The notes under the pieces are model-generated. The model saw only the letters and a list, made by a program, of their open reading frames with translations, was not told the origin of the DNA and ran no database searches. DNA of 64,000 nt from Phaeobacter sp. 11ANDIMAR09 (GTDB taxonomy: Bacteria > Pseudomonadota > Alphaproteobacteria > Rhodobacterales > Rhodobacteraceae). The translations under genes were made by a program, and so were the position numbers. Below, piece after piece: positions 1 to 64,000 of this stretch. Numbering within the stretch: the first letter of the stretch is position 1; each line of letters starts with the position of its first letter. The stretch lies in the NCBI RefSeq assembly GCF_001294455.1, contig NZ_LIKT01000015.1:1-64000 (forward strand), written 5' to 3'.

Positions 1-1369
1 AGCGGATCTGTTCCAGCAAATCACCAATGGCTTTGCGATACCGGACAATAATCTGATCCCGCGCAACATGGCGACCGCCTACCACAGAGTGGCGCCCAGC
101 AGACCACAGATCCGTCACCACCTCGTCCTTGGCGGCAAAGACAAGCCCATCGAGAAGCTGGTCCTCCCGCAGCGCGCAGAGCGAGGGTTGCGTGGTATCC
201 ACCGCCAACAAATCAGCCCAGTGACCGACAGTAATCTCACCAGCATCGCGCCCCAAAGCGCGGGCACCCCCCTGTGCCGCTCCGGTATAAAGCGCATGCC
301 CAACTGAGCCCTCGCCCCTGACCAGCACATTGCGCGACAAATCTCGCAGCCGTTGCGAGTATTCCAGCACCCGCAGCTCTTCGGTCAGAGAAATCAACAC
401 ATTTGAATCCGATCCAACACCAAAGGCACCACGGGCCTCAAGGTAGGCTGCCCCATTAAAGGGCCCATCCCCCAGGTTGGCCTCTGTGACCGGGCAAAGG
501 CCTGCCACCGCACCCGAGGCCGCCATCGCGAGGGTTTCCTTGGAGGTCATATGAGTGGCATGGATCAGACACCAGTTTTGATCTACCGGCGCATTTTCAA
601 GCAGCCATTCAACCGGACGGGCGCCAAGCCCGGCCAGCACCTCCTGCACCTCTTTGGGTTGTTCGGCGATGTGGATATGGATTGGGCAGCCTTTGGTCTG
701 GGCCTCGAGAATCCGCGCCAGATCGTCGGGCGCGGTGGCGCGCAGCGAATGCGGCGCAATACCAACCCGGCAGTCCGCAGGCAGAGCCTCCGCACAGCTG
801 CGGGCTTGCTCTACCAATGTGCAGAACTGGTCAACATCATTGCCAAACCGCTTTTGACCTGGCTCCAGGGGCCGTTTACCAACGCCCGCATAACTGTAAA
901 GTACGGGTAGATGCGTCAGGCCGATCCCAGTCTGCGCCGCCGCCGCCATGATCCGGTCGGAATGCTCACTCAAATTGTCGTAGGGGCTGCCGTCTTTTTG
1001 ATGGTGCAAATAGTGAAACTCACCAACCGAAGCATAGCCTGACTCTTGCATCTCCAGAAACACTAGAGCGGCAATCGCCTCGATTTGATCAGGGGTCAAG
1101 TGGGCCGTGAACCGGTACATCAGATCTCGCCAGGTCCAGAAGCTGTCGCGCCCCGCCATCCGATATTCGGTCATCCCCGCCATCGCCCGCTGAAAGCTGT
1201 GACTGTGTAGATTGGCCAGCGCCGGCAAGAGGGCATCGACCCTTTGATCTTCGGGTTCAGCCTTTGCCTGGGTGGTGATCGCATCAATTTTGCCGCCCCG
1301 CAGTTTCACCCGCACCTGTTCCGCCCAGCCCGTCGTCAATAGCGCGCGTTTTGCAAAAACTACTGTCAT
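1..1369 (-). CDS. hutF: formimidoylglutamate deiminase (3' end cut by window edge)
   Basis: Amidohydrolase-superfamily enzyme that deiminates N-formimino-L-glutamate to N-formyl-L-glutamate and ammonia, feeding HutG. The reading frame was translated by hand from the ATG at 1369. It shows the HutF signature LHSHSFQRAMAGMTE with metal-binding H55-x-H57, a later HIHIAEQ metal/substrate motif, and a GSDSNV segment carrying the usual catalytic Asp. 456 codons are visible, close to the full family length of about 450-460, so only the last few residues should be missing. It is divergent from hutI across an 80-bp gap holding a palindromic operator. The presence of hutF with hutG means the five-step route (via formylglutamate) is used rather than formamide release by HutE. 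Identity is secure from the motifs; the C-terminus is unseen. Confidence 0.93.
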   Translation of the reverse strand, partial: MTVVFAKRALLTTGWAEQVRVKLRGGKIDAITTQAKAEPEDQRVDALLPALANLHSHSFQRAMAGMTEYRMAGRDSFWTWRDLMYRFTAHLTPDQIEAIAALVFLEMQESGYASVGEFHYLHHQKDGSPYDNLSEHSDRIMAAAAQTGIGLTHLPVLYSYAGVGKRPLEPGQKRFGNDVDQFCTLVEQARSCAEALPADCRVGIAPHSLRATAPDDLARILEAQTKGCPIHIHIAEQPKEVQEVLAGLGARPVEWLLENAPVDQNWCLIHATHMTSKETLAMAASGAVAGLCPVTEANLGDGPFNGAAYLEARGAFGVGSDSNVLISLTEELRVLEYSQRLRDLSRNVLVRGEGSVGHALYTGAAQGGARALGRDAGEITVGHWADLLAVDTTQPSLCALREDQLLDGLVFAAKDEVVTDLWSAGRHSVVGGRHVARDQIIVRYRKAIGDLLEQIR

Positions 1370-1383
1370 GTCACACCTCATTT

Positions 1384-1397
1384 TATGTCTAGACATA
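1384..1397. promoter_or_regulatory. probable HutC operator between hutF and hutI
   Basis: A perfect 14-bp palindrome, TATGTCTAGACATA, sits in the 80-bp divergent promoter of hutF and hutIHGU. Its core GTCTAGAC fits the GT-N-TA-N-AC pattern expected for HutC-subfamily GntR regulators, and a hutC gene closes the cluster. One dimer bound here could repress both directions. A weaker half-site (TTGTCTA, about 7435-7441) lies upstream of hutC itself, suggesting autoregulation. The palindrome is seen; the assignment to HutC is inferred. Confidence 0.7.
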
Positions 1398-1449
1398 TGG
1401 CACATTGATTTGTACGAGAAAAGAGGAAACAACAGAAACAGAGGTCACC

Positions 1450-2661
1450 ATGCAGGCTGAGGATCACCTCTTTACCGAGCTTCGGGTCGCCACCCTGGCC
1501 GATGCCTCCAGTCCCTATGGGCTGATCGAAGCCGCCGCCATTGCTGTGATTGCAGGGCAGATCGACTGGGTTGGGCCCCAGGTCGAACTGCCTGTCCGCT
1601 ATGCCGGGCTAAAGCAAACCCCGCTTGGAAACCGCCTGGTCACCCCGGCTCCGATCGACTGTCACACCCATATTGTGCACGGTGGCAATCGTGCCTCAGA
1701 GTTCGAACTGCGCCTCAATGGCGCGTCCTACGAAGAGGTGGCGCGCGCAGGCGGTGGCATTGTTTCGACCGTCACCGCCACCCGTTCTGCCAGCGTCGAG
1801 GATCTGATCCGTCAGGCGCTGCCCCGCCTTGATGCCATGTTGGCCGAGGGTGTCACGACAGTAGAGGTCAAATCAGGCTATGGTTTGGATCGCGAGACCG
1901 AGCTGAATATGCTGCGCGCAGCCCGCGCCCTACCGGAGCATCGCCCCGTCCGGGTGGTAACCAGTTTTCTGGGGGCCCATGCGGTTCCAGCTGAATATCA
2001 GGATCGTCCTGACACCTATATTGCCGAGGTCTGCATCCCGACGCTACGCGCCGCAAGGCGCGAAGGCCTGGTAGACGCGGTTGATGGCTTCTGCGAAGGC
2101 ATTGCCTTTGCCCCCGAGCAGATCCGCCCGCTCTTTGAGGTCGCGCGCGAATTGGGCCTGCCAGTGAAACTGCACGCCGAACAGCTGTCAAATCTTGGCG
2201 GCGCCAAACTGGCGGCAAGCTACGGGGCCCTCTCGGCGGATCACATTGAATATCTGGATGACTCAGGCGTTGCAGCGATGGCAGAGGCCGGCACTATCGC
2301 CGTGATCCTGCCTGGCGCCTTTTACACCCTGCGCGAAACCCAGATGCCGCCAATTGACTCCCTGCGCCGCTCAAACGTGCCGATGGCCCTGGCCACTGAT
2401 TGCAATCCCGGTTCAGCCCCGATGACCTCTCTGCTGCTGGCCATGAACATGGGCTGCACCCTGTTTCGCATGACCCCAGAAGAAGCCCTGCGCGGGGTCA
2501 CCACCAACGCCGCCCGCGCTTTGGGGCTTACTGATTGTGGCCGCATCGCTGCGGGCCTGCGCGCCGACCTAGCCATCTGGAATGTCGCCCACCCCTCGGA
2601 GCTGGCCTATCGCATTGGCTTCAATCCGCTTCACGCCCGTATCTTTGGAGGCACTTCGTGA
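1450..2661 (+). CDS. hutI: imidazolonepropionase
   Basis: Hydrolyses 4-imidazolone-5-propionate to N-formimino-L-glutamate, step three of histidine degradation. The chosen ATG at 1450 has a GAGG Shine-Dalgarno at 1441-1444 and gives 403 residues, the normal family length. An in-frame TTG at 1405 would add 15 residues with no family support. Metal ligands H72-x-H74 lie in a [10 protein letters not shown] stretch, and a later SADHIEYL region and TDCNPGS segment match imidazolonepropionases. First gene of the hutIHGU operon; its stop codon overlaps the hutH start. Confidence 0.95.
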
Positions 2662-4196
2662 CCACTCTTACTCTTGTTCCCGGCAATGTCTCTCTTGTGG
2701 AGCTTGAACGTATCTTTCGAGAAGAATGCGCGGTCTCTCTGGCCCCATCCTGCCGCCCCGCAATTGAAGAAGCCCATAGCCGGATCGAAGCCGCCGCCAA
2801 TGGCGAGGCCGCCGTCTATGGCGTCAACACCGGATTTGGCAAACTGGCCAGCGTCAAGATTGCCGCAGAAGACACGGCCACCCTGCAGCGCAACCTGATC
2901 CTCAGCCATTGCTGCGGTGTGGGGCCGACCATTCCACGCGCCCATGCGCGCCTGATGATGGTGCTAAAGCTGCTCAGCCTTGGTCGCGGAGCCTCGGGGG
3001 TACGGCTCGCGGTCATCGACCTGCTGGAAGCGATGCTTGACAAGGGCGTGACGCCCAGGATCCCGGCACAAGGCTCAGTTGGCGCCTCTGGCGACTTGGC
3101 GCCCCTGTCGCATATGGCGGCGGTTATGATGGGAGAGGCCGAGGCCGAGTTTGACGGCGCGGTCATGCCCGGTGGCGAAGCCCTGGCAGCCGCAGGACTG
3201 ACCCCTTTAGAGCTGGGCCCCAAGGAAGGCCTGGCGCTGATCAATGGCACACAGTTCTCCACCGCCTTTGGTCTGGCAGGCCTGTTTGGCGCCTGGCAGG
3301 CGGCACAAAGCGCATTGGTCACATCTGCGCTGACCACAGATGCCATCATGGGCTCCACGGCGCCACTGCAGCCCGAGATCCACGCCCTGCGCGGCCATCG
3401 CGGCCAGATCGAAGCTGGCACCACCATGCGGGCCCTGCTCGAAGGCTCGGTTATTCGCGAAAGCCATCGGGACGACGACACCCGGGTACAGGACCCCTAT
3501 TGCATCCGCTGCCAGCCACAGGTTGTAGGTGCGGCAATGGATGTTTTGCGCCAAGCCGCAACCACGCTGGAGATCGAGGCCAATGCCGCCACCGACAACC
3601 CTCTGGTACTGGTCGGTGCGGATTTGATCGTATCTGGTGGCAATTTCCACGCCGAACCAGTTGGCTTTGCCGCCGATATGATCGCATTGGCCATTGCCGA
3701 GATCGGTGCCATCGCGCAGCGACGGATTGCCCTGATTGTAGATCCGGTTCTGAGCCATGATCTGCCCCCCTTCCTGACGCCAAATCCCGGCCTCAACTCG
3801 GGCTATATGATTGCCGAGGTGACCACGGCGGCGCTGATGAGCGAGAACAAGCACCTGGCCAACCCCTGCGTCACCGACAGCACGCCAACTTCGGCCAACC
3901 AGGAGGACCATGTCTCGATGGCCGCACACGGTGCGCGCCGTCTGGGACAGATGATCACCAACCTGGAGCGTATTCTTGGGGTGGAACTGCTCTGTTCGAC
4001 CCAAGGCGTCGAATTCCGCGCACCGCTGCCTACCAGCAAAGCGCTGCAACAGGTCATGGCAAAACTGCGCGATGTGGTGCCGCCCCTGGGCGACGACCGC
4101 TATACCGCCCCGGATATCGAGGCCGCCTCGACACTGATCAGCAGCGGTGAAATTGCCCATTGCACTGATATCGTCATGCCGGATCTGTCTGCATGA
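2658..4196 (+). CDS. hutH: histidine ammonia-lyase
   Basis: Converts L-histidine to trans-urocanate and ammonia using the self-made MIO electrophile. The Ala-Ser-Gly triad that forms MIO is at residues 143-145 ([13 protein letters not shown]). The start is taken as GTG at 2658, overlapping the hutI stop (GTGA) with GGAGG at 2647-2651. This gives 512 residues, the usual HutH size; the frame stays open upstream to 2535 but that part lies inside hutI. NTGFGKL near residue 57 and the ENKHLANP region are also typical. Translationally coupled to hutI and hutG. A 317-residue open frame on the opposite strand is a codon-bias shadow. Confidence 0.96.
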
Positions 4197-4996
4197 TTTC
4201 TCCGGTTGAAGTGAAAAGGAGCGACAGCCCGATTGTTTTGGGCCTGCCCCATACCGGCACCTATGTGCCGCCTGAAATTGAGGCCAAGCTCAATGCGCGG
4301 GGCCGCGGGCTGGATGACACCGATTGGCATATTCATAGGCTCTATGATGGGCTTCTGGAGGGGGCCACATCAGTGCGCGCCACCTTCCACCGCTATGTGA
4401 TTGATGCCAATCGCGACCCGTCAGGCCTCTCGCTTTATCCCGGACAAAACACCACCACCCTGGTGCCCCTCACGGACTTTGACGGGCAGGAGATCTGGAG
4501 CGAGGCACCTGATGCGGAGGAGATCGAAAACCGCCGTTTGGCTTTTCACGCGCCCTATCATGCGGCCCTGGAGGCAGAACTGCAGCGGGTGAAGGCCCAG
4601 CATGGCTTTGCCATTCTCTATGATTGCCATTCGATCCGGAGCCAGATCCCCTTTCTGTTCGAAGGCACCCTGCCGGATTTCAACACTGGCACCAATCTGG
4701 GCACCACCTGCGATCCCGCGATCGAACGGATCGTCGTCACCGCTTGCGATCAGGCCAAGGGCTACAGCTCGGTTCTCAACGGACGTTTCAAAGGCGGCTG
4801 GACCACGCGCCACTATGGCCGCCCCACCGAAGGGATACACGCCATCCAGATGGAACTGGCGCAGAGCACCTATCTGACAGATGAAGCCACCCCCTGGAGC
4901 TATGACCAGGCTAAGGCAAACCGCCTGCGCGAACATCTGCACCACATTCTCATGAGCCTGACAAACTGGGCTCCTCAGACCGGAGATACCACATGA
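4193..4996 (+). CDS. hutG: N-formylglutamate deformylase
   Basis: Hydrolyses N-formyl-L-glutamate to L-glutamate and formate, the last step of the HutF/HutG branch. It has 267 residues, as expected for the N-formylglutamate amidohydrolase family. [12 protein letters not shown] near the N-terminus, [17 protein letters not shown] and the DCHSIRS motif (about residue 143) supply the conserved acidic and histidine residues. ATG at 4193 overlaps the hutH stop (ATGA), and its own stop overlaps hutU in the same way, so the three genes are tightly coupled. Confidence 0.95.
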
Positions 4997-6675
4997 CCGA
5001 TCCCCGCAAGAATAGTCGCGACATCTTTCCGCCCACCGGATCCGAGATCACTGCCAAAAGCTGGATGACCGAAGCGCCAATGCGGATGCTGATGAACAAC
5101 CTGCACCCCGATGTGGCTGAAAACCCGCATGAGCTGGTGGTCTATGGCGGCATTGGCCGCGCCGCGCGCACCTGGGCGGATTTTGACCTCATCGTCGACA
5201 GCCTGAAAGATCTGGAAGAGGACGAGACCCTGCTGGTGCAATCCGGCAAGCCAGTAGCCATTGTGCCCACCCATGTGGATGCGCCGCGCGTGTTGATCGC
5301 CAACTCCAACCTGGTGCCGCATTGGGCCAATTGGGATCACTTCAATGAGCTCGATAAAAAGGGTTTGATGATGTACGGCCAGATGACTGCCGGCTCTTGG
5401 ATCTACATCGGCACACAAGGCATCGTACAGGGCACCTACGAGACTTTTGCCGAGGCCGGTCGTCAGCACTATGGCGGTGACCTTACTGGCAAATGGATTC
5501 TCACCGGGGGTCTAGGCGGCATGGGCGGCGCCCAGCCTCTGGCTGCGATCTTTGCCGGCGCCTGTTGCCTGGCGGTCGAGTGCAACCCTGACTCAATCGA
5601 TTTCCGCCTACGCACCAAATACCTGGATGAAAAGGCAGAAACCCTGGACGAAGCGCTGGAGATGATCGAGCGCTGGACCGCAGCAGGCGAGGCCAAGTCC
5701 GTCGGCCTACTGGGCAATGCCGCCGAGATTTTCCCCGAGATTCTGCGCCGGGCCGAAGCTGGCGGTGCACGCCCTGACATCGTGACCGATCAGACCTCGG
5801 CGCATGATCCGGTCAATGGCTACCTGCCACTGGGCTGGACCATGGGCGAGTGGAAAGAGCGCCGCGAGAGCGACCCCAAATCGGTGGACAAAGCGGCGCG
5901 CGCCAGCATGCGTGTGCAGGTGGATGCCATGTGCAAATTCCACGCCATGGGCATTCCCACCGTGGATTACGGCAACAATATCCGCCAGATGGCGCTGGAA
6001 GAAGGGCTGGAGAACGCCTTTGACTTCCCCGGCTTTGTGCCTGCTTATATCCGCCCGCTGTTCTGTCGTGGCATTGGCCCCTTCCGCTGGGTGGCCCTGT
6101 CTGGTGATCCCGAAGACATTCGCAAGACCGATGCCAAGATGAAAGAGCTGTTCCCCGAGAACACCCATCTGCACAATTGGCTGGACATGGCAGATGAGCG
6201 TATTGCCTTCCAGGGCCTGCCGGCGCGGATCTGCTGGATTGGTCTGGGTGACCGCCACAAGGCGGGGCTGGCCTTCAACGAAATGGTAAAAAACGGCGAG
6301 CTGAGCGCGCCGGTGGTGATTGGCCGCGATCACCTAGACTCGGGCTCGGTGGCTTCACCCAACCGCGAGACTGAAGCCATGATGGATGGCTCTGATGCGG
6401 TGTCGGATTGGCCACTTTTGAATGCGCTGACCAATACCGCGTCGGGCGCGACCTGGGTGTCGCTGCACCATGGTGGCGGCGTCGGCATGGGCTTTTCGCA
6501 GCACTCCGGTGTGGTGATCTGCGCCGACGGCACGGATGCAGCCGCCAAACGGCTGGAGCGGGTGCTGTGGAACGATCCGGCATCGGGCGTGATGCGCCAC
6601 GCGGATGCAGGTTATGAAGAGGCCAAAGAATGTGCCCGCGTGCACAACCTGCGCCTGCCGGGCATCCTGAGGTGA
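4993..6675 (+). CDS. hutU: urocanate hydratase
   Basis: Hydrates urocanate to 4-imidazolone-5-propionate using tightly bound NAD+ as an electrophile. 560 residues, the standard length. The nucleotide-binding stretch [15 protein letters not shown] spans about residues 171-185, and the catalytic-loop Cys is seen in [15 protein letters not shown] at 4993 overlaps the hutG stop (ATGA). Last gene of the operon, ending 28 bp from the convergent hutC; no clear terminator hairpin was seen in that gap. Confidence 0.96.
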
Positions 6676-6703
6676 AATCAGGCCCAAAAACAGACGGCGC
6701 GGA

Positions 6704-7393
6704 TCAATACCGCGTCGTCATGCGATGGCCCGGCCGAAAGGTCTGGCGCACAAAGGTAATGGCTTCGCCCTTGAGCCAGGTGGAGCGCTCAACCGTGAAC
6801 AGGGCCTCTCCCTTAGAACAGCCCAGATAGTCAGCCAGGTCTGACGTGGCCGCTGTCGCGGAAAATGCGATTTCAGCATCCGAGAAAGGCACTGTGGCCA
6901 CCAGCCATTCGTTTGGCCCCAGAGTGCTGAAATCAGCCGCCTCTGCCTGGGGCAATATCGACAAAGAGATCCAACGGTCCTCAAACTGATAGGGTGCGCC
7001 ATCGGCATAATGCATGCAGGTGAGATGCAAAACCGTGCTGCCCTGGGCCAGTTGCAACCGCGCACACAGCCAATGCGGCGCCTCCAATACAGCGCGCTTG
7101 ACCAGCGCATAGCGGTAGATGGCATTCTGGCCTTCGATCTCGGCCCGCACGATAGGGATCGCAAAGCGCGCCTGTCGCAGAGGGGCCTGTCGCACCCGGG
7201 TGCCAGCCTTTCGGCGGCGCTCAATGACGCCCTCATCCGCCAGTTCCCGCATGGCGCGATTGACGGTCGCACGGGCGCAGCCATAGTTGTCGGCCAGATC
7301 CATTTCATTGGGCAACAATCCGCCCGGAGCCCATTCGCCCGAGGTGATCTTTGCCATGATATCCGCTTTTACGTCTCGGAATGTAGCCTTCAT
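6704..7393 (-). CDS. hutC: GntR/HutC-family repressor of histidine utilisation
   Basis: 229-residue regulator with an N-terminal GntR winged helix (about residues 5-68, including CARATVNRAMREL as recognition helix) and a C-terminal UTRA ligand domain. The HutC subfamily senses urocanate, which releases it from the hut operators. The gene is convergent with hutU rather than inside the operon. Upstream (7394-7450) is AT-rich sequence with a partial copy of the hut palindrome, so it may repress itself. Family call is firm; ligand is inferred from location. Confidence 0.9.
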   Translation of the reverse strand: MKATFRDVKADIMAKITSGEWAPGGLLPNEMDLADNYGCARATVNRAMRELADEGVIERRRKAGTRVRQAPLRQARFAIPIVRAEIEGQNAIYRYALVKRAVLEAPHWLCARLQLAQGSTVLHLTCMHYADGAPYQFEDRWISLSILPQAEAADFSTLGPNEWLVATVPFSDAEIAFSATAATSDLADYLGCSKGEALFTVERSTWLKGEAITFVRQTFRPGHRMTTRY

Positions 7394-7510
7394 GATCCCT
7401 GCGCCCCTTGTTTAAGCGCAATCATAAAAGCATATTGTCTAAGTGTATAGGCGCAGGAGGCGGTTAGAGCCGCTTAGGCAACCCTAGCCAGTCACCTCCG
7501 AATGCGCCCC

Positions 7511-8551
7511 TTAGCCCTCCATCTTTTTGTCCAACATGGCCTCCTCGGCGATCATCGCCTGGAGCTGGCGCCGGAACCGCAAAGGCCCCGCATCAATGCT
7601 CAGGTCGATATGCGCTGAGACCCTCTCCTCCATGCCAATCTGCACCTCGTTTAGCACGGCCCTATCTTCCTCAAAGGCCGCCCTTACGTCCTCACTCATC
7701 ATCGCTGAAAGCGCGGCATCATCGGGGCGTAGGTTGCGAAGCTGAAACCAATAGTAGCGGGTTTCCGTCTCGGTTGTTGGGGTCATAAAATTGTAGCTGT
7801 CCATGACAAAAGTCTTGTCATCCAGAGGGCCGTCCGGCCCACCGGTTCCGGCGGGAGTGAAAATAGCCCGGATCAGAGCATGAGCGGGATAGCGGACCTC
7901 ATAGTGCTGCAGGCGATCACAGTTGCCCTCGAATTCGATCACCTTCTTGTAGAAAGGCGCGGGCTCGTGATCCATCATCCAGCGATGCACAATAATGCCC
8001 TCATCCGTCCTGCTGACCCGCAGGGGCGTGTCCTTGGTAGCAGGCGCTGCAAAAGACGACTGATGAACCCAGGCCACATGGGTCGGGTCTAGTAGATTGT
8101 CGCACATCAACAGATAGTTGCACTGCAGTTCCATCGCAGCACCACGATTGATCCCCCAGTCTGGACTGTCGAAATTGGGGATTTCGATGATCTCTTCAAT
8201 ATCGGCGATGGCGGCATTGCCCATCCAAATCCAAACCAATCCGTATTTTTCATGGATCGGATAGGGGCGCACCTTTGCCGCAGAAGGGATGCGCCCGCCG
8301 CCTGGGGCCCAGACACATCGCCCGGCACAATCAAAGGTCAGCCCGTGATAGCCACATTCAACAGTATCGCCCTTAATCCGCCCCTTAGACAGGGGCAATT
8401 TGCGGTGCGGACAGGCATCCTCAAGCGCAATGACTTCCCCCGCCTCGGTGCGAAACATGCAGATTTTTTCACCCAGAACCTTGATCTGTCGCAGCGTACT
8501 ATCGATTTCATCGCTCCAGGCAGCGACATACCATGCGTTCCTGAGAAACAT
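7511..8551 (-). CDS. Rieske non-heme iron oxygenase, VanA-like
   Basis: 346-residue terminal oxygenase of the vanillate/phenylpropionate-type Rieske family. The [2Fe-2S] ligands are C47-x-H49 and C66-x2-H69. The mononuclear iron site is D155-x2-H158-x4-H163 within NLLDPTHVAWVHQ. Such enzymes demethylate or hydroxylate aromatic or alicyclic acids with electrons from a separate reductase. No reductase or ferredoxin gene lies nearby, so the partner must be encoded elsewhere. It follows a LysR gene in the same direction after a 107-bp gap. Substrate cannot be told from the sequence. Confidence 0.85.
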   Translation of the reverse strand: MFLRNAWYVAAWSDEIDSTLRQIKVLGEKICMFRTEAGEVIALEDACPHRKLPLSKGRIKGDTVECGYHGLTFDCAGRCVWAPGGGRIPSAAKVRPYPIHEKYGLVWIWMGNAAIADIEEIIEIPNFDSPDWGINRGAAMELQCNYLLMCDNLLDPTHVAWVHQSSFAAPATKDTPLRVSRTDEGIIVHRWMMDHEPAPFYKKVIEFEGNCDRLQHYEVRYPAHALIRAIFTPAGTGGPDGPLDDKTFVMDSYNFMTPTTETETRYYWFQLRNLRPDDAALSAMMSEDVRAAFEEDRAVLNEVQIGMEERVSAHIDLSIDAGPLRFRRQLQAMIAEEAMLDKKMEG

Positions 8552-8658
8552 CCGTTTCCTCCAGTTCGGAAATTAGCCTTGGCCGATCCTAGAGTCTCAA
8601 GGGTCTCATTTCACCCATAGATCTCTTGCTATAGGTTTAGTTTTTCTAAAGCTCTCAT

Positions 8659-9558
8659 TCACTCGGCACCGGACAAAATCCATTTGAGAAAGGCCTGAGC
8701 CTTTGGCCGCTGCAGGGCAGCGCCACCCCAGCAGACATAGTAGGGCGCAGGCATGGGTAGGCTGTCGCGAGACAGCGGTAGCAAACGGCCCAGCTCCAGA
8801 TCAAGCTCTACAAACGAAGCCTGCGCCAGTACAACGCCCTGACCGCCGGCAGCAGCCTCCAACGCCAGGCTCGACAAGGAATGCACGGATTTGGGTTTCT
8901 GGCGGGGAGCATCGATGCCCTGACTTGCCAACCAATCAGCCAAACGGGGGACCGCAGAATAGCCAGCCCCCCAATTGATATCGATCCAGGGCACCTCCCG
9001 CAACTTTCTGGGGTCCTTTGCTTCTGGGAACTGCTGCAGGAATTCAGGCGAGCAAACAGGAAAGCAATGATCCAAAAACAGAGCCTGTTTATGAGGAAAG
9101 GCTTCGGCCGCCTCCCCATAGGTTAAGCGAAACAGCTCTGACTGCTGATGAGGCCGGGGCTCGGCATGGGTAGCCTCAAGATGGATTGCAGCCCCCTCCG
9201 CCGCCGCCTGGAAGCGGTGAATCCTTGGGTTCAGCCACTTCAGCAGAAGGGTTGGTAGGCCCGAAATCTTGAGATCAGCTCTGCTTTGTTGTTGCATCAT
9301 GAGCTCTTGCGCCTGGTGCAGCTGATCAAAGCCGGCCGTGACAATCTGATGATAGGCCCTTGCCTCCGGCAACAGGCTGGGACGACCGCCGTCCTTGCAA
9401 TAGAGCGGTTGGCCTAGGTGCTGCTCCAGGACCTTCATCTGCTGGCTGACCGCTCCAGCCGTGACCCCCAGCTCCTGCGCAGTGGCACTGACAGATCCAC
9501 AACGACCAAAAACTTCAAATACCTGCAGGGCCCGCAGCGGCGGCAGGGTTGATCTCAT
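8659..9558 (-). CDS. LysR-family transcriptional regulator
   Basis: 299 residues with an N-terminal LysR helix-turn-helix (about residues 5-62; GSVSATAQELGVTAGAVSQQMKVLE) and a periplasmic-binding-like effector domain of the GcvA type. It lies directly upstream of the Rieske oxygenase on the same strand, so it may regulate that gene or an unlinked one. The 'PPLRALQVFEVFGRCGSV' opening is typical of the GcvA/AmpR group. Target and ligand unknown. Confidence 0.85.
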   Translation of the reverse strand: MRSTLPPLRALQVFEVFGRCGSVSATAQELGVTAGAVSQQMKVLEQHLGQPLYCKDGGRPSLLPEARAYHQIVTAGFDQLHQAQELMMQQQSRADLKISGLPTLLLKWLNPRIHRFQAAAEGAAIHLEATHAEPRPHQQSELFRLTYGEAAEAFPHKQALFLDHCFPVCSPEFLQQFPEAKDPRKLREVPWIDINWGAGYSAVPRLADWLASQGIDAPRQKPKSVHSLSSLALEAAAGGQGVVLAQASFVELDLELGRLLPLSRDSLPMPAPYYVCWGGAALQRPKAQAFLKWILSGAE

Positions 9559-9795
9559 ATCGGCCCCCTTTCAGAGCTTATCCTATGGCTCCTCTTCCCA
9601 TCCTTAATATAGGTATCCTAAACCTATCTCCACCTCAGATCGTCGCACGAGACCCGGCGTTGCCACAGTTAATTCCATCCCGCAATGCCAGCATACCAAG
9701 GCCTGGGACTCCCGCTGGCCTGTCAAAATAGCTTGGGTTGCCAAGGCGAGACGTGTACTAATGCTACAGTTATTAGCCTTGGTACCTTGTTTAGT

Positions 9796-12132
9796 ATGAG
9801 TAGCGATCAAACCCACTCGCATTTTGCCACCCGGGAAGACCTGGGCCATTTTGAACAATTGGCCACGCCCATGTGGGTCTTTGACGTCGAAAGTCATGAC
9901 ATTTGGTGGTCAAACGCCGCAGGTATTCTGTTTTGGGAGGCCCCAAGCCTGGAGGCTCTCCTGCAAAGAGATTTTTCCACGGACAGTGATGTCGTACGCA
10001 CTCGATTGCGCCAGATCGTGCGAAATGGCTACAACCAAAACCGGATCCAAGACACCTGGACGCTTTATCCAAACGACGAGCCCAAACACGTCATTTTGTC
10101 TTTTCTCCCCATTACCATCAAACAAGGCACAGATGCGGTCCTCATCGAGGTAAAGCAATTTGCCGACAGTGTTGTCGATGCGGATTCCCTGCGAATCCTC
10201 GAAGCTGCCCGCGCCTCGGCTTTGATGGTCAGCACCTTTTCAGCAGAGGGCCATCTGCTGGCGCAAAACCCGGCAGCGCTCGCCTGCTATGGACCGCCAC
10301 GGCCCGGCCTGAACGGCAATGAGATGGCTGGTCGACTCAAAGATCCGGATGTCGCGGTACAGCTCCTTGAAACCGCCAGGAACGGCAAAAGCCTGGACCT
10401 GGAACAGCTTGTCTGGACACAACACGGCTCTCGGGTGCACCGCATCCAGGCGCGGCGGGGCCGCGATCCGATTACCGGTGTCTTTGCAACGGTTGTGAGC
10501 GAGGAAGATGTCACCAAACAGAATGCTTTGCGATTGCAAATGCAGGCGCTGAACGCGCAGCTTGAACGTAAAGTGGAAGACCGCACCAGGCAGCTCGACA
10601 CCAGCGAAGAGCGCTATGCCCTGGCCACGCAATGCGCCGCAGTCTGGGATTGGGACCTGCAGCAAAACCATCTGTTCCTGTCCCCCAATTTCCTTGAGGC
10701 TCTGGAGCTTGACTCTGATTTTCAGACCGATACATTGCTCGACAGCTCAGTAGACAGCATCGCCTTCAAAATTCTGCACCCTGACGACCTGGCCTCTTTT
10801 CAGGCCGAGGTGATGCGCCACCTGAAAGAGCCCGATGTGCCCTTTAGCCATGAGCACCGGATAAAAACCGGGTCCGGCTCCTATCGCTGGTTTCATGCCC
10901 AGGGCAAATCAATTGTCGGTCCAGATGGCCGGGCGACCCGCTCCGTAGGCATTCTTACGGACATCACCGAACGCAAAGAGCTCGAAGCTTCGCTTTTTGC
11001 GGCGCATCGCTCCGAAGCGATTGGCCAGCTTTCAGGAGGTATCGCGCATGATTTCAACAATCTGCTTACGGTCATCTTGGGAAATGCTGAACTGTTGGAC
11101 ATGTCTGACAGTGCCAATCACGAGCTGATAACTGCTATCAAGACCGCTGCACTGCGCGGAGCGGATCTGACCCGCCACCTGCTTGCTTATTCCTGCAAGC
11201 AAACCCTGCACCCCAGGCCGATGGACCTGTCTCGGCTCATTACCGGCATGAATAGAACCTTGTTGGACGGCCTCACGGAGGGGATCAAGGTAGAAACCAA
11301 GATCGCTGGTGCTCTGTGGCCCATCCATGCCGATGCAACCCAGGTCGAAAGTGCTCTATTGCATCTTGCGCGCAACGCCTGTGAGGCCATGCCTCAGGGT
11401 GGGCAACTGGAAATTTCCTGCCGGAACCATGTGGTGACGCAGGTGCAACCCCTTGCCGGGGGGGAACATAGCCTGGCGCCGGGTGACTATGTTGAAATCC
11501 AGGTCTGCGACAGTGGCGAGGGCATGACACCTGCGACGCTCAACCGGGCCAGTGAGCCCTTTTTCACCAGCCGCAAGGCCGGGCAGGGCAGTGGGTTGGG
11601 CCTATCCGTGGTCTTTGGCTTTGCACAGCAATCTGGCGGCGGAGTCGCCCTGCACAGCCAGCGCGGCGCAGGCACCCGCGCCTCGCTGTTCCTGCCTCGT
11701 TCGTTTCAGGAACCCGTGGCCCAGCCTCAGGCCGATACCCCAGCACCGATTGCCGGCAGTGGCGAACATGTGCATCTTCTGGAAGACGATGGCGCCGTGC
11801 AGAGCACGCTGCGTGGCATTCTTGAATCTCTGAACTACCGGGTCACCCAATCCAGCGATGCAACAACCGCCATGCAGGTCATTTCGCAGGGACCACTCCC
11901 CGCCTTGATCCTTGCCGATGTGGTACTAAAAGGCAGTGAAAGCGGTGTCGAGTTTGTGGAACGACTTCGCCGCCACCATCCGCAAATCAAGGCCGTTTTG
12001 ATGTCGGGCTATACCCAGAATGAAGAAGTGCTGGCCGCGCTGGCCGACCATGGTCATGTCTTTTTCCAAAAGCCGATGAACAAGGCCGGATTGTCGCAAA
12101 TCCTTAGTGCGGCTTTGCAAAGCAAAACCTAG
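9796..12132 (+). CDS. soluble PAS-containing hybrid histidine kinase
   Basis: About 778 residues from the ATG at 9796; the frame is open back to 9685, but the upstream part has no family-like sequence and no ribosome-binding site is convincing at either start. Order: PAS-like region (about 12-120), second PAS-like region (about 140-240), short coiled coil, PAS fold 3 with PAC ending in DITERKELE (about 275-400), dimerisation/H-box with phospho-acceptor H418 (GIAHDFNNLLTVI), a HATPase_c domain (GEGMTPATL, GSGLGLSVVFG), and a C-terminal receiver with D708. No transmembrane segment is visible, so it senses an internal signal. No response-regulator gene is adjacent, making it an orphan. Confidence 0.87.
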   Translation: MSSDQTHSHFATREDLGHFEQLATPMWVFDVESHDIWWSNAAGILFWEAPSLEALLQRDFSTDSDVVRTRLRQIVRNGYNQNRIQDTWTLYPNDEPKHVILSFLPITIKQGTDAVLIEVKQFADSVVDADSLRILEAARASALMVSTFSAEGHLLAQNPAALACYGPPRPGLNGNEMAGRLKDPDVAVQLLETARNGKSLDLEQLVWTQHGSRVHRIQARRGRDPITGVFATVVSEEDVTKQNALRLQMQALNAQLERKVEDRTRQLDTSEERYALATQCAAVWDWDLQQNHLFLSPNFLEALELDSDFQTDTLLDSSVDSIAFKILHPDDLASFQAEVMRHLKEPDVPFSHEHRIKTGSGSYRWFHAQGKSIVGPDGRATRSVGILTDITERKELEASLFAAHRSEAIGQLSGGIAHDFNNLLTVILGNAELLDMSDSANHELITAIKTAALRGADLTRHLLAYSCKQTLHPRPMDLSRLITGMNRTLLDGLTEGIKVETKIAGALWPIHADATQVESALLHLARNACEAMPQGGQLEISCRNHVVTQVQPLAGGEHSLAPGDYVEIQVCDSGEGMTPATLNRASEPFFTSRKAGQGSGLGLSVVFGFAQQSGGGVALHSQRGAGTRASLFLPRSFQEPVAQPQADTPAPIAGSGEHVHLLEDDGAVQSTLRGILESLNYRVTQSSDATTAMQVISQGPLPALILADVVLKGSESGVEFVERLRRHHPQIKAVLMSGYTQNEEVLAALADHGHVFFQKPMNKAGLSQILSAALQSKT

Positions 12133-12186
12133 AGGCAGCGCGCCTCGGCGACCGGATGCAGTTCCTGCAGTAAGAACCTTGCAGGA

Positions 12187-12636
12187 TTAGAGAATATCCA
12201 GCGAGACCTTGACCCGGTCCATGACCACCGAGGTGTTGAACCTGCTGACATTGGATTCATCAAAAAAATATTCCTGCGTGAAAGCTTCATACTCTTTAAT
12301 GTCCTTAGTGACGACGATCAGAATAAAATCTGCGTCGCCTGTCGCATAGTAGCACTGCTGTACCTCGGAAGCGGCGCGCATGCGCTGCTTGAACGCATCC
12401 AGATGCCTGCGGCTTTCGCGTTCCAGAACCACTTCGACGATAATTGTCATCTCGCGGCCCAGCTTGGCGGGAGACAGAACCGCAATTTCGCTCTCAATCA
12501 CACCGGAATCACGCAGACGTTTTACTCGTTTCTGTACCGCAGGCGGTGAAAGGCCAACCTGAGCGCTCAGCGCATCGGCAGTCAAACGGGCATTGCCCTG
12601 CATCAGTTTCAGTATTTCCAGATCTTTGTCGTCCAT
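12187..12636 (-). CDS. Lrp/AsnC-family regulator
   Basis: 149 residues: N-terminal HTH (about 4-60) and a C-terminal RAM ligand-binding domain (about 70-145, with CYYATGDADFILIVV). It is the last gene on the minus strand after the M20, ammonia-lyase and M24 genes, 66 bp downstream of the M24 gene, so it probably belongs to that operon and senses the amino acid produced or consumed there. It resembles the second Lrp at 16428-16901 (same length, same QQCYY-TG-DFILIV block), so the two look like paralogues. Confidence 0.9.
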   Translation of the reverse strand: MDDKDLEILKLMQGNARLTADALSAQVGLSPPAVQKRVKRLRDSGVIESEIAVLSPAKLGREMTIIVEVVLERESRRHLDAFKQRMRAASEVQQCYYATGDADFILIVVTKDIKEYEAFTQEYFFDESNVSRFNTSVVMDRVKVSLDIL

Positions 12637-12702
12637 GTTCTGATAAAGCGCAGAACACGGTCAAAGGACAACCGGTTTCTGCGCCCAATACTTGAGACTT
12701 GG

Positions 12703-13872
12703 CTAGATGACCGGCAATTCAGGAACCGCGCGACGGGTGAGCAATTCGGCTCCTTGCGCGCGAATGACAATGTTTTCTTCATGCACCATGATCAGATTAT
12801 CGCCATAGCCCAGCGAGGGTTCTAGTGTCAGCACCATGCCCTCTTGCAGCGGCGTCGTATCAAAATCGGCATGCGAGGGCTGTTCGGTCAGCTGCATCCC
12901 TAGCCCATGACCCAACCTGCCGATGTCGCCGCCCTGGTCGTCCAGCTCAGCGATGACCCGCTGCATGGCCTGAAACAGGTCCCGGCAATTATTGCCCGGT
13001 TGCGCAGCGGCAATCCCAGCCTCAGTTGCCCGCCACAACACATCATAGGCCCGGCGGGCAGCATCATCAGCTGCGCCGATGGCAAAGTTGCGGTCAAAAT
13101 CGCAGAAATAGCCATCCCAGGTGGCGCCGGTATCCAGCATTAGCACATCCCCCTGTTTTAGGGGGCGGCGGGAGGGCGGCGAAATCACATCAATATAGCC
13201 GCCGGGGCCGGCGCCGCCCACCAGATAGGGCACATCATCTGCGCCTTGCGCCAAGGCCTCACGGCGAAAGGCACGAAACACCTCTTCCAGCGGCATTCCC
13301 TGCGATACCTGGCTCGGCACCTGGTCAAATGTGGCCGATCCAATCGCGCAGATATGCGCCAGTTTTTCAATTTCGGCCACAGATTTTACCATCCGCAAAC
13401 CCTGAACCAAACTAGTTGCATCCGCCAGTTGCAGCCCCGGCAGGGCCTGCACCAGACGCTCCCAATCGCCCAAGGGCATCCGCAATGAGGTCTCGTGACC
13501 TTTCAAAACACCAAGACGCGCACCGCGCTGTGCCAGGGGCGCCAGAAGCTCGGTCAAGACGCTTATCCCGTCATCCTGCGGGGCAGGGGCGCTCCAGGTG
13601 CGGATATCTTCGATCCAAGTCTGCCGCATCAAGGCGGCGCCGATTTCCGGGATCACCGCAACTGGCTTGCCCGAAGCCGGAACAAACAGGAACCAGGGCC
13701 GTGTCGGGCTTTGCCAGAACAGGGTGTGAAACCCGCTAAAATAGCGCACATCGGGTTCGCTCCACAGCAACAGTCCCTCCAGCCCCTGAGCTGCCATCAA
13801 CTTTTGAGCTTTTTCCGTGCGGACCTTAAACTCGGCCGCCTCAAAACCGCGCGCAGGCCCTTCACGCCGCAT
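12703..13872 (-). CDS. M24-family metallohydrolase (Xaa-Pro aminopeptidase/creatinase fold)
   Basis: 389 residues from the ATG at 13872, which has GGAGG six bases upstream and overlaps the end of the ammonia-lyase gene; the frame is open to 13896. N-terminal creatinase-like domain (about 10-150) then the pita-bread M24 domain. All five dinuclear metal ligands appear: two Asp in LDTGATWDGYFCDFDR, His in GHGLGMQ, Glu in LTLEPSLG and Glu in VHEENIV. M24 relatives include Xaa-Pro peptidases, creatinase and ectoine hydrolase (EutD/DoeA). Placement with an ammonia-lyase and an amidohydrolase suggests a small amidic or cyclic amino-acid derivative as substrate; that is inference. Confidence 0.85.
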   Translation of the reverse strand: MRREGPARGFEAAEFKVRTEKAQKLMAAQGLEGLLLWSEPDVRYFSGFHTLFWQSPTRPWFLFVPASGKPVAVIPEIGAALMRQTWIEDIRTWSAPAPQDDGISVLTELLAPLAQRGARLGVLKGHETSLRMPLGDWERLVQALPGLQLADATSLVQGLRMVKSVAEIEKLAHICAIGSATFDQVPSQVSQGMPLEEVFRAFRREALAQGADDVPYLVGGAGPGGYIDVISPPSRRPLKQGDVLMLDTGATWDGYFCDFDRNFAIGAADDAARRAYDVLWRATEAGIAAAQPGNNCRDLFQAMQRVIAELDDQGGDIGRLGHGLGMQLTEQPSHADFDTTPLQEGMVLTLEPSLGYGDNLIMVHEENIVIRAQGAELLTRRAVPELPVI

Positions 13873-15055
13873 CGCTTTCCTCCATGATCTGAGCAAAGAT
13901 TGCGGGATCCGTGACCCCTTCGGACCCGATCAGCAAAACACGCGCGCTGTGATCCAGCCCCAGCTTTTGCGACAGCTCCGCATCCTGACGGGCCGCAATG
14001 AGCGCTGCCAATCCGGCAATGGCGCTTTCGCCCGCTTCGATCGCCTCATCCCCGGGCAGGGGGCGCGCCAATAGACGTACAGCGGGGGCAACCAGGCCTT
14101 CAGGAATTGTCAGAAAATCCGAAGCCTCTTCGCCCAGGATCTCCCACGCCATTCCCGAGGGTTCACCGCAGGACAGACCCGCCATCAGAGTTTCGGTCTG
14201 AATGGCAAAAGTGGTGGCCTCGCCGGCGCGTCCGCTTTCAAACAGGCAGGCCGCAAGTTCGGGTTCAACAATCACCACCCTCGGCGCTTCTGCCCCCCAG
14301 TGTTGACGCAGACCGGCAACAACGCCCGCCGCCAAACCGCCGACACCGCCCTGCAAAAACACATGGGTTGGCGCCTGATCCAGGCTGTCGCAGATCTCCT
14401 GGGTCATCACCCCGTACCCCGCCATCACATCCCGCGGCGGTTCAAAATAGCCCTCCCAGGAGGTATCTGAGACCACGAACCAGCCGTTCTCTTCGGCTTC
14501 CTTTTTGGCCAAGATCACCGACTCATCATAATCGCCACTGATACGGATCACCTCAGCGCCCAGGTCTCGCATGGCTTCCGCACGCCCTTCACTGACCTCC
14601 GCGTGAATATAGATCCGGCAGGGCGCCCCAAAGCGCTGGCAGCCCCAGGCCAGGGAACGCCCATGATTGCCGTCTGTCGCAGAAACAAGCGTAATTTCGG
14701 CAGCCTCCGCCTTATACTTGCCGGTGCGAATTTCTTGCAGCGAAACCTCTTGGCCAAGTTTGGCAGAGATTTGCCGTTGCAACACCCGCTGGGCCGCATA
14801 AGATCCGCCAAGCGCCTTGAAACTGCCAAGTCCAAACCGGGGTCCTTCGTCCTTATACAGGACCGCGCCAACGCCAATCTTATCCGCCAGCGTTTTCAGC
14901 GAAACCAGCGGAGTAGGCTGATAGCCCTCCCACTGGGTGATTTCGGCACGGGAGGTGGCAAAATCCTGGCGCGACAGCACACGTTCTGCGGCGTCACCCT
15001 CACGTCTTTTGGCGGCAACATGGCCAAGCTTGGCAGCGGGAAGAAGATCAAACAT
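13862..15055 (-). CDS. dpaL: 2,3-diaminopropionate ammonia-lyase-like PLP enzyme
   Basis: Fold-type II PLP enzyme expected to split 2,3-diaminopropionate into pyruvate and two ammonia. The ATG at 15055 gives 397 residues, matching E. coli YgeX; the frame is open upstream to 15235 inside the M20 gene and that extension is not credible. The family signature KDEGPRFGLGSFKALGG places the PLP lysine at K80. It overlaps the M20 stop upstream by 8 bp and the M24 start downstream by 11 bp, a sign of one operon. It could act on a related diamino acid; threonine dehydratase-like EutB of ectoine degradation is a cousin but the GPRFGLGSFKALGG motif favours DpaL. Confidence 0.85.
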   Translation of the reverse strand: MFDLLPAAKLGHVAAKRREGDAAERVLSRQDFATSRAEITQWEGYQPTPLVSLKTLADKIGVGAVLYKDEGPRFGLGSFKALGGSYAAQRVLQRQISAKLGQEVSLQEIRTGKYKAEAAEITLVSATDGNHGRSLAWGCQRFGAPCRIYIHAEVSEGRAEAMRDLGAEVIRISGDYDESVILAKKEAEENGWFVVSDTSWEGYFEPPRDVMAGYGVMTQEICDSLDQAPTHVFLQGGVGGLAAGVVAGLRQHWGAEAPRVVIVEPELAACLFESGRAGEATTFAIQTETLMAGLSCGEPSGMAWEILGEEASDFLTIPEGLVAPAVRLLARPLPGDEAIEAGESAIAGLAALIAARQDAELSQKLGLDHSARVLLIGSEGVTDPAIFAQIMEESDAA

Positions 15056-16202
15056 CGGTAGTCTTTCGGCTGGGGAGGCGATCACGGACCAGATCCGCCC
15101 AGAGGGCAGCGCCGATCGGCAAAAGCGCATCGTTGAAATCATAGTCGGCAGAGTGCAGCGGCTGGCCATGGGCGCCGCTGTCTCCATTGCCCAACAGCAG
15201 GAAGCAGCCAGGAAGGGCAGCGCTGAAATGGGCAAAATCCTCGGAAAAGCTCATCGGCGCACGATCCGGTATCGTCTCAAGCCCAAGCTTCTGCGACACG
15301 CGCACAACGGCCTCGGTGGGGGCTTTGGCATTCATCGTCTCAATGAATTCAGTGTTAAAGCTCATCTCAACCGAAATGCCATGGGCCGCCGCAATGCCTG
15401 AGCTGATCTGGCGCATGAAGCCTTCCAGCGCCAGGCGATCCTTGGGTAGACGGGCCCGCACGTCGCCCTTGAGCAAGGTCTTGCCGGGCAGCACATTGCG
15501 CTGCCCATCGGTGATGAATTCGGTGACTGAAACCACGGCACCAGAAGATGGCGCCAATTTGCGGGACACTATTGTCTGTAAGGCCAGAACGACTTCGGCG
15601 CCTACAGTAATGGTATCCACCCCGACATGGGGCATCGAGGCATGACCGCCCTGACCATTCAGGGAAATCTCAAACAGGCTTTCGCTGGCGCAGATCTGCC
15701 CCTGACGCGTTGAGACCTGCCCCACTGGCGCACCGGGCAAATTGTGAATGGCATAGACTTCTTCCAAGCCAAAACGCTCCAGCAGCCCCTCGGCGAGCAT
15801 GGCCTGCGCGCCAAGCCCGTGCTCTTCGTTGGGTTGGAAGATAAACACCACGGTGCCCTCAAAATCTCGGCTCTGCGCCAGTTTTTCAGCGGCGCCCAGC
15901 AGCATGGCCATATGGCCGTCATGGCCACAGGCATGCATGACACCCGGGTTCTGCGAGACATAGTCCTGATTGCCAATCTCGTGAATGGGCAGCGCGTCCA
16001 TGTCTGCGCGCAGGCCAATTGCACGGTTGCCGCCGCCTGACTTGAGCACACCTACGACGCCCACCCCCTCCTGCACCTCCAAACCCAACTGCTGCAGCCT
16101 CTGTGCGACCCGGGCCTTGGTCCGTTGTTCTTCAAAGCCAAGCTCAGGATCCCGATGCAACTGTTGCCGCAACGCCGTCAGATCTCTGTGAAACTCATTC
16201 AT
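15048..16202 (-). CDS. M20-family amidohydrolase (aminoacylase/hippurate hydrolase type)
   Basis: 384 residues. Metal-site motifs are HACGHDGH (C92, H94) and QPNEEHG (E126-E127), with a dimerisation domain in the middle (HVGVDTI, about residue 195). The family removes acyl groups from N-acylated amino acids or opens amides. First gene of the minus-strand operon M20-dpaL-M24-lrp, so the likely job is to release a free amino acid, perhaps 2,3-diaminopropionate, from an N-acyl form. The 225-bp gap upstream (16203-16427) should hold its promoter; no clear operator was recognised there. Confidence 0.87.
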   Translation of the reverse strand: MNEFHRDLTALRQQLHRDPELGFEEQRTKARVAQRLQQLGLEVQEGVGVVGVLKSGGGNRAIGLRADMDALPIHEIGNQDYVSQNPGVMHACGHDGHMAMLLGAAEKLAQSRDFEGTVVFIFQPNEEHGLGAQAMLAEGLLERFGLEEVYAIHNLPGAPVGQVSTRQGQICASESLFEISLNGQGGHASMPHVGVDTITVGAEVVLALQTIVSRKLAPSSGAVVSVTEFITDGQRNVLPGKTLLKGDVRARLPKDRLALEGFMRQISSGIAAAHGISVEMSFNTEFIETMNAKAPTEAVVRVSQKLGLETIPDRAPMSFSEDFAHFSAALPGCFLLLGNGDSGAHGQPLHSADYDFNDALLPIGAALWADLVRDRLPSRKTTDV

Positions 16203-16427
16203 GGAACGCCCCCTATTGTGGTTTTAGAATTTACCCAGAACTCAAAAGGACAGGCATCATTCTTTCGCCGGAATAGGAGTATTTTTCTCGCTTTTCCTCG
16301 ATTTTGTGATTGTTTTCGGAACCGCAAAAGGCCGCACACCGCCGGTGCAGATTCTGGACTGAAGATTGTGCAGCCATTTCGGAATTATCATCCTAAAGCG
16401 CTGCGAGGTCACTGCCCCCTTGGCAGG

Positions 16428-16901
16428 TTAAAGGGGCACCTGCAAACCTGCCTTTATGCGGTTTACAACAACATTTGAATGAAACCGTCGGATGTTGGGG
16501 TTGTCCGTAAACACCTGGCGGCTGAACTCTTCATAGGCAGCCATATCCGCAGATGTGACAATCAGAATGAAATCAGTGTGCCCCGTCACATAGTAGCATT
16601 GCTGCACATCATCCAAAGCAAGCATGGAACGGCGAAATTCATCCAGAAGATCTGTACGTTCGCGTTCCAGCTCGACCTCAACAATAAAAGTCATGGGCCG
16701 GCCAACAGCCTTGGTGGAAAGGACAGATATGTCGGCTTCGATAATACCTTCATCCCTGAACCGCTTCATCCGCCGTTGAACCGACGAGCGTGACGTCCCA
16801 ACGAGATCCCCCAAATCGTCTGCCGTCAGCCGGTTATTCCGCTGAAGCAACGTTAGAAGCTTCTTGTCCGTTTCATCCAGCGCAGTTGGCATTTTGCTCA
16901 T
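16428..16901 (-). CDS. Lrp/AsnC-family regulator, second copy
   Basis: 157 residues from the ATG at 16901, with AAGG four bases upstream; an adjacent ATG (16904) and an open frame to 16955 also exist. HTH about residues 10-65 and RAM domain about 75-150, with QQCYYVTGHTDFILIV. It lies between the M20 operon (same strand) and the divergent transaminase gene, so it is well placed to control both. Paralogous in appearance to the Lrp at 12187-12636. Confidence 0.88.
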   Translation of the reverse strand: MSKMPTALDETDKKLLTLLQRNNRLTADDLGDLVGTSRSSVQRRMKRFRDEGIIEADISVLSTKAVGRPMTFIVEVELERERTDLLDEFRRSMLALDDVQQCYYVTGHTDFILIVTSADMAAYEEFSRQVFTDNPNIRRFHSNVVVNRIKAGLQVPL

Positions 16902-17019
16902 CATACCTTCAAATGTTGCGGCACTTATCTCACAAATATAGCAAAGTTCAGGCAAGATGCTCAGAGAAAACCCGTAATTTCAAACGAACACGCCAAATAC
17001 TCGCATCGAAAGTTCCCTC

Positions 17020-17970
17020 ATGCAGAAATCTCCTCAGTTAACCGATCGCCACGTTGATCCGCGCAACTACCCCCCTGGCGTTGCCTATATGGACGGGCAA
17101 TATCTGCCGATCCAGGAGGCCAAGCTCTCCGTTCTGGATTATGGATTTCTCCACTCCGATGCGACCTATGATGTTGCCCATGTATGGAATGGCGCTTTCT
17201 TCAGATTGGGAGACCATCTGGAGCGCTTTTTCCGCGGTATGGGGGAACTGCATATGAACATTCCTTATAGCAAGACACAAGTGGCCGAAGTCCTGCACAA
17301 CTGCGTGGCCCTATCCGGACTTGAAAATGCCTATGTGGAATTCATCTGCACACGGGGCACCTCCCCGAACTTCAGCCGCGACCCCAGGGATGCCGAAAAC
17401 CGCTTTATCGCTTTTGCCATTCCTTTTGGCTCGGTTGCGAACGAAGAACAGATGAAACGGGGCTTGCACATGGCCGTAACAGATGTCCTGCGCATCCCAC
17501 CCTCCTCTGTCGACCCAACCGTAAAGAACTATCACTGGCTGGATATGGTTAAGGCGCTATATGCAGCCTACGCGCGGAGGGCAGACACGGCAGTGCTGCT
17601 CGATGCCCACGGCAATGTATCAGAAGGGCCCGGGTTCAATGTCTTTGCAGTTAAGGACGGTGTGATTTCGACACCCGATCTGAGCGTCTTGCTCGGCGTG
17701 ACACGCCAAACCGTCTTTGACCTCTGCACAGAGGCAGGCATCCAATGCAACGCCCAGGATATCTCGGTTGCAGAGTTGATGGCAGCGGATGAAGTCTTTG
17801 TGACATCAACCGCAGGCGGCGTTATGCCTGTTTCCAGAATTGACGGGCAACCGATTGGAGCAGGAGACGTTGGTCTCCTCTCAAAACGATTGATGGCGCT
17901 CTACTGGCAACTTCACGAGGACGACACATATCGCGAGGCAATCAGCTATTCAAAATCATCCAGGTTGTAG
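17020..17970 (+). CDS. fold-type IV PLP transaminase, (R)-amine transaminase-like
   Basis: 316 residues of the class IV (D-alanine/branched-chain) aminotransferase family. From memory it aligns well with fungal (R)-selective amine transaminases: LDYGFLHSDATYDV, WNGAFFRLGDHLERF, AYVEFICTRG, DPTVKNYHWLDMVKAL with PLP lysine K169, EGPGFNVF and TSTAGGVMPVS. D-amino acid and branched-chain transaminases of the same fold differ in several of these blocks, so a true (R)-amine or D-amino-acid substrate is possible. Divergent from the lrp gene over 118 bp. The gene stops 108 bp before an IS30 element. Exact substrate unknown. Confidence 0.82.
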   Translation: MQKSPQLTDRHVDPRNYPPGVAYMDGQYLPIQEAKLSVLDYGFLHSDATYDVAHVWNGAFFRLGDHLERFFRGMGELHMNIPYSKTQVAEVLHNCVALSGLENAYVEFICTRGTSPNFSRDPRDAENRFIAFAIPFGSVANEEQMKRGLHMAVTDVLRIPPSSVDPTVKNYHWLDMVKALYAAYARRADTAVLLDAHGNVSEGPGFNVFAVKDGVISTPDLSVLLGVTRQTVFDLCTEAGIQCNAQDISVAELMAADEVFVTSTAGGVMPVSRIDGQPIGAGDVGLLSKRLMALYWQLHEDDTYREAISYSKSSRL

Positions 17971-18078
17971 GGCGCCCCAAACAACATACCTGCAATTCGA
18001 TAGTGGCAGTGCCCGTATTGCCGTCACCTACCCGTTGTAACCACCAGAGGCACAGGTCTCTCTCTGATCTGCTCCCTT

Positions 18079-19195
18079 GTGAGCGATACTTGAACCGCGA
18101 CTCCTATTCCTTCTGAGGGTAGGGGGATCGACCCATTTCCTCCATCATTTTTTCGCGGAAGACTTCGGCGGGTGTTTTCCATCCGAGGCATTTACGGGGC
18201 GTGTTGTTGAGGCGATCGCAGATCATCTTCATATCGTGATCTGTGCATTGCCGGATGTCGCGCTTACGCGGGAGCCATCTTCGAAGCCTGCGGTTTGTAT
18301 TCTCGACAGTACCTTTTTGCCAGGGGCTGGATGGATCACAGAACCAAGTCTGTGTCCCGATCTCAGCCTGCAGGTGGGGCCAGCTTACAAACTCCGTGCC
18401 ACGATCAAAGGTAATTGACTTGCGTGCAGGGAGGGGAAGATCACGGATGGCATCCATAATCTTTCCCATGACAGGTTTTGTCCGCTTATTTGGGTTCTTC
18501 AGGATCACTGTGAACCGGCTGACACGCTCGACGAGTGAGGTGACGTTGGTTTGACCAAGCTTCTGTTTGAACAGCATCAAATCAGCTTCCCAGTGACCGA
18601 ACTGGCGGCGGTGAGCGACATCGTCGGGGCGGAAAAGGATACTGACATCGCGATGGAATTTAGGCTCTCTGCGGCGTCTGGTTCGCCGGGGCCTGCGCGC
18701 GACACGGTGCGTTGGAAGGTACCACCACAAATCTTCGCGCTGACCTTCCTTGGAATAGATGTAGCGGTAAATCGTTTCCTGGCAGACCCTTGGAATGGTC
18801 CTTTCATGGATCATGCGGTTGCCGATTTGCTCGGGCGTCCATCCGTTTTTGATCCGCTCGATCACGCGCTGGAAAAGTTCGGGATGCTTCATCAGTTTGC
18901 GTTGTCGCGCGCGACGATCTGCGGCCATCATCTGGGCGGCCGCGCCGTAATAGCCATCACACTTTGGCATGCATTCATCAGAGAAATGATTGCGCTTAAG
19001 TTCTCGAAAGATCGTCGACCGACAGCGCTTCAATACACGCGCCATCTCATCAACAGGGACCTTCGCATGCCTCCAGCGTTCTATTTTGCGTCTCTCTGTG
19101 ATACTCAGTTGGGTGTAAACGGCTCCCATGGCGATTCCTCTCGTCAGATAACATCTTGTTTTCTAACAAGAGTCGCACTTCAAAGTAGCGCGCAC
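18079..19195 (-). mobile_element. IS30-family insertion sequence
   Basis: About 1.12 kb element with one intact transposase gene on the minus strand. Imperfect ~30-bp terminal inverted repeats are visible: the left end begins GTGAGCGATAC-TTGAA and the right end, read on the minus strand, begins GTGCGCGCTACTTTGAA, both continuing to a shared GCGACTC-T-TT. No clear short target duplication flanks the ends, so exact limits are uncertain by a few bases. It sits between a transaminase gene and a secreted-protein gene and interrupts no recognisable frame. Confidence 0.85.
18104..19129 (-). CDS. IS30-family transposase
   Basis: 341 residues, full length. N-terminal HTH_38-type domain (TQLSITERRKIERWRHAK, about 5-50) followed by a DDE integrase core: first Asp in GHWEADLML, second in TFDRGTEF, and Glu in SPWQKGTVENTNRRLRR. 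Encoded inside the inverted repeats of the element, with the frame undamaged, so the element may still be active. Confidence 0.93.
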   Translation of the reverse strand: MGAVYTQLSITERRKIERWRHAKVPVDEMARVLKRCRSTIFRELKRNHFSDECMPKCDGYYGAAAQMMAADRRARQRKLMKHPELFQRVIERIKNGWTPEQIGNRMIHERTIPRVCQETIYRYIYSKEGQREDLWWYLPTHRVARRPRRTRRRREPKFHRDVSILFRPDDVAHRRQFGHWEADLMLFKQKLGQTNVTSLVERVSRFTVILKNPNKRTKPVMGKIMDAIRDLPLPARKSITFDRGTEFVSWPHLQAEIGTQTWFCDPSSPWQKGTVENTNRRLRRWLPRKRDIRQCTDHDMKMICDRLNNTPRKCLGWKTPAEVFREKMMEEMGRSPYPQKE

Positions 19196-19458
19196 CCCAG
19201 CATCATAAAATAACCAATAATCAATGTTATGTTGCTTTTTGGGGCGCAGCCAATCGTGCGGGACGGAAAACCGACAACCGGAACATTTTCAAACTTCTGA
19301 GAACCCCTTTGCTGCCAACCAAAGTGGTCACACTTCGTCAACAATCCTAATCAATTTGAAAACAAGCGCCCGTTTTTCGCCACATCCCGCCCCAAAGTAG
19401 CCCATGCCAAGCCTCTAGCCCTGAGCTCCAACACAGTTTTATCTGCAAGGAGTAAGGT

Positions 19459-19956
19459 ATGGGTGATCCAGCGAAACGCGCAGTCCGCATCAAGGCGGTG
19501 TTTGGCACCTTGAGTAAAACCCTGGCCACTACAGCTGCCGTCACAATGGCACTGTTTTTCGTGACCGAAACCGCCTTTGCCGCCGGGCAGACCCCCTATG
19601 TGGTTGGCAACGACCGGGGCGGATACGTTCGCGATCGCCTAATTGAATTGAACAATCTGCGATCCTCAGGCCGACCTGTCGAAATTCGGGGGCGTATCTG
19701 TTTTTCAACCTGTACCATGCTATTGGGGCTACCTAATACCTGTGTCTCTCCCAATACCACCTTTGGATTTCATGGACCGTCCAAAAGCGGTCACCCTTTG
19801 CCGGCGGATGAATTCGACCGCTATTCCCGCATCATTGCCGCCAACTACCCGCCGCAACTGAACACCTGGTACATGCAGACAGGTCGCAAACGGATCAATA
19901 GCGTCTACAAGATCAAGGGAAGCACACTCATTCAGATGGGTGTCCGCTCCTGTTAA
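19459..19956 (+). CDS. secreted ClpP-fold-like protein (COG3904 type), unknown function
   Basis: 165 residues. A basic N-terminus, a hydrophobic run (about 24-45) and ETAFAAGQ suggest a Sec signal peptide cut after about residue 46. The mature part contains RGRICFSTCTMLLGLPNTCVSP and TTFGFHGP, resembling periplasmic proteins of the COG3904 group that share the ClpP/crotonase fold. The Ser-Thr-Cys stretch and FGFHG correspond to the region around the usual Ser/His pair, but catalysis is not shown. AAGGAG at 19448-19453 supports the start. Stand-alone gene after the IS30 element; 19196-19458 upstream holds nothing I recognise. Confidence 0.65.
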   Translation: MGDPAKRAVRIKAVFGTLSKTLATTAAVTMALFFVTETAFAAGQTPYVVGNDRGGYVRDRLIELNNLRSSGRPVEIRGRICFSTCTMLLGLPNTCVSPNTTFGFHGPSKSGHPLPADEFDRYSRIIAANYPPQLNTWYMQTGRKRINSVYKIKGSTLIQMGVRSC

Positions 19957-19998
19957 AAACGGCCTTCACAAACGGTACCCGCCGCAGCCGCACAATCC

Positions 19999-21141
19999 CT
20001 AGCCTAACAGAGCCTGGTTCAGATCCGAGATCAGATCATCCGCATCTTCGATCCCAACAGAGATCCGCAACAGGCTTTCAGGGATGCCAGTATGGGGCTC
20101 GATGGTATGGCGGTGTTCAACCAGGCTTTCAACGCCCCCCAGCGACGTGGCACGGTGGAACAGGTTCAAACGCCCGGCGACCGCCAGTGCTACCTCGCGC
20201 CCTCCCTTGACCAGAAAGGACATCAGAAACCCATAGCCGCCGGACATTTGACGGCTGGCGAGCGTATGTCCTTCGTGGCTTGGCAAGCCCGGGTATAACA
20301 CCTCTTCGACCTCAGGATGGCTGGCCAGGAACTCAGCCACCCTCATCGCATTGGCGCACATCTTTTCCACTCGCAGCGGCAAAGTGCGCATGCTTCGCAC
20401 CAAAAGCCAGGCCTCAAATGGCCCCATCACCGCACCCGCCTCGTTGCGATCCATACAGATTGCCTCCCACATCGGGTTGGGCCTGCGGGTGCTGAGCACG
20501 CCGCCCAACACATCAGAGTGACCATTGATCACCTTGGTTGCAGAATGCATGACGATATCCGCGCCCAGCTCCAATGGCCGGGTCAGCAGCGGGGTGGCGG
20601 CGGTACTGTCAACAACCAGGCTGGCACCAGCGCGATCGGCGCAGGTTCTTGCCGCCGCGATATCGACGGTTTTGAGCCAGGGGTTTGACGGGGTTTCAAC
20701 AAACAGGATCTGCGCCTCATGCGCTTCACAGACCGTCTGCAAAGCCGCTGTATCGCTGGCCTCGACCTCGTGTAGGGTGATGTCGCGGCGGATACAGAAA
20801 TCCCGGATCCATTTGGTTGTGCCCCAGTAAATGCCCGATTGAACAATCACTGCACCACCATTGGGCACGGTACGAAAAACTGCGGCAATAGCCGCCATAC
20901 CGGAGGGAAACAGCTGTGTGTCCGCGGCGCCCTCAAGGCGAGACAGGATCTCTTCGCCCAGCCTGACGGCCTCGTTGTGGGAGCGCAGATAGACGTTGTC
21001 CTGATTGACCAGCTGATAGTCCCGGTCCCGCACAAAGGTGGTCGAGGGCTGCAGGGGAGGCACTACCCCACCGCTGGCCGCATCGATGGCACCAGCAGCC
21101 TGAGCCGCAATTGTGGCTGGTTTCATATCGTTGCGCTGCAT
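19999..21141 (-). CDS. trans-sulfuration family PLP enzyme (cystathionine gamma-lyase/synthase-like)
   Basis: 380 residues from the ATG at 21141 (GGGAG eight bases upstream); a TTG further up at 21198 is less likely. Fold type I Cys/Met-metabolism enzyme with PLP lysine K203 in HSATKVINGHSDVLGG, VVDSTAATPLL supplying the ring-binding Asp, and FPSGMAAIAAVFR. The usual Y-x-R...NPT motif is replaced by YLRSHNEAV, so the substrate may differ from standard cystathionine enzymes. Possible roles are cystathionine gamma-synthase, gamma-lyase or methionine gamma-lyase; context does not decide. Confidence 0.8.
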   Translation of the reverse strand: MQRNDMKPATIAAQAAGAIDAASGGVVPPLQPSTTFVRDRDYQLVNQDNVYLRSHNEAVRLGEEILSRLEGAADTQLFPSGMAAIAAVFRTVPNGGAVIVQSGIYWGTTKWIRDFCIRRDITLHEVEASDTAALQTVCEAHEAQILFVETPSNPWLKTVDIAAARTCADRAGASLVVDSTAATPLLTRPLELGADIVMHSATKVINGHSDVLGGVLSTRRPNPMWEAICMDRNEAGAVMGPFEAWLLVRSMRTLPLRVEKMCANAMRVAEFLASHPEVEEVLYPGLPSHEGHTLASRQMSGGYGFLMSFLVKGGREVALAVAGRLNLFHRATSLGGVESLVEHRHTIEPHTGIPESLLRISVGIEDADDLISDLNQALLG

Positions 21142-21318
21142 GTCAAAGACTCCCTGCTGTGGTTTTCCATCTTTGAAGCGCTCCTGCGCCGAGTTCAATT
21201 GCTTTCTCTAGTCTCGGGCGGGTAGCCCCCAGCCTTCCACCTGTCTGCCCTTGTGGTTTGCCCACGGCCATGATCCCTTGGCCGTCATCTGCTGCCTTCA
21301 GTGAAAGAGACCTCGACG

Positions 21319-21804
21319 ATGCCATTGGAGATACGTCATGCCCAGCCGCGCGACAGCGCCAGTATTGCCGAAATTGCCAATGCAATGATCCGCGATACGC
21401 TGTTCACCTTTACCTCTCAGGAGCGCCAGCCCCAAGAGATCGCGGCCCGGCTGGAACAAGATCTGACGCCCTTCCTCGTGGCAGAACGAGGCGGCAGGAT
21501 CCTGGGCTTTGCAACTTACAGCGCCTTTCGTTCCGGTCCGGGCTATCGCCACACACAAGAGCATTCCATTCAGCTGCGCCCCGAAGCCCAGGGCCATGGG
21601 CTGGGCCGGGCGCTGATGGGTCAGCTGGAAAAGGAAGCCCGCACCCGAGAGGTGCATGTATTGGTTGCAGGTATCAGCAGCGCCAACCCCAAGGCGCTCA
21701 AATTTCACAGAGCCATTGGCTATACCCAGACAGGGTTTCTGCCTCAGGTCGGGCGTAAATTTAATCAGTGGCTGGACCTGATCCTGATGCAAAAGCAGCT
21801 GTAA
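21319..21804 (+). CDS. GNAT-family N-acetyltransferase, phosphinothricin-acetyltransferase-like
   Basis: 161 residues from the ATG at 21319 (a GTG at 21301 is an alternative). Shows the GNAT acetyl-CoA loop in RPEAQGHGLGRALM and the C-terminal ALKFHRAIGYTQTG block typical of the Pat/YncA group, which acetylate amino acids such as methionine sulfoximine or sulfone and phosphinothricin. Divergent from the trans-sulfuration gene and convergent with the aminotransferase gene. Substrate unknown. Confidence 0.82.
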   Translation: MPLEIRHAQPRDSASIAEIANAMIRDTLFTFTSQERQPQEIAARLEQDLTPFLVAERGGRILGFATYSAFRSGPGYRHTQEHSIQLRPEAQGHGLGRALMGQLEKEARTREVHVLVAGISSANPKALKFHRAIGYTQTGFLPQVGRKFNQWLDLILMQKQL

Positions 21805-21821
21805 CCCTGCCCCGCTCTGCG

Positions 21822-23030
21822 TTAGTCCAGCTGCGCGACCGCCCGCGCCAATCGCACCAAAGCCTCACGCAGCTCTGCCGGACTGGTAGCATAAGAAATG
21901 CGGAAATACGGCGACAGCCCAAAGGCCCGCCCCGGCACCATGGCAACATCGTGGTGTTCCAGAACATAGGCACAAAAATCCGCATCCGTTTGCAAAGTCT
22001 TGCCTTGCGGGGTTCGACGCCCTAGCAGGCCAGCGCAGCTGGCAAAGGTGTAAAAAGCCCCTTCGGGACGCGGACAGCTGATCCCCTCAATTGCATTCAA
22101 CCCATCCACCACCAGATCGCGACGGGCCTGAAAGCTGGCGCGCCGCTCTGTCAAGAAATCTTGGCCCCCGTTCAAGGCTTGCAGTGCTGCCGCCTGCGAC
22201 ACCGAAGCGGCACAGGAGGTCGACTGCCCCTGAATCACCGCCATGGCAGATATCAAAGCTGCAGGACCACCCGCATAGCCAATGCGCCATCCGGTCATAG
22301 CATAGGCTTTGGAGACGCCATTTATGGTCAAACAACGGGGTTTCAAACGCGGCTCAACCGCCGCAGGCGTGGCAAATTCAAATCCTTCGTAGGTGATATG
22401 TTCATACATGTCATCGGCCATGACCCAGACACCCGGATGCTGCATCAAAACCTCCAGTAAGGGTGCGTAATCCTGCGCCGAGTAGGCCGCACCAGAGGGG
22501 TTTGATGGCGAGTTGAACAGCACCCAACGGGTGCGCGGGCCAAGCGCCTGCTGCAGCTGCTCTGCTGTCATTCGAAAACCGGTCTCGGCACCACAGGGCA
22601 CCAGCACGGCTTTGCCACCGGCCAGAGCAATGATATCCACATAGGAAGTCCAATAGGGAGCCGGCACGATGACTTCGTCACCTGGCTCCAGACTGGCCAT
22701 GAAAGCATTGTACAGCACCTGCTTGGCACCGGTAGAAACAATCACTTCATCCTGACAGTAGTCCAAACCGTGATCTCGCTTGAATTTGGCGCGGATCGCC
22801 CGCTTCAGATCCGGCGTGCCAGTAAGGGCTGTATATTTGGTTTCTCCCGCCCATATCGCGTCAACAGCCGCCTGTTTGATGGCGTCAGGCGTGTCAAAAT
22901 CCGGCTCGCCCGCACCCAGCACAATCACCGGTCGCCCCTGTTGTTTCAGCTCCGCAGCCCGCGCCCCGATCTGCAGGATTTCAGATACTTCGATTGCATC
23001 AATACGGCTGGCCTTGCGGAATTCTGTCAT
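21822..23030 (-). CDS. class I/II aminotransferase (aspartate aminotransferase-like)
   Basis: 402 residues from the ATG at 23030; the open frame to 23090 adds a non-conserved leader. Fold type I: GAGEPDFDTP, NSPSNPSGAAYS, and PLP lysine K241 in NGVSKAYAMTGWRIGY, with the substrate-carboxylate Arg in YFRISYATS. Typical of aspartate/2-aminoadipate-type transaminases of the Igamma group. It follows two LysR genes on the same strand and is about 2 kb from amaBA, so a role on 2-aminoadipate from lysine breakdown is possible but unproven. Confidence 0.85.
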   Translation of the reverse strand: MTEFRKASRIDAIEVSEILQIGARAAELKQQGRPVIVLGAGEPDFDTPDAIKQAAVDAIWAGETKYTALTGTPDLKRAIRAKFKRDHGLDYCQDEVIVSTGAKQVLYNAFMASLEPGDEVIVPAPYWTSYVDIIALAGGKAVLVPCGAETGFRMTAEQLQQALGPRTRWVLFNSPSNPSGAAYSAQDYAPLLEVLMQHPGVWVMADDMYEHITYEGFEFATPAAVEPRLKPRCLTINGVSKAYAMTGWRIGYAGGPAALISAMAVIQGQSTSCAASVSQAAALQALNGGQDFLTERRASFQARRDLVVDGLNAIEGISCPRPEGAFYTFASCAGLLGRRTPQGKTLQTDADFCAYVLEHHDVAMVPGRAFGLSPYFRISYATSPAELREALVRLARAVAQLD

Positions 23031-23160
23031 GGGTGTCGTCCTACAGCTGAAACAGGGGCGCTGGACAATCCGGCGCGCGCCAATGCTCAAAGCCTAAAGC
23101 ACCAAGCTCCAGAGAGAAAAATCCCCAAGTTGGACCCAACTCATTCCAAAACCACATGGG

Positions 23161-24048
23161 TCAGCCCGGTCTGCACCTCAGCTGTCGGGTGATCCAGGTC
23201 TCGAACTTTTGCACCGCATCCGTCGCCGCCCCATGCGGGCGGGTTAGGTAATAGCGTTTGGCCGACCCCAGGACCGGCCCCGGCAGTTGCACCAAAGCGC
23301 CGCTGTCCAGCTCATCCGAGACCATGTCAAAAGGCACGATCGCTGCCCCGAGCCCCGCAGTCGCCGCGCCAATAACCATGGAGTATTGATCAAAATAGCG
23401 CCCATCTTGTCGCGGCTGCCCCTTGATCCCTGCCTCCTGAAACCAATTCGCCCAGACCTCACTGCGGCTTTCCAGATGCACCAAAGGCACGTCTTCCAAC
23501 GCGGTTAGATCTGTCAATCCATAGCTGGCATAGAATTCGGGGGCAGAAATCGGCACCATCTGATCGCCAAACAGCTCGACCATACGGGCACCGGGCCAGT
23601 TGTCACGCCCATAATGGATCGCCAAATCAAAGGGGTCGCGCGCAAAATCAAAGGGGTCCAACCGTGTCGAAAGGCTCAGCTCAATCTCCGGATGGCGCGC
23701 AAAGAAATCCGGCAAGCGTGGTATCAGCCAGCGGTTGGCAAAGGTTGGCAGCACCGCGATGCGCAGCGCACTGCGCCCCGCCCCCGCCGCCACCGCCTTT
23801 TGCACCGAGGTGCGCAGCGCGCCAAGGTCCTGCGCCAAATCCGCAGCGAGACCGGCGCCAGCGTCGGTCAGCACCACGCCCCGGCCAACGCGCTGAAACA
23901 GCGCAAAGCCAAGATCCGCCTCCAGCTCCTTGACCTTCTTGCTGACAGCACTTTGGGTCAGGCCAATCTCTTCGCCTGCCGCGGTAAAACTCTGGTGGCG
24001 GGCGGCGCTTTCAAAACAGCGAAGATGGGTGAGACTGGGCAAGCGCAT
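23161..24048 (-). CDS. LysR-family (GcvA-like) regulator, tandem copy 1
   Basis: 295 residues from the ATG at 24048, placed just after the stop of the upstream LysR gene; the frame is open to 24087. HTH about residues 2-60 (AAGEEIGLTQSAVSKKVKELE) and a GcvA-type effector domain with DLAIHYGRDNWPGARMVELF. Adjacent to, and co-directional with, a second LysR of the same subgroup; both share the IHYG-RDWPG pattern, so they are tandem paralogues that may act on amaBA together or on different inducers. Confidence 0.86.
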   Translation of the reverse strand: MRLPSLTHLRCFESAARHQSFTAAGEEIGLTQSAVSKKVKELEADLGFALFQRVGRGVVLTDAGAGLAADLAQDLGALRTSVQKAVAAGAGRSALRIAVLPTFANRWLIPRLPDFFARHPEIELSLSTRLDPFDFARDPFDLAIHYGRDNWPGARMVELFGDQMVPISAPEFYASYGLTDLTALEDVPLVHLESRSEVWANWFQEAGIKGQPRQDGRYFDQYSMVIGAATAGLGAAIVPFDMVSDELDSGALVQLPGPVLGSAKRYYLTRPHGAATDAVQKFETWITRQLRCRPG

Positions 24049-24050
24049 CC

Positions 24051-24947
24051 TTAGGCCTCCTGAGCCGTTATCTGATCGAGCAGCCAATTGCGAAACTGCA
24101 TGAGCGGGTAGTCATCGCAATGCTCCGGCGGCCAGACCAGAAAATACTCCCCCAGTGTCACAGGCGGTCCATTGATGGCCAATTGCAAGCGGCCGGCTTT
24201 GATCTCGCCCTCGGCCAAAAAGGTTGGCAACAGGGCAATGCCCAGCCCATGCACCGCCGCCTGTGTCATCGCCGATGATTGGTCAAACAACATACCCTGC
24301 AAGCGCTCAGCCGTGACACCGTGCAGGCCAAACCATTGCTCCCAACTGTCCGGATGGCTTTCCAGGTGCAACAACGGATAGTGCAGCAGCATCTCTGGCA
24401 CGGACAGGGGCGCCTGCAAAAGGCCGGGCGCGCAGACTGGCAGCACGTGTTTGGGCATCAGGGGCAGATACTCCACGCCGGGCCAGTCGCGCGTCCCATA
24501 ATGAATCGCAGCCTGAGCTGTGCCGGATTCAAAACCGAACGGCAGGTTGTGGGTCTGCAAGTTGACCGTAATGCCAGGGTGCTGAGCGACAAAATTCTTG
24601 AGCCGTGGAGCCAACCAATGCAAGCCAAAGGAGGCCAGGATCGACAGATTCAAACTACCACCATCCGGATTCGCCCGCAGCTTGATTGAGGCCTGCGCCA
24701 GCCGGGACAGGATCGCGCGGGCTTCTTTGGCATAGTTCGCCCCGCCCGGAGTCAACTGCAGTCGCATCTGATCCCGCGCAATCAGATCCACCTCCATCTG
24801 CTGTTCCAACTGTTTAAGCTGACGGCTGACAGCGCTCTGGGTCAGGTTCAGATCTTCTGCAGCCGCTGAAGCGCTTCCCAGACGGTCCACGGCTTCCAGT
24901 GCCAGCAGAGATGAGATCGAAGGCAGAAACCGACGCGGCGCTATCAT
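24051..24947 (-). CDS. LysR-family (GcvA-like) regulator, tandem copy 2
   Basis: 298 residues. HTH about 5-62 (AAAEDLNLTQSAVSRQLKQLE), then an effector domain with AIHYGTRDWPGVEYLPL. Divergent from amaB across about 143 bp, the normal arrangement for a LysR activator of the divergent operon. A dyad with T-N11-A spacing overlaps its own start codon (24948-24962), suggesting autoregulation. Best candidate for the direct regulator of amaBA. Confidence 0.87.
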   Translation of the reverse strand: MIAPRRFLPSISSLLALEAVDRLGSASAAAEDLNLTQSAVSRQLKQLEQQMEVDLIARDQMRLQLTPGGANYAKEARAILSRLAQASIKLRANPDGGSLNLSILASFGLHWLAPRLKNFVAQHPGITVNLQTHNLPFGFESGTAQAAIHYGTRDWPGVEYLPLMPKHVLPVCAPGLLQAPLSVPEMLLHYPLLHLESHPDSWEQWFGLHGVTAERLQGMLFDQSSAMTQAAVHGLGIALLPTFLAEGEIKAGRLQLAINGPPVTLGEYFLVWPPEHCDDYPLMQFRNWLLDQITAQEA

Positions 24948-25006
24948 ATGATTTTACCTCATAGCTTTAGAATTTAGTATCATGTGCAATTTCACATTTA
25001 TCGTGA
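24948..25006. promoter_or_regulatory. possible LysR operator region between lysR and amaB
   Basis: Two 15-bp dyads lie in the divergent promoter: ATGA-N7-TCAT (24948-24962, which contains a T-N11-A core) and TCAC-N7-GTGA (24992-25006). Their centres are 44 bp apart, about four helical turns, as expected for recognition and activation sites of a LysR tetramer. The dyads are seen; the role is inferred and chance cannot be excluded for arms this short. Confidence 0.3.
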
Positions 25007-25090
25007 GAATTACAGGAAACACCCGTGAGTCACCAGCGTTTTACCCCGTGTAATGCTCATGGCCTGACAGTTTCCTCGAAAGGATGCACC

Positions 25091-26593
25091 ATGCCTTATT
25101 CCCAGATCCTCACCGCCGCAGGTTTCACCCAGAACGACCTCTCTGGCGGCAGTCTTAGCGTCAAGACCCCAGTTGATGGCAGCGAGATTGCCCGCATCGC
25201 CATGCACAGCCTGGCGGATGCCCAGGCCCAGATCACAAATGCCAAGTCAGCCTTCAAATCCTGGCGCACAGTGCCCGCACCGCGCCGCGGCGAGCTGGTG
25301 CGCCTCTTGGGCGAAGAGCTGCGCCGGGAAAAAGAGAACCTCGGCCGGTTGGTGACGCTGGAATGTGGCAAGATCTACCAGGAAGGTCTGGGCGAAGTGC
25401 AAGAAATGATCGATATCTGCGATTTCGCAGTAGGCCTGTCGCGTCAACTCTATGGCCTGACCATCGCCTCGGAACGCCCCGGCCACGCCATGCGCGAAAC
25501 CTGGCACCCGATGGGGACCTGCGGTGTTATCACCGCCTTCAACTTCCCCGTGGCTCCCTGGTGCTGGAACGCAACCCTGGCGCTGGTCTGTGGTGATCCG
25601 GTGATCTGGAAACCCTCGGAAAAGACCCCGTTAACCGCCCTTGCCGTACAGAAGATCTGTGATCGCGTCACCACCCAGTTTGGTGCCGATGCGCCCGAAG
25701 GTCTGATCCAGACACTGATCGGCGAGCGCGATCTGGGCGAAGCCCTGACCGCATCCAAAGACGTCGCGATCATCTCGGCCACCGGTTCTGTCCCCATGGG
25801 CAAGGCCGTGGCCAAGGACATGTCTGCCCGCCTGGGCCGCACAATTCTGGAACTCGGCGGCAACAACGCGATGATCGTCGCCCCCTCGGCTGATCTGGAA
25901 ATGGCCCTGCGCGCCATTGTGTTTTCTGCCGTTGGCACCGCCGGGCAGCGCTGCACCTCGCTGCGTCGCCTGATCGTCCATGCCGATATCTATGACGCGC
26001 TGATCCCCCGGCTGATCAAAGCCTATGCAGGCCTGCCGATTGGGGATCCGCTGCTGGAAGGCTCGCTTGTTGGCCCGCTGATCGACGATCTGGCGTTGAA
26101 GGCCATGACCGAGGCCCTGGCTCAGGCAGAAGTCGAAGGCGGCACGGTCCATGGAGGCGGCCAGGCGCTAACCGACAGCCACTCTGCTGCGGCCTATGCC
26201 CATCCGGCGATTGTCGAAATGCCCGCGCAGTCTGCGATCATGCACACCGAGACCTTTGCTCCGATCCTCTATGTGGTGAAATATGAGGATCTGGACGAGG
26301 CCATCGCCCTGCAAAACGATGTGCCACAGGGGCTGAGCTCCTGCATCTTTTCCACAGATGTACGCGAGACGGAATATTTCCTCTCGGCAGCCGGATCCGA
26401 TTGCGGTATCGCCAATGTCAACATCGGCCCATCGGGCGCCGAAATCGGCGGCGCCTTTGGTGGCGAAAAGGAAACCGGCGGTGGACGGGAAAGCGGCTCT
26501 GACGCCTGGAAGGGCTATATGCGTCGCCAGACCAACACCGTGAACTACTCGCGGGAGCTGCCGCTTGCACAGGGAATCAAATTTGACATCTGA
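25091..26593 (+). CDS. amaB: delta-1-piperideine-6-carboxylate (2-aminoadipate semialdehyde) dehydrogenase
   Basis: 500 residues from the ATG at 25091 with AAAGGA seven bases upstream (frame open to 25025). NAD-dependent aldehyde dehydrogenase of the ALDH7/antiquitin group: catalytic C288 in GTAGQRCTSLRR, general base E254 in LELGGNNA, and the long C-terminal GGEKETGGGRESGSDAWKGYMRR signature. It oxidises 2-aminoadipate semialdehyde to 2-aminoadipate in lysine degradation. It is followed directly by an FAD amine oxidase, the same pairing as amaB-amaA of Pseudomonas putida. Confidence 0.88.
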   Translation: MPYSQILTAAGFTQNDLSGGSLSVKTPVDGSEIARIAMHSLADAQAQITNAKSAFKSWRTVPAPRRGELVRLLGEELRREKENLGRLVTLECGKIYQEGLGEVQEMIDICDFAVGLSRQLYGLTIASERPGHAMRETWHPMGTCGVITAFNFPVAPWCWNATLALVCGDPVIWKPSEKTPLTALAVQKICDRVTTQFGADAPEGLIQTLIGERDLGEALTASKDVAIISATGSVPMGKAVAKDMSARLGRTILELGGNNAMIVAPSADLEMALRAIVFSAVGTAGQRCTSLRRLIVHADIYDALIPRLIKAYAGLPIGDPLLEGSLVGPLIDDLALKAMTEALAQAEVEGGTVHGGGQALTDSHSAAAYAHPAIVEMPAQSAIMHTETFAPILYVVKYEDLDEAIALQNDVPQGLSSCIFSTDVRETEYFLSAAGSDCGIANVNIGPSGAEIGGAFGGEKETGGGRESGSDAWKGYMRRQTNTVNYSRELPLAQGIKFDI

Positions 26594-27857
26594 CCTGACT
26601 GACAGCCTCTGGCACCAGACCTGCCAGGAAAACCCTGCCTCCTCGGTTTTATCCGGGGAGGCCACGGCAGATCTGGTGGTGATTGGGGGCGGCTATACCG
26701 GCTGTTCTGCCGCGCTAAAGGCCGCCGAAATGGGGGCCTCGGTCTGTCTGCTCGAAGCTGAGGTCTTTGGCCATGGCGGGTCTGGCCGCAACGTCGGTCT
26801 GGTCAATGCCGGGCTGTGGTTGCCACCCGAAGACATCAACGCCCGGCTTGGCGCAGAGATCGGCAACCATCTATCGCAGGCCTTGGGGCAGGCCCCTGAC
26901 CTGGTTTACGGGCTCATCGACAGGTTCAAGATCGCCTGTGAGCCTGTACGCAATGGCACTCTTCACTGCGCCCATGCCCCCAGCGGCATGCAGGATCTGC
27001 AACGGCGCGCAGATCAGTTGCAGGCCATCGGCGCCCCAGTGCAGCTATTGGAGGCCGCCGAAGCCCGGGCCCGCGTCGGATCCGAGGCAGTGCACGGCGC
27101 CCTGTTTGACCCCCGTGCCGGCACCATCCAGCCGCTAGGCTTTGCCCGAGGGCTGGCCCGTGCCGCGATCTCCGCTGGTGCTCGCCTGCATGATCAAACT
27201 CCGGCCCAGGCAATCACCCGCAACAATGGCTGCTGGGAGGTTGCAACGCCTCGTGGCCACATCCGCGCCAAACATCTGATCATGGCAACAAATGCCTATG
27301 CCCGTCCCATGTCCGGCTATAAGGCACCTGCGATCGTTCCCGTTCACTATTTCCAAGGCGCTACTGCCCCCCTGACAACAGCCCAGAAAGCCCAAATTCT
27401 GCCAGGGCTCGAAGGCTGCTGGGATTCCGCTATGGTAATGTCCTCCTGGCGCATGGACCAAAAGGGCAGGCTGGTGATTGGTGCCATGGGGGCTTTGGAT
27501 CATCTTGGCAGCAACATTCACCAAGGCTGGCTCAAGCGGAAGCTATCCGCGGTCTTTCCTGCGCTTTCCGGGATCAAACTGGAAAGCCAATGGTTTGGCC
27601 GCATCGCCATGACCGGGGAATACCTGCCCAAGATCGAGAAACTGGAGGAAGGCTATGTCAGCTTTGGCTATTCAGGTCGTGGCATCGGGCCTGGAACCCT
27701 GTTTGGCCAACAGATGGCTCAGGCCCTGCTCACAAAAGATGAGAGCCTACTGCCCTTGCCGGCCAGCTCTGGCCATAGCCTGCCCTTTGCCCGCCTGCGT
27801 GGTGCCTATTACGAGACCGGCGCAACCCTGATCCATCTTGTCAAAGACCGAATCTAA
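26583..27857 (+). CDS. amaA: FAD-dependent amine oxidoreductase, L-pipecolate oxidase-like
   Basis: 424 residues of the DAO/DadA-PuuB family. The start is taken as TTG at 26583, inside the end of amaB, with AGGGA seven bases upstream; a further TTG at 26565 also fits the frame and no ATG is available near the N-terminus. FAD fingerprint VVIGGGYTGCSAALKAAEMG (about residues 31-50), GSGRNVGLVNAG, and a C-terminal FGYSGRGIGPGTLFGQ that closes the FAD site. With amaB upstream, the likely reaction is oxidation of L-pipecolate to delta-1-piperideine-6-carboxylate. Gamma-glutamylputrescine oxidase is the main alternative by family alone. Confidence 0.78.
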   Translation: MTSDLTDSLWHQTCQENPASSVLSGEATADLVVIGGGYTGCSAALKAAEMGASVCLLEAEVFGHGGSGRNVGLVNAGLWLPPEDINARLGAEIGNHLSQALGQAPDLVYGLIDRFKIACEPVRNGTLHCAHAPSGMQDLQRRADQLQAIGAPVQLLEAAEARARVGSEAVHGALFDPRAGTIQPLGFARGLARAAISAGARLHDQTPAQAITRNNGCWEVATPRGHIRAKHLIMATNAYARPMSGYKAPAIVPVHYFQGATAPLTTAQKAQILPGLEGCWDSAMVMSSWRMDQKGRLVIGAMGALDHLGSNIHQGWLKRKLSAVFPALSGIKLESQWFGRIAMTGEYLPKIEKLEEGYVSFGYSGRGIGPGTLFGQQMAQALLTKDESLLPLPASSGHSLPFARLRGAYYETGATLIHLVKDRI

Positions 27858-27896
27858 AAACCCAAAGGGGTCAGAGCTTGCTCTGCCCCCTTTGGG
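27856..27896 (-). terminator. intrinsic terminator for znuA
   Basis: A long hairpin, CCCAAAGGGG-t-CAGAGC-tt-GCTCTG-c-CCCCTTTGGG (27861-27896), is preceded on the plus strand by AAAAA (27856-27860), which becomes a U tract after the stem on the minus-strand transcript. It therefore best serves znuA, which ends at 27954, while also sitting just past amaA; in the amaA direction no T run follows. Confidence 0.75.
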
Positions 27897-27953
27897 AAAC
27901 ACTGCCGGGCCACTGTCACGAAGTTGAAGCGGCTACGACAATGATCCCTGCGT

Positions 27954-29063
27954 TTACTGGCAACTGGCCATGGCGGCGCCCAGCTCTTTCAGCAGCGCGG
28001 GATAGAATCCGGCGCCAGGTTCCAAGGCGGCCCCCAATGGGTCGATGACCACGGTTTTGGCGCCGCTACCTTCCAGAACGGTGGCCACCATATCCGGGTT
28101 GAACTGCGGCTCTGAGAAGACGCAAGAAACCTGTGCTTGCTTCACCACCTGCTGGATCTCCGCGATACGCGCAGGGCTTGGGTCTGACGCATCCCCCAGC
28201 GAGATCGCACCAGCGGCATAGATACCGAAGCTGTGCTCAAAGTACTGATAGGCATCATGGAACACCACAAAGCCGCCGTCACGCACGGATTCTAGGCTGG
28301 CTTTGATCTCAGCTTTGACTTCTTTGAGCTCCTGCTTGCCGGCTGCTGCATTTGCCGCATAGGTGGCGGCGTTTTCAACATCATGCTCGGAGAGCTCCGC
28401 CGCAATCACATCAAGCCAAAGCATTGCATTTTCTGGAGAGAGCCAGACGTGAGGATCCAGCCCTTCATGGTCGTGGCCTTCATGACCCGCGTGATCGTGG
28501 CCCTCGTGCTCATCGTCATGACCCTCTTCATGGTCCTCTTCATGGTCCTCTTCATGATCATGCCCGGCCTCGGCATGTGCCTCGCGGTCGTGATCTTCAT
28601 GCTCGGCATGAGCGTCGTGATCATCCCCGTGGTCATCATGATCCTCATGCGCATCGTGATGATCGTCGTCGTGTTGCTCTTCATCCCCGTGATCATGGGC
28701 CTCAAAGCCAACGCCCTCACGGAAAGGAAGCGCCACGCCGCCCTCCAGCTCCAAAAGCTCAACCACATGGGCCTCCGTTGCCAGCTCGTCCACCGGACCT
28801 TCCAACCAAGGGGTCAGTGCTTCGCCGATCCAAAAGACCACATCCGCTTGCGACAGGGTCAGGGCCTCGGAGGGGCGCATTGAGTGGTGATGCGGCGAGG
28901 CGCCGTTTGGAACCACCATGCCTGGCTCTCCAACTCCCTGCATGACTCGGGCGACCAGGCTGTGCACGGGGGCAATATCGGTCGCGACTTTGGGCACATC
29001 TGCCACAGAAACGCTTGCAAATCCCATCAGGGCTGCGACAGAAGTCAGGGGAGTTTTAAGCAT
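27954..29063 (-). CDS. znuA: zinc ABC transporter substrate-binding protein with long His/acidic loop
   Basis: 369 residues: signal peptide (1-21), two ZnuA/TroA lobes, and a His/Asp/Glu-rich insertion at about 122-199. Zinc ligands are in NGASPHHHSMRPS (about 54-64), DPHVWLSP (H205), FHDAYQYF and the late VFSEPQF region. It captures Zn2+ in the periplasm and hands it to ZnuB. The insertion is much longer than in many ZnuA proteins and is built of GHDH/EEDHEEDH-like repeats. Divergent from zur-znuCB over a 117-bp gap with two Zur-box-like sites. A 166-residue open frame on the opposite strand over the loop is an artefact of this codon-repeat region. Confidence 0.95.
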   Translation of the reverse strand: MLKTPLTSVAALMGFASVSVADVPKVATDIAPVHSLVARVMQGVGEPGMVVPNGASPHHHSMRPSEALTLSQADVVFWIGEALTPWLEGPVDELATEAHVVELLELEGGVALPFREGVGFEAHDHGDEEQHDDDHHDAHEDHDDHGDDHDAHAEHEDHDREAHAEAGHDHEEDHEEDHEEGHDDEHEGHDHAGHEGHDHEGLDPHVWLSPENAMLWLDVIAAELSEHDVENAATYAANAAAGKQELKEVKAEIKASLESVRDGGFVVFHDAYQYFEHSFGIYAAGAISLGDASDPSPARIAEIQQVVKQAQVSCVFSEPQFNPDMVATVLEGSGAKTVVIDPLGAALEPGAGFYPALLKELGAAMASCQ

Positions 29064-29072
29064 GGGACTCTC

Positions 29073-29089
29073 ATGTGATTTTATAACAT
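29073..29089. promoter_or_regulatory. Zur box 1 (znuA-proximal)
   Basis: Imperfect 17-bp dyad ATGTGATTTTATAACAT, close to the ATGTTATA-type alphaproteobacterial Zur sites and only 10 bp from the znuA start codon. It should place Zn-Zur over the znuA promoter or start region. Site seen; binding inferred. Confidence 0.7.
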
Positions 29090-29104
29090 CTCACGGCTTG
29101 TTAA

Positions 29105-29121
29105 ACGTCATAGCATAACAT
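29105..29121. promoter_or_regulatory. Zur box 2 (zur-proximal)
   Basis: Second 17-bp dyad ACGTCATAGCATAACAT, of the same form as box 1 and exactly 32 bp further on (three helical turns). It lies 60 bp before the zur start, so the zur-znuC-znuB operon, including zur itself, is probably repressed by zinc-bound Zur. Confidence 0.68.
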
Positions 29122-29180
29122 ATCAAGAGCCAAGTTCGGCAAGCCCCAGGCATCGCCCTTATCAGCGGAGACCCAAGACC

Positions 29181-29669
29181 ATGGATTCCATCGGATTTGA
29201 GCCCCATGACCACACAAGCTGTATTTCCAGCTGCATTGAAACGGTTGATGCCCAGTGCAAGGCGCAGGGGCTACAGTTTACCCCTGTCCGCAAACGGGTC
29301 TTGGAAATCCTATTGCAGGAACACCGGGCTCTGGGCGCCTATGAAATTCTTGATCGTTTGCGCGAAGAAGGACTTGGCTCGCAACCGCCCGTCGCCTATC
29401 GCGCGCTGGACTTTTTGGTGAGCAACGGGTTTGCCCATAAAATCGAACGGCTGAACGCCTTTATTGCCTGCACCCATCCCGGCGAGGATCACGCCCCGGT
29501 GTTCATGATCTGCCGCCTGTGCAAGTCAGTGGCCGAAGCCCAGGCCGTGCCAACCAATGGCCAGTTGGGTCAGGCCGCCCGCGACGCCGGGTTCCAGATA
29601 GAACGCACCGTGGTCGAAGCCGAAGGTCTTTGCCCCAAATGCCAAGAAGCTGCCCATAAATGCAACTGA
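29181..29669 (+). CDS. zur: Fur-family zinc uptake regulator Zur
   Basis: 162 residues. Winged helix about 30-95 (LQFTPVRKRVLEIL, PVAYRALDFLV) and a C-terminal dimer/metal domain. Structural zinc cysteines appear in MICRLCKS and GLCPKCQE; a His/Asp set in CTHPGEDHAP fits the regulatory site. As a Zn-dependent repressor it would bind the two dyads upstream. The stop overlaps the znuC start. Confidence 0.92.
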   Translation: MDSIGFEPHDHTSCISSCIETVDAQCKAQGLQFTPVRKRVLEILLQEHRALGAYEILDRLREEGLGSQPPVAYRALDFLVSNGFAHKIERLNAFIACTHPGEDHAPVFMICRLCKSVAEAQAVPTNGQLGQAARDAGFQIERTVVEAEGLCPKCQEAAHKCN

Positions 29670-30445
29670 TCTCACTTCAGGATCTCTCTGTCAGCTATGG
29701 CGGAAACACGGTTCTGTCGAACGTGACCTTTGGCATCTCTCCCGGAGAAATCGTCACCATCGTTGGCCCCAATGGTTCCGGCAAATCCACCCTGTTGCGC
29801 AGTGTCATCGGGGCGCAGATGCCCAGCAAGGGAACGGTCAATCGAAGCCCGGATCTGCGGATTGGCTATGTTCCGCAAAAACTGCATATCGATCCGACCT
29901 TGCCAATGACCGTGCGTCGGTTTCTCAGCCTGCCGGACCGAGTGTCCAACGCCCAGGCCACCAGCGCCCTGGAACAGGCCGGCGCCGGACAGTTGTCCAA
30001 CCGTCAAATGGCCGATCTATCGGGCGGTCAGTTTCAGCGCGTTTTGCTGGCGCGGGCGCTTTTGTGCCAGCCGCAGCTTCTGATCCTCGACGAGGCCACC
30101 CAGGGGCTTGATCAGCCCGGATCAGCCGCATTTTACCAAAAGATCGAAACCCTGAGGCAAACTCTGGGCTGCGCCATTTTGATGGTCAGTCATGAGTTGC
30201 ATGTTGTTATGGCGGCCTCTGACCGGGTGATCTGCCTCAACGGCCATATCTGCTGCGAAGGCGAGCCTGAGCATGTGGCTTCGGCGCCAGAATACCGGGC
30301 GCTGTTTGGCAGTGGCACCCAGGGCGCGCTGGCGCTCTATCGCCACGAGCACAATCACAGCCACGACCACAGTTGCGGCCATGATCACGGCAAAGACGAG
30401 ACCGGGGGCCAGCACTCTCACCCTGCGCATGAGGCACACAGATGA
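29660..30445 (+). CDS. znuC: zinc ABC transporter ATPase with His-rich tail
   Basis: 261 residues. Walker A GPNGSGKST (about 36-44), ABC signature LSGGQFQRV, Walker B LLILDEATQGLD and the switch His in MVSHELHVV. The last ~35 residues are His-rich (HEHNHSHDHSCGHDHG), a probable zinc-sensing or buffering tail on the cytoplasmic side. ATG overlaps the zur stop by 10 bp and the stop overlaps znuB (ATGA). Confidence 0.95.
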   Translation: MQLISLQDLSVSYGGNTVLSNVTFGISPGEIVTIVGPNGSGKSTLLRSVIGAQMPSKGTVNRSPDLRIGYVPQKLHIDPTLPMTVRRFLSLPDRVSNAQATSALEQAGAGQLSNRQMADLSGGQFQRVLLARALLCQPQLLILDEATQGLDQPGSAAFYQKIETLRQTLGCAILMVSHELHVVMAASDRVICLNGHICCEGEPEHVASAPEYRALFGSGTQGALALYRHEHNHSHDHSCGHDHGKDETGGQHSHPAHEAHR

Positions 30446-31269
30446 TCACACTGTTCGACAGTTTTTTGATCCGCGCAGCCCTTGCAGGAACCGGCGTCGC
30501 CATCGCAGCCGCCCCCCTGGGATGTTTTGTGATCTGGCGCCGCATGGCTTATTTTGGCGATGCAACGGCCCATGCTTCGATCCTGGGCGTTGCATTGGCT
30601 CTGGGGTTCCAGGTGCCGATCTTTGCAGGCGTTTTGATCATTGCCCTTCTGATGGCCACCGCAGTTTCCAGCCTGAGCGGACGGGGCTTTGCCATGGACA
30701 CGCTTTTGGGGGTGCTGGCGCATTCCTCGCTGGCTTTTGGGCTCGTGGCGGTCTCTTTTCTGCAGGGCATCCGCATTGACCTGATGGCCTATTTGTTTGG
30801 CGACATCCTGGCAGTAAGCCGAATAGATCTGGCCGTAATTTGGGGCGGAGCGACCCTGGTTTTATTGTTGCTCTGGGCCAGATGGTCCGCCCTATTGACC
30901 GCCACACTCAGCCCTGATTTGGCCTATGCAGCCGGCATCAACCCCAAACGTGAACAACTGGTGCTGACCGTCGCCCTAGCCCTGGTCGTGGCCGTCGCCA
31001 TCAAAGTTGTCGGAGTCTTGTTGATTTCAGCGCTCTTGCTGATCCCGGCCGCCGCCGCACGTCCCTTTGCCGCGACCCCCGAACGCATGGCCGCGATTGC
31101 TGCTAGCATCGGCGCACTTGCCGCCCTGGTTGGCCTCCAGGCTTCCTTTGTTCTGGATACCCCGACCGGGCCAACAATTGTCTGCGCCGCAGCGGTATTT
31201 TTTGCCCTGACAAATCTGGGAAGTGCGATCTGGAAAAACCGGCTCCCAGCTGTCAGCAATGACCGTTAA
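30442..31269 (+). CDS. znuB: zinc ABC transporter permease
   Basis: 275 residues with about eight hydrophobic segments, an ABC-3 family inner-membrane permease (FVIWRRMAYFGDATAHASILG near the N-terminus; VVAVAIKVVGVLLISALLLIPAA in the second half). Coupled to znuC by an ATGA overlap. Ends 18 bp before the convergent hybrid kinase gene. Confidence 0.95.
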   Translation: MITLFDSFLIRAALAGTGVAIAAAPLGCFVIWRRMAYFGDATAHASILGVALALGFQVPIFAGVLIIALLMATAVSSLSGRGFAMDTLLGVLAHSSLAFGLVAVSFLQGIRIDLMAYLFGDILAVSRIDLAVIWGGATLVLLLLWARWSALLTATLSPDLAYAAGINPKREQLVLTVALALVVAVAIKVVGVLLISALLLIPAAAARPFAATPERMAAIAASIGALAALVGLQASFVLDTPTGPTIVCAAAVFFALTNLGSAIWKNRLPAVSNDR

Positions 31270-31287
31270 CTAAAGAGCGGCACACCC

Positions 31288-33579
31288 TCAGGTCTGACCT
31301 GCTCTCAGATCAGCGGGAAGTTCGTCCAGAGTATCAGCGCCCTTGTGAAGGGCCTCCAGTAGCGCTTGTTTGTTGATCGGCTTGCTAAGAAAATCATCCA
31401 TGCCCGCCGCCAGGCATTCTTCCCGATGCGCCTCCAGCGCATTGGCGGTCAGGGCGATGATATGACAACCAGAGCTATGGGACGCAGATTCGATCTCCCG
31501 AATTTTCATCGTCGCTTCAACCCCGTCCATCACCGGCATCATCATGTCCATCAGGATGATATCCGGCTGCACTTCTCGAAATTTCTCAACCGCCTCGGCG
31601 CCGTTGGCCACAATAGTAATGTCAAACCCCGCATCCTTGAGCATCCGGGTCACCACCAACTGATTGGTCCGGTTATCCTCGGCGATGATCAATTTGAGGG
31701 AATGGATGGCCTGTCGCGCCTCTTGACGCATGACAACCGCGCTTCGCCCGGACTGCTCAAGCTTGAGTGCCCGCCGCAGCACCTGTTTCAACTGTGCCAT
31801 TCGAACAGGTTTCAACACAATGTCGCGGATCTTCGCCCGGTGGTCATTTGACCGGGCAGCGGATTGATCCGCCGAGGACAGCATGACAATTGGCATTGTT
31901 GCATAATCGGGGATTGCTCGAATTTGCCGCGCCAGCGCGCTGCCATCAACCTGCGGCATTTGATAGTCCAGAATGACAAAATTCAAGCGTTGCGAATCCA
32001 AACGCAGATCCGCCATGATCTCCAAGGCCTGAGCGGCGCTACCGGCCTCAACGCAGTTCACACCCCAGTCGCGCAACCGCTCGCTCAGGACCGCCCGGTT
32101 CAATTCCAGATCATCCACAATAAGTCCTGTCATACCTTGCAAGGCATTAAACGCCACTTTGACGTCAGCGATCTGGTCGGTCAGCGGCAATGGCAAATCG
32201 ATGGTAAAGACGGACCCTTTCCCCGCCTCCGACTGCACCGAAATCCGCCCCTTCATCAACTCTATCAGGCGCGCCGAGATCGCCAGGCCAAGTCCCGTAC
32301 CTTCAAAGCTGCGTGTGGCGCCGCTGTCCACCTGTTCAAAGGCGCTAAAGACTCTATCAAGCCGGTCTTCGGGAATGCCAATCCCGGTGTCGGTGACACG
32401 GATCACGAGATCATAGCCATTGGCATCTCTGTGCCCTGAGACATCAATATAGACGTAGCCATGGTCGGTGAACTTTACCGCATTGCCAATGATATTGGTA
32501 ATAACCTGGCGGATCCGACCAACATCTCCTTCAAAAAAGATTGGAAGATCAGGGTCATACCTCAGAATGATCTCAATGCCCTTATTGCTGGCCTTGGGGG
32601 CGAGCAGTGTGACCACGTCTTCGACAGCCGCCAAGAGGTTGAACGGGAAGGGGTTCAGCTCAACTTTGCCTGCTTCGATTTTGGAGAAATTGAGGATATC
32701 ATTGATAATTGTCAGCAGCGCTGCGCCAGATTTGGAAATGGTTTCCGCATAGACACGCTGATCCTCATCCAGGTCGGTTTCCATGATCAGCTCTGCCATA
32801 CCAATCACACCATTCATTGGCGTGCGGATTTCATGACTCATGTTTGCCAGGAATTCCGACTTGGCCTGGTTGGCGATATCTGCCTCTTCACAGGCCCGCT
32901 GCAAAGCGGTTTCACGTTCATCCCGCTCAACAAAAGTGTCTTCCAGAACACCAACCGAATAGTTCAGCGCCCAGAATTCCCGCGAGGCATACCATGGGAG
33001 CTTGCCAGCCTTCCCCCGCGCGCCCAAGAGAGCATTCGACATCCGGCGATGGATGGTTCTGAGCGGGTGCAGAGCCAGCATATGCACCAAGGCCAAAACA
33101 AGGGCCGACAGGCCCGCGACGGCTAGAACCGTCCACATAATGGTATACCGGACCTTTTCCTGAACCATGGCCTGGCCTTCCAGCATAGACCATCGCACGA
33201 CCATTGTGCCGAATTCGAACCCCTCCATTTCAACTGGTTGTTCGTAGGTGACAAACTCTTCTACAGCATCGGTTTCCCGCCGTTTGGCCGTTGCGATTGT
33301 GACGCCGTCGTTGTTCAGAATTTGGATGGAGAGAATTTTAGGCGTGCGGGCCAGGGCTTCGTGAAGCCCTGTTTCCAACACCGGCACATCTTCGACAATG
33401 ATGGATTCCAGCATCAGACCACTGAGCAGTGAAATCGTCAGCCCTGCCTGTTCGCTCAATTGGTCGCGCAGCTGGATGCTCTCGGTACGGCGCGCAACAG
33501 CCCCGACAACCAGCCCCACCAAAAGGGCGGCCAGGGACAGCGAAAGCACAATCTGAAACAGGACACTGGAGCGTTTCAT
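31288..33579 (-). CDS. membrane hybrid histidine kinase with two receiver domains
   Basis: 763 residues: TM1 (about 8-28), a ~115-residue periplasmic sensor, TM2 (about 148-170), a linker, HisKA with phospho-acceptor H249 ([12 protein letters not shown]), HATPase_c ([29 protein letters not shown]), then two receivers; the second has a clear DMMMPVMDG phosphorylation site, the first [10 protein letters not shown]. It follows a PhnD-like binding protein gene by 18 bp on the same strand, so the binding protein probably presents the ligand to the periplasmic sensor, as TorT does for TorS. The phosphorelay output is not encoded alongside. Confidence 0.9.
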
Positions 33580-33597
33580 TTCTCTGTGTTTCTAGCC

Positions 33598-34482
33598 TTA
33601 GAAGCTTTGGCTTTGTTCGATGGCTTCTCTGATCAGATCGTAATCTGAATCTTCGCTCGCCAGAAATCCATTCTTGGAGACGCGCCGGACAATCTCTTCA
33701 TTTTGAACGGACAGCATCACCTCCTGCATGGCCTGCAGAAACCGCGGGTCCAAATCGGCAGAGGCCAGCCAGGGCTTTGTGACATTGTCAAATGAGGTCA
33801 AAGCCCGGATCGGCACGCCTTTGGCAACCAGCTTTTTATAGGTGCTTTCTTTCAAGGCTCCTGCTGCATATTTTCCGGCACCGACGGCTTCGCCCACCAG
33901 ATCATGTCGCCCCAGATACGCAAAGCTGTGCAGATCCTCACCCGAGATCCCAACATCAAGCAATTGCGCCTGAGCCAGATATCGACCAATTGTTGACAGC
34001 TCATCACCAAAGGCAAAGGTCAGCCCAGACAGCTCTTCCAGGGATTGGATCGGGCTATCGCGATGGACAACAATCACGCCTTTGAAGCGTTTTTGGCCCT
34101 TTTTGGACTCCATGGCCACAATGCTGATATCCGGGTTGAGCTCCTTGACCACCACATAGGACGCCGGCCCAAACCGGGCAAAATCCACCTCACCCTCGGC
34201 AAGCTGGCGAATACCTTCCGCGTATTCCTTGGCGATTGTGAGCTTGATCGTGACCTTCTCTCCCAACCGCTCGGACATCCGATCCGCAAGAAAGGTAAGG
34301 AAAGGCCTGTATTTGCGCACGGTTTCGGTGGGTTTGTCAGCGGCATAGGTGCCAAAGGTCAGCGTGATCCCAGCACCTGCATCATTTGGTGCAAAGCTCA
34401 GAGCAAACAAAAACAAAACGCCAAGAAGCCCCCGTCCCAGTCTGTGAACACTTGAGAAAATTAAGGTAATGAAGTTCCGCAT
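33598..34482 (-). CDS. PhnD/SsuA-type periplasmic binding protein
   Basis: 294 residues from the ATG at 34482, preceded by GGAGG; the frame is open to 34548. A hydrophobic signal (about 5-38, ending DAGAG) leads into a phosphonate/phosphite-binding-like fold: LTFGTYAADKPTE, EGEVDFARFGPASYV, and SLEELSGLTFAFGDELST. No ABC permease or ATPase is nearby; instead a hybrid kinase gene follows at once, so this is likely a sensory ligand-binding subunit, not a transport subunit. Ligand unknown; phosphonate, phosphite or another oxyanion is possible. Confidence 0.83.
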   Translation of the reverse strand: MRNFITLIFSSVHRLGRGLLGVLFLFALSFAPNDAGAGITLTFGTYAADKPTETVRKYRPFLTFLADRMSERLGEKVTIKLTIAKEYAEGIRQLAEGEVDFARFGPASYVVVKELNPDISIVAMESKKGQKRFKGVIVVHRDSPIQSLEELSGLTFAFGDELSTIGRYLAQAQLLDVGISGEDLHSFAYLGRHDLVGEAVGAGKYAAGALKESTYKKLVAKGVPIRALTSFDNVTKPWLASADLDPRFLQAMQEVMLSVQNEEIVRRVSKNGFLASEDSDYDLIREAIEQSQSF

Positions 34483-34704
34483 AGGTAAGCCTCCTAGCTC
34501 GTGTACTGCGCGCCAAAGGCACATGCATTCTAGCTTATCGCTCACCAAATGCGTGTATGACGTTAATTTTTTCGCTTTCTTCCGTCAATTTTAAATGAAA
34601 GGCCGGATCGCATACCGCACTTAACGGTTCCGTAATACTTTAGGTATTTTTTCATAAAAATGTCACAACTATAAAGAATCCCTAAACAGACAGCAGGTCT
34701 CTCA

Positions 34705-37700
34705 GTGCAAACACCGGCCCCTTCTTCCCACAACAACAAACGAAAATTCTGTTTTGCCTCTCTTTTGGCTGCAATCCTTTTGGCTATCCCCATGAAAGCT
34801 CTGGCCATTCCCTCTCCGGAACTGGTCATCGGCTCGGTGACATCCCTGTCTCAGGTTTTTGCTGTGGGTCTTGCAATGATTTCCGGGGCCGGCGCACTTT
34901 TGGCAACCAAACTGGGGTTCAAGCCAAGAGCCGCAACACAGCGCTATCCGGTCCGTCTCATTGGCTTGCTCGTGCTGTTTGTGACCGGCTTGGTAGCTGC
35001 AAACTACTGGCAGTACAGCAGCTATAGAGCCACAGAACAGACACGCCTTCAGGCGACCTTGTTTCGTCCGGCGCAGTTCGCCGGAACTGAGATCAAGGAC
35101 GACACGCTTAAGGAAACTAGCTTTTCCAAACAGGAAGAAAACCCGCTGGCCATTTCCACTGATCAGGCTGCAGCTCTGTTGACATCGGGGGACGCCGCCT
35201 TCTTTGACATCCGCGAAACCGGCGAAAACGCCATGGGCAGCCTGCCGGGCGCCACGCACGTCCGATTTCCTGATTTTCTGCAGTCTCGCCCCCTGCAGCC
35301 CGGACAGCGGGCGGTGGTTTTTTGCCACAACGGCAACCGTAGCTCCGAGACCTGCGCCGAACTGGCAAAGCTGGGCATCGATTGCAGCTTTATTGCCGGC
35401 GGGATCGAGAAATGGATCGTCGAAGGACGCTCCTTTAGCGATGCCGAGGTTGAGACGCTGGCCGACCTGCGCGCCATTCCAGACTATGTCAACAAGGACA
35501 CCCTGCTAAGCACCGCTGATTTCACGACACTGATCGAAACCGAAGATCTGCAGATCGTCGACACACGCTATCCCGGCGATTTTGAGGCCGGTCACCTACC
35601 CGGTGCCATCAATATCCCCATTCGCGCCTTGCCGACTGATGACCTGATGCGCAGGATCGCTGCATTGGAGGACAAGCCGACCCTCACGGCCTGCTATGAT
35701 CGGCGCAGCTGCTTCATGGGGCAGGTTCTGGGGCTGGAATTGGTCCAGCAGGGGGTCGACTACCTGGGACGTTATACCTTGCCCTGGGAGTATTTTATTG
35801 CCCCCGCTGCCAAACCCCATGTCCAGGACTGGCTGGCCGCGCAAAACCAGACCTATTGGCAGCGGGCTGTCGCAGCAGTCACCTCGGCTTTGCTCTGGAG
35901 CCATGCACATAGCCATCTCTTGTTGGGGCTTTTTGCCCTCTCCCTGCTGACCCGCCTGTTGGTTCTACCGGTTGCGTTGAAATCGGAACGCGACCAGATC
36001 ATCACCCACAACAGTGCCGAGGAGCTGGCGACACTCAAATCAGAACTGGCCCAGGATCCGGTGCGCCGCGCCCGTGCCATCCAGGCGTTCTATGCCTCCA
36101 AGGGGCTGACGCCGCTGCGCAATCTCAGCGCCCTGTTGTTTTTGCCGGTGATGATGGTGGGGGTCTCTGCCGCCGGAGAGGCCAGCGGGCTGCTGTCAAT
36201 CTCAATGCTATGGATCGACGATTTAGGCCTGCCAGATCCGGCCTTTGCCCTGCCGCTGATGTTCTGCGCTTTGGCCGCGATCTACCTGACCTGGGCAGTC
36301 GCTAAGACGGCACGGCAAATCAAGCTTTGGCTCTTTATGGGTCTGCCCCTTCTCTTTGCCATGGTCTTTAGCCTCAGCGCCGCCGCCAATGCCTATCTCT
36401 GTTTCAGCCTCAGCCTGCTGCTGCTGCAGCGTGCCTATGTGACCGGACTGCACAAATCTCTGAAACACCAGCTGGATCTTTGGCGCCAGAAACGTCAGTT
36501 GGCACAGCTGCCTGCCGGGGTCATCCCCATGGGCTTTAGCGAAGAACTGGCACAGGCGGGCAATAAGGCGCTGCGGCTGTCCGTGATGAAAACAGCCGGG
36601 CTGCCCGTGCCCGATGGTCTGGTGCTGCGCCAGGAGGCCATCGCTGATTTTCAACAGATGTCCCTTCCCCAGCAAGAGCGCTTTGCGGCTCAGATCTGGC
36701 AGCTAATAGCAGAAAAACCCTGCGCCGTGCGCAGCAGCGCCAGCAATGAAGATGGTGCCGAGCAGAGCTTTGCCGGGGTGTTTGAGTCCGAGCTGGATGT
36801 GACCGGCGACACCCTGCGCGGCGCCTTGAACAGTGTGGTGGCAAGCTTTTCTTCAGAACGGGCCGCCAGCTACGACCGGCAGGCCCAGGATACATCTGCC
36901 GCCAATGTACTGGTTCAGCAGATGGTGCAGGCTGACTATGCCGGCGTCTTGTTTACACAGGACCCCAATGCCCCCGGAATGACCATGGTGGAATGGGTAA
37001 AGGGCTGTGGCGAAGATCTGGTCTCAGGCCGGGTGACACCTGTGTCTTTGCGCTTTGGACGCTCCTCCGGCCGACCCGCATTTGAGGATCAGGATCAAAC
37101 GCTGGATCTGGCGCCTTTGCTGGCCCTTGCGCGCCGGGTCGAAGCCCTCTTTGGCGGCCCTCAAGATATCGAATGGGCCTATGCCGATGGTGGGTTTCAG
37201 ATCCTGCAAAGCCGCGACATCACCACACTGGCCCATGGTCCCGACGCGGAACAGATCCGGCTGACCGAATGGCGCGCCGTGCTGGACCGCTTTGGCGATC
37301 GTGATCCCGATGCGATGATCCTGGAACAGGATGAAATGTCCGAAGTCCTGCCGCGCCCAACGCCCATGTCCTTCTCTCTCATGAGCAGCCTTTGGGCACC
37401 CGGCGGCAGCGTGGACTACGCCTGTCGCGCGCTTGGCGTCCCCTACGGGCTGCCGGAAGGCCGCGACGGTCATCTGGTCAACCTCTTTGGCAAAACCTAT
37501 GTGGATGCCGAGCTCAAGCGGCAAATGACACTCAAACTCTCCAAATCCAAGGCCAAGCAGCTGCGCCGGCTAGCGCGCCCGCTGGTCAGGGATTTTCACG
37601 ATCAAACCCTGCCAATAATCGCAGATCGTCTGGCGATCTGGCAAGCGCTGGACTATGCCGCCCTGCCCCAGCACAAGCTGATCGAGATGATCCAGACCCT

Positions 37701-38721
37701 CGTCAGTTTCTTTGCCCATGACATCTACGTCGAGGCCGAAAAGATCAATATTCTGGCCGGTTTCACCATGAACGAAGCCAGAGCCGCAACCGCAGGCGAT
37801 GTCACACTGCGCAAGCATCTGATGTTGGCAGAACTGCCCCATGCCCCCTCTTCGCTGTTGAGCGCCTGCCAAGGCAATCGAGATCAGGCCCTGGCCCTGA
37901 TGGGGCATCGCTCGATCTTTGACTACGAGCTCAGCTCGCCCCGCTACAGCGAGGCCCCTGCCCTGTTGTGGCCGCTGCTGGACAACCCAATCTCGCAGAT
38001 CTCAGAACTGGGGCAGCTGCCTGCCAATCTGCCCCATGATCTGAAAGACTGTATTTCTCTGGCTCTGACCTATCAGGATCTCAAGGAACAGGCCAAACAC
38101 GAAGCGCTGCGTATTTTGGCAGAGCTGCGCCGGGCCCTGCAGGCCTTGGGCGCGGGTACGGGGCTGAATGATCTTATTTTCCAGTTCACACTGGAAGAAT
38201 TACAGCACTGCGACTGGTCGGACGCGCAGGCTTTGCTGGACATGGCAAAGGCACGTAAAACCAAGGAGGAGCTGCGCAAACCCTCGGCTCCAAGCCAGGT
38301 ACAACTGACACTGCGGGATTGCGAGTTGCTGTCCCTCGGGGCGCAGACTGCCTTGGCTGAGGGCGATCTGGGTGGCACCTGCGTTGCGGGCAGTGGCACC
38401 AGAACAGGGCGCGCCTATTGGGTCGTGGATGAAACAGCAACAGGGCCAGAAGCATTCGATGGCTTCCAGGATGGCGATATTCTGGTGTGCCACATGATCA
38501 ATCCAGCCTGGTTGCCCTATGTCCAGCGTTCCGGCGCGGTGCTGAGCGAGGTGGGCGGCTGGTTGAGCCACATGGCGATTGTAGCCCGTGAAAAACACAT
38601 CCTGATGCAGGTCGCCTGCAAAGGGTTGAACCAGATCGAAACCGGAGCCTGGGTCACCGTCGCCGAGGACGGCAGCATCACCCTTGAGGAGGGCGAAGAT
38701 CTGAAATCCGCCACAGGCTGA
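34705..38721 (+). CDS. rhodanese-rhodanese-YidC/Oxa1-dikinase fusion protein
   Basis: 1338 residues in one frame, GTG start with AGG eight bases upstream. Order: hydrophobic N-terminus (about 12-34), two more hydrophobic segments (about 38-66, 80-102), rhodanese 1 (about 145-250; Cys207 in FCHNGNRS), rhodanese 2 (about 262-370; Cys330 in ACYDRRSC), a YidC/Oxa1-like core with five membrane segments (about 395-585; R417 in LLTRLLVLPV, a C1-like loop, LWIDDLGLPDP), an ATP-binding domain like PEP synthase or rifampin phosphotransferase (about 610-840; VRSSASNEDG, FTQDPN, IEWAYADGGFQILQSRD), a middle region with GHRSIFDYELSSPRYSE, and a phosphohistidine swivel domain with H1289 in GGWLSHMAIVARE. 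Topology by analogy with YidC puts the rhodaneses outside and the kinase in the cytoplasm. Catalytic residues of every module look intact. Substrate and function are unknown; divergent from the PhnD-like/kinase pair. Confidence 0.85.
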   Translation: MQTPAPSSHNNKRKFCFASLLAAILLAIPMKALAIPSPELVIGSVTSLSQVFAVGLAMISGAGALLATKLGFKPRAATQRYPVRLIGLLVLFVTGLVAANYWQYSSYRATEQTRLQATLFRPAQFAGTEIKDDTLKETSFSKQEENPLAISTDQAAALLTSGDAAFFDIRETGENAMGSLPGATHVRFPDFLQSRPLQPGQRAVVFCHNGNRSSETCAELAKLGIDCSFIAGGIEKWIVEGRSFSDAEVETLADLRAIPDYVNKDTLLSTADFTTLIETEDLQIVDTRYPGDFEAGHLPGAINIPIRALPTDDLMRRIAALEDKPTLTACYDRRSCFMGQVLGLELVQQGVDYLGRYTLPWEYFIAPAAKPHVQDWLAAQNQTYWQRAVAAVTSALLWSHAHSHLLLGLFALSLLTRLLVLPVALKSERDQIITHNSAEELATLKSELAQDPVRRARAIQAFYASKGLTPLRNLSALLFLPVMMVGVSAAGEASGLLSISMLWIDDLGLPDPAFALPLMFCALAAIYLTWAVAKTARQIKLWLFMGLPLLFAMVFSLSAAANAYLCFSLSLLLLQRAYVTGLHKSLKHQLDLWRQKRQLAQLPAGVIPMGFSEELAQAGNKALRLSVMKTAGLPVPDGLVLRQEAIADFQQMSLPQQERFAAQIWQLIAEKPCAVRSSASNEDGAEQSFAGVFESELDVTGDTLRGALNSVVASFSSERAASYDRQAQDTSAANVLVQQMVQADYAGVLFTQDPNAPGMTMVEWVKGCGEDLVSGRVTPVSLRFGRSSGRPAFEDQDQTLDLAPLLALARRVEALFGGPQDIEWAYADGGFQILQSRDITTLAHGPDAEQIRLTEWRAVLDRFGDRDPDAMILEQDEMSEVLPRPTPMSFSLMSSLWAPGGSVDYACRALGVPYGLPEGRDGHLVNLFGKTYVDAELKRQMTLKLSKSKAKQLRRLARPLVRDFHDQTLPIIADRLAIWQALDYAALPQHKLIEMIQTLVSFFAHDIYVEAEKINILAGFTMNEARAATAGDVTLRKHLMLAELPHAPSSLLSACQGNRDQALALMGHRSIFDYELSSPRYSEAPALLWPLLDNPISQISELGQLPANLPHDLKDCISLALTYQDLKEQAKHEALRILAELRRALQALGAGTGLNDLIFQFTLEELQHCDWSDAQALLDMAKARKTKEELRKPSAPSQVQLTLRDCELLSLGAQTALAEGDLGGTCVAGSGTRTGRAYWVVDETATGPEAFDGFQDGDILVCHMINPAWLPYVQRSGAVLSEVGGWLSHMAIVAREKHILMQVACKGLNQIETGAWVTVAEDGSITLEEGEDLKSATG

Positions 38722-38749
38722 TGTAAAGAGGCTGACACTGGCCCCTGAT

Positions 38750-38783
38750 GGCCGCCCGGCAGCAGACTGCTCTGCGGGCGGCC
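38750..38783 (+). terminator. GC-rich hairpin after the fusion gene
   Basis: GCCGCCC pairs with GGGCGGC, and inside it GCAG pairs with CTGC after a one-base bulge. It begins 28 bp after the fusion stop codon. No strong T tract follows (CGCACAGATAAAAA), so termination may be weak or Rho-assisted. Confidence 0.45.
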
Positions 38784-38844
38784 GCACAGATAAAAACGGA
38801 TGTTTTGAATTTCAAATACGGCGACCATATGGTTTTATACGCCC

Positions 38845-39756
38845 ATGGATCCGCATCTTGACCCAAAACAAACCGCCCGCTTGATTGTCGCTCTGAAAGA
38901 GCAGATCGGTCAGATGCCTGCCAAACTGGCGCAGGCTGCAAAATACATCATCGACAACCCGGGCTGTTTTGCCCTGGATCCGGTGCGCGATACCGCCCGC
39001 AAGGCAGGGATCAGTGCCAATAGCTTTGTGCGCCTGTCAGACCGGCTTGGCTATGACAGTTTCGAAGCGCTGCGCCGTCCTTTCCGGGATGCACTGGTCA
39101 CCAGCAACGAATCCCATCTTGGGGCAGATTGGCTGGCCGAAATGGCCGGGCGGGGACCCGCCGCCGCACGCCAGGCCCGTATCGTTCAGGGGGAGCTGAA
39201 CATGGTCTCGCGTTCGCTGCGCCAGATGGGGCCAGACCGCAGCCAGGCCATTGTTGACACCTTGCTGAGCGCCCGAAACTGCTATGTGACGGCCAGTCGC
39301 GCCAGCTATGCGCTGGCCTATTACTTCCACTATGTGGCGCGCATGGCTTTACCGGCAATTGATCTGGTGCCACGCCATGTAGGCACCACCATGGATGATC
39401 TGATCGCGCTCAAGCCTGAGGATTGCCTGATTGCCATCACCTTTGCCCCCTATTCCACCAGCACCATTCAAGCCCTGCGCCAGGCCCGCAAGCGGGGCGC
39501 CAGGATTGTGCTGATTTCTGACAGTGAGGTCATAGCACCGGGGGTTGACCCCGATCATGTGCTGACGGTCACAACCGCCTCCCCGCACCCTTTTGGGGCC
39601 TATGCCGGAGCCATGGCAGTGCTGGATTGCCTGCTCTCTCACCTCATTGAGGCCGGCGGCGCAGAGGCCCGCCACCGGATCGAAGCCTATGAAGCCCTGA
39701 GACAGGACAGCGGCGCCTATTGGACAGCCCCCAAACTGCCACAGATTCGCAGCTGA
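38845..39756 (+). CDS. RpiR/MurR-family regulator
   Basis: 303 residues: N-terminal HTH_6 domain (about 10-85; ARKAGISANSFVRLSDRLGYDSF) and a C-terminal SIS sugar-isomerase-like domain (about 130-265). RpiR proteins usually sense phosphorylated sugars, though in proteobacteria many control amino-acid catabolism. Convergent with aruI (64-bp gap), so it could regulate aruHI or a distant target. Confidence 0.87.
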   Translation: MDPHLDPKQTARLIVALKEQIGQMPAKLAQAAKYIIDNPGCFALDPVRDTARKAGISANSFVRLSDRLGYDSFEALRRPFRDALVTSNESHLGADWLAEMAGRGPAAARQARIVQGELNMVSRSLRQMGPDRSQAIVDTLLSARNCYVTASRASYALAYYFHYVARMALPAIDLVPRHVGTTMDDLIALKPEDCLIAITFAPYSTSTIQALRQARKRGARIVLISDSEVIAPGVDPDHVLTVTTASPHPFGAYAGAMAVLDCLLSHLIEAGGAEARHRIEAYEALRQDSGAYWTAPKLPQIRS

Positions 39757-39819
39757 GCTGGTGGCTAGGACGTGGGATAGGACGCAGGCTCTGCATCCCC
39801 CCAGTTCCTCGTTCCCAGG

Positions 39820-41427
39820 CTAGCTTTTTGCCGCGGCAAAAACAGGCGCGGCAATTTCAACAATCCGAGGCCCCTGCCCCGCGCTGCGCGCCATGGCGGC
39901 CGAAATTTCTGCGGGATCGTCTGACACGGCGAGGTGTGGAATACCAAAGCACCGCGCGGTATCGCAAAATCTGGGCGGTGTCGGATCACAACCGATAACC
40001 TCCACACCAACTTCCTGCATTGAGGTGGCAATCTCGCGGTAGCCTTGGTTGTTCCAGATCACAAAGGTGATCGATAGGTTTTCATCCACCGCAGTCATGA
40101 TCTCTGGAAGCGAAAACTGTGCGCCACCATCGCCGACAATGCAGATCACCGGTGCCTCTGGTGCAGCGATGGCTGCGCCGATGGCGGCAGGGATGCCATA
40201 GCCTAGCGCCCCGTATCCCGTTGCCGCATTAAACCAGCCGCCGGGGCGATCGTGGTCATAGTATAGATTTCCGGCATAGATCGGCTGGGTGGAATCTCCC
40301 ACCATCAAGCTGTTGGGTATGGCATCGCGCACAGCATCCAGCACCGCGACCTGCGCCCGGTAATCCTCCCCTATTTCCGCAAGCGCCGCTGCGCGGGTCT
40401 CTGCCGCTCGCGGCGCCCCATCCACGCCTGAACAGTTGCTCGGCAAAGCCGCAAGCAGAGCAGCGGCAAAGCCCCCAACCTCTGCCCGAATTGGGAGGCG
40501 CGCCGGATGACGCTCCAATTGCTTTTCGCAAATATCCACCCGGATCAACTGGCGCATCTGCGGCCACGCGCCAGTGGCATACATATCATAGTCGGTGGGT
40601 CCGAATTCGGTTCCCAAAGCAAGGACCACATCTGCCCCCGCGATCAAACCACGCACCGAAGCAAGGCTGGGACTTGCCGGCACACCAAGCGGGTGCTGAT
40701 ACATCAGCCCCCGACCATTTGTGGTTTGGACCACTGGCGCATTCAGGCGCTCTGCCAGGAGACGGAGGGCCTCCCCCGCCCGTCTGGCGCCGCCCCCTGC
40801 CAGAATGAGCGGGTTCTTTGCTGTGGCCAGCAATTGCGCGGCCTGTTGCACGAGCGCGGCCTCTACAGCGGGCTGCGCGACCCTGGTGGGTGTCGCAAGT
40901 TCCGCGGCCGCACTGCCGGCAACATCCAGCGGAATCTGAATGTGGGTTGGCCCTGGGCGCCCCTCTGCAAAAGGGGAAAATGCCTTGTTTAGAGCAGAAT
41001 TCAGATCCGTAGGCTTGGCCACGTGCTGCGAGGTCAGAGCCACCGTTTGGGCAAGCCCCTGCTGGTCGGGCAACTCATGCAAATGCCCCATGCCCTGGCC
41101 GAGGCTTGCCTGAGCGTTAACACCAGAAATCACCAGCATTGGCACAGAATCCGCCCGCGCCTGCGCCATCGGTGTGAGCGTATTGGTCAAACCGGGCCCG
41201 GTAATCACAAAGGCCACGCCGGGCTTGCCGGACACCCGTGCATAGCCATCCGCCATAAACCCGGCGCCCTGTTCGTGGCGCGGGGTCACATGTCGAATAC
41301 CCGAGGCTGCAAGACCACGATAGAGCTCGACCGTATGCACACCGGGGATGCCAAAGACGCAGGTGACATCCCGCGCAGCCAACCCATCCACCAAGGTTTC
41401 GCCGATAGTTTTTTCGCGATCCATCAT
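39820..41427 (-). CDS. aruI: ThDP-dependent 2-oxoacid decarboxylase, AruI-like
   Basis: 535 residues of the acetolactate-synthase-like ThDP superfamily: N-terminal PYR domain with catalytic Glu in PRHEQGAGFMADGYAR, a middle domain, and a C-terminal PP domain with the ThDP/Mg motif GDGGAQFSLPE...WNNQGY. With the aminotransferase upstream it matches the AruH-AruI pair, where AruI decarboxylates 5-guanidino-2-oxopentanoate (2-ketoarginine) to 4-guanidinobutanal. ATG at 41427 overlaps the aruH stop (ATGA). The FAD-dependent synthases of branched-chain synthesis are longer and pair with a small subunit, absent here. Confidence 0.77.
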   Translation of the reverse strand: MMDREKTIGETLVDGLAARDVTCVFGIPGVHTVELYRGLAASGIRHVTPRHEQGAGFMADGYARVSGKPGVAFVITGPGLTNTLTPMAQARADSVPMLVISGVNAQASLGQGMGHLHELPDQQGLAQTVALTSQHVAKPTDLNSALNKAFSPFAEGRPGPTHIQIPLDVAGSAAAELATPTRVAQPAVEAALVQQAAQLLATAKNPLILAGGGARRAGEALRLLAERLNAPVVQTTNGRGLMYQHPLGVPASPSLASVRGLIAGADVVLALGTEFGPTDYDMYATGAWPQMRQLIRVDICEKQLERHPARLPIRAEVGGFAAALLAALPSNCSGVDGAPRAAETRAAALAEIGEDYRAQVAVLDAVRDAIPNSLMVGDSTQPIYAGNLYYDHDRPGGWFNAATGYGALGYGIPAAIGAAIAAPEAPVICIVGDGGAQFSLPEIMTAVDENLSITFVIWNNQGYREIATSMQEVGVEVIGCDPTPPRFCDTARCFGIPHLAVSDDPAEISAAMARSAGQGPRIVEIAAPVFAAAKS

Positions 41428-42608
41428 GCCGCCCCCTTGTTCAAGTTTTGTGCATGGGAAATTAAGCGTGTGAGCGCGGTTTCAAAGGCTGCATCCTCAA
41501 TGGTCAATGCAATCCGCACCCAAGAAATCAAACTGTCGCTGAAGGCAGACCCTGGCATGACCGCAACCCCATGGTCCAACAGATCCCAGGCATAGGCATC
41601 GCCGGTCATCCCCGTGGCTGACACATTGATCATGGCAAACATCCCCGCCTCGGGCCGGTGCACCTGCAGGGCCGTTTCCGCCTCCAACCGTCTCGCCAAC
41701 AACTCTGCACGTCGGCTGAAGCGTTCGCTCATCCCTTTGGAAACAGAGGACCCTTCACGGATCGCCACTTCCGTCATATCCGCGATGAAGGGCTGGTTGC
41801 CAAAGAGCATAGTTTCCGAATAGGGCAGCAGCGCGTCGCAGAAGTCCTTGGAGCCAACGCACCAACCGCTGCGGAACCCTGGAGACGCATGGGATTTAGA
41901 GATGGAGGACACCGCAATAACTCGTTCGGCATAATCCGGCAGGGACAATGGCGAGACAAATTCTGAGCCTTCAAAAACCAGCTGTTCATAGACTTCATCC
42001 GAAAGGATCCAGAAATCGTGAACCCGCGCCAGCTCGCAGAGCTCTATCAGCTCATCCCTGCCTAAGATGGCACCGGTTGGATTGTGGGGACTGGTCAGCA
42101 ACAGGGCGCGTGTCCGGGGCGTGATTCGAGAGGCAACATCCCTAGCCTGCATGCGAAATCCGTTTTCAGGGTTAAGCGGTACCGGCACTATGGTCGCACC
42201 ACTGGCAGCGACTACCCCCTCATAGGTGGCATACATAGGATCACCGACCAGCACCTCGTCACCGTGTTGAGCCACCCCCATCATGGCAGCAAACAACGCG
42301 GTCTGGGTTCCGGGGAAACACAGAAAATTATCGGGCTCAAATGCTTGGCCGCGGCTGGCGGTATAGCTGTCGGCCAAGGCTTGGCGCAGATTGAGTTCCC
42401 CGCGCCCGTCGGAATAACCGGTTCGACCCGCCCGCATCGCAGCGATGGAACAGTCCATCAATTCCGCAGGAACCGGAACATCGGGCTCGCCGATGGTCAT
42501 TTCGATAATATCCGCACCTGCTGCCACACGCGCGCGTGCGGTCAAATGCAAATCCCATTTTGCCCCCCCCAAGGAGGCCAATCGTGACGTCACAGCCGTG
42601 GTTTTCAT
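41424..42608 (-). CDS. aruH: arginine:pyruvate transaminase-like class I aminotransferase
   Basis: 394 residues from the ATG at 42608 (GAGG 11 bases upstream); a GTG at 42632 is an alternative. Fold type I PLP enzyme: IGEPDVPVP, TSPHNPTGAILG, PLP lysine in SSISKSHASPGFRSGW, and WVRIALT for the carboxylate Arg. Length and the coupled ThDP decarboxylase fit AruH, which transaminates L-arginine to 2-ketoarginine. Upstream lies a striking 16-bp inverted repeat (42685-42724). Confidence 0.77.
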   Translation of the reverse strand: MKTTAVTSRLASLGGAKWDLHLTARARVAAGADIIEMTIGEPDVPVPAELMDCSIAAMRAGRTGYSDGRGELNLRQALADSYTASRGQAFEPDNFLCFPGTQTALFAAMMGVAQHGDEVLVGDPMYATYEGVVAASGATIVPVPLNPENGFRMQARDVASRITPRTRALLLTSPHNPTGAILGRDELIELCELARVHDFWILSDEVYEQLVFEGSEFVSPLSLPDYAERVIAVSSISKSHASPGFRSGWCVGSKDFCDALLPYSETMLFGNQPFIADMTEVAIREGSSVSKGMSERFSRRAELLARRLEAETALQVHRPEAGMFAMINVSATGMTGDAYAWDLLDHGVAVMPGSAFSDSLISWVRIALTIEDAAFETALTRLISHAQNLNKGAA

Positions 42609-42684
42609 ATCGGTTTCCACCTCATTGAGCACAAGTCTTGTTTCTGCGGCGACTTTTCAGGTCGGGAATGTTTTCAAGACCAGT

Positions 42685-42724
42685 GCAACCCAGTAATTAT
42701 TCAAATGCATAATTACTGGGTTGC
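42685..42724. repeat. perfect 16-bp inverted repeat with 8-bp spacer
   Basis: GCAACCCAGTAATTAT, spacer TCAAATGC, then the exact reverse complement. It lies between the rep stop codon (42813) and the aruH start (42608), both on the minus strand. No T run follows on either side, so a simple terminator is not obvious. It may be an operator for aruHI, a replicon control site or a stable RNA hairpin. Confidence 0.75.
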
Positions 42725-42812
42725 CGGCATTCGGCAAGCCCAAATTCACAGGGGCTAGAAACCAGCGCGCCCCATGGCAACCAGTGATAGGAATCCAAAA
42801 ACCCTGTCGCAC

Positions 42813-43496
42813 TCAGCTGGTCACAAGGATGTCGGAAATTTCGGGGTCAATATCACGGCAGGCCGCCAGCAGCCGTGGCTTTAAATGCGACAGAACATAA
42901 TTGGCATGAAACCGACTGGGGGCTATCAAAGTAAGCCGAGCCCCTGCCCGTTCGCTACGGTTCAACGCATCTATCCAGGCGGTATAGATAGCGGGATCGT
43001 CCCGATGCAAAATGGCCTTGGCAAGGCTCCATTCGTTGCCATCGCTCAGATCTGGTGCAGCAGCAACCTGTCCGGTGCGCAGAGGCACCACATTGGTTGG
43101 CTCAGTTTCCTGACCATTCATCCGATGTTCAAAGTCAGGGCCGACATGTGCCCAGACGGTACGAGTATCCTCGTGGATGCGATCCAAGTCCAGCCCGTGT
43201 TCGCTAACCCTGCCTCTTACCCCTTGCCGTTTGACGATCAACCAGCCCATGGCGCGCAGCTTGGCCATCTCGCGCTTGACAGTGCGTTCATCAACCGTCC
43301 AGAGCCGGGCAATTTCACGCTGACCAACTGCCAGCTCATTGCGGGACCAATTGTAACGGGCGGTGACCAGAGTCATGAACCGAAGAACCAGTTTCTGCGA
43401 TGCCTTTGGCTGTGACAGAGCAAAGGCACCTAGGGCGGTCAGAATGTCGTACTTCACTACCGACGCATGTCGCCCGGCGGGTCGTTGCACCTGCAT
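42813..43496 (-). CDS. DnaA-like plasmid replication initiator
   Basis: 227 residues. N-terminal part has a winged-helix-like segment (REIARLWTVDERTVKREMAKLRAMGWLIV split at about 60-90). The C-terminal ~75 residues (from NEWSLAKAIL; TAWIDALNR; LTLIAPSRFHANYVL) resemble the N-terminal domain of chromosomal DnaA. AAA+ and domain IV are absent. This matches the 'DnaA-like' replicase class known from Roseobacter extrachromosomal replicons. It is divergent from parAB across a 612-bp dyad-rich gap, the standard layout for such modules. Assignment rests on pattern recognition; a profile search would confirm it. Confidence 0.75.
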   Translation of the reverse strand: MQVQRPAGRHASVVKYDILTALGAFALSQPKASQKLVLRFMTLVTARYNWSRNELAVGQREIARLWTVDERTVKREMAKLRAMGWLIVKRQGVRGRVSEHGLDLDRIHEDTRTVWAHVGPDFEHRMNGQETEPTNVVPLRTGQVAAAPDLSDGNEWSLAKAILHRDDPAIYTAWIDALNRSERAGARLTLIAPSRFHANYVLSHLKPRLLAACRDIDPEISDILVTS

Positions 43497-44108
43497 GGCT
43501 CTTTTGGTCCTTCTAGATCTACCCTGCCCATTGTGAAATGGTTTGATCCCAGCCTGGCTTCATATGCAAAGCCAGAATTAAGATTCAGGGTCGGCTGCCT
43601 CAGTCTTTCGGGTTGTTCCCGATTTACGTTGGCTCCTACTGCAGGAAACTCAACGCTCTTTACTCAATGTAGATGATTTGCGTCCTTGGGGTCGATTCTG
43701 TCAAGCACTGAGTTGTTTCAGCCTCTGATCCAATTCCAAAATAATGATAGAAATTTGGTATCAATGGTATTGGGGGACATCCTGGATGTCACCTTAATGG
43801 TGAAAAATGTCCCCCAATGGGTGGGGGTTTGCTGTAGGCTGTCACCCTATATTTGGCGCCGCGCCCCGTCTTTGGCCCATCCTTTCGCAAGAGAGAATGG
43901 ATCGGACTTGCAGGCGAATCGCGAATCACAGGAACCCCCTGCCCTGTTGAAATTATGGCCTTTTCTGTACTGTGTCCCCGCGGGGACAGGACGCTTTTTT
44001 TCAGGATAATAGGTTTTGCGTTTTTTGCAATTACGGCGTAAATGAGTATTGAGGAAAAATTAGCGTCCTGTGCAAAGGGCGAGATACAGCGAAAAGCGAG
44101 CGACAGTC
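43497..44108. other. dyad-rich intergenic region, candidate replication origin
   Basis: 612 bp without a credible gene, between divergent rep and parA. It holds an inverted repeat CTGGCTT-N8-AAGCCAG (43554-43575), TCGGG-N5-CCCGA (43608-43622), GACATCC-T-GGATGTC (43776-43790), the 12-bp arms ATTGGGGGACAT (43769-43780) and ATGTCCCCCAAT (43807-43818), a parS palindrome (43973-43988), and an AT-rich stretch towards parA (about 43990-44060). No iteron array and no consensus DnaA box were seen. Origin function is inferred from position. Confidence 0.5.
43973..43988. other. parS: parS-like centromere site 1, upstream of parA
   Basis: Perfect 16-bp palindrome TGTCCCCGCGGGGACA, 120 bp before the parA start. 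The same sequence recurs at 45089 and 47810 and, with one change, at 46574, all within 4 kb around parAB. Recurrence of a long palindrome beside parAB is the basis for calling it parS. Confidence 0.8.
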
Positions 44109-45413
44109 ATGTTCACCCATGAAGACCTGGCAAAGTTACAGGCCCAATCTTTGAAAATGCAGAGCTGGATTCGACAGCAAACCTTCTCTCCCGAGATGGA
44201 AAAGACCCTGCGGCGGTTCTCCAGCTGGGAAGTGGCCGAACTGATCTTTAAAGTGAACCAATCCACGTTGCGTGGACGGCTTGCGGCGGATCCCTCGCTG
44301 CCACAGGGGCATGTAGAAGAGGACGGTCGTCAGCGCTGGTATTCGTTGGAAGAGATTAACGAGCTGCGTCGACGCATCAAGATCAATCGCAAGAGCCTGA
44401 TGCCGCCACGCCCCGAAGGTAAGCGCGCCCTGCGGGTGGCGATCTCCAACTTCAAAGGTGGTGCAGGCAAATCCACAGTGGCATTGCATTTTGCCCATGC
44501 TGCTGCTCTGGATGGCTATCGGGTTCTCTGTGTGGATTTTGATCCGCAAGCGACGCTGTCACATTCCATGGGGCTGAGTGATGTGACCGAGGACTATACG
44601 GTCTGGGGCATCATGGCGCGGGATCTGGTGCGCGAAACTGAGCGGATGAATGCCTCGACCCGCGGGGCTGAGACGGGGGCCGCCCTGCCCGAGCGCGTTC
44701 TGCCCGAGGCCATCACCGGGATGGGTTTGCAGGATCTGCGCATCAACGATTTCATCAAACCGACCAGTTGGCCAACCATTGATCTGGTGCCAAGCTGCGC
44801 CAATGCTGCTTTCGTTGAATTCGCCAGCGCCCAGTACCGTCATCTTAATCCCGAGTGGTCCTTCTTTGCGGCTGTGTCGCGCTACCTCGATCAGGTCTCG
44901 GCAGATGATTACGACATGATCATTTTTGATTGCCCCCCCGCCATTGGCTACCAGTCGATGAATGCGGTCTTTGCCGCCGACATGCTCTATATCCCTTCGG
45001 GGCCGGGGTACTGGGAATACGATTCGACCACCTCTTTTATTGGACAGCTGTCGGAGGCGCTGGAGGATCTATCGGCTTTCAACGGTGTTGTCCCCGCGGG
45101 GACATTCACCCTGCCGAAGGCGTTCCTCGATGTGCGGTTCCTGTTGACCCGATATGAGAGCGGCAATGATTTGCACCGTGCCATGCGCGATGCCTTTATC
45201 AAAGTCTTTGACGGCCGCATGGCGGACCACCCAATCGAAATGACCCGCGCCGTCGAACAATCCGGGCGGTTCCTCAGTTCGATCTACGAGATCGACTACC
45301 GCGATATGACACGCGAAACCTGGCGCCGGGCACGGGCCTCCTTTGATCAGGCCTATGAAGAATTCAAAGGCTACGCCGCTGAGGCCTGGGACAAGATGGA
45401 GGATAGATCATGA
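44109..45413 (+). CDS. parA: partition ATPase ParA with N-terminal HTH
   Basis: 434 residues from the ATG at 44109 (a GTG at 44070 is in frame). N-terminal region (about 30-100) resembles the HTH of large plasmid ParA/RepA proteins. Deviant Walker A in SNFKGGAGKSTVALHFA (about 115-131), the following FDPQATLSHSMG, and Walker B in MIIFDCPPAIGYQS. It powers segregation of ParB-parS complexes and probably represses its own operon. A parS palindrome lies inside the gene at 45089-45104. Its stop overlaps parB. Confidence 0.92.
   Translation: MFTHEDLAKLQAQSLKMQSWIRQQTFSPEMEKTLRRFSSWEVAELIFKVNQSTLRGRLAADPSLPQGHVEEDGRQRWYSLEEINELRRRIKINRKSLMPPRPEGKRALRVAISNFKGGAGKSTVALHFAHAAALDGYRVLCVDFDPQATLSHSMGLSDVTEDYTVWGIMARDLVRETERMNASTRGAETGAALPERVLPEAITGMGLQDLRINDFIKPTSWPTIDLVPSCANAAFVEFASAQYRHLNPEWSFFAAVSRYLDQVSADDYDMIIFDCPPAIGYQSMNAVFAADMLYIPSGPGYWEYDSTTSFIGQLSEALEDLSAFNGVVPAGTFTLPKAFLDVRFLLTRYESGNDLHRAMRDAFIKVFDGRMADHPIEMTRAVEQSGRFLSSIYEIDYRDMTRETWRRARASFDQAYEEFKGYAAEAWDKMEDRS
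45089..45104. other. parS: parS-like site 2, inside parA
   Basis: Exact copy of the 16-bp palindrome within the parA reading frame, where it encodes part of GVVPAGTF. Retention of a full palindrome under coding constraint argues for function. Confidence 0.75.
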
Positions 45414-46543
45414 GCAAACGCCGCGTCTTTGATATCAACTTCCCTTCGGATCCTGCGCCGCAGGCTGCCCCTGCCCCGGAGCCTGCGGGCAAGGAGACTT
45501 CGCCTGCGCCTGAAAGTCGGCGTGGTCCCATGGCCACTGCGATCACCGAAAACGCCGCAGCCTTGAAGGCGCGTGCTGCGACTGAGCAGAATATTCGGGC
45601 TGAAAACGACCGGCTGGCGCATGAGTTTGTGCGTCTGAAAAAACTGGGGCTGGTGGTAGACCGTATTCCTTTGGACAAAATCTCGACCAGCAAACTGGTG
45701 CGTGACCGGGCGACCTCGCGCGATCCGGAACTGGAGGAGCTGCAGGCTTCGATCCGCAGTATTGGCCTGTCGAACCCGATCCGGGTCGAAGAGGATGCCG
45801 AGGGCAGCTATCAGCTGGTTCAGGGGTTCCGCCGCCTGTCGGCCTATCGCGCGCTTTACGCCGAAACCGGTGATACCGAATTCGCCGCGATCCCCGCGGG
45901 ACTGATCGCCAAGGGCGAGGATCTTAAGGGGCTGTATCGCCGGATGGTAGATGAAAACCTGGTGCGGCGCGATATCTCCTTTGCAGAAATGGCGCAGCTG
46001 GCGCTCTCTTATGCGCAGGACCCGGATACGGATTGTGAGCTGGTTGCGGATGCTGTGGCGCATCTCTATGCCTCCGCTGGGCGGCAAAAACGCAGCTACA
46101 TTCGCCATTTTGCTGATCTTCTGGAAATGATCGGCGAAGGGCTGCAGTATGCGGAAACCATTCCGCGGGCATTGGGATTGGATCTGAAGAAGCGGCTGTC
46201 CGAAGACGAGAGCCAGGTGGCGCAGCTGAACAGGGTGTTGCAAACCACCCCCTGCCCCGATGCAGAGGCCGAAATTGATCTGCTGCGTGGGTTTCTTGCG
46301 GGCACCTTAGAGGCAGAGGATGGGGGGAGCAGCGCCACGTCCGGCTCAGACAGGGTCAAGACTGGCGTGGCCAAAACCACCCTGCGCTGTGCGTTGCCTG
46401 CAGGGACTGTGCGGTGCCAGGCGCGCGATGGTAGAATTGAACTTGCCATGGAACGCGACTTTTCAGTGATTGATCGCTATCGGTTGGAGGCGGCAATATC
46501 TGCCTTTTTTGCCGCCCTGGAAGAGGACGAGCCGAAGGACTAA
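45410..46543 (+). CDS. parB: partition protein ParB
   Basis: 377 residues: a Pro/Ala-rich N-terminus, ParB/Srx CTP-binding domain (about 85-190; IRSIGLSNPIRV, LVQGFRRLSAYRAL, DENLVRRDISFAEMAQLA), a central HTH-type region, an acidic linker, and a C-terminal dimerisation segment. It should bind the 16-bp palindromes. ATG overlaps the parA stop (ATGA). Transcription ends in the hairpin at 46566-46597. Confidence 0.92.
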   Translation: MSKRRVFDINFPSDPAPQAAPAPEPAGKETSPAPESRRGPMATAITENAAALKARAATEQNIRAENDRLAHEFVRLKKLGLVVDRIPLDKISTSKLVRDRATSRDPELEELQASIRSIGLSNPIRVEEDAEGSYQLVQGFRRLSAYRALYAETGDTEFAAIPAGLIAKGEDLKGLYRRMVDENLVRRDISFAEMAQLALSYAQDPDTDCELVADAVAHLYASAGRQKRSYIRHFADLLEMIGEGLQYAETIPRALGLDLKKRLSEDESQVAQLNRVLQTTPCPDAEAEIDLLRGFLAGTLEAEDGGSSATSGSDRVKTGVAKTTLRCALPAGTVRCQARDGRIELAMERDFSVIDRYRLEAAISAFFAALEEDEPKD

Positions 46544-46565
46544 TCGTTTTGATCTTAGGCAAAGC

Positions 46566-46600
46566 ATAAGGGCTGTCCCTGCGGGGACAGCCCTTATTTC
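46566..46600. terminator. parB terminator hairpin with embedded parS-like core
   Basis: Perfect 14-bp stem ATAAGGGCTGTCCC / GGGACAGCCCTTAT with a TGCG loop, followed by TTC on the plus strand and preceded by sequence allowing read-out the other way. Lies between convergent parB and the OmpA gene, so it can serve both. The centre is a parS variant. Confidence 0.7.
46574..46589. other. parS: parS-like site 3, in the terminator
   Basis: TGTCCCTGCGGGGACA, differing from the other copies by one base (T for C in the left half). Embedded in the parB terminator stem, so similarity could partly reflect hairpin structure, but both halves of the 16-mer are otherwise kept. Confidence 0.6.
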
Positions 46601-46623
46601 ATTTCAAAGCGGGTCACTCGAAA

Positions 46624-47664
46624 TCAGTTCAGAACCTTGAAGGCGATGCGTCGGTTCTTGGCGCGGTTCTGCGCGGTGTCATTGGGAACTAATGGAATGG
46701 ATTCACCATAGCCAACGGATTGTAGACGCTGTTGCGCGATCCCTTTATTCGACAGATACCGGACCACAGAGTTTGCGCGTTTCTGGCTGAGGCGGGTGTT
46801 TGAGGCCGCGCTGCCCTTGTCATCGGTATGACCGCCGACTTCGATCACCATGTCTGGACAGCGGCTGACGATATCAAACAGGCCATCCAGAAAATCGACA
46901 GATTTTTGATCCAGCCGTGAGGTTCCCGGTGCAAAATTGACGCTGCGACTACGCGACAAAATATCAAATCGCCCAAGACAGGCTTCACGACTGAAATCGC
47001 CTGTGGCCTCCAGGGCCGCTGTGCTGCCTGTATTGGTAGGGGCTGCCAGCACCGGTGTGCCAGGCGCCCGACGATCAAAGGCCAGGTTCAGGTTCACAAT
47101 GCCAAGCGGCGTGATCGTGACATTGGCCGCTTCCTGCAACTTGTCGCGGCCACCCATCAGGTTGAAATCCTCAAGCTGAAGAATGACTGGATTGAGGGTG
47201 GATATGTTGATCCGGTCATTGCTGACCAAAGTGACGGCGACCTCTGCTTCCAGTTCAACCTCGACACCATGTAGCGACAGGGTCACCGGCAGCGTGATCA
47301 CCTTGCGTCGCAGGCTGGGCAAATCCTGCAGCGGGACAGGATCGAGAACAGCGGTCACTGTGGCCTCAGGGAAGGTGAAAGTCTCAAAAAACAAAAACCG
47401 CATGCGCACGTTGCGCAGGTCGATTTTTGTATCTACGGAATCCAATGCGATCACCAGCTGAGCAATGCCACGTTCGGTGATTTGGCCACTTATGGCTGCA
47501 AATCGGCTGGTTTCCGCGACCTTGTCCTTTTTGACAGAGAGGAAGGTGATGGCTGAGGCATCAGGGTCCAATTGCCATCCATGTTCAAAGGGATCCGCAG
47601 CCAGGGCTGGCTGGGTGAACAGCAAGAAGAGGATGAGGAATGGGCGAAGAAATTGGCGTAACAT
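46624..47664 (-). CDS. YceI-like/OmpA fusion outer-membrane or periplasmic protein
   Basis: 346 residues from the ATG at 47664, which opens a clear signal peptide (FLRPFLILFLLFTQPALA, cut near residue 22); the frame is open to 47964 without support. The first half (about 27-200; WQLDPDASAITFLSVKKDK) resembles YceI-type lipid-binding domains; the second (about 235-346; VNFAPGTSRLDQKSVDFL, EVGGHTDDKGSAASN, LSQKRANSVVRYL, GYGESIPLVPND) is an OmpA peptidoglycan-binding domain. Located between parB and the T6SS locus, it may anchor an envelope machine to the wall; that is inferred. Confidence 0.8.
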   Translation of the reverse strand: MLRQFLRPFLILFLLFTQPALAADPFEHGWQLDPDASAITFLSVKKDKVAETSRFAAISGQITERGIAQLVIALDSVDTKIDLRNVRMRFLFFETFTFPEATVTAVLDPVPLQDLPSLRRKVITLPVTLSLHGVEVELEAEVAVTLVSNDRINISTLNPVILQLEDFNLMGGRDKLQEAANVTITPLGIVNLNLAFDRRAPGTPVLAAPTNTGSTAALEATGDFSREACLGRFDILSRSRSVNFAPGTSRLDQKSVDFLDGLFDIVSRCPDMVIEVGGHTDDKGSAASNTRLSQKRANSVVRYLSNKGIAQQRLQSVGYGESIPLVPNDTAQNRAKNRRIAFKVLN

Positions 47665-47809
47665 GGCAAAATACTCATACAAGAATGATGAACTAGGGTA
47701 GCCTCGACTTAGGGCCGGGTTTGGGCTCTTCTCTTGATTAACGAAAATCCTAGGGAAAAATGCAAGTATTGCGTAGCCTCGGCCAAATAAATGCCAAGCG
47801 TTCGTTGGG

Positions 47810-47825
47810 TGTCCCCGCGGGGACA
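47810..47825. other. parS: parS-like site 4, upstream of the caspase-like gene
   Basis: Exact copy of TGTCCCCGCGGGGACA, ending 20 bp before the GTG start of the next gene and so close to or within its promoter and leader. Binding or spreading of ParB here could affect that gene's expression. Confidence 0.75.
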
Positions 47826-47845
47826 GATATTGGAGTATTACTGTA

Positions 47846-49363
47846 GTGACTGGTTTTTTGGCCAAGGGCCTGTTCCATCTTTTCATCGTTGCCACGCTTT
47901 TGTCAGCTCCGGCGCGGGCTTTTGCAGAGGAGCACAATCGCCGCCTGGCCCTGGTCATTGGCAATGCGTCCTACGGAAGTGTGTCTGCGCTGGATAATCC
48001 TGCCAATGATGCGCGGATGATTTCAACAACTCTCCAGGATATCGGTTTTACCGTCACCATGGCGGTGGACCTGAGCCAGATCGAAATGAAACGTGCCATT
48101 GCCCAGTTCGGCCGCGATCTGCGCGCCGCAGGCGAGGAGGCCACGGGGTTGTTCTATTACGCTGGGCACGGAGTTCAGAGCTTTGGCAACAACTACCTTT
48201 TGCCGGTTGATGTCACCCTGTCCGATGCCGCGGATCTGGATTTGATGGCGGTTGAAGCACAATCCGTGTTGCGTCAGATGGCGTCAGCGCGCAACCGCAC
48301 CAATCTGGTGATCCTGGATGCCTGCCGCAACAATCCCTTTGAGGACGTCCCGGATCTGAATCAAAGTGGTTTGGCGGAGATGAAGGCCCCAACGGGAACT
48401 TTTCTGGCCTATGCCACGGCCCCGGGCAGCGTTGCTTTGGACGGGCAGGGTGAGAACAGCCCCTTTACCCAGGCGCTGGTCAAACACATCACCCGACCAG
48501 GACAGCCGGTGGAACAGGCCTTTAAGGAGGTGCGCCGTGAGGTGTTAGCTCAGAGTGCCGGATTGCAAACTCCCTGGGATACCTCTTCTTTGGTGAGTGA
48601 TTTTATGTTCGTCACAGCGCCTGAGCGCCCTATTCTGACGGCAGCCGAAACCGAAGAACTGCAGCTCTGGCGCTCGGTTCGTGCGACACGGGATCCGGTC
48701 CAGCTCATGCTCTTCCTGCGGGGCTACCCCGAAAGCGCTTATGCCGAAGAAGCCCGCGCCATGCTGGCAGAGGTCATGGCGGAGGAACTGTCTGTTGGGG
48801 CTCCGGCACCAGAGACATCCGCGCTGGCATCGACGGTTCCGGATGAAGCAGAAACGGCGCTTTTTAAGGCGGCGCAGGAGGACGGGTCTGTGACCGCCTA
48901 TGAGGCCTATCTGCAAAGCTTCCCCGAGGGGACATATGCAGAAATCGCAATGACGGAAATTGCGGCCTTGCAGGCGGGGCAAAGCACGGATCCGATTGGA
49001 GAGGGGGTAGCGCCAGTTGCTGAGGCGCCCAGTCCGGACCCCGGACCTGCGCCACGGCAACAAGAGGCGGGACCCGTGACCTATGCCAGCCCACTGGTGT
49101 CAGAGTTGAGTCAGATCAGCGGGCTGAGCCTTGCAGAGATAATTGAACAGGCTCCGATGTTTCCCCCGATCGAGGGGTTGCCGGAAAGCTATTGGAAAAC
49201 TCAGACCTGCAGCTCCTGTCATCAATGGAACAGGGACCGGCTGTGTGAGCAGGCTAATACCTATCTCAGCCTGAACATGCAGCGCTCGCTGAACAAACAA
49301 CACCCCTTTGGCGGGGTGATGAAGCGGAGCCTGAAGTCCTGGGCTGCCGGTGGCTGCCAATAG
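47846..49363 (+). CDS. secreted caspase-like (C14 family) protein with C-terminal CxxCH
   Basis: 505 residues, GTG start with GGAG ten bases upstream. Signal peptide (about 1-27, SAPARAFAEE). Caspase fold about 31-260: RRLALVIGNASYG, catalytic His in FYYAGHGVQ, catalytic Cys in LDACRNNPF. Then a helical repeat-like region with FLRGYPESAYAEEAR and LQSFPEGTYAEIA, a Pro-rich linker, and a ~90-residue C-terminal module with CSSCH (a heme-c/zinc-type CxxCH) and two further Cys. The T6SS neighbourhood suggests an envelope role, perhaps an effector or maturation protease, but nothing proves it. Confidence 0.82.
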   Translation: MTGFLAKGLFHLFIVATLLSAPARAFAEEHNRRLALVIGNASYGSVSALDNPANDARMISTTLQDIGFTVTMAVDLSQIEMKRAIAQFGRDLRAAGEEATGLFYYAGHGVQSFGNNYLLPVDVTLSDAADLDLMAVEAQSVLRQMASARNRTNLVILDACRNNPFEDVPDLNQSGLAEMKAPTGTFLAYATAPGSVALDGQGENSPFTQALVKHITRPGQPVEQAFKEVRREVLAQSAGLQTPWDTSSLVSDFMFVTAPERPILTAAETEELQLWRSVRATRDPVQLMLFLRGYPESAYAEEARAMLAEVMAEELSVGAPAPETSALASTVPDEAETALFKAAQEDGSVTAYEAYLQSFPEGTYAEIAMTEIAALQAGQSTDPIGEGVAPVAEAPSPDPGPAPRQQEAGPVTYASPLVSELSQISGLSLAEIIEQAPMFPPIEGLPESYWKTQTCSSCHQWNRDRLCEQANTYLSLNMQRSLNKQHPFGGVMKRSLKSWAAGGCQ

Positions 49364-49496
49364 TTTGAAGGGCTAAGACAGAACCGGCTTGGCGTGCCCT
49401 AAGCCGTACCTTTGGTCCATCCGAGGTTCCGGAAGAAAAGGGGGGCTCCCGCCTAAGATTGTGCACTCAAAGATTGCCCAATCTCAGTTGGGCCCG

Positions 49497-49519
49497 GCAG
49501 CTTGCCATGGGCAAGCTGC
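49497..49519. terminator. perfect hairpin between convergent genes
   Basis: GCAGCTTGCC-ATG-GGCAAGCTGC, a perfect 10-bp stem with 3-nt loop, between the caspase-like gene and the convergent TonB-like gene. A smaller hairpin GCCCAA-N6-TTGGGC lies just before it. No long T tract on either side. Confidence 0.5.
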
Positions 49520-49526
49520 AGTGGCT

Positions 49527-51098
49527 CTAGTTTGCATGGGTTTCAATCAAAAAGTAGACCCATTCTCCTTTGAAATCAGGATCTTGAGATCTTTTTTCAT
49601 CCACTCTCAGACGCAGAAAGTCAAGATAGGGGGCGGCCGGCTCGCTGAGCGGGCGCAGTGCCTCATACAGAGGGGAAGAGGCAGCAAAGGCAACCGCGAT
49701 CTCCTGACCATATGGAGGACCTACGGTGATTTGAAGGCCTGGGTCTTCGGGTGTCTTGGCGCCAACGCGCAGTGCGGTTTTGGGCTGCGCCAAGGTCAGC
49801 GGAATATGCGCATTTGGGCTCAGATGAAGGACATTGCCAGCCGCATCAAAGTAATCAACGTATAGATAGGCCGGATAATCTGGGGCTGTCAGATCAAAAT
49901 AGAGTTGCTCGCCACCGGTGTAGCTCAACACCCGGGCCTGAGCATCCGGGCCGAGCAGCAGCGGGTTGGTGATCTGATCGGTGCTTTGCGGCAGGCCAAC
50001 CTGGGAGATACCACTGAGCGCGCCACATTGCGGACGCGGCAGGAGACGCATTTTGTCAGAGAGGGCAATGTCGCGGCCCATTTGCGCCTGCAAAGCGGCC
50101 AGAACCGGTCCGCGCAGACCGTCTTCGGGGAGGTGCCCACGCAGCTCCAGTGTTGCGGTGTCCGGGTCAAAGACGGCCTGCAGCCGGGAGCAGGGTACGG
50201 CGCCGAGCAGCCCGGCAAGCCCGTCTCGCAGCCCTGTGGCCCGGCCGATGGGATCATCCGGTTGTGTGAAACTCTGGAATGCGGCAACTGAGGCTGGGTC
50301 TAGATCCTTGGTTGCATCGCCCTGAAAAGCCAGAGCGGCGGTGATCGCCTCGGATTGGTTTGGGCTCTCAATCGCCTGCTGTGCAGCTGTAGCAGCGGCG
50401 GCCAGCGGCTGGTTTTGCGCGACACTGGGGGGCGTATCTTGTGTGAGAGCCTGGGTGGATACGGCGCTGGCGTTGACCGGGCGGGGCGTCGCTGCCGCGA
50501 GCTCTTGTGATGCCGTGGCCTGCGCAGCGACCGCCTGAGCCGCGGCTGGGCGAGCCGTGAGAGAGGTGCTTTCAGCAGGTTGAAGCGGCACCGCTTGGGC
50601 GAAAGCGGGTTGGGCTGATACCCACTGCGGCTCGGCCAAAAGCGCCGACAAAGCTTGCCCAGGCGTGGTCAGTGCAGGGGTTTTCTGTGGGGCGGGCGGA
50701 GGAGAGGCCAAAGCCGTGGGGGTAGGGGAAGAGCTGGCGAGGCGCTCCCCCTGCGAGGGCGCCTCAGCGATAGGGTGGGGGGACAGGGAACTGGCCTGCG
50801 CAGTGGTCCTAGGCACCGCACCCGCGTCAAGGCTCTCTCCCTGGGCTGAGGCTTCTCTACTCGGCTCAGGATCGGCGGTTTGTTCTCGTGCCTCGCTACG
50901 TGCAACCTGTTGGGATTCCATTGAAAGCGCGCTTTGAGGGCTGGGTTGCTGCGGCAAGGGGACTGGATCAAGAAACGGCATCAACGCGGCTATTGCCACC
51001 AGATGCGCACAGGCCGAAACAGTCAGACCCAGGGCCCAGCCTCCGGCACCCAATGGTGACAGCACATCGGGGGTGTGGGTATCTGGCCAATGGGTCAC
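49527..51098 (-). CDS. TonB-like membrane-anchored protein with C-terminal DUF4384
   Basis: 523 residues. One N-terminal membrane segment (about 18-42, GGWALGLTVSACAHLVAIAALMPFL), a long Ala/Pro/Ser/Gln-rich periplasmic stretch (about 43-270), a folded domain with Cys pair (LLGAVPCSRLQAVFDPD, RPQCGAL), and a DUF4384-like end (about 400-500; YLYVDYFDAAGNVLHLSPNA). No TonB_C domain is seen, but position after exbB-exbD-exbD and the N-terminal build are TonB/TolA-like, so it may transmit proton-motive energy across the periplasm. ATG overlaps the exbD stop upstream. Confidence 0.7.
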   Translation of the reverse strand: MTHWPDTHTPDVLSPLGAGGWALGLTVSACAHLVAIAALMPFLDPVPLPQQPSPQSALSMESQQVARSEAREQTADPEPSREASAQGESLDAGAVPRTTAQASSLSPHPIAEAPSQGERLASSSPTPTALASPPPAPQKTPALTTPGQALSALLAEPQWVSAQPAFAQAVPLQPAESTSLTARPAAAQAVAAQATASQELAAATPRPVNASAVSTQALTQDTPPSVAQNQPLAAAATAAQQAIESPNQSEAITAALAFQGDATKDLDPASVAAFQSFTQPDDPIGRATGLRDGLAGLLGAVPCSRLQAVFDPDTATLELRGHLPEDGLRGPVLAALQAQMGRDIALSDKMRLLPRPQCGALSGISQVGLPQSTDQITNPLLLGPDAQARVLSYTGGEQLYFDLTAPDYPAYLYVDYFDAAGNVLHLSPNAHIPLTLAQPKTALRVGAKTPEDPGLQITVGPPYGQEIAVAFAASSPLYEALRPLSEPAAPYLDFLRLRVDEKRSQDPDFKGEWVYFLIETHAN

Positions 51099-51520
51099 AG
51101 ATCGCCCCCGGAGGAGGGGGCTCGTTCTGGCGTCACCACCAAAATGACATCACGAATACCTATGACTTCGGCCTGGCTGACATAGGGCAGAACATGGCGC
51201 AGATCTGCATCGCGATGGGCATTGATCCGCAGCCGCAATGCGGGATCTTTCGCCAGGCTTGCGGTCAAGGCAGGGCCCAGTTCTAGTGTCGCAATTTCAC
51301 GGCCATCTAGGGCAAGTTTCCCGGTTTTTGAGATGGCCAGGGTGATCCCGCCCGCCGGCATGTCTCGCCCGGTTTCGGTCTGCGGCGGGGCGACATCAAA
51401 GGGGGCGGTGGCATCCATGCGACCGATCAGCATAAAGAAGACCAACAGGAAAAAAACCACATCAATCAACGCAATGATGGTTTCCGTCTGTGGTGTTCGG
51501 CTGGCGCGTTTCAGCTTCAT
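51095..51520 (-). CDS. exbD: ExbD/TolR-family protein, second copy
   Basis: 141 residues. Single membrane segment near the N-terminus with the conserved Asp (ETIIALIDVVFFLLVFFM, about 14-31), then a periplasmic ExbD/TolR domain. Pairs with the ExbB-like protein as a proton-driven stator. Coupled to the other exbD and to the TonB-like gene by ATGA overlaps. Confidence 0.88.
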   Translation of the reverse strand: MKLKRASRTPQTETIIALIDVVFFLLVFFMLIGRMDATAPFDVAPPQTETGRDMPAGGITLAISKTGKLALDGREIATLELGPALTASLAKDPALRLRINAHRDADLRHVLPYVSQAEVIGIRDVILVVTPERAPSSGGDL

Positions 51521-51927
51521 GGCCGGGCCTCCAGTCGCAAAACCCGCATGTTTTGTACCCCTGCCTGTGCTGATTGGTCCATTATGGAAATCAGCGCTTG
51601 GGTGGGTGCCGACCCCGAGGGCAGGATGACAAGCTGCGCGAGGGGATCTTTGGCCAGAGCCTGCGCCAGGATCTGGTCTAATTCCTGGCGTGATAAGGCC
51701 GCGCCGCGCAGACTGGGGCTGCCATCTGCCTGGATACGGATCATCAGACGCAGATCTGACGCTTCAGTGGGTTTTGCCATTTCCCCGGAGGGGCGCAAGG
51801 CCGGGATCATATCCAGATTGAGATATGTCGAGGTCACCATGAAAAAGACCAGCAGGATCAACATCACGTCGATCATTGGCACCAAAGAGATCAAGGCTTT
51901 GGGAGGGGCGCGGCGGGTGAGGACCAT
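51517..51927 (-). CDS. exbD: ExbD/TolR-family protein, first copy
   Basis: 136 residues with one membrane segment containing the key Asp (LVPMIDVMLILLVFFMVTS, about 16-34) and a periplasmic domain. Two different exbD genes in tandem suggest a heteromeric ExbD dimer, as in some TonB-independent Exb systems. Lies 18 bp after exbB. Confidence 0.88.
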   Translation of the reverse strand: MVLTRRAPPKALISLVPMIDVMLILLVFFMVTSTYLNLDMIPALRPSGEMAKPTEASDLRLMIRIQADGSPSLRGAALSRQELDQILAQALAKDPLAQLVILPSGSAPTQALISIMDQSAQAGVQNMRVLRLEARP

Positions 51928-51945
51928 CAGAGAATACTCCTGTGG

Positions 51946-52563
51946 CTAGCGGCCATGATCCGCCAGCATCAACTGTCCCACCGCGCTTTCGATCAGCATT
52001 GCCGCCGTGTCGATACGGGCAGAAAACAACCCTGCTGCGATGGCGGCGGGAATGGCCACGACCAGGCCTGCCGCAGTGGTCAGCAAAGCCTGCCAGATGC
52101 CCCCGGCCAGCACTGAGGCATTGGCCGCGCCCTGGGCCAGCTCCAGCTCCTGAAAGGACTGGATCATGCCAAGCACGGTGCCCAGCAGCCCAAGGAGCGG
52201 CGACACCATGGCAATCAGCTCCAAGAGCCGGATCAGGCTGTTCATCCGTTGCACTTCTTCATTGCCGCGCCGTTCCAGTTCCGAGGTCAGAACCGGGCCC
52301 TTGAGTCCGTTTTGCAGGGCACCCATGGCAAAATGCAGGACCCTGTCGGCCGGAGATTTGCCCCGTTCGATCTTGGTCCGGGCACCATGCTTGTCGCCAG
52401 TCTGCCAGAGCTCGATCGCATCTTGACGCGGGTCCTTACCAGAGGTGACAGGCCAAAGGTGCACCAGTTTCATCACAATCAGGGTTAGCGAAAGCAGCGA
52501 GATCACGGCCAAAAGGGCGATGATCGGTCCGCCCGTCGTAAGGTTTTGCAGAATTGCCCCCAT
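51946..52563 (-). CDS. exbB: ExbB/TolQ/MotA-family proton channel protein
   Basis: 205 residues from the ATG at 52563, directly after the preceding stop (frame open to 52620). Three membrane segments: about 12-34 (GGPIIALLAVISLLSLTLIVM), about 110-132 (VSPLLGLLGTVLGMIQSF) and about 150-180 (ALLTTAAGLVVAIPAAIAAG), the latter two being the MotA/TolQ/ExbB core. Forms the stator with ExbD. Confidence 0.9.
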   Translation of the reverse strand: MGAILQNLTTGGPIIALLAVISLLSLTLIVMKLVHLWPVTSGKDPRQDAIELWQTGDKHGARTKIERGKSPADRVLHFAMGALQNGLKGPVLTSELERRGNEEVQRMNSLIRLLELIAMVSPLLGLLGTVLGMIQSFQELELAQGAANASVLAGGIWQALLTTAAGLVVAIPAAIAAGLFSARIDTAAMLIESAVGQLMLADHGR

Positions 52564-52565
52564 GG

Positions 52566-53009
52566 TTATTTCACCAGCTTGGCAGTGGCGCGCGATCCCA
52601 GAGTGAGGATCGGGAAGCAATCCATTTCGGCTTCGTTCTGTGGCTGACAGGCGGTCACGTCGTGCAGCAGAATTTCGGAGATGTTGCTACAGGCAATCTG
52701 CGGCACTTCAAAGAGTTTGAGGGTTGTGCGTTGGACGGGCAGGGGGGCAGCATCGACGGACAGCAGCCGGTCGATAACGCCGTCACCATCCAGAATGGCC
52801 AGGGACATTTCAAAACCCGCAAAGCTTTTGCCGGTTTGGTTTCGGAACAGGAAAAAGGCGCGGCAGCCGCCGCCATCGATCTCTTCCATCTTATTCAGTT
52901 CAACCTGTAGCGGACCGGTTTCGGCGCGAGTGTTTTGCGGCAGGCCCACCATTAGAGCAACGACCAGGCAGCGGCTGATCAGGGAAAGAGCTGAAGAAGA
53001 AAGGGGCAT
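52566..53009 (-). CDS. secreted protein of unknown function, first gene of the exbBD operon
   Basis: 147 residues with a signal peptide (about 1-29, LVVALMVGLPQNTRAE). The mature part has four Cys (GGGCRAFF, PQIACSNI, TACQPQ, DCFPIL) likely to form disulfides. No family recognised beyond conserved small periplasmic proteins that open ExbBD-type operons. It ends two bases before the exbB start codon, so it is co-transcribed and probably works with the ExbBD complex. Confidence 0.7.
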   Translation of the reverse strand: MPLSSSALSLISRCLVVALMVGLPQNTRAETGPLQVELNKMEEIDGGGCRAFFLFRNQTGKSFAGFEMSLAILDGDGVIDRLLSVDAAPLPVQRTTLKLFEVPQIACSNISEILLHDVTACQPQNEAEMDCFPILTLGSRATAKLVK

Positions 53010-53111
53010 TGCGGTCTCCGGGGCTGTAGGGAATAAGTGTCTAAATCTGCTAGCGTGTCTTTGGGTCTCGGCTGTCTCTTTGAGTGGATCGGGTAGGCAA
53101 CAAACAGGCGG

Positions 53112-53960
53112 TCAGACCAGCGAGGTCAGCGCTTTTTCGATTTTGTCCATGGCGTCTTTGGCTCCGTTTAGATCGCGTTGCTTTAACAACCTGGCGGCTT
53201 TGTGAATGGCCTGGGTCAAGCGATCACGGGCCGGGCCTGGCGCTCGGGCCACATGGGCCTGCAACCCCTGGGCCCGTTTGATCTGGGCCCCAAGCGAGCG
53301 CTGATCGGATTCGCGCTGTCCACGTTTCAGCGTGCTGTCTTCGTCCTCTCGATCCTTGCCCAGGGCGGCCAGGGATCGTTCGATCACCAGCACCAGTGTT
53401 TCCGCTTCCTGCAATCGACCCGCATTGATGAGGCTGACAGTTTTACCCAAGGCGCGGTTCAGTTTCAGCTCCAAAGGACCGGGGGCTAGGGCGATTCGTG
53501 GCTGGATGCGTTTTAATCTGCGTTTCAGCGGTTCGACGGCGGAGGGGGCGATATCCGGGGTTGAGATATCGCTGATATCTGCGTCTTTGCTGGCCGTTTC
53601 TCTGGTGGCTTCCGACTTAAGACTGTCGAGGATATTGCCGCCGTCATCCAGGAATAAAACTCCCACTTTGATGCGGCTGCTTTTCAGAAACCGTTTGAGT
53701 TGCAAGAGCATCTGCGTCGGCGCCTGCTCGCAGATCATCTCCATCTGATCGCCCTGTACAACATAGGTTCCCCAAAGCATCGGAGGCTTGCCGCCTGCCT
53801 GTTTCAAAGGGGCGCGCAGGGCTTCGGGTTTGCTGCCGGGCTGGATCATCATCAGGGGGTCTTTGAGCGGGTCCAGACAGAAAGCAAAGCTCGTCCGCCG
53901 CTTGGCACCCTCACGCACCATGGCCTTTACTTCGTCACCTGTAACACGGTCTGCACACAT
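53112..53960 (-). CDS. uncharacterised T6SS-locus protein
   Basis: 282 residues from the ATG at 53960 (GTG starts up to 53969 possible). No signal peptide or membrane segment. N-terminal ~115 residues form a compact alpha/beta-looking domain (FAFCLDPLKDPLMMIQPG, LLQLKRFLKSSRIKVGVLFLDDGG); the C-terminal ~130 residues are charged and helical with two similar Leu-rich segments around ALGKTVSLINAGRLQEAE and AIHKAARLLKQRDLNGAK. Divergent from tssA over 176 bp and co-directional with the exbBD operon after 102 bp. I do not recognise the family. Confidence 0.6.
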   Translation of the reverse strand: MCADRVTGDEVKAMVREGAKRRTSFAFCLDPLKDPLMMIQPGSKPEALRAPLKQAGGKPPMLWGTYVVQGDQMEMICEQAPTQMLLQLKRFLKSSRIKVGVLFLDDGGNILDSLKSEATRETASKDADISDISTPDIAPSAVEPLKRRLKRIQPRIALAPGPLELKLNRALGKTVSLINAGRLQEAETLVLVIERSLAALGKDREDEDSTLKRGQRESDQRSLGAQIKRAQGLQAHVARAPGPARDRLTQAIHKAARLLKQRDLNGAKDAMDKIEKALTSLV

Positions 53961-54136
53961 CACAACCACTCACAAAAAGGTGCAAAAACAATTGACTTTA
54001 AGATGGCGATAAGGCTCACTCCACGTCAAGTTATTGTTTTGTTAGTGGCGTATCTGGCGTCGCCACATATCTGTATGTTGAAATAGAATGTGGTTTGTCA
54101 GACTACGCTTGGCCTGTTTTTTGGGGGGTCAACTGT

Positions 54137-55183
54137 ATGGATTTGGCTGTTTTGCTACAGTCCCTTGGGGAGGAAACTCCGAGTGGGGAAAACCTTGTTT
54201 ATGACCCCGCCTTTGCTGAAATGGAGCGGGCGGCTCAGTCTGCGCAGGATGACAGCGGCAACAGCACCCCTCCAGACTATTCGACGGTAGAAGAAAACGC
54301 GCAGAATGTGCTTGAGCGCAGTCATGAGCTGCGCGCGGCCGTCTTTCTGGCAGCGGCCTATCTGGCGCGGGGGGAACTGGCCAGCTTTGCTGAGGTGACC
54401 AGCTATATGCGGGGTTGCCTCGAGCAGTTCTGGGAAAGCTGCCATCCCGAACTAGATGAGGATGACGGCGATCCGATCATGCGGATCAACGCTGTGCAGG
54501 ACCTCTGTGGGCAGCCCGGGGGTATGGCGGGGCCTTCGGCTGTGTTCAGTGCTTTGCGGCGGGTCCATCTGAGTGACAGCCGCAACTTTGGTCGCTTTTC
54601 GCTGCGGGATATTGAAATCGCCGAAGGGGTCATGGCGGCGCCCGAGGATATGGACAGTATTCCGGACCAGGCCACGATCGGGGCCGCATTCCAGGACAGC
54701 GATGAGTCCTTCATCGCAGAACGTCTGGCTGCGGTGGAACTGGCTGAAGAAAACATCAAGGCGATGTCGGATGTGTTTTCTGAACAGACGCCGGGGCAGG
54801 GGCCTGAGCTCGATCCCTTGGTGAAACTGATGCGCCAGTTGAGCAAGCGACTGCGCGATTATGGCAATCTGGCTCCAGAGGGAGAGGCGGAGGAAAGTGA
54901 GACCGAGGCGGATGCTGGAGAGGCCGAGATTGAAGCCGTTACCGCCGGTGGTGCCCGGGGTGCGGCAGCGCCGGGGGCAATCAATTCGCCAACCGATGTC
55001 GCCAATACGCTGGATCGGATTATTGCCTATTATCAGCGGGAAGAACCCTCGAGCCCGTTGCCGTTGCTTTTGGAGCGCGCCAAGCGTCTGGTCGGGGCCG
55101 ACTTCCTGACGATTGTAAATGATATGGCGCCGCGCGGGCTTGAAAACGTGCAGCTGATTGGCGGCCTGGAGGACGACGACTAA
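54137..55183 (+). CDS. tssA: type VI secretion protein TssA (short form)
   Basis: 348 residues from the ATG at 54137, with GGGGGG eight bases upstream (frame open to 54095). ImpA N-terminal domain about 5-60 (LLQSLGEETPSGENLVYDPAF) and a short C-terminal segment (DVANTLDRIIAYYQREEPSSPLPLLLERAKRLV). TssA caps the growing sheath or primes its assembly. First gene of the plus-strand T6SS operon. An acidic Glu/Ala linker occupies about 255-285. Confidence 0.9.
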   Translation: MDLAVLLQSLGEETPSGENLVYDPAFAEMERAAQSAQDDSGNSTPPDYSTVEENAQNVLERSHELRAAVFLAAAYLARGELASFAEVTSYMRGCLEQFWESCHPELDEDDGDPIMRINAVQDLCGQPGGMAGPSAVFSALRRVHLSDSRNFGRFSLRDIEIAEGVMAAPEDMDSIPDQATIGAAFQDSDESFIAERLAAVELAEENIKAMSDVFSEQTPGQGPELDPLVKLMRQLSKRLRDYGNLAPEGEAEESETEADAGEAEIEAVTAGGARGAAAPGAINSPTDVANTLDRIIAYYQREEPSSPLPLLLERAKRLVGADFLTIVNDMAPRGLENVQLIGGLEDDD

Positions 55184-55269
55184 GCGGAGACAATGAGGTC
55201 TTGGTGATCCGGAGAAACCGGGATCAGCGTTTCCTTGTCAAGTTAGATTACGAGTTGAAGGAGAGCTAG

Positions 55270-55788
55270 ATGGCTGGAAGTTCACAAAAATTTGTTGGCC
55301 GCAATCGGGCGCCACGGGTCCAGATCGAATATGATGTGGAGCTATACGGCGCTGAAAAGAAAGTTCAGCTGCCCTTTGTCATGGGTGTTCTGGCGGATCT
55401 CACCGGAAAATCAGAGGTCGAGCAACCCTCTGTCGCAGATCGCAAGTTTCTCGAAATTGATGTCGATAACTTCGACAAGCGGATGAAGTCCATGGCGCCA
55501 AGAGCGGCCTTTACCGTGCCCAATACGCTGACGGGCGAGGGCAATATGGCGGTGGATATCACCTTTGAAAGCATGGATGATTTCAAACCCGCCGCCATCG
55601 CGGCAAAGGTTGCGCCGCTCAAAGAGCTCTTGGATGCGCGCACCCAGCTCAGCAACCTGATGACCTATATGGATGGTAAGACTGGGGCCGAGGATCTGAT
55701 CACCAAGATCATGCAGGATCCGAGCCTTTTGAAAACTCTGGCAGCCCAGCCCAAGCCCGGCGGCGACGCCGGTGGTGAGACGGAATAA
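55270..55788 (+). CDS. tssB: T6SS contractile sheath small subunit TssB
   Basis: 172 residues (VipA/ImpB family): NRAPRVQIEYDVELYGAEKKVQLPF split across about 12-35, VMGVLADLTGK, RKFLEIDVDNFDKRM. AAGGAGAG upstream of the ATG. Forms the sheath with TssC, 12 bp downstream. Confidence 0.96.
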   Translation: MAGSSQKFVGRNRAPRVQIEYDVELYGAEKKVQLPFVMGVLADLTGKSEVEQPSVADRKFLEIDVDNFDKRMKSMAPRAAFTVPNTLTGEGNMAVDITFESMDDFKPAAIAAKVAPLKELLDARTQLSNLMTYMDGKTGAEDLITKIMQDPSLLKTLAAQPKPGGDAGGETE

Positions 55789-55800
55789 GGAGGGACAGAT

Positions 55801-57297
55801 ATGGCAGACGAAGCACTCCAAACCGAAGCCGCCCCGGCAGATGCCGCTTTTGGCTCCAGCGAATTTGCAAACCTGTTGCACAAGGAATTCCGCCCAAAAT
55901 CTGACCAGGCCAAAACCGCGGTTGAAAGCGCAGTAAAAACTTTGGCGGAACAGGCCCTGGCAAATACCGGTCTGATCTCTGATGACGCTCTGCGTTCAAT
56001 CGAAAGCATTGTCGCGGAGATCGATAAAAAGCTGACTGAGCAGGTGAACCTGATCCTGCACAACAAAGAGTTTCAGCAGCTTGAAAGCGCCTGGCGTGGT
56101 CTGCACTATTTGGTGAACAATACCGAAACTGACGAGATGCTGAAGATCCGGGTGATCCCGATCACTAAAAAGGAATTGGGCAAGAGCCTGGCCAAGTTCA
56201 AAGGCACGGCGATGGACCAATCGCCGATCTTCAAGAAGCTTTATACCGAAGAGTTCAGCCAGCTGGGCGGTGAACCCTATGGCTCGCTGGTGGCTGATTT
56301 CCATTTTGATCACTCGCCACCGGATATCGAACTGTTGGGGGAGATGTCCAAGATCGCAGCGGCAGCCCATGCGCCCCTGATCACCGGGGCTGAACCCTCG
56401 TTGTTCCAGATGGACAGCTGGTCGGAGTTGTCGAACCCGCGCGATCTGACCAAGATCTTTCAGACGCCGGAATATGCCGCCTGGCGCTCTCTGCGCGAGA
56501 GCGAAGATTCTAAATATGTTGGCCTGGCGATGCCACGCTTCCTGGGGCGGATGCCTTACGGTTCTAAAACAGATCCGGTGGATGAGTTTGCCTTTGAAGA
56601 GGACACCACAGGCGCGGATAGTGATAAGTATTCTTGGGTCAATGCCGCCTATGGCATGGCCACGAACATCACTCGCTCCTTCAAAAGCTATGGCTGGTGT
56701 TCGCGCATTCGGGGTGTGGAAAGCGGTGGCACCTTGGAAGAGTTGCCCTCGCATACCTTCCCCACCACAGATGGCGGGGTGGATCAGAAATGCCCTACCG
56801 AAATTGCCATTGATGACCGGCGCGAGGCTGAGCTTGCCAAGAACGGCATGATGCCGCTTTTGCATCGCAAAAACACCGATGTGGCGACTTTCATGGGGGC
56901 GCAGTCCCTGCACAAACCCACCGAATATGACGACCCGGATGCAACGGCCAACGCGAACCTCGGCGCGCGTTTGCCCTATCTTTTTGCCACCTGTCGGTTT
57001 GCCCACTACCTGAAATGTATGGTGCGCGATAAGGTCGGGTCGTTCAAAAGCCGTCAGGATATGGAATCCTGGCTGCAGAACTGGATCAACAATTACGTTG
57101 ATTTTAACGCCGATATCTCTTCGGAGAACGAAAAGGCGCGCAAACCTCTGGCTGCTGCCGAAGTGGTGGTCGAAGAGGTCGAGGGCAACCCGGGTTATTA
57201 CAGCTCAAAATTCTTCCTGCGCCCGCACTATCAGTTAGAGGGCCTGTCGGTTTCTCTGCGCTTGGTGTCGAAACTGCCTTCGGAAAAGGGAGGCTAA
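55801..57297 (+). CDS. tssC: T6SS contractile sheath large subunit TssC
   Basis: 498 residues (VipB/ImpC family): ESAWRGLHYLVNNT, DQSPIFKKLYTEEFSQLGG, LPYLFATCRFAHYLK and a C-terminal SSKFFLRPHYQLEGLSVSLRL. Builds the outer layers of the sheath with TssB. A 336-residue open frame on the opposite strand is a shadow. Confidence 0.97.
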   Translation: MADEALQTEAAPADAAFGSSEFANLLHKEFRPKSDQAKTAVESAVKTLAEQALANTGLISDDALRSIESIVAEIDKKLTEQVNLILHNKEFQQLESAWRGLHYLVNNTETDEMLKIRVIPITKKELGKSLAKFKGTAMDQSPIFKKLYTEEFSQLGGEPYGSLVADFHFDHSPPDIELLGEMSKIAAAAHAPLITGAEPSLFQMDSWSELSNPRDLTKIFQTPEYAAWRSLRESEDSKYVGLAMPRFLGRMPYGSKTDPVDEFAFEEDTTGADSDKYSWVNAAYGMATNITRSFKSYGWCSRIRGVESGGTLEELPSHTFPTTDGGVDQKCPTEIAIDDRREAELAKNGMMPLLHRKNTDVATFMGAQSLHKPTEYDDPDATANANLGARLPYLFATCRFAHYLKCMVRDKVGSFKSRQDMESWLQNWINNYVDFNADISSENEKARKPLAAAEVVVEEVEGNPGYYSSKFFLRPHYQLEGLSVSLRLVSKLPSEKGG

Positions 57298-57352
57298 AAA
57301 CCACTCCTGCCTCTGAATTTGTCAATGAGTTAAGTTTTGAAAGGATAGCAAA

Positions 57353-57856
57353 ATGGCTGCTAGCATGTTCGTGGAAATCTCGGATATCGAGGGAGATGCC
57401 ACCGAAGACAAGCACAAGAAATGGATCGTCATTCAATCGGCGAACTGGAATGTTGAACGCGCCGTTGAGATGACAGATCTTGGATCGACACAGCGGATGC
57501 ACGCCAATTCCAATTTTGGCAAGATCGAGCTGACCTCGCAGATGGGTAAGGCTTCTAATGAGCTGGCGAAATCTGTGGCAAACGGCACTGTGCGCCCTGA
57601 AATCATTATGCATTGGTGCCGGTCTGGCGATGCCCAGGCGGAAGGGCTGCTGGAGTATTCCATCTGGAAGCTGAAGGATGTGGTGATCGACAGCTATTCG
57701 ATCTCCGCCAGCGAGGATGGCATTCCGGAAGAGACCTGGTCTCTGGCCTATGCTGCGATTGAGCACACCTATAAATCCACCAACCAAAAAACGGGCAAGT
57801 TGGAAAGCCCGATTGTTTTCCAATGGAACGTTCAGACTGGCAAATTCGAGTATTGA
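57353..57856 (+). CDS. hcp: T6SS inner tube protein Hcp
   Basis: 167 residues of the Hcp1 family: MFVEISDIEGDAT, VERAVEMTDLGSTQR, LTSQMGKASNELAKSVANG, ESPIVFQWNVQTGKFEY. AAAGGA eight bases before the ATG. Stacked hexameric rings form the expelled tube. A strong terminator follows at once, which should raise hcp mRNA over the downstream genes. Confidence 0.97.
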   Translation: MAASMFVEISDIEGDATEDKHKKWIVIQSANWNVERAVEMTDLGSTQRMHANSNFGKIELTSQMGKASNELAKSVANGTVRPEIIMHWCRSGDAQAEGLLEYSIWKLKDVVIDSYSISASEDGIPEETWSLAYAAIEHTYKSTNQKTGKLESPIVFQWNVQTGKFEY

Positions 57857-57864
57857 TTTGCACC

Positions 57865-57897
57865 ACCCCGGGCGTGCGGCCACGCCCGGGGTTTTTA
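57865..57897 (+). terminator. strong intrinsic terminator after hcp
   Basis: Perfect 12-bp stem ACCCCGGGCGTG / CACGCCCGGGGT with a CGGC loop, followed by TTTTATTG and more T-rich sequence. It begins 8 bp after the hcp stop. Downstream tagJ-tssEFGH must use read-through or a promoter in the 35 bp that follow. Confidence 0.9.
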
Positions 57898-57931
57898 TTG
57901 TTTTCTGTTTTGACATGGCGGAGTTTTGACC

Positions 57932-58738
57932 ATGACCCCCGAAGAGCATTTGCGTGCTGGTGATCCGGAGCAGGCTCTTGCTGCGCTGCAAGACCAGGTC
58001 CGCGCGGATCCGTCCAATGCCAAACTGCGAATTTTCCTGTTCCAGCTGCTGTGCATTCTGGGGGATTGGAAACGGGCGGTCGCACAATTGCGGCTGAGCG
58101 CCGAACTGGATGCAGGTGCCACTGTCATGGCCCAGGCCTACCGCGAGGCGATCCTGTGCGAGGTCTATCGCGAGAAAGTTTTTAAGGGTGAAAAGGATCC
58201 TATGGTCCTGGGCGAACCGGAGGTCTGGCTTGCACAGTTGATAGAGGCGCAGAACCTGTTGGCGCGTGGAGAAGTTGACCAGGCCGTCGCTCTACGGGAC
58301 GCCGCCTATGATGCTGCGCCTGCGACAGCGGGCACGGTGAATGGCACGGCCTTCGACTGGATTGCCGATGCGGATATGCGTCTGGGTCCGGTGCTGGAAG
58401 TGATCCTCAATGGGCGCTATTTCTGGCTGCCTTTTTCGCAGATTCAGAGTCTAGAAATCGATGAGCCCTCGGACCTGCGCGATACGGTCTGGATGGCTGG
58501 CACGCTGACCCTGGCCAACGAAGGGGCCATGGCAGTGCTGATCCCGACCCGCTACCCGAACAGGGAGGCCGCCGAAGCTGGGGCCAGGCTGGCGCGGCTG
58601 ACCAGTTGGACAGATATGGGGGCCGACACCTATGTCGGCACTGGTCAGCGCTTGTTGACCATTGGAGATCAGGATTTCCCACTGATGGATATCCGCATGT
58701 TGAAAATCGGCGCACAACAGGACGGTCCTGATGGCTGA
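57932..58738 (+). CDS. tagJ: T6SS accessory protein TagJ (ImpE)
   Basis: 268 residues from the ATG at 57932 with GGAG eight bases upstream. N-terminal TPR-like half (EHLRAGDPEQALAALQDQVR) and an ImpE C-terminal domain (WIADADMRLGPVLEVILNGRYFWLPFSQI). In systems that have it, TagJ binds the TssB N-terminus or ClpV and tunes sheath recycling. Its end overlaps tssE by 8 bp. Confidence 0.9.
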   Translation: MTPEEHLRAGDPEQALAALQDQVRADPSNAKLRIFLFQLLCILGDWKRAVAQLRLSAELDAGATVMAQAYREAILCEVYREKVFKGEKDPMVLGEPEVWLAQLIEAQNLLARGEVDQAVALRDAAYDAAPATAGTVNGTAFDWIADADMRLGPVLEVILNGRYFWLPFSQIQSLEIDEPSDLRDTVWMAGTLTLANEGAMAVLIPTRYPNREAAEAGARLARLTSWTDMGADTYVGTGQRLLTIGDQDFPLMDIRMLKIGAQQDGPDG

Positions 58739-59228
58739 CAAAATGCTTGCCGAACGCCTGCAACCTTCGCTTTTGGACCGGCTGACTGACAACAGCCCAA
58801 CGGATCAAAAGGAAACACGTGATAGCCGGGTGATTGATTTGAACCGGCTGCGGGAGATTATCCAGCGGGACTTGTCCTGGTTGCTCAATACGCAAAACGC
58901 CGGCTCTCAGATTGATGCAGATCGGTATCCGATGGCCTCTGCTTCGGTGCTGAATTTTGGCTTGAGCGAGGTCACCGGCGAATTCAGCACCACCGAAAAG
59001 GCCGAAAAGATCCGCCGTTCCATCGAACAGGCGATCACTCATTTTGAACCTCGTATTATCGAAGGCACGGTGGATGTGCAGCTGACCGGAGATGTCGAGG
59101 TGGCAGATATTACCATAGGGCTGGATATTCGCGCCGACATGTGGGCTCAGCCGCTGCCGCTGGAGCTTTATCTGCGTAGCAAAGTTGATGTCACCACTGG
59201 CGAGGTCAAGATGGAAAGGGGGCTCTGA
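58731..59228 (+). CDS. tssE: T6SS baseplate protein TssE
   Basis: 165 residues, gp25-like: LREIIQRDLSWLLNTQ, YPMASASVLNFGLSEVTGEFS, KIRRSIEQAITHFEPRI and a late ELYLRSKVDVTTGEV. Wedge component of the T6SS baseplate. Followed by tssF after 2 bp. Confidence 0.93.
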   Translation: MADKMLAERLQPSLLDRLTDNSPTDQKETRDSRVIDLNRLREIIQRDLSWLLNTQNAGSQIDADRYPMASASVLNFGLSEVTGEFSTTEKAEKIRRSIEQAITHFEPRIIEGTVDVQLTGDVEVADITIGLDIRADMWAQPLPLELYLRSKVDVTTGEVKMERGL

Positions 59229-59230
59229 CC

Positions 59231-61108
59231 ATGGATACCCGCCTGCTGGGCCACTATGAGAACGAGCTGAATTACCTGCGCGACATGGGCGCAGAGTTTG
59301 CGGCGGCCTACCCTAAGATTGCCTCGCGCTTGGGCATGGAAGGCGTCGAGGTCCTTGACCCCTATGTGGAACGCTTGCTTGAAGGCGTGGCCTTTTTGTC
59401 CGCGCGTGTCCAGCTGGAGCTGGAGCTCCAGTATCCGAATTTCACCTCTAACCTGTTGGAAATCATCTATCCGCATTATCTGGCTCCGACGCCGTCGATG
59501 ATGATTGCGCATTTTGAACCGGACCCCAGCAACTCGGCGGTCAAAAGCGGCTATGTGATGCCGCGCGGTTCGGTTCTACGCTCGCGCCTTGATGAGGGCG
59601 GGCAAACGCCCTGCGAGTTTCGCACCGCCGCCGACCTGACGCTTTGGCCGCTCGAGATTTCCGAAGCGCAGTATATTGATGGGCGCGGCGAATTGGTGGC
59701 CGCAGGGGTGGCTGCTGGCTACGAGGCCCGGGCGGGTATCCGGCTCCGTCTGAAACGCTCGGACGGGGAGCCGCTGCGGGATCTCGATATGGATCACCTG
59801 CAGATCTATCTGGGCAGTGCTGCAGGCAACAGCTGGCCGCTGCTTGAATTGCTGTGCACCCAGGTTCAGGGGATCGTCGCACGTTCAACCGACCGGCGGG
59901 CCGATTGGCACCTGCCGTTGCCCCAGGGGCGCATCGTCCAAAAAGGCTTCTCGCGCGAAGAGGCACTATTGCCGGTGCCCGCGCGGGTCTTTGATGGCTA
60001 TCGTTTGTTGCAGGAATTCTTTGCCATGCCCGAGCGGTTTCGGTTTATCGAGCTGCAGGGCTTGCGCCCGGCGCTGGACAAAGCCGAAGGACCCGAAGTG
60101 GACCTGTATATTCCACTGCGGGAAGGGATGCGCGACATCGCCCCCGTGGTGATGCCAGAGGTATTTCAGCTCAATACCATTCCTGCGGTGAACCTGTTTG
60201 AAAAACGCTGTGACCGGGTGCGCCTGACGGTGCGTGATACTGAACATCAGGTTGTTCCCAATCGAACCGCTGGTCTGGATTTTGAAATCTACGCTCTGAA
60301 AAAAGTCACTGGTATCAGTGGTGAGGGAGCCGATGATGTGGAGTTTCGCCCCTTTTATTCGGCAGATGATTTCACGGCATCCGGTGAAACCCACCCGGCC
60401 TATTACACTCTGAAACGGCGCATGCGGGAACGATCGGAAAAGGAGCGCCTGCGTGGCGTACGCTCTTCTTACCTCGGGTCAGAAGTCTATCTGACCCTGG
60501 TGGACCGGACCCAGGCCCCCTATGGGCCGGATCTGGAACAACTGGCAGTTCAGGCTCTGTGTACCAACCGGGACTTGCCGCTCTTGCTGGCGACGGGCAA
60601 CGAGAATGTATTTCACCTGCCCGAAGGCGGGCCGGTGAAACAGATCAACCTGCCGGTTTCTCCCACCCGCCCGCATCCCTCTCTCGCGCAGGGGGATACG
60701 GCCTGGCGGCTGATTTCGCATCTTAGCCTCAATTACGTGTCGATTGCCGACAGTGGGCGGGGCAATGCGGCCGAGGCTCTGCGCGAACTGGTCGGGCTTT
60801 ATGCGCCTCTTGGCAACCGGGTGACGGAAAAACAGCTGGAAGGGATTGTTTCGGTCGCAAGCCGCCCGATCGTGCGGCGCATGAGCGATGAGATCCTGTC
60901 GACGGCAGTGCGCGGGATGGAGATCTCCATTGGCTTTGATGAGAGCTTTTTTGAAGGCAGCAATATCTATGCACTGGGAGCCGTGTTGGAGCGGTTCTTC
61001 CACGGTTACGCCAGCATCAATTCATTTACCGAAACGGTTCTGACAACCGAAAAACGAGGGGAAATCGCCAGATGGCGACCGCAAAAGGGCCTGGGCCGAA
61101 TGATCTGA
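59231..61108 (+). CDS. tssF: T6SS baseplate protein TssF
   Basis: 625 residues (ImpG/VasA family): LLGHYENELNYLRDMGAEFA at the start, YPKIASRLGMEGVEVLDPYVERLLEG split over about 27-55, QLELELQYPNFTSNLLEIIYP, and SLNYVSIADSG late. Overlaps tssG by 37 bp. Confidence 0.95.
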   Translation: MDTRLLGHYENELNYLRDMGAEFAAAYPKIASRLGMEGVEVLDPYVERLLEGVAFLSARVQLELELQYPNFTSNLLEIIYPHYLAPTPSMMIAHFEPDPSNSAVKSGYVMPRGSVLRSRLDEGGQTPCEFRTAADLTLWPLEISEAQYIDGRGELVAAGVAAGYEARAGIRLRLKRSDGEPLRDLDMDHLQIYLGSAAGNSWPLLELLCTQVQGIVARSTDRRADWHLPLPQGRIVQKGFSREEALLPVPARVFDGYRLLQEFFAMPERFRFIELQGLRPALDKAEGPEVDLYIPLREGMRDIAPVVMPEVFQLNTIPAVNLFEKRCDRVRLTVRDTEHQVVPNRTAGLDFEIYALKKVTGISGEGADDVEFRPFYSADDFTASGETHPAYYTLKRRMRERSEKERLRGVRSSYLGSEVYLTLVDRTQAPYGPDLEQLAVQALCTNRDLPLLLATGNENVFHLPEGGPVKQINLPVSPTRPHPSLAQGDTAWRLISHLSLNYVSIADSGRGNAAEALRELVGLYAPLGNRVTEKQLEGIVSVASRPIVRRMSDEILSTAVRGMEISIGFDESFFEGSNIYALGAVLERFFHGYASINSFTETVLTTEKRGEIARWRPQKGLGRMI

Positions 61109-62109
61109 GCCTCTTTGACCGTTTGGTCGAAGCCCCTGAGGAACACCATGTTTTTCAGGCCCTCAGGGTATTGGAGGCGCATTATTCTGATGCGCCCCGG
61201 CTCGGGGAGAGTCGTCGCCCGCGGCAGGATCCACTGCGCCTGGGCCAAGAGGCAGAACTCGCCTTTCCGCCCTCTTCGATTGCTGATTTCACCCCCGCGA
61301 CCAAAGAAGGGCCCGCGCGGCTGACCAATCGGTTCTTTGGCCTCTTTGGGCCGCAGGGACCGCTGCCGCTGCATCTGACCGAATTTGCCCGCGATCGCAA
61401 ACGCAACCACCGCGACCCGACGCTGGTGGGTTTTGCCGATATGTTAACGCACCGGATGATGTCGCTGCTCTACCGTGCCTGGACCGAGGGTGCACCGGCG
61501 GTGAGTTTTGACCGTGACGATGACCCTTTGGCTGATCGTGTCGCGGCTCTAGCGGGTTATCATGGCAAAGGGTTGAAAGATCGCGACGAAATGCCTGATC
61601 TCGCCAAGCTGCATTTCACCGGCATTCTGGGACAGGGGACCAAAACCCCAGCGGGCCTGGTGGCGATGCTGTCCGATTTTGTTCAGGTGCCGGTTCATCT
61701 TGAAGAATTTGTCGGCAGCTGGTTGCAGCTGGAACCGGATGATCGCTGGCAAATGGGGCGCGGGCAGGGAGGCTTGGGCCAGAGCACCAGTCTGGGCGAA
61801 AAGGTCTGGAGCCGCTCTTCCAAGTTTCGCCTGCGTATCGGCCCGCTGACCCTGGAAGACTATGAACGGCTGCTGCCGGGAGGCGCAACGCTGGACCGTC
61901 TGCGCTCGATTGTGCGCAGCTATGTCGGCGACTTTCTGGATTGGGATGTGAACCTGGTGCTGGCCGGAGACGCCGTGCCCAGGTCTAGCCTTGGTGGTGC
62001 AACCCGGCTGGGGCACACCAGCTGGATCCGCAGTCGGCCGGATCCGGACAAGGACCCGGCGGATGTCGATGATTTGTTTTTATACCCCGGCCTCAGCTCG
62101 GGGATTTAA
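61072..62109 (+). CDS. tssG: T6SS baseplate protein TssG
   Basis: 345 residues (ImpH/VasB family): LFDRLVEAPEEHHVFQALRV, FFGLFGPQGPLPLHLTEFAR, and a C-terminal LGHTSWI. The start codon lies within the end of tssF, implying coupled translation. Completes the TssEFG wedge. Confidence 0.94.
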   Translation: MATAKGPGPNDLSLFDRLVEAPEEHHVFQALRVLEAHYSDAPRLGESRRPRQDPLRLGQEAELAFPPSSIADFTPATKEGPARLTNRFFGLFGPQGPLPLHLTEFARDRKRNHRDPTLVGFADMLTHRMMSLLYRAWTEGAPAVSFDRDDDPLADRVAALAGYHGKGLKDRDEMPDLAKLHFTGILGQGTKTPAGLVAMLSDFVQVPVHLEEFVGSWLQLEPDDRWQMGRGQGGLGQSTSLGEKVWSRSSKFRLRIGPLTLEDYERLLPGGATLDRLRSIVRSYVGDFLDWDVNLVLAGDAVPRSSLGGATRLGHTSWIRSRPDPDKDPADVDDLFLYPGLSSGI

Positions 62110-62134
62110 GAGTGCCTTTAGGGAGTGAAGTACC

Positions 62135-64000
62135 ATGACCGAGATCAGCCGTGTGGCGCTATTCGGAAAGCTCAACAAACTGGGCTATCAAGCGGTAGAA
62201 GGGGCAACCGTGTTCTGCAAGATGCGGGGCAACCCCTATGTGGAACTGGTCCATTGGATGCATCAGCTTTTGGCGCAGCAAGACAGCGATATGCACCGGA
62301 TCATTGCGCATTACGGTCTCGATACTGGCAAGATCGCCACCGAAATGACCCGTGCTTTGGACCTGCTGCCGCGTGGCGCTTCGGCGATTTCGGACCTTAG
62401 CGATCATCTGATGGATGCGATGGAACGCGGCTGGGTCTGGGGCTCGCTGCTTTACTCAGCAAGCCAGGTGCGCAGTGGCTATCTGCTGTTGGGGATGCTG
62501 AAAACGCCTGCCCTGCGCAATATCCTCGCCTCGATTTCGCCGGAACTTGCTAGCATTGGCGCCGATGATTTGGCGGATAACTTTGCCGAAGCCACGGATG
62601 GCTCCCCCGAGGCGGGCATGTCGGCGCAGGACGGCAGCAATGTCACCGGTGGCGGTGCCGAACCCGGAGAGGCTTCGGGAGCCATGGCGCCAGGGGCCAT
62701 GGGCAAAGGTGAGGCGCTGGAGCAGTTCTGTACGGATCTGACCGAACAGGCCCGCAGTGGCGAGATCGACCCCATCGTCGGGCGGGATGAAGAGATCCGC
62801 CAGATCGTTGATATTCTGATGCGGCGGCGTCAGAATAACCCGATCCTCACAGGCGAAGCAGGCGTCGGCAAGACTGCTGTGGTCGAGGGCTTTGCCCTGC
62901 GGATTGCCCGTGGCGACGTGCCGCCTGCCTTGCAGAACGTGCGGCTGCTATCGCTCGATATTGGGTTGTTGCAGGCTGGCGCTTCGATGAAGGGTGAGTT
63001 TGAAAACCGCCTGCGCCAGGTGATTGACGAAGTTCAGGCCAGTGCAGACCCCATCGTAATGTTTGTCGATGAGACCCATACCTTGGTGGGGGCTGGCGGT
63101 GCGGCGGGCACTGGTGATGCGGCCAATCTTTTGAAACCGGCCTTGGCGCGCGGCACACTGCGCACAATCGGAGCCACCACCTGGGCCGAATACAAGAAAT
63201 ACATCGAAAAGGACCCGGCTCTGACCCGCCGTTTCCAGGTGGTGAAAATTGATGAACCTTCGGTGCCCAAGGCGGTGCTGATGATGCGGGGCATTGCCTC
63301 GATGCTGGAAAAGCATCACCGGGTGCAGGTTCTGGACGAGGGGATCGAGGCGGCCGTCAACCTGTCGGCGCGCTATATCCCGGCAAGGCAACTGCCGGAT
63401 AAATCCGTGAGCCTGCTGGATACGGCTTGCGCCCGCGTCGCCGTCAGCCAGCACGCGGTCCCAGCCGAGGTTGACGATAGCCAGCGACGGATCGAAGCGC
63501 TGACCACCGAGCTGGAAATCATCGGCCGGGATGAAAGCGCGGGCTATGATGTGGCGGACCGGCGCGAGGCAGTTACCTTGGCAAAGAGCGCTGAAGAAGA
63601 CCGGCTTACAGGCCTGACAGAGCGTTGGGACAAGGAGAAAGCGGTGGTCCAGGAGATCCTCGACCTGCGCGCCAAACTCCGGGAGGGGGCCGCGCCCGTG
63701 GACGCCGCGCCGGATGCTGGGGAGGAGGGTGCCGAGGGCGCATCGAACAGCCCGCTCAGCGAGGAGGATCGCGCTGCACTGATGCAGCAACTAAAGGAAA
63801 AGAACACCGAGCTGGAGGTTCTGCAGGGGGATTCCGCCCTCATTCTTCCCATCGTGGATCACCAGGCCATTGCCAGCGTGGTGGGCGATTGGACCGGTAT
63901 TCCCGTTGGGCGCATGGTCAAGGATGAGATCGACACCATTTTGCATCTCGAGGACCATCTGGCCAAGCGGGTGATCGGTCAGGATCACGCGATGAAGATG
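62135..64000 (+). CDS. tssH: T6SS sheath-recycling ATPase TssH/ClpV (3' end cut by window edge)
   Basis: 622 codons are visible from the ATG at 62135; full ClpV proteins run to about 850-900 residues. Clp-N repeats about 8-150, a Gly/Ala-rich linker (about 155-190), then AAA+ domain 1 with Walker [11 protein letters not shown] from G240, Walker B in [14 protein letters not shown], and an arginine-finger region LTRRFQVV. The middle coiled-coil domain and the start of AAA+ domain 2 ([16 protein letters not shown]) follow. Walker B reads DET-H rather than the common DEA-H. It disassembles contracted TssBC sheaths. Confidence 0.94.

Follow-up and report, generated by a model that had tools for sequence, protein, structure and literature searches.

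Architecture of the fusion gene

The window analyzed here is a stretch of 64,000 nucleotides from Phaeobacter sp. 11ANDIMAR09 (contig NZ_LIKT01000015.1, positions 1 to 64,000), in which one gene encodes a protein of 1338 residues. Upstream of it lie a conserved promoter box and, in the opposite direction, the genes of a periplasmic substrate-binding protein and of a hybrid histidine kinase (Table 1). A sequence-only reading had proposed that two rhodaneses, a YidC core and a dikinase are joined in this single protein, which was confirmed by Pfam and by structure models made as two separate pieces (residues 36-600 and 595-1338). The residues it had singled out, i.e., Cys207, Cys330, Arg417, the ATP-grasp residues and His1289, are invariant in the family, and no description of this domain order was found in the open-licence literature, just as that reading knew of none.

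Table 1. Positions of the fusion gene, its domains and the linked features in the window.
Feature	Coordinates	Strand	Basis or remark
Fusion gene, 1338 aa: signal-like segment, 2 TM helices, 2 rhodanese domains, YidC-like core, RPH-type dikinase	34705..38721	+	
Hydrophobic N-terminal segment, res 14-38, signal-peptide-like, followed by motif PSPELVIGS	34744..34818	+	Hydropathy; motif conservation; signal peptide judged by eye
Two N-terminal TM helices, res ~48-70 and ~81-103, positive loop between	34846..35013	+	Hydropathy
Rhodanese domain 1, res 152-238, loop CHNGNR with Cys207	35158..35418	+	
Rhodanese domain 2, res ~266-365, atypical loop CYDRR(S/G)CF, Cys330 and Cys336	35500..35799	+	Second Pfam stretch; invariant residues; limits estimated from alignment
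YidC/Oxa1-like core, res 408-579, groove Arg417	35926..36441	+	Profile match; model match
ATP-grasp (PPDK_N) domain, res ~614-845, K621, R676, E823, Q835, R837	36544..37239	+	
Helical middle domain, res 852-1222, presumed substrate domain	37258..38370	+	RPH chains align in fold, partly in sequence
Swivelling phosphohistidine domain, res 1254-1319, His1289 at 38569-38571	38464..38661	+	Pfam; His conservation
PhnD/PtxB-like periplasmic substrate-binding protein, divergent from fusion	33598..34548	-	Pfam; best PDB match PtxB 1.5e-23
Hybrid histidine kinase, two receiver domains, adjoins binding protein	31288..33579	-	Pfam and NCBIfam
Conserved promoter box TTAAC-N6-(G/T)TAA, CtrA-like	34621..34636	+	Upstream of fusion

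Rhodanese domain 1 resembles known periplasmic and tandem rhodaneses in its canonical loop and in its fold. The CxxxxR pattern is present, with C207 and R212 kept in 72/72 sequences, and the domain superposes on known rhodaneses with an rmsd of 1.2 to 1.6 over 99 residues (best among the matches listed), the closest folds including rhodaneses of persulfide enzymes. Domain 2, in contrast, has a loop with two cysteines that departs from CxxxxR, its first cysteine being invariant and the fifth place after it not being arginine. Both loops are nonetheless strictly conserved, and both domains differ from the known systems in being embedded in a polytopic membrane protein.

The core passes the 60KD_IMP profile with 37.1 bits against a cut-off of 35, so that the region read as YidC does have a profile match, while the distant relative L121 stays under the cut-off with 32.6 bits. 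The model matches Escherichia coli YidC across residues 375-580 and shows the five-helix core fold with the basic residue of the groove, and Arg417 and the aromatic Y564 are each kept in 72/72 sequences. Profile and fold thus point to a member of the YidC/Oxa1 family with putative insertase activity. The fusion differs from YidC/Oxa1 insertases in that two rhodaneses take the place of the periplasmic P1 domain, that its C terminus bears a dikinase and that it coexists with a normal YidC; since the latter is separately encoded in the host genome, a role as the housekeeping YidC was rejected. Hydropathy and positive-inside charges agree with the proposed topology, in which the rhodaneses would face the periplasm and the kinase the cytosol; the predicted structure has low pLDDT at residues 36-79.

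For the dikinase half, rifampin phosphotransferase (RPH) was ranked first by Foldseek and, among the matches listed, only RPH chains aligned over at least 500 residues including the middle domain. The layout is that of the Listeria monocytogenes enzyme (5hv1, 5hv3, 5fbs), i.e., ATP, middle and His domains in that order, with the catalytic His and no PEP barrel; RPH itself is soluble and has neither membrane nor rhodanese parts. A profile of the middle domain alone (13 rows) found no match among PDB sequences, whereas a 59-row profile of the entire dikinase half reached the RPH middle domain. The score against the RPH family model NF041857 was 134.8 bits, far below its cut-off of 999; therefore the fusion is not classed with the RPHs, nor does the likeness imply that it acts on rifampin. 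PEP synthase (pyruvate, water dikinase) proper was also rejected, since the score for TIGR01418 was 116.9 bits against the cut-off of 739.75 and Pfam gave no match to a PEP-barrel family at E-values up to 1. The suggestion that the kinase stands closer to RPH than to PEP synthase was therefore upheld.

A conserved family and its two-gene form

The fusion is a conserved family in marine bacteria, including culturable ones such as Phaeobacter inhibens. An intact single frame was found in 71/80 loci, and at least 80% of the protein was covered by tblastn in 81 plasmid records, in one piece each among the matches listed; two or three genes fused by a sequencing or assembly error, to which the in-frame stop within the gene in 2/80 loci might have pointed, are thus refuted with near certainty. 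Among the matches listed, the plasmid records annotate the fusion as PEP/pyruvate-binding or rhodanese-like, or leave it unannotated. The copy of P. inhibens DSM 17395 (PGA1_RS19240) is borne on a 262-kb plasmid and, according to PMC5421792, the plasmid is curable, and hence the fusion is not essential in the laboratory; transposon mutants of the species and a strain cured of the plasmid are reported there. In the excerpts of the P. inhibens plasmid literature considered (PMC5421792, PMC5653290), the only gene of that plasmid named is another one, for pipecolate oxidase.

Two overlapping genes, one YidC-like and one encoding the dikinase, make up the system in a different class, probably Zetaproteobacteria. 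This form retains the YidC core, with an arginine at the place equivalent to that of the groove, and the rhodanese-loop cysteines are absent from it, so that on comparison of the two forms the YidC-dikinase pairing looks like the core of the system. Profiles of the middle domain matched in 5/398 genomes of the phylum, three of them from the host's own family, in 3/385 genomes of its own class and in 2/78 of the class of genome G551.

The linked sensor pair and other neighbors

As a new finding, the fusion is accompanied by two genes, one for a periplasmic protein of the phosphite-binding type and one for a hybrid histidine kinase. When homologues of the same domain order and their neighbors were compared, as the sequence-only reading had advised, each of the two genes was found by tblastn in 59/80 fusion loci; the gene-caller count, 53/80 each, is an underestimate, the caller having picked frames on the wrong strand at some loci. 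Among the 19 most divergent full-length loci, no more than 5 have the pair, the others ending near a contig edge or having other neighbors. Among 295 genomes of the host's family, the binding protein is encoded in 9/9 with the fusion and in 1/286 without it; the p value of this association takes no account of shared ancestry. Where the survey scored the two best first-look candidates per genome, absence is not proof. The sole exception, G089, had no fusion on profile recheck, and its best YidC match, on a 624-aa frame, is most likely a normal YidC. In G120, the sensor pair lies on another contig than the fusion, but each is near a contig end, so that the two may be neighbors; a pair away from the fusion was shown in G019 only.

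The binding protein resembles phosphite and phosphate binders and has weaker matches to ArrX (4e-9) and AioX (9.1e-5). As in AioX/ArrX-AioS sensing, a PhnD-fold binding protein is encoded beside a histidine kinase. Here, however, PtxB, which binds phosphite, is the best match, the histidine kinase is of the hybrid type and carries two receivers, and the neighbor is the fusion gene instead of an arsenic molybdoenzyme. The arsenite-binding cysteine of AioX is Cys106 according to an excerpt of PMC5908839. Judged from cysteine positions, unaligned to AioX, the mature binding protein has no such cysteine, the only two (residues 8 and 10) preceding the mature part.

The promoter box occurs at this spacing in 39/72 upstream regions, some of which are related in sequence to each other. 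In the window, its fuller form TTAAC-N6-(G/T)TAA(C/T) is present once, where 0.05 would be expected. On the reverse strand, the same script gave smaller peaks, up to 10/72 at spacer 9.

Other neighbors found by tblastn were a zinc-uptake permease (42/80 loci) and its ATPase (44/80), a Fur-type regulator (41/80), RepA (23/80), an RpiR/SIS regulator (20/80), an aminotransferase (13/80) and a thiamine-diphosphate enzyme (7/80). Save for the ATPase in two, none of these further neighbors was found in the 19 full-length loci whose identity is below 46%. The zinc-binding protein gave 0/80 by tblastn against 29 by the gene caller, the tblastn figure being untrustworthy. The zinc adjacency is read as shared gene order, although a zinc link of the fusion may exist. 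Signaling genes of three kinds are found nearby, namely the hybrid kinase in the close group and GGDEF-EAL or a chemoreceptor in the distant members profiled. No substrate-naming pathway was recognized beside the fusion. Anti-phage defense models (PADLOC) matched neither the fusion nor the binding protein, and the kinase matched three models in its receiver region only; a defense role was rejected.

A possible role of the fusion and its alternatives

The explanation that we favor, tentatively and with somewhat less than even confidence, is a sensor-linked dikinase of the inner membrane to which a periplasmic sulfurtransferase has been added, and whose substrate is carried in the membrane or crosses it. 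The ATP domain would phosphorylate His1289, which would swing to the middle domain and pass its phosphate to a small molecule, AMP and Pi being the products. The YidC-like core would hold the enzyme at a substrate lying in or crossing the inner membrane, presumably a hydrophobic one, and would probably open to it a groove facing lipid and cytosol. The two periplasmic rhodanese domains could add, carry or sense sulfane sulfur. The dedicated pair, an oxyanion-binding protein of the phosphite type with its neighboring hybrid kinase, would control expression or activity of the fusion. Several points count against this explanation: YidC cores are known as insertases and are not known as small-molecule routes, no neighboring pathway points to a substrate, most of the distant full-length loci lack the sensor pair, the likeness of the sensor to phosphite and phosphate binders fits sulfur chemistry poorly, and the plasmid with the P. 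inhibens copy is dispensable.

Conservation of the YidC fold with its groove arginine and Y564, in the two-gene form also the core and the equivalent arginine, would suit a specialized insertase, in which the core inserts or folds a dedicated client, the rhodaneses are a chaperone-like substitute for P1 and the dikinase exerts control by phosphorylating either the client or a bound cofactor. This is unlikely: no client gene was recognized among the neighbors profiled (part of the neighbor clusters), the host already has a normal YidC, and RPH-type dikinases are known to act on small molecules. Less likely still is a transmembrane sensor-effector, whose rhodaneses would detect external sulfane sulfur, cyanide or redox state and whose YidC-like helices would relay the signal to a dikinase making a phosphorylated messenger or modified metabolite inside. 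The strict conservation of both rhodanese loops, the atypical one included, and the three kinds of signaling genes are in its favor, whereas a separate binding protein and kinase already serve sensing in the genome and the two-gene form lacks the loop cysteines.

Lower again we place a group-translocation machine, in which periplasmic rhodaneses would capture or sulfur-modify a small molecule that then passes the YidC groove, the AMP-releasing dikinase trapping it on the cytosolic side. To our knowledge, group translocation, if true, would be the first case of small-molecule transport by a YidC fold, and ATP would drive vectorial phosphorylation in a new way.

The least probable of these readings makes periplasmic sulfur transfer the main activity, for assimilation or detoxification, the dikinase phosphorylating the sulfur acceptor to retain it in the cell. 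The invariant cysteines of the tandem rhodaneses and the persulfide-enzyme rhodaneses among the closest folds of domain 1 speak for it. No sulfur-oxidation or sulfate gene was recognized among the neighbors profiled (part of all neighbors), and the phosphite-type sensor, whose likeness to phosphite and phosphate binders fits sulfur chemistry poorly, and the two-gene form both oppose a sulfur-central view. The earlier suggestion that external sulfur chemistry could be coupled to phosphorylation is a hypothesis, so that the sequence-only interpretation was upheld in part; the linked sensor pair, the two-gene form and the existence of a family go beyond what it had noticed.

If the favored explanation of a sensor-linked membrane dikinase is right, a fold known from membrane-protein insertion has become part of an enzyme that handles sulfur on one face of the membrane and transfers phosphate on the opposite one. 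With a family in culturable bacteria, a linked sensor and a two-gene form, the abilities of YidC-like folds other than insertion become testable.

Extent, integrity and topology of the fusion family

Pattern matching across a collection of 84,980 species genomes yielded 134 matches, among which 95 relatives were recognized and 80 loci retained. The complete fusion, i.e., two rhodaneses, a YidC/Oxa1-like core and a dikinase of the rifampin phosphotransferase (RPH) type, lies in a single frame in 71 of these loci, is truncated by contig ends in seven and carries one in-frame stop in two, both from environmental genomes. These stops, which may be genuine or errors, fall where the YidC core ends in one case and where the second rhodanese ends in the other. 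Identity to the window protein ranges from 38 to 82% across the 71 full-chain relatives. The fusion is a family and not a one-off oddity, and the sequence-only reading, which had described its four parts, was right in nearly every detail; its structural interpretation stands. Within the family of the window's organism the full-length fusion was found in nine of 295 genomes, and within the genus the fusion occurs in eight of 12 (own genome counted in both cases). Going by how the records are titled, 64 of the 80 loci belong to Rhodobacterales, the other titles including Hyphomicrobiales, Afifella, Methyloligella, Rhizobiaceae and, once each, Ramlibacter and Nocardioides. The locus titled Nocardioides marinus (L061, JAHVJD010000008.1) is of Rhodobacterales type, and its title is probably wrong. 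Among plasmid records, 81 of the 182 matching ones cover at least 80% of the fusion; the 82 with an E-value of 1e-100 or better are not independent, since 59 come from Phaeobacter and 17 from Leisingera. Besides, a normal YidC was present in all 20 relatives checked, own genome included, eight of which carry a fusion match as well.

Hydropathy placed a signal-like segment at residues 14-38 of the fusion; it also indicated helices near 48-70 and near 81-103, with additional hydrophobic stretches within 402-574, the region of the core helices. Basic loops follow residues 70 and 580 and occupy the first loop of the core, which suggests a periplasmic location for the rhodaneses and a cytosolic one for the dikinase, the same topology as initially proposed.

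Gene neighborhood and candidate regulation

Divergently from the fusion, and beginning 156 bp away, run the genes of a binding protein of PhnD type and of a hybrid histidine kinase. By tblastn, each was detected in 59 of the 80 loci; gene calling recovered each in 53, of which 47 had the same divergent placement and six the opposite side. Among the 19 full-length loci with less than 46% identity, tblastn placed the pair near the fusion in only five; several of the others end close to the gene. Presence per genome makes a better test: at an E-value of 1e-50 or better, the binding protein occurs in 10 of the 295 family genomes, including all nine with the fusion (Fisher p = 2.4e-16, uncorrected for ancestry), two weak matches of 28 and 29% identity being scored as absent. 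The sole exception, genome G089, has the pair and lacks the fusion. In genome G019 the pair does not adjoin the fusion, whose neighbors are known, and in genome G120 both are near contig ends and may be adjacent. The nearest solved structure to the binding protein was the phosphite-binding PtxB (1.5e-23), with HtxB, ArrX (4e-9) and AioX (9.1e-5) further down; FGPxSY, ST and LGxHD, motifs that it has in common with PtxB, are kept at 93% or more per position in 54 aligned binding proteins. AioX and ArrX are known to work with an adjoining histidine kinase (PMC5908839), and here likewise a PhnD-type binding protein stands beside a hybrid histidine kinase. The sensor pair suggests control of the system by a small oxyanion.

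Six distant loci have, close to the fusion, a protein belonging to a single cluster, and in the three that were profiled (L118, L128 and L132) it is a PstS-like binding protein, that of L118, the one compared with PDB, being closest to phosphate binders. The next protein is of the HAMP-PAS-GGDEF-EAL kind in L128 and a chemoreceptor in L132. In these distant members, the place of the pair is thus taken by a different binding protein of oxyanion type together with other signaling proteins of the membrane.

Upstream of the fusion, TTAAC-N6-(G/T)TAA was found at precisely this spacing in 39 of 72 regions, a count that overstates the evidence because the sequences are related. With any other spacer between 2 and 15 in that orientation, at most five of 72 were reached, shuffles averaged 0.35, and the reverse strand gave smaller peaks of up to 10 of 72. 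The fuller pattern, TTAAC-N6-(G/T)TAA(C/T), occurs once in the window, with 0.05 expected. This candidate box resembles that of CtrA: it differs at two places from the CtrA consensus TTAA-N7-TTAAC (PMC4046655), and at three from TTAAC-N5-GTTAAC (PMC7232146), and may be bound by CtrA or by another regulator.

Beyond the kinase, zinc-uptake genes were detected by tblastn in roughly half of the loci (permease in 42, ATPase in 44 and Fur-type regulator in 41 of 80 loci). In full-length loci below 46% identity, tblastn found neither the permease nor the regulator, and the ATPase in two only. We read this proximity as a gene order common to the closer members; a link of zinc to the fusion is conceivable. 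As in the window, OmpA-family and caspase-family genes adjoin in loci L034 and L035.

Coordinates of features in the window and in related loci
Feature	Position	Strand	Remarks
Zinc-uptake genes (ZnuA-type, Fur-type, ATPase, permease)	window 27954-31269		beyond the kinase
Candidate box	window 34621-34636		
Thiamine-diphosphate enzyme with aminotransferase	window 39820-42632	-	5-guanidino-2-oxopentanoate decarboxylase match over cut-off; aminotransferase: best NCBIfam match GntC, well under the model's cut-off
Plasmid/chromid replication block	window 42813-46543		weak DnaA N-terminal match (-); RepA/ParA-type, ParB-type (+)
OmpA/YceI two-domain gene	window 46624-47964	-	divergent from caspase-fold gene
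Caspase-fold (Peptidase_C14) gene	window 47846-49363	+	near plasmid partition genes
In-frame stops in fusion	L101:6203; L114:10916		
PstS-like and HAMP-PAS-GGDEF-EAL genes	L128:5097-8442	+	
PstS-like and chemoreceptor genes	L132:14476-16958	+	
Two-gene form	L167:159-4129; L169:3-3199; L168:6342-7229	-	two genomes, another class
Divergent single chain (G880)	L176:6786-10844	+	

A membrane part paired with a dikinase

When the middle-domain profile was run on 398 genomes of the phylum, only G551 and G429 matched outside the window's family. Judging by its 78 genomes in the collection, their class is probably Zetaproteobacteria. In both, a YidC-like gene overlaps a gene with PPDK_N and mobile His domains. 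The former encodes a signal-like segment, N-terminal helices, a periplasmic region (assigned by eye) and a YidC-like core, whose YidC match is over the cut-off in L169 (37.4 bits) and under it in L167 (24.1 bits); the dikinase gene of L169 runs off the contig. Flagellar genes lie nearby in L167 and L169. By hhalign, the core and the second of the periplasmic domains could be aligned with the fusion (probability 94.2, E 1.1e-7). Pfam detected no rhodanese in the two-gene form, and the only cysteine of its periplasmic region stands right at the start, so that the rhodanese-loop cysteines are missing. Genome G880 encodes a very divergent single chain, which BLAST matched to the second rhodanese (1e-8) and middle domain (9e-8) of the fusion, and which has no cysteine between residues 102 and 528. 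Thus, YidC-like membrane parts are paired with dikinases of RPH type more broadly than the rhodanese chemistry extends.

Both rhodanese loops are invariant in 72 sequences, which argues that sulfur handling matters in the fusion group; the two-gene form argues against its being central to the system. The coupling of external sulfur chemistry to phosphorylation, as first proposed, is one functional reading among several. The most economical one would be that the dikinase must sit at the membrane in order to reach a substrate located there. In RPH, the middle domain accommodates a bulky hydrophobic molecule, and the YidC groove opens to lipid and cytosol.

Each part is clearly related to a family already known, while we know of no type of system that joins these parts and our searches found none combining them. 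The system can be tested in a culturable model whose plasmid is curable (PMC5421792), and its architecture and strict conservation would surprise specialists of both YidC and dikinases.
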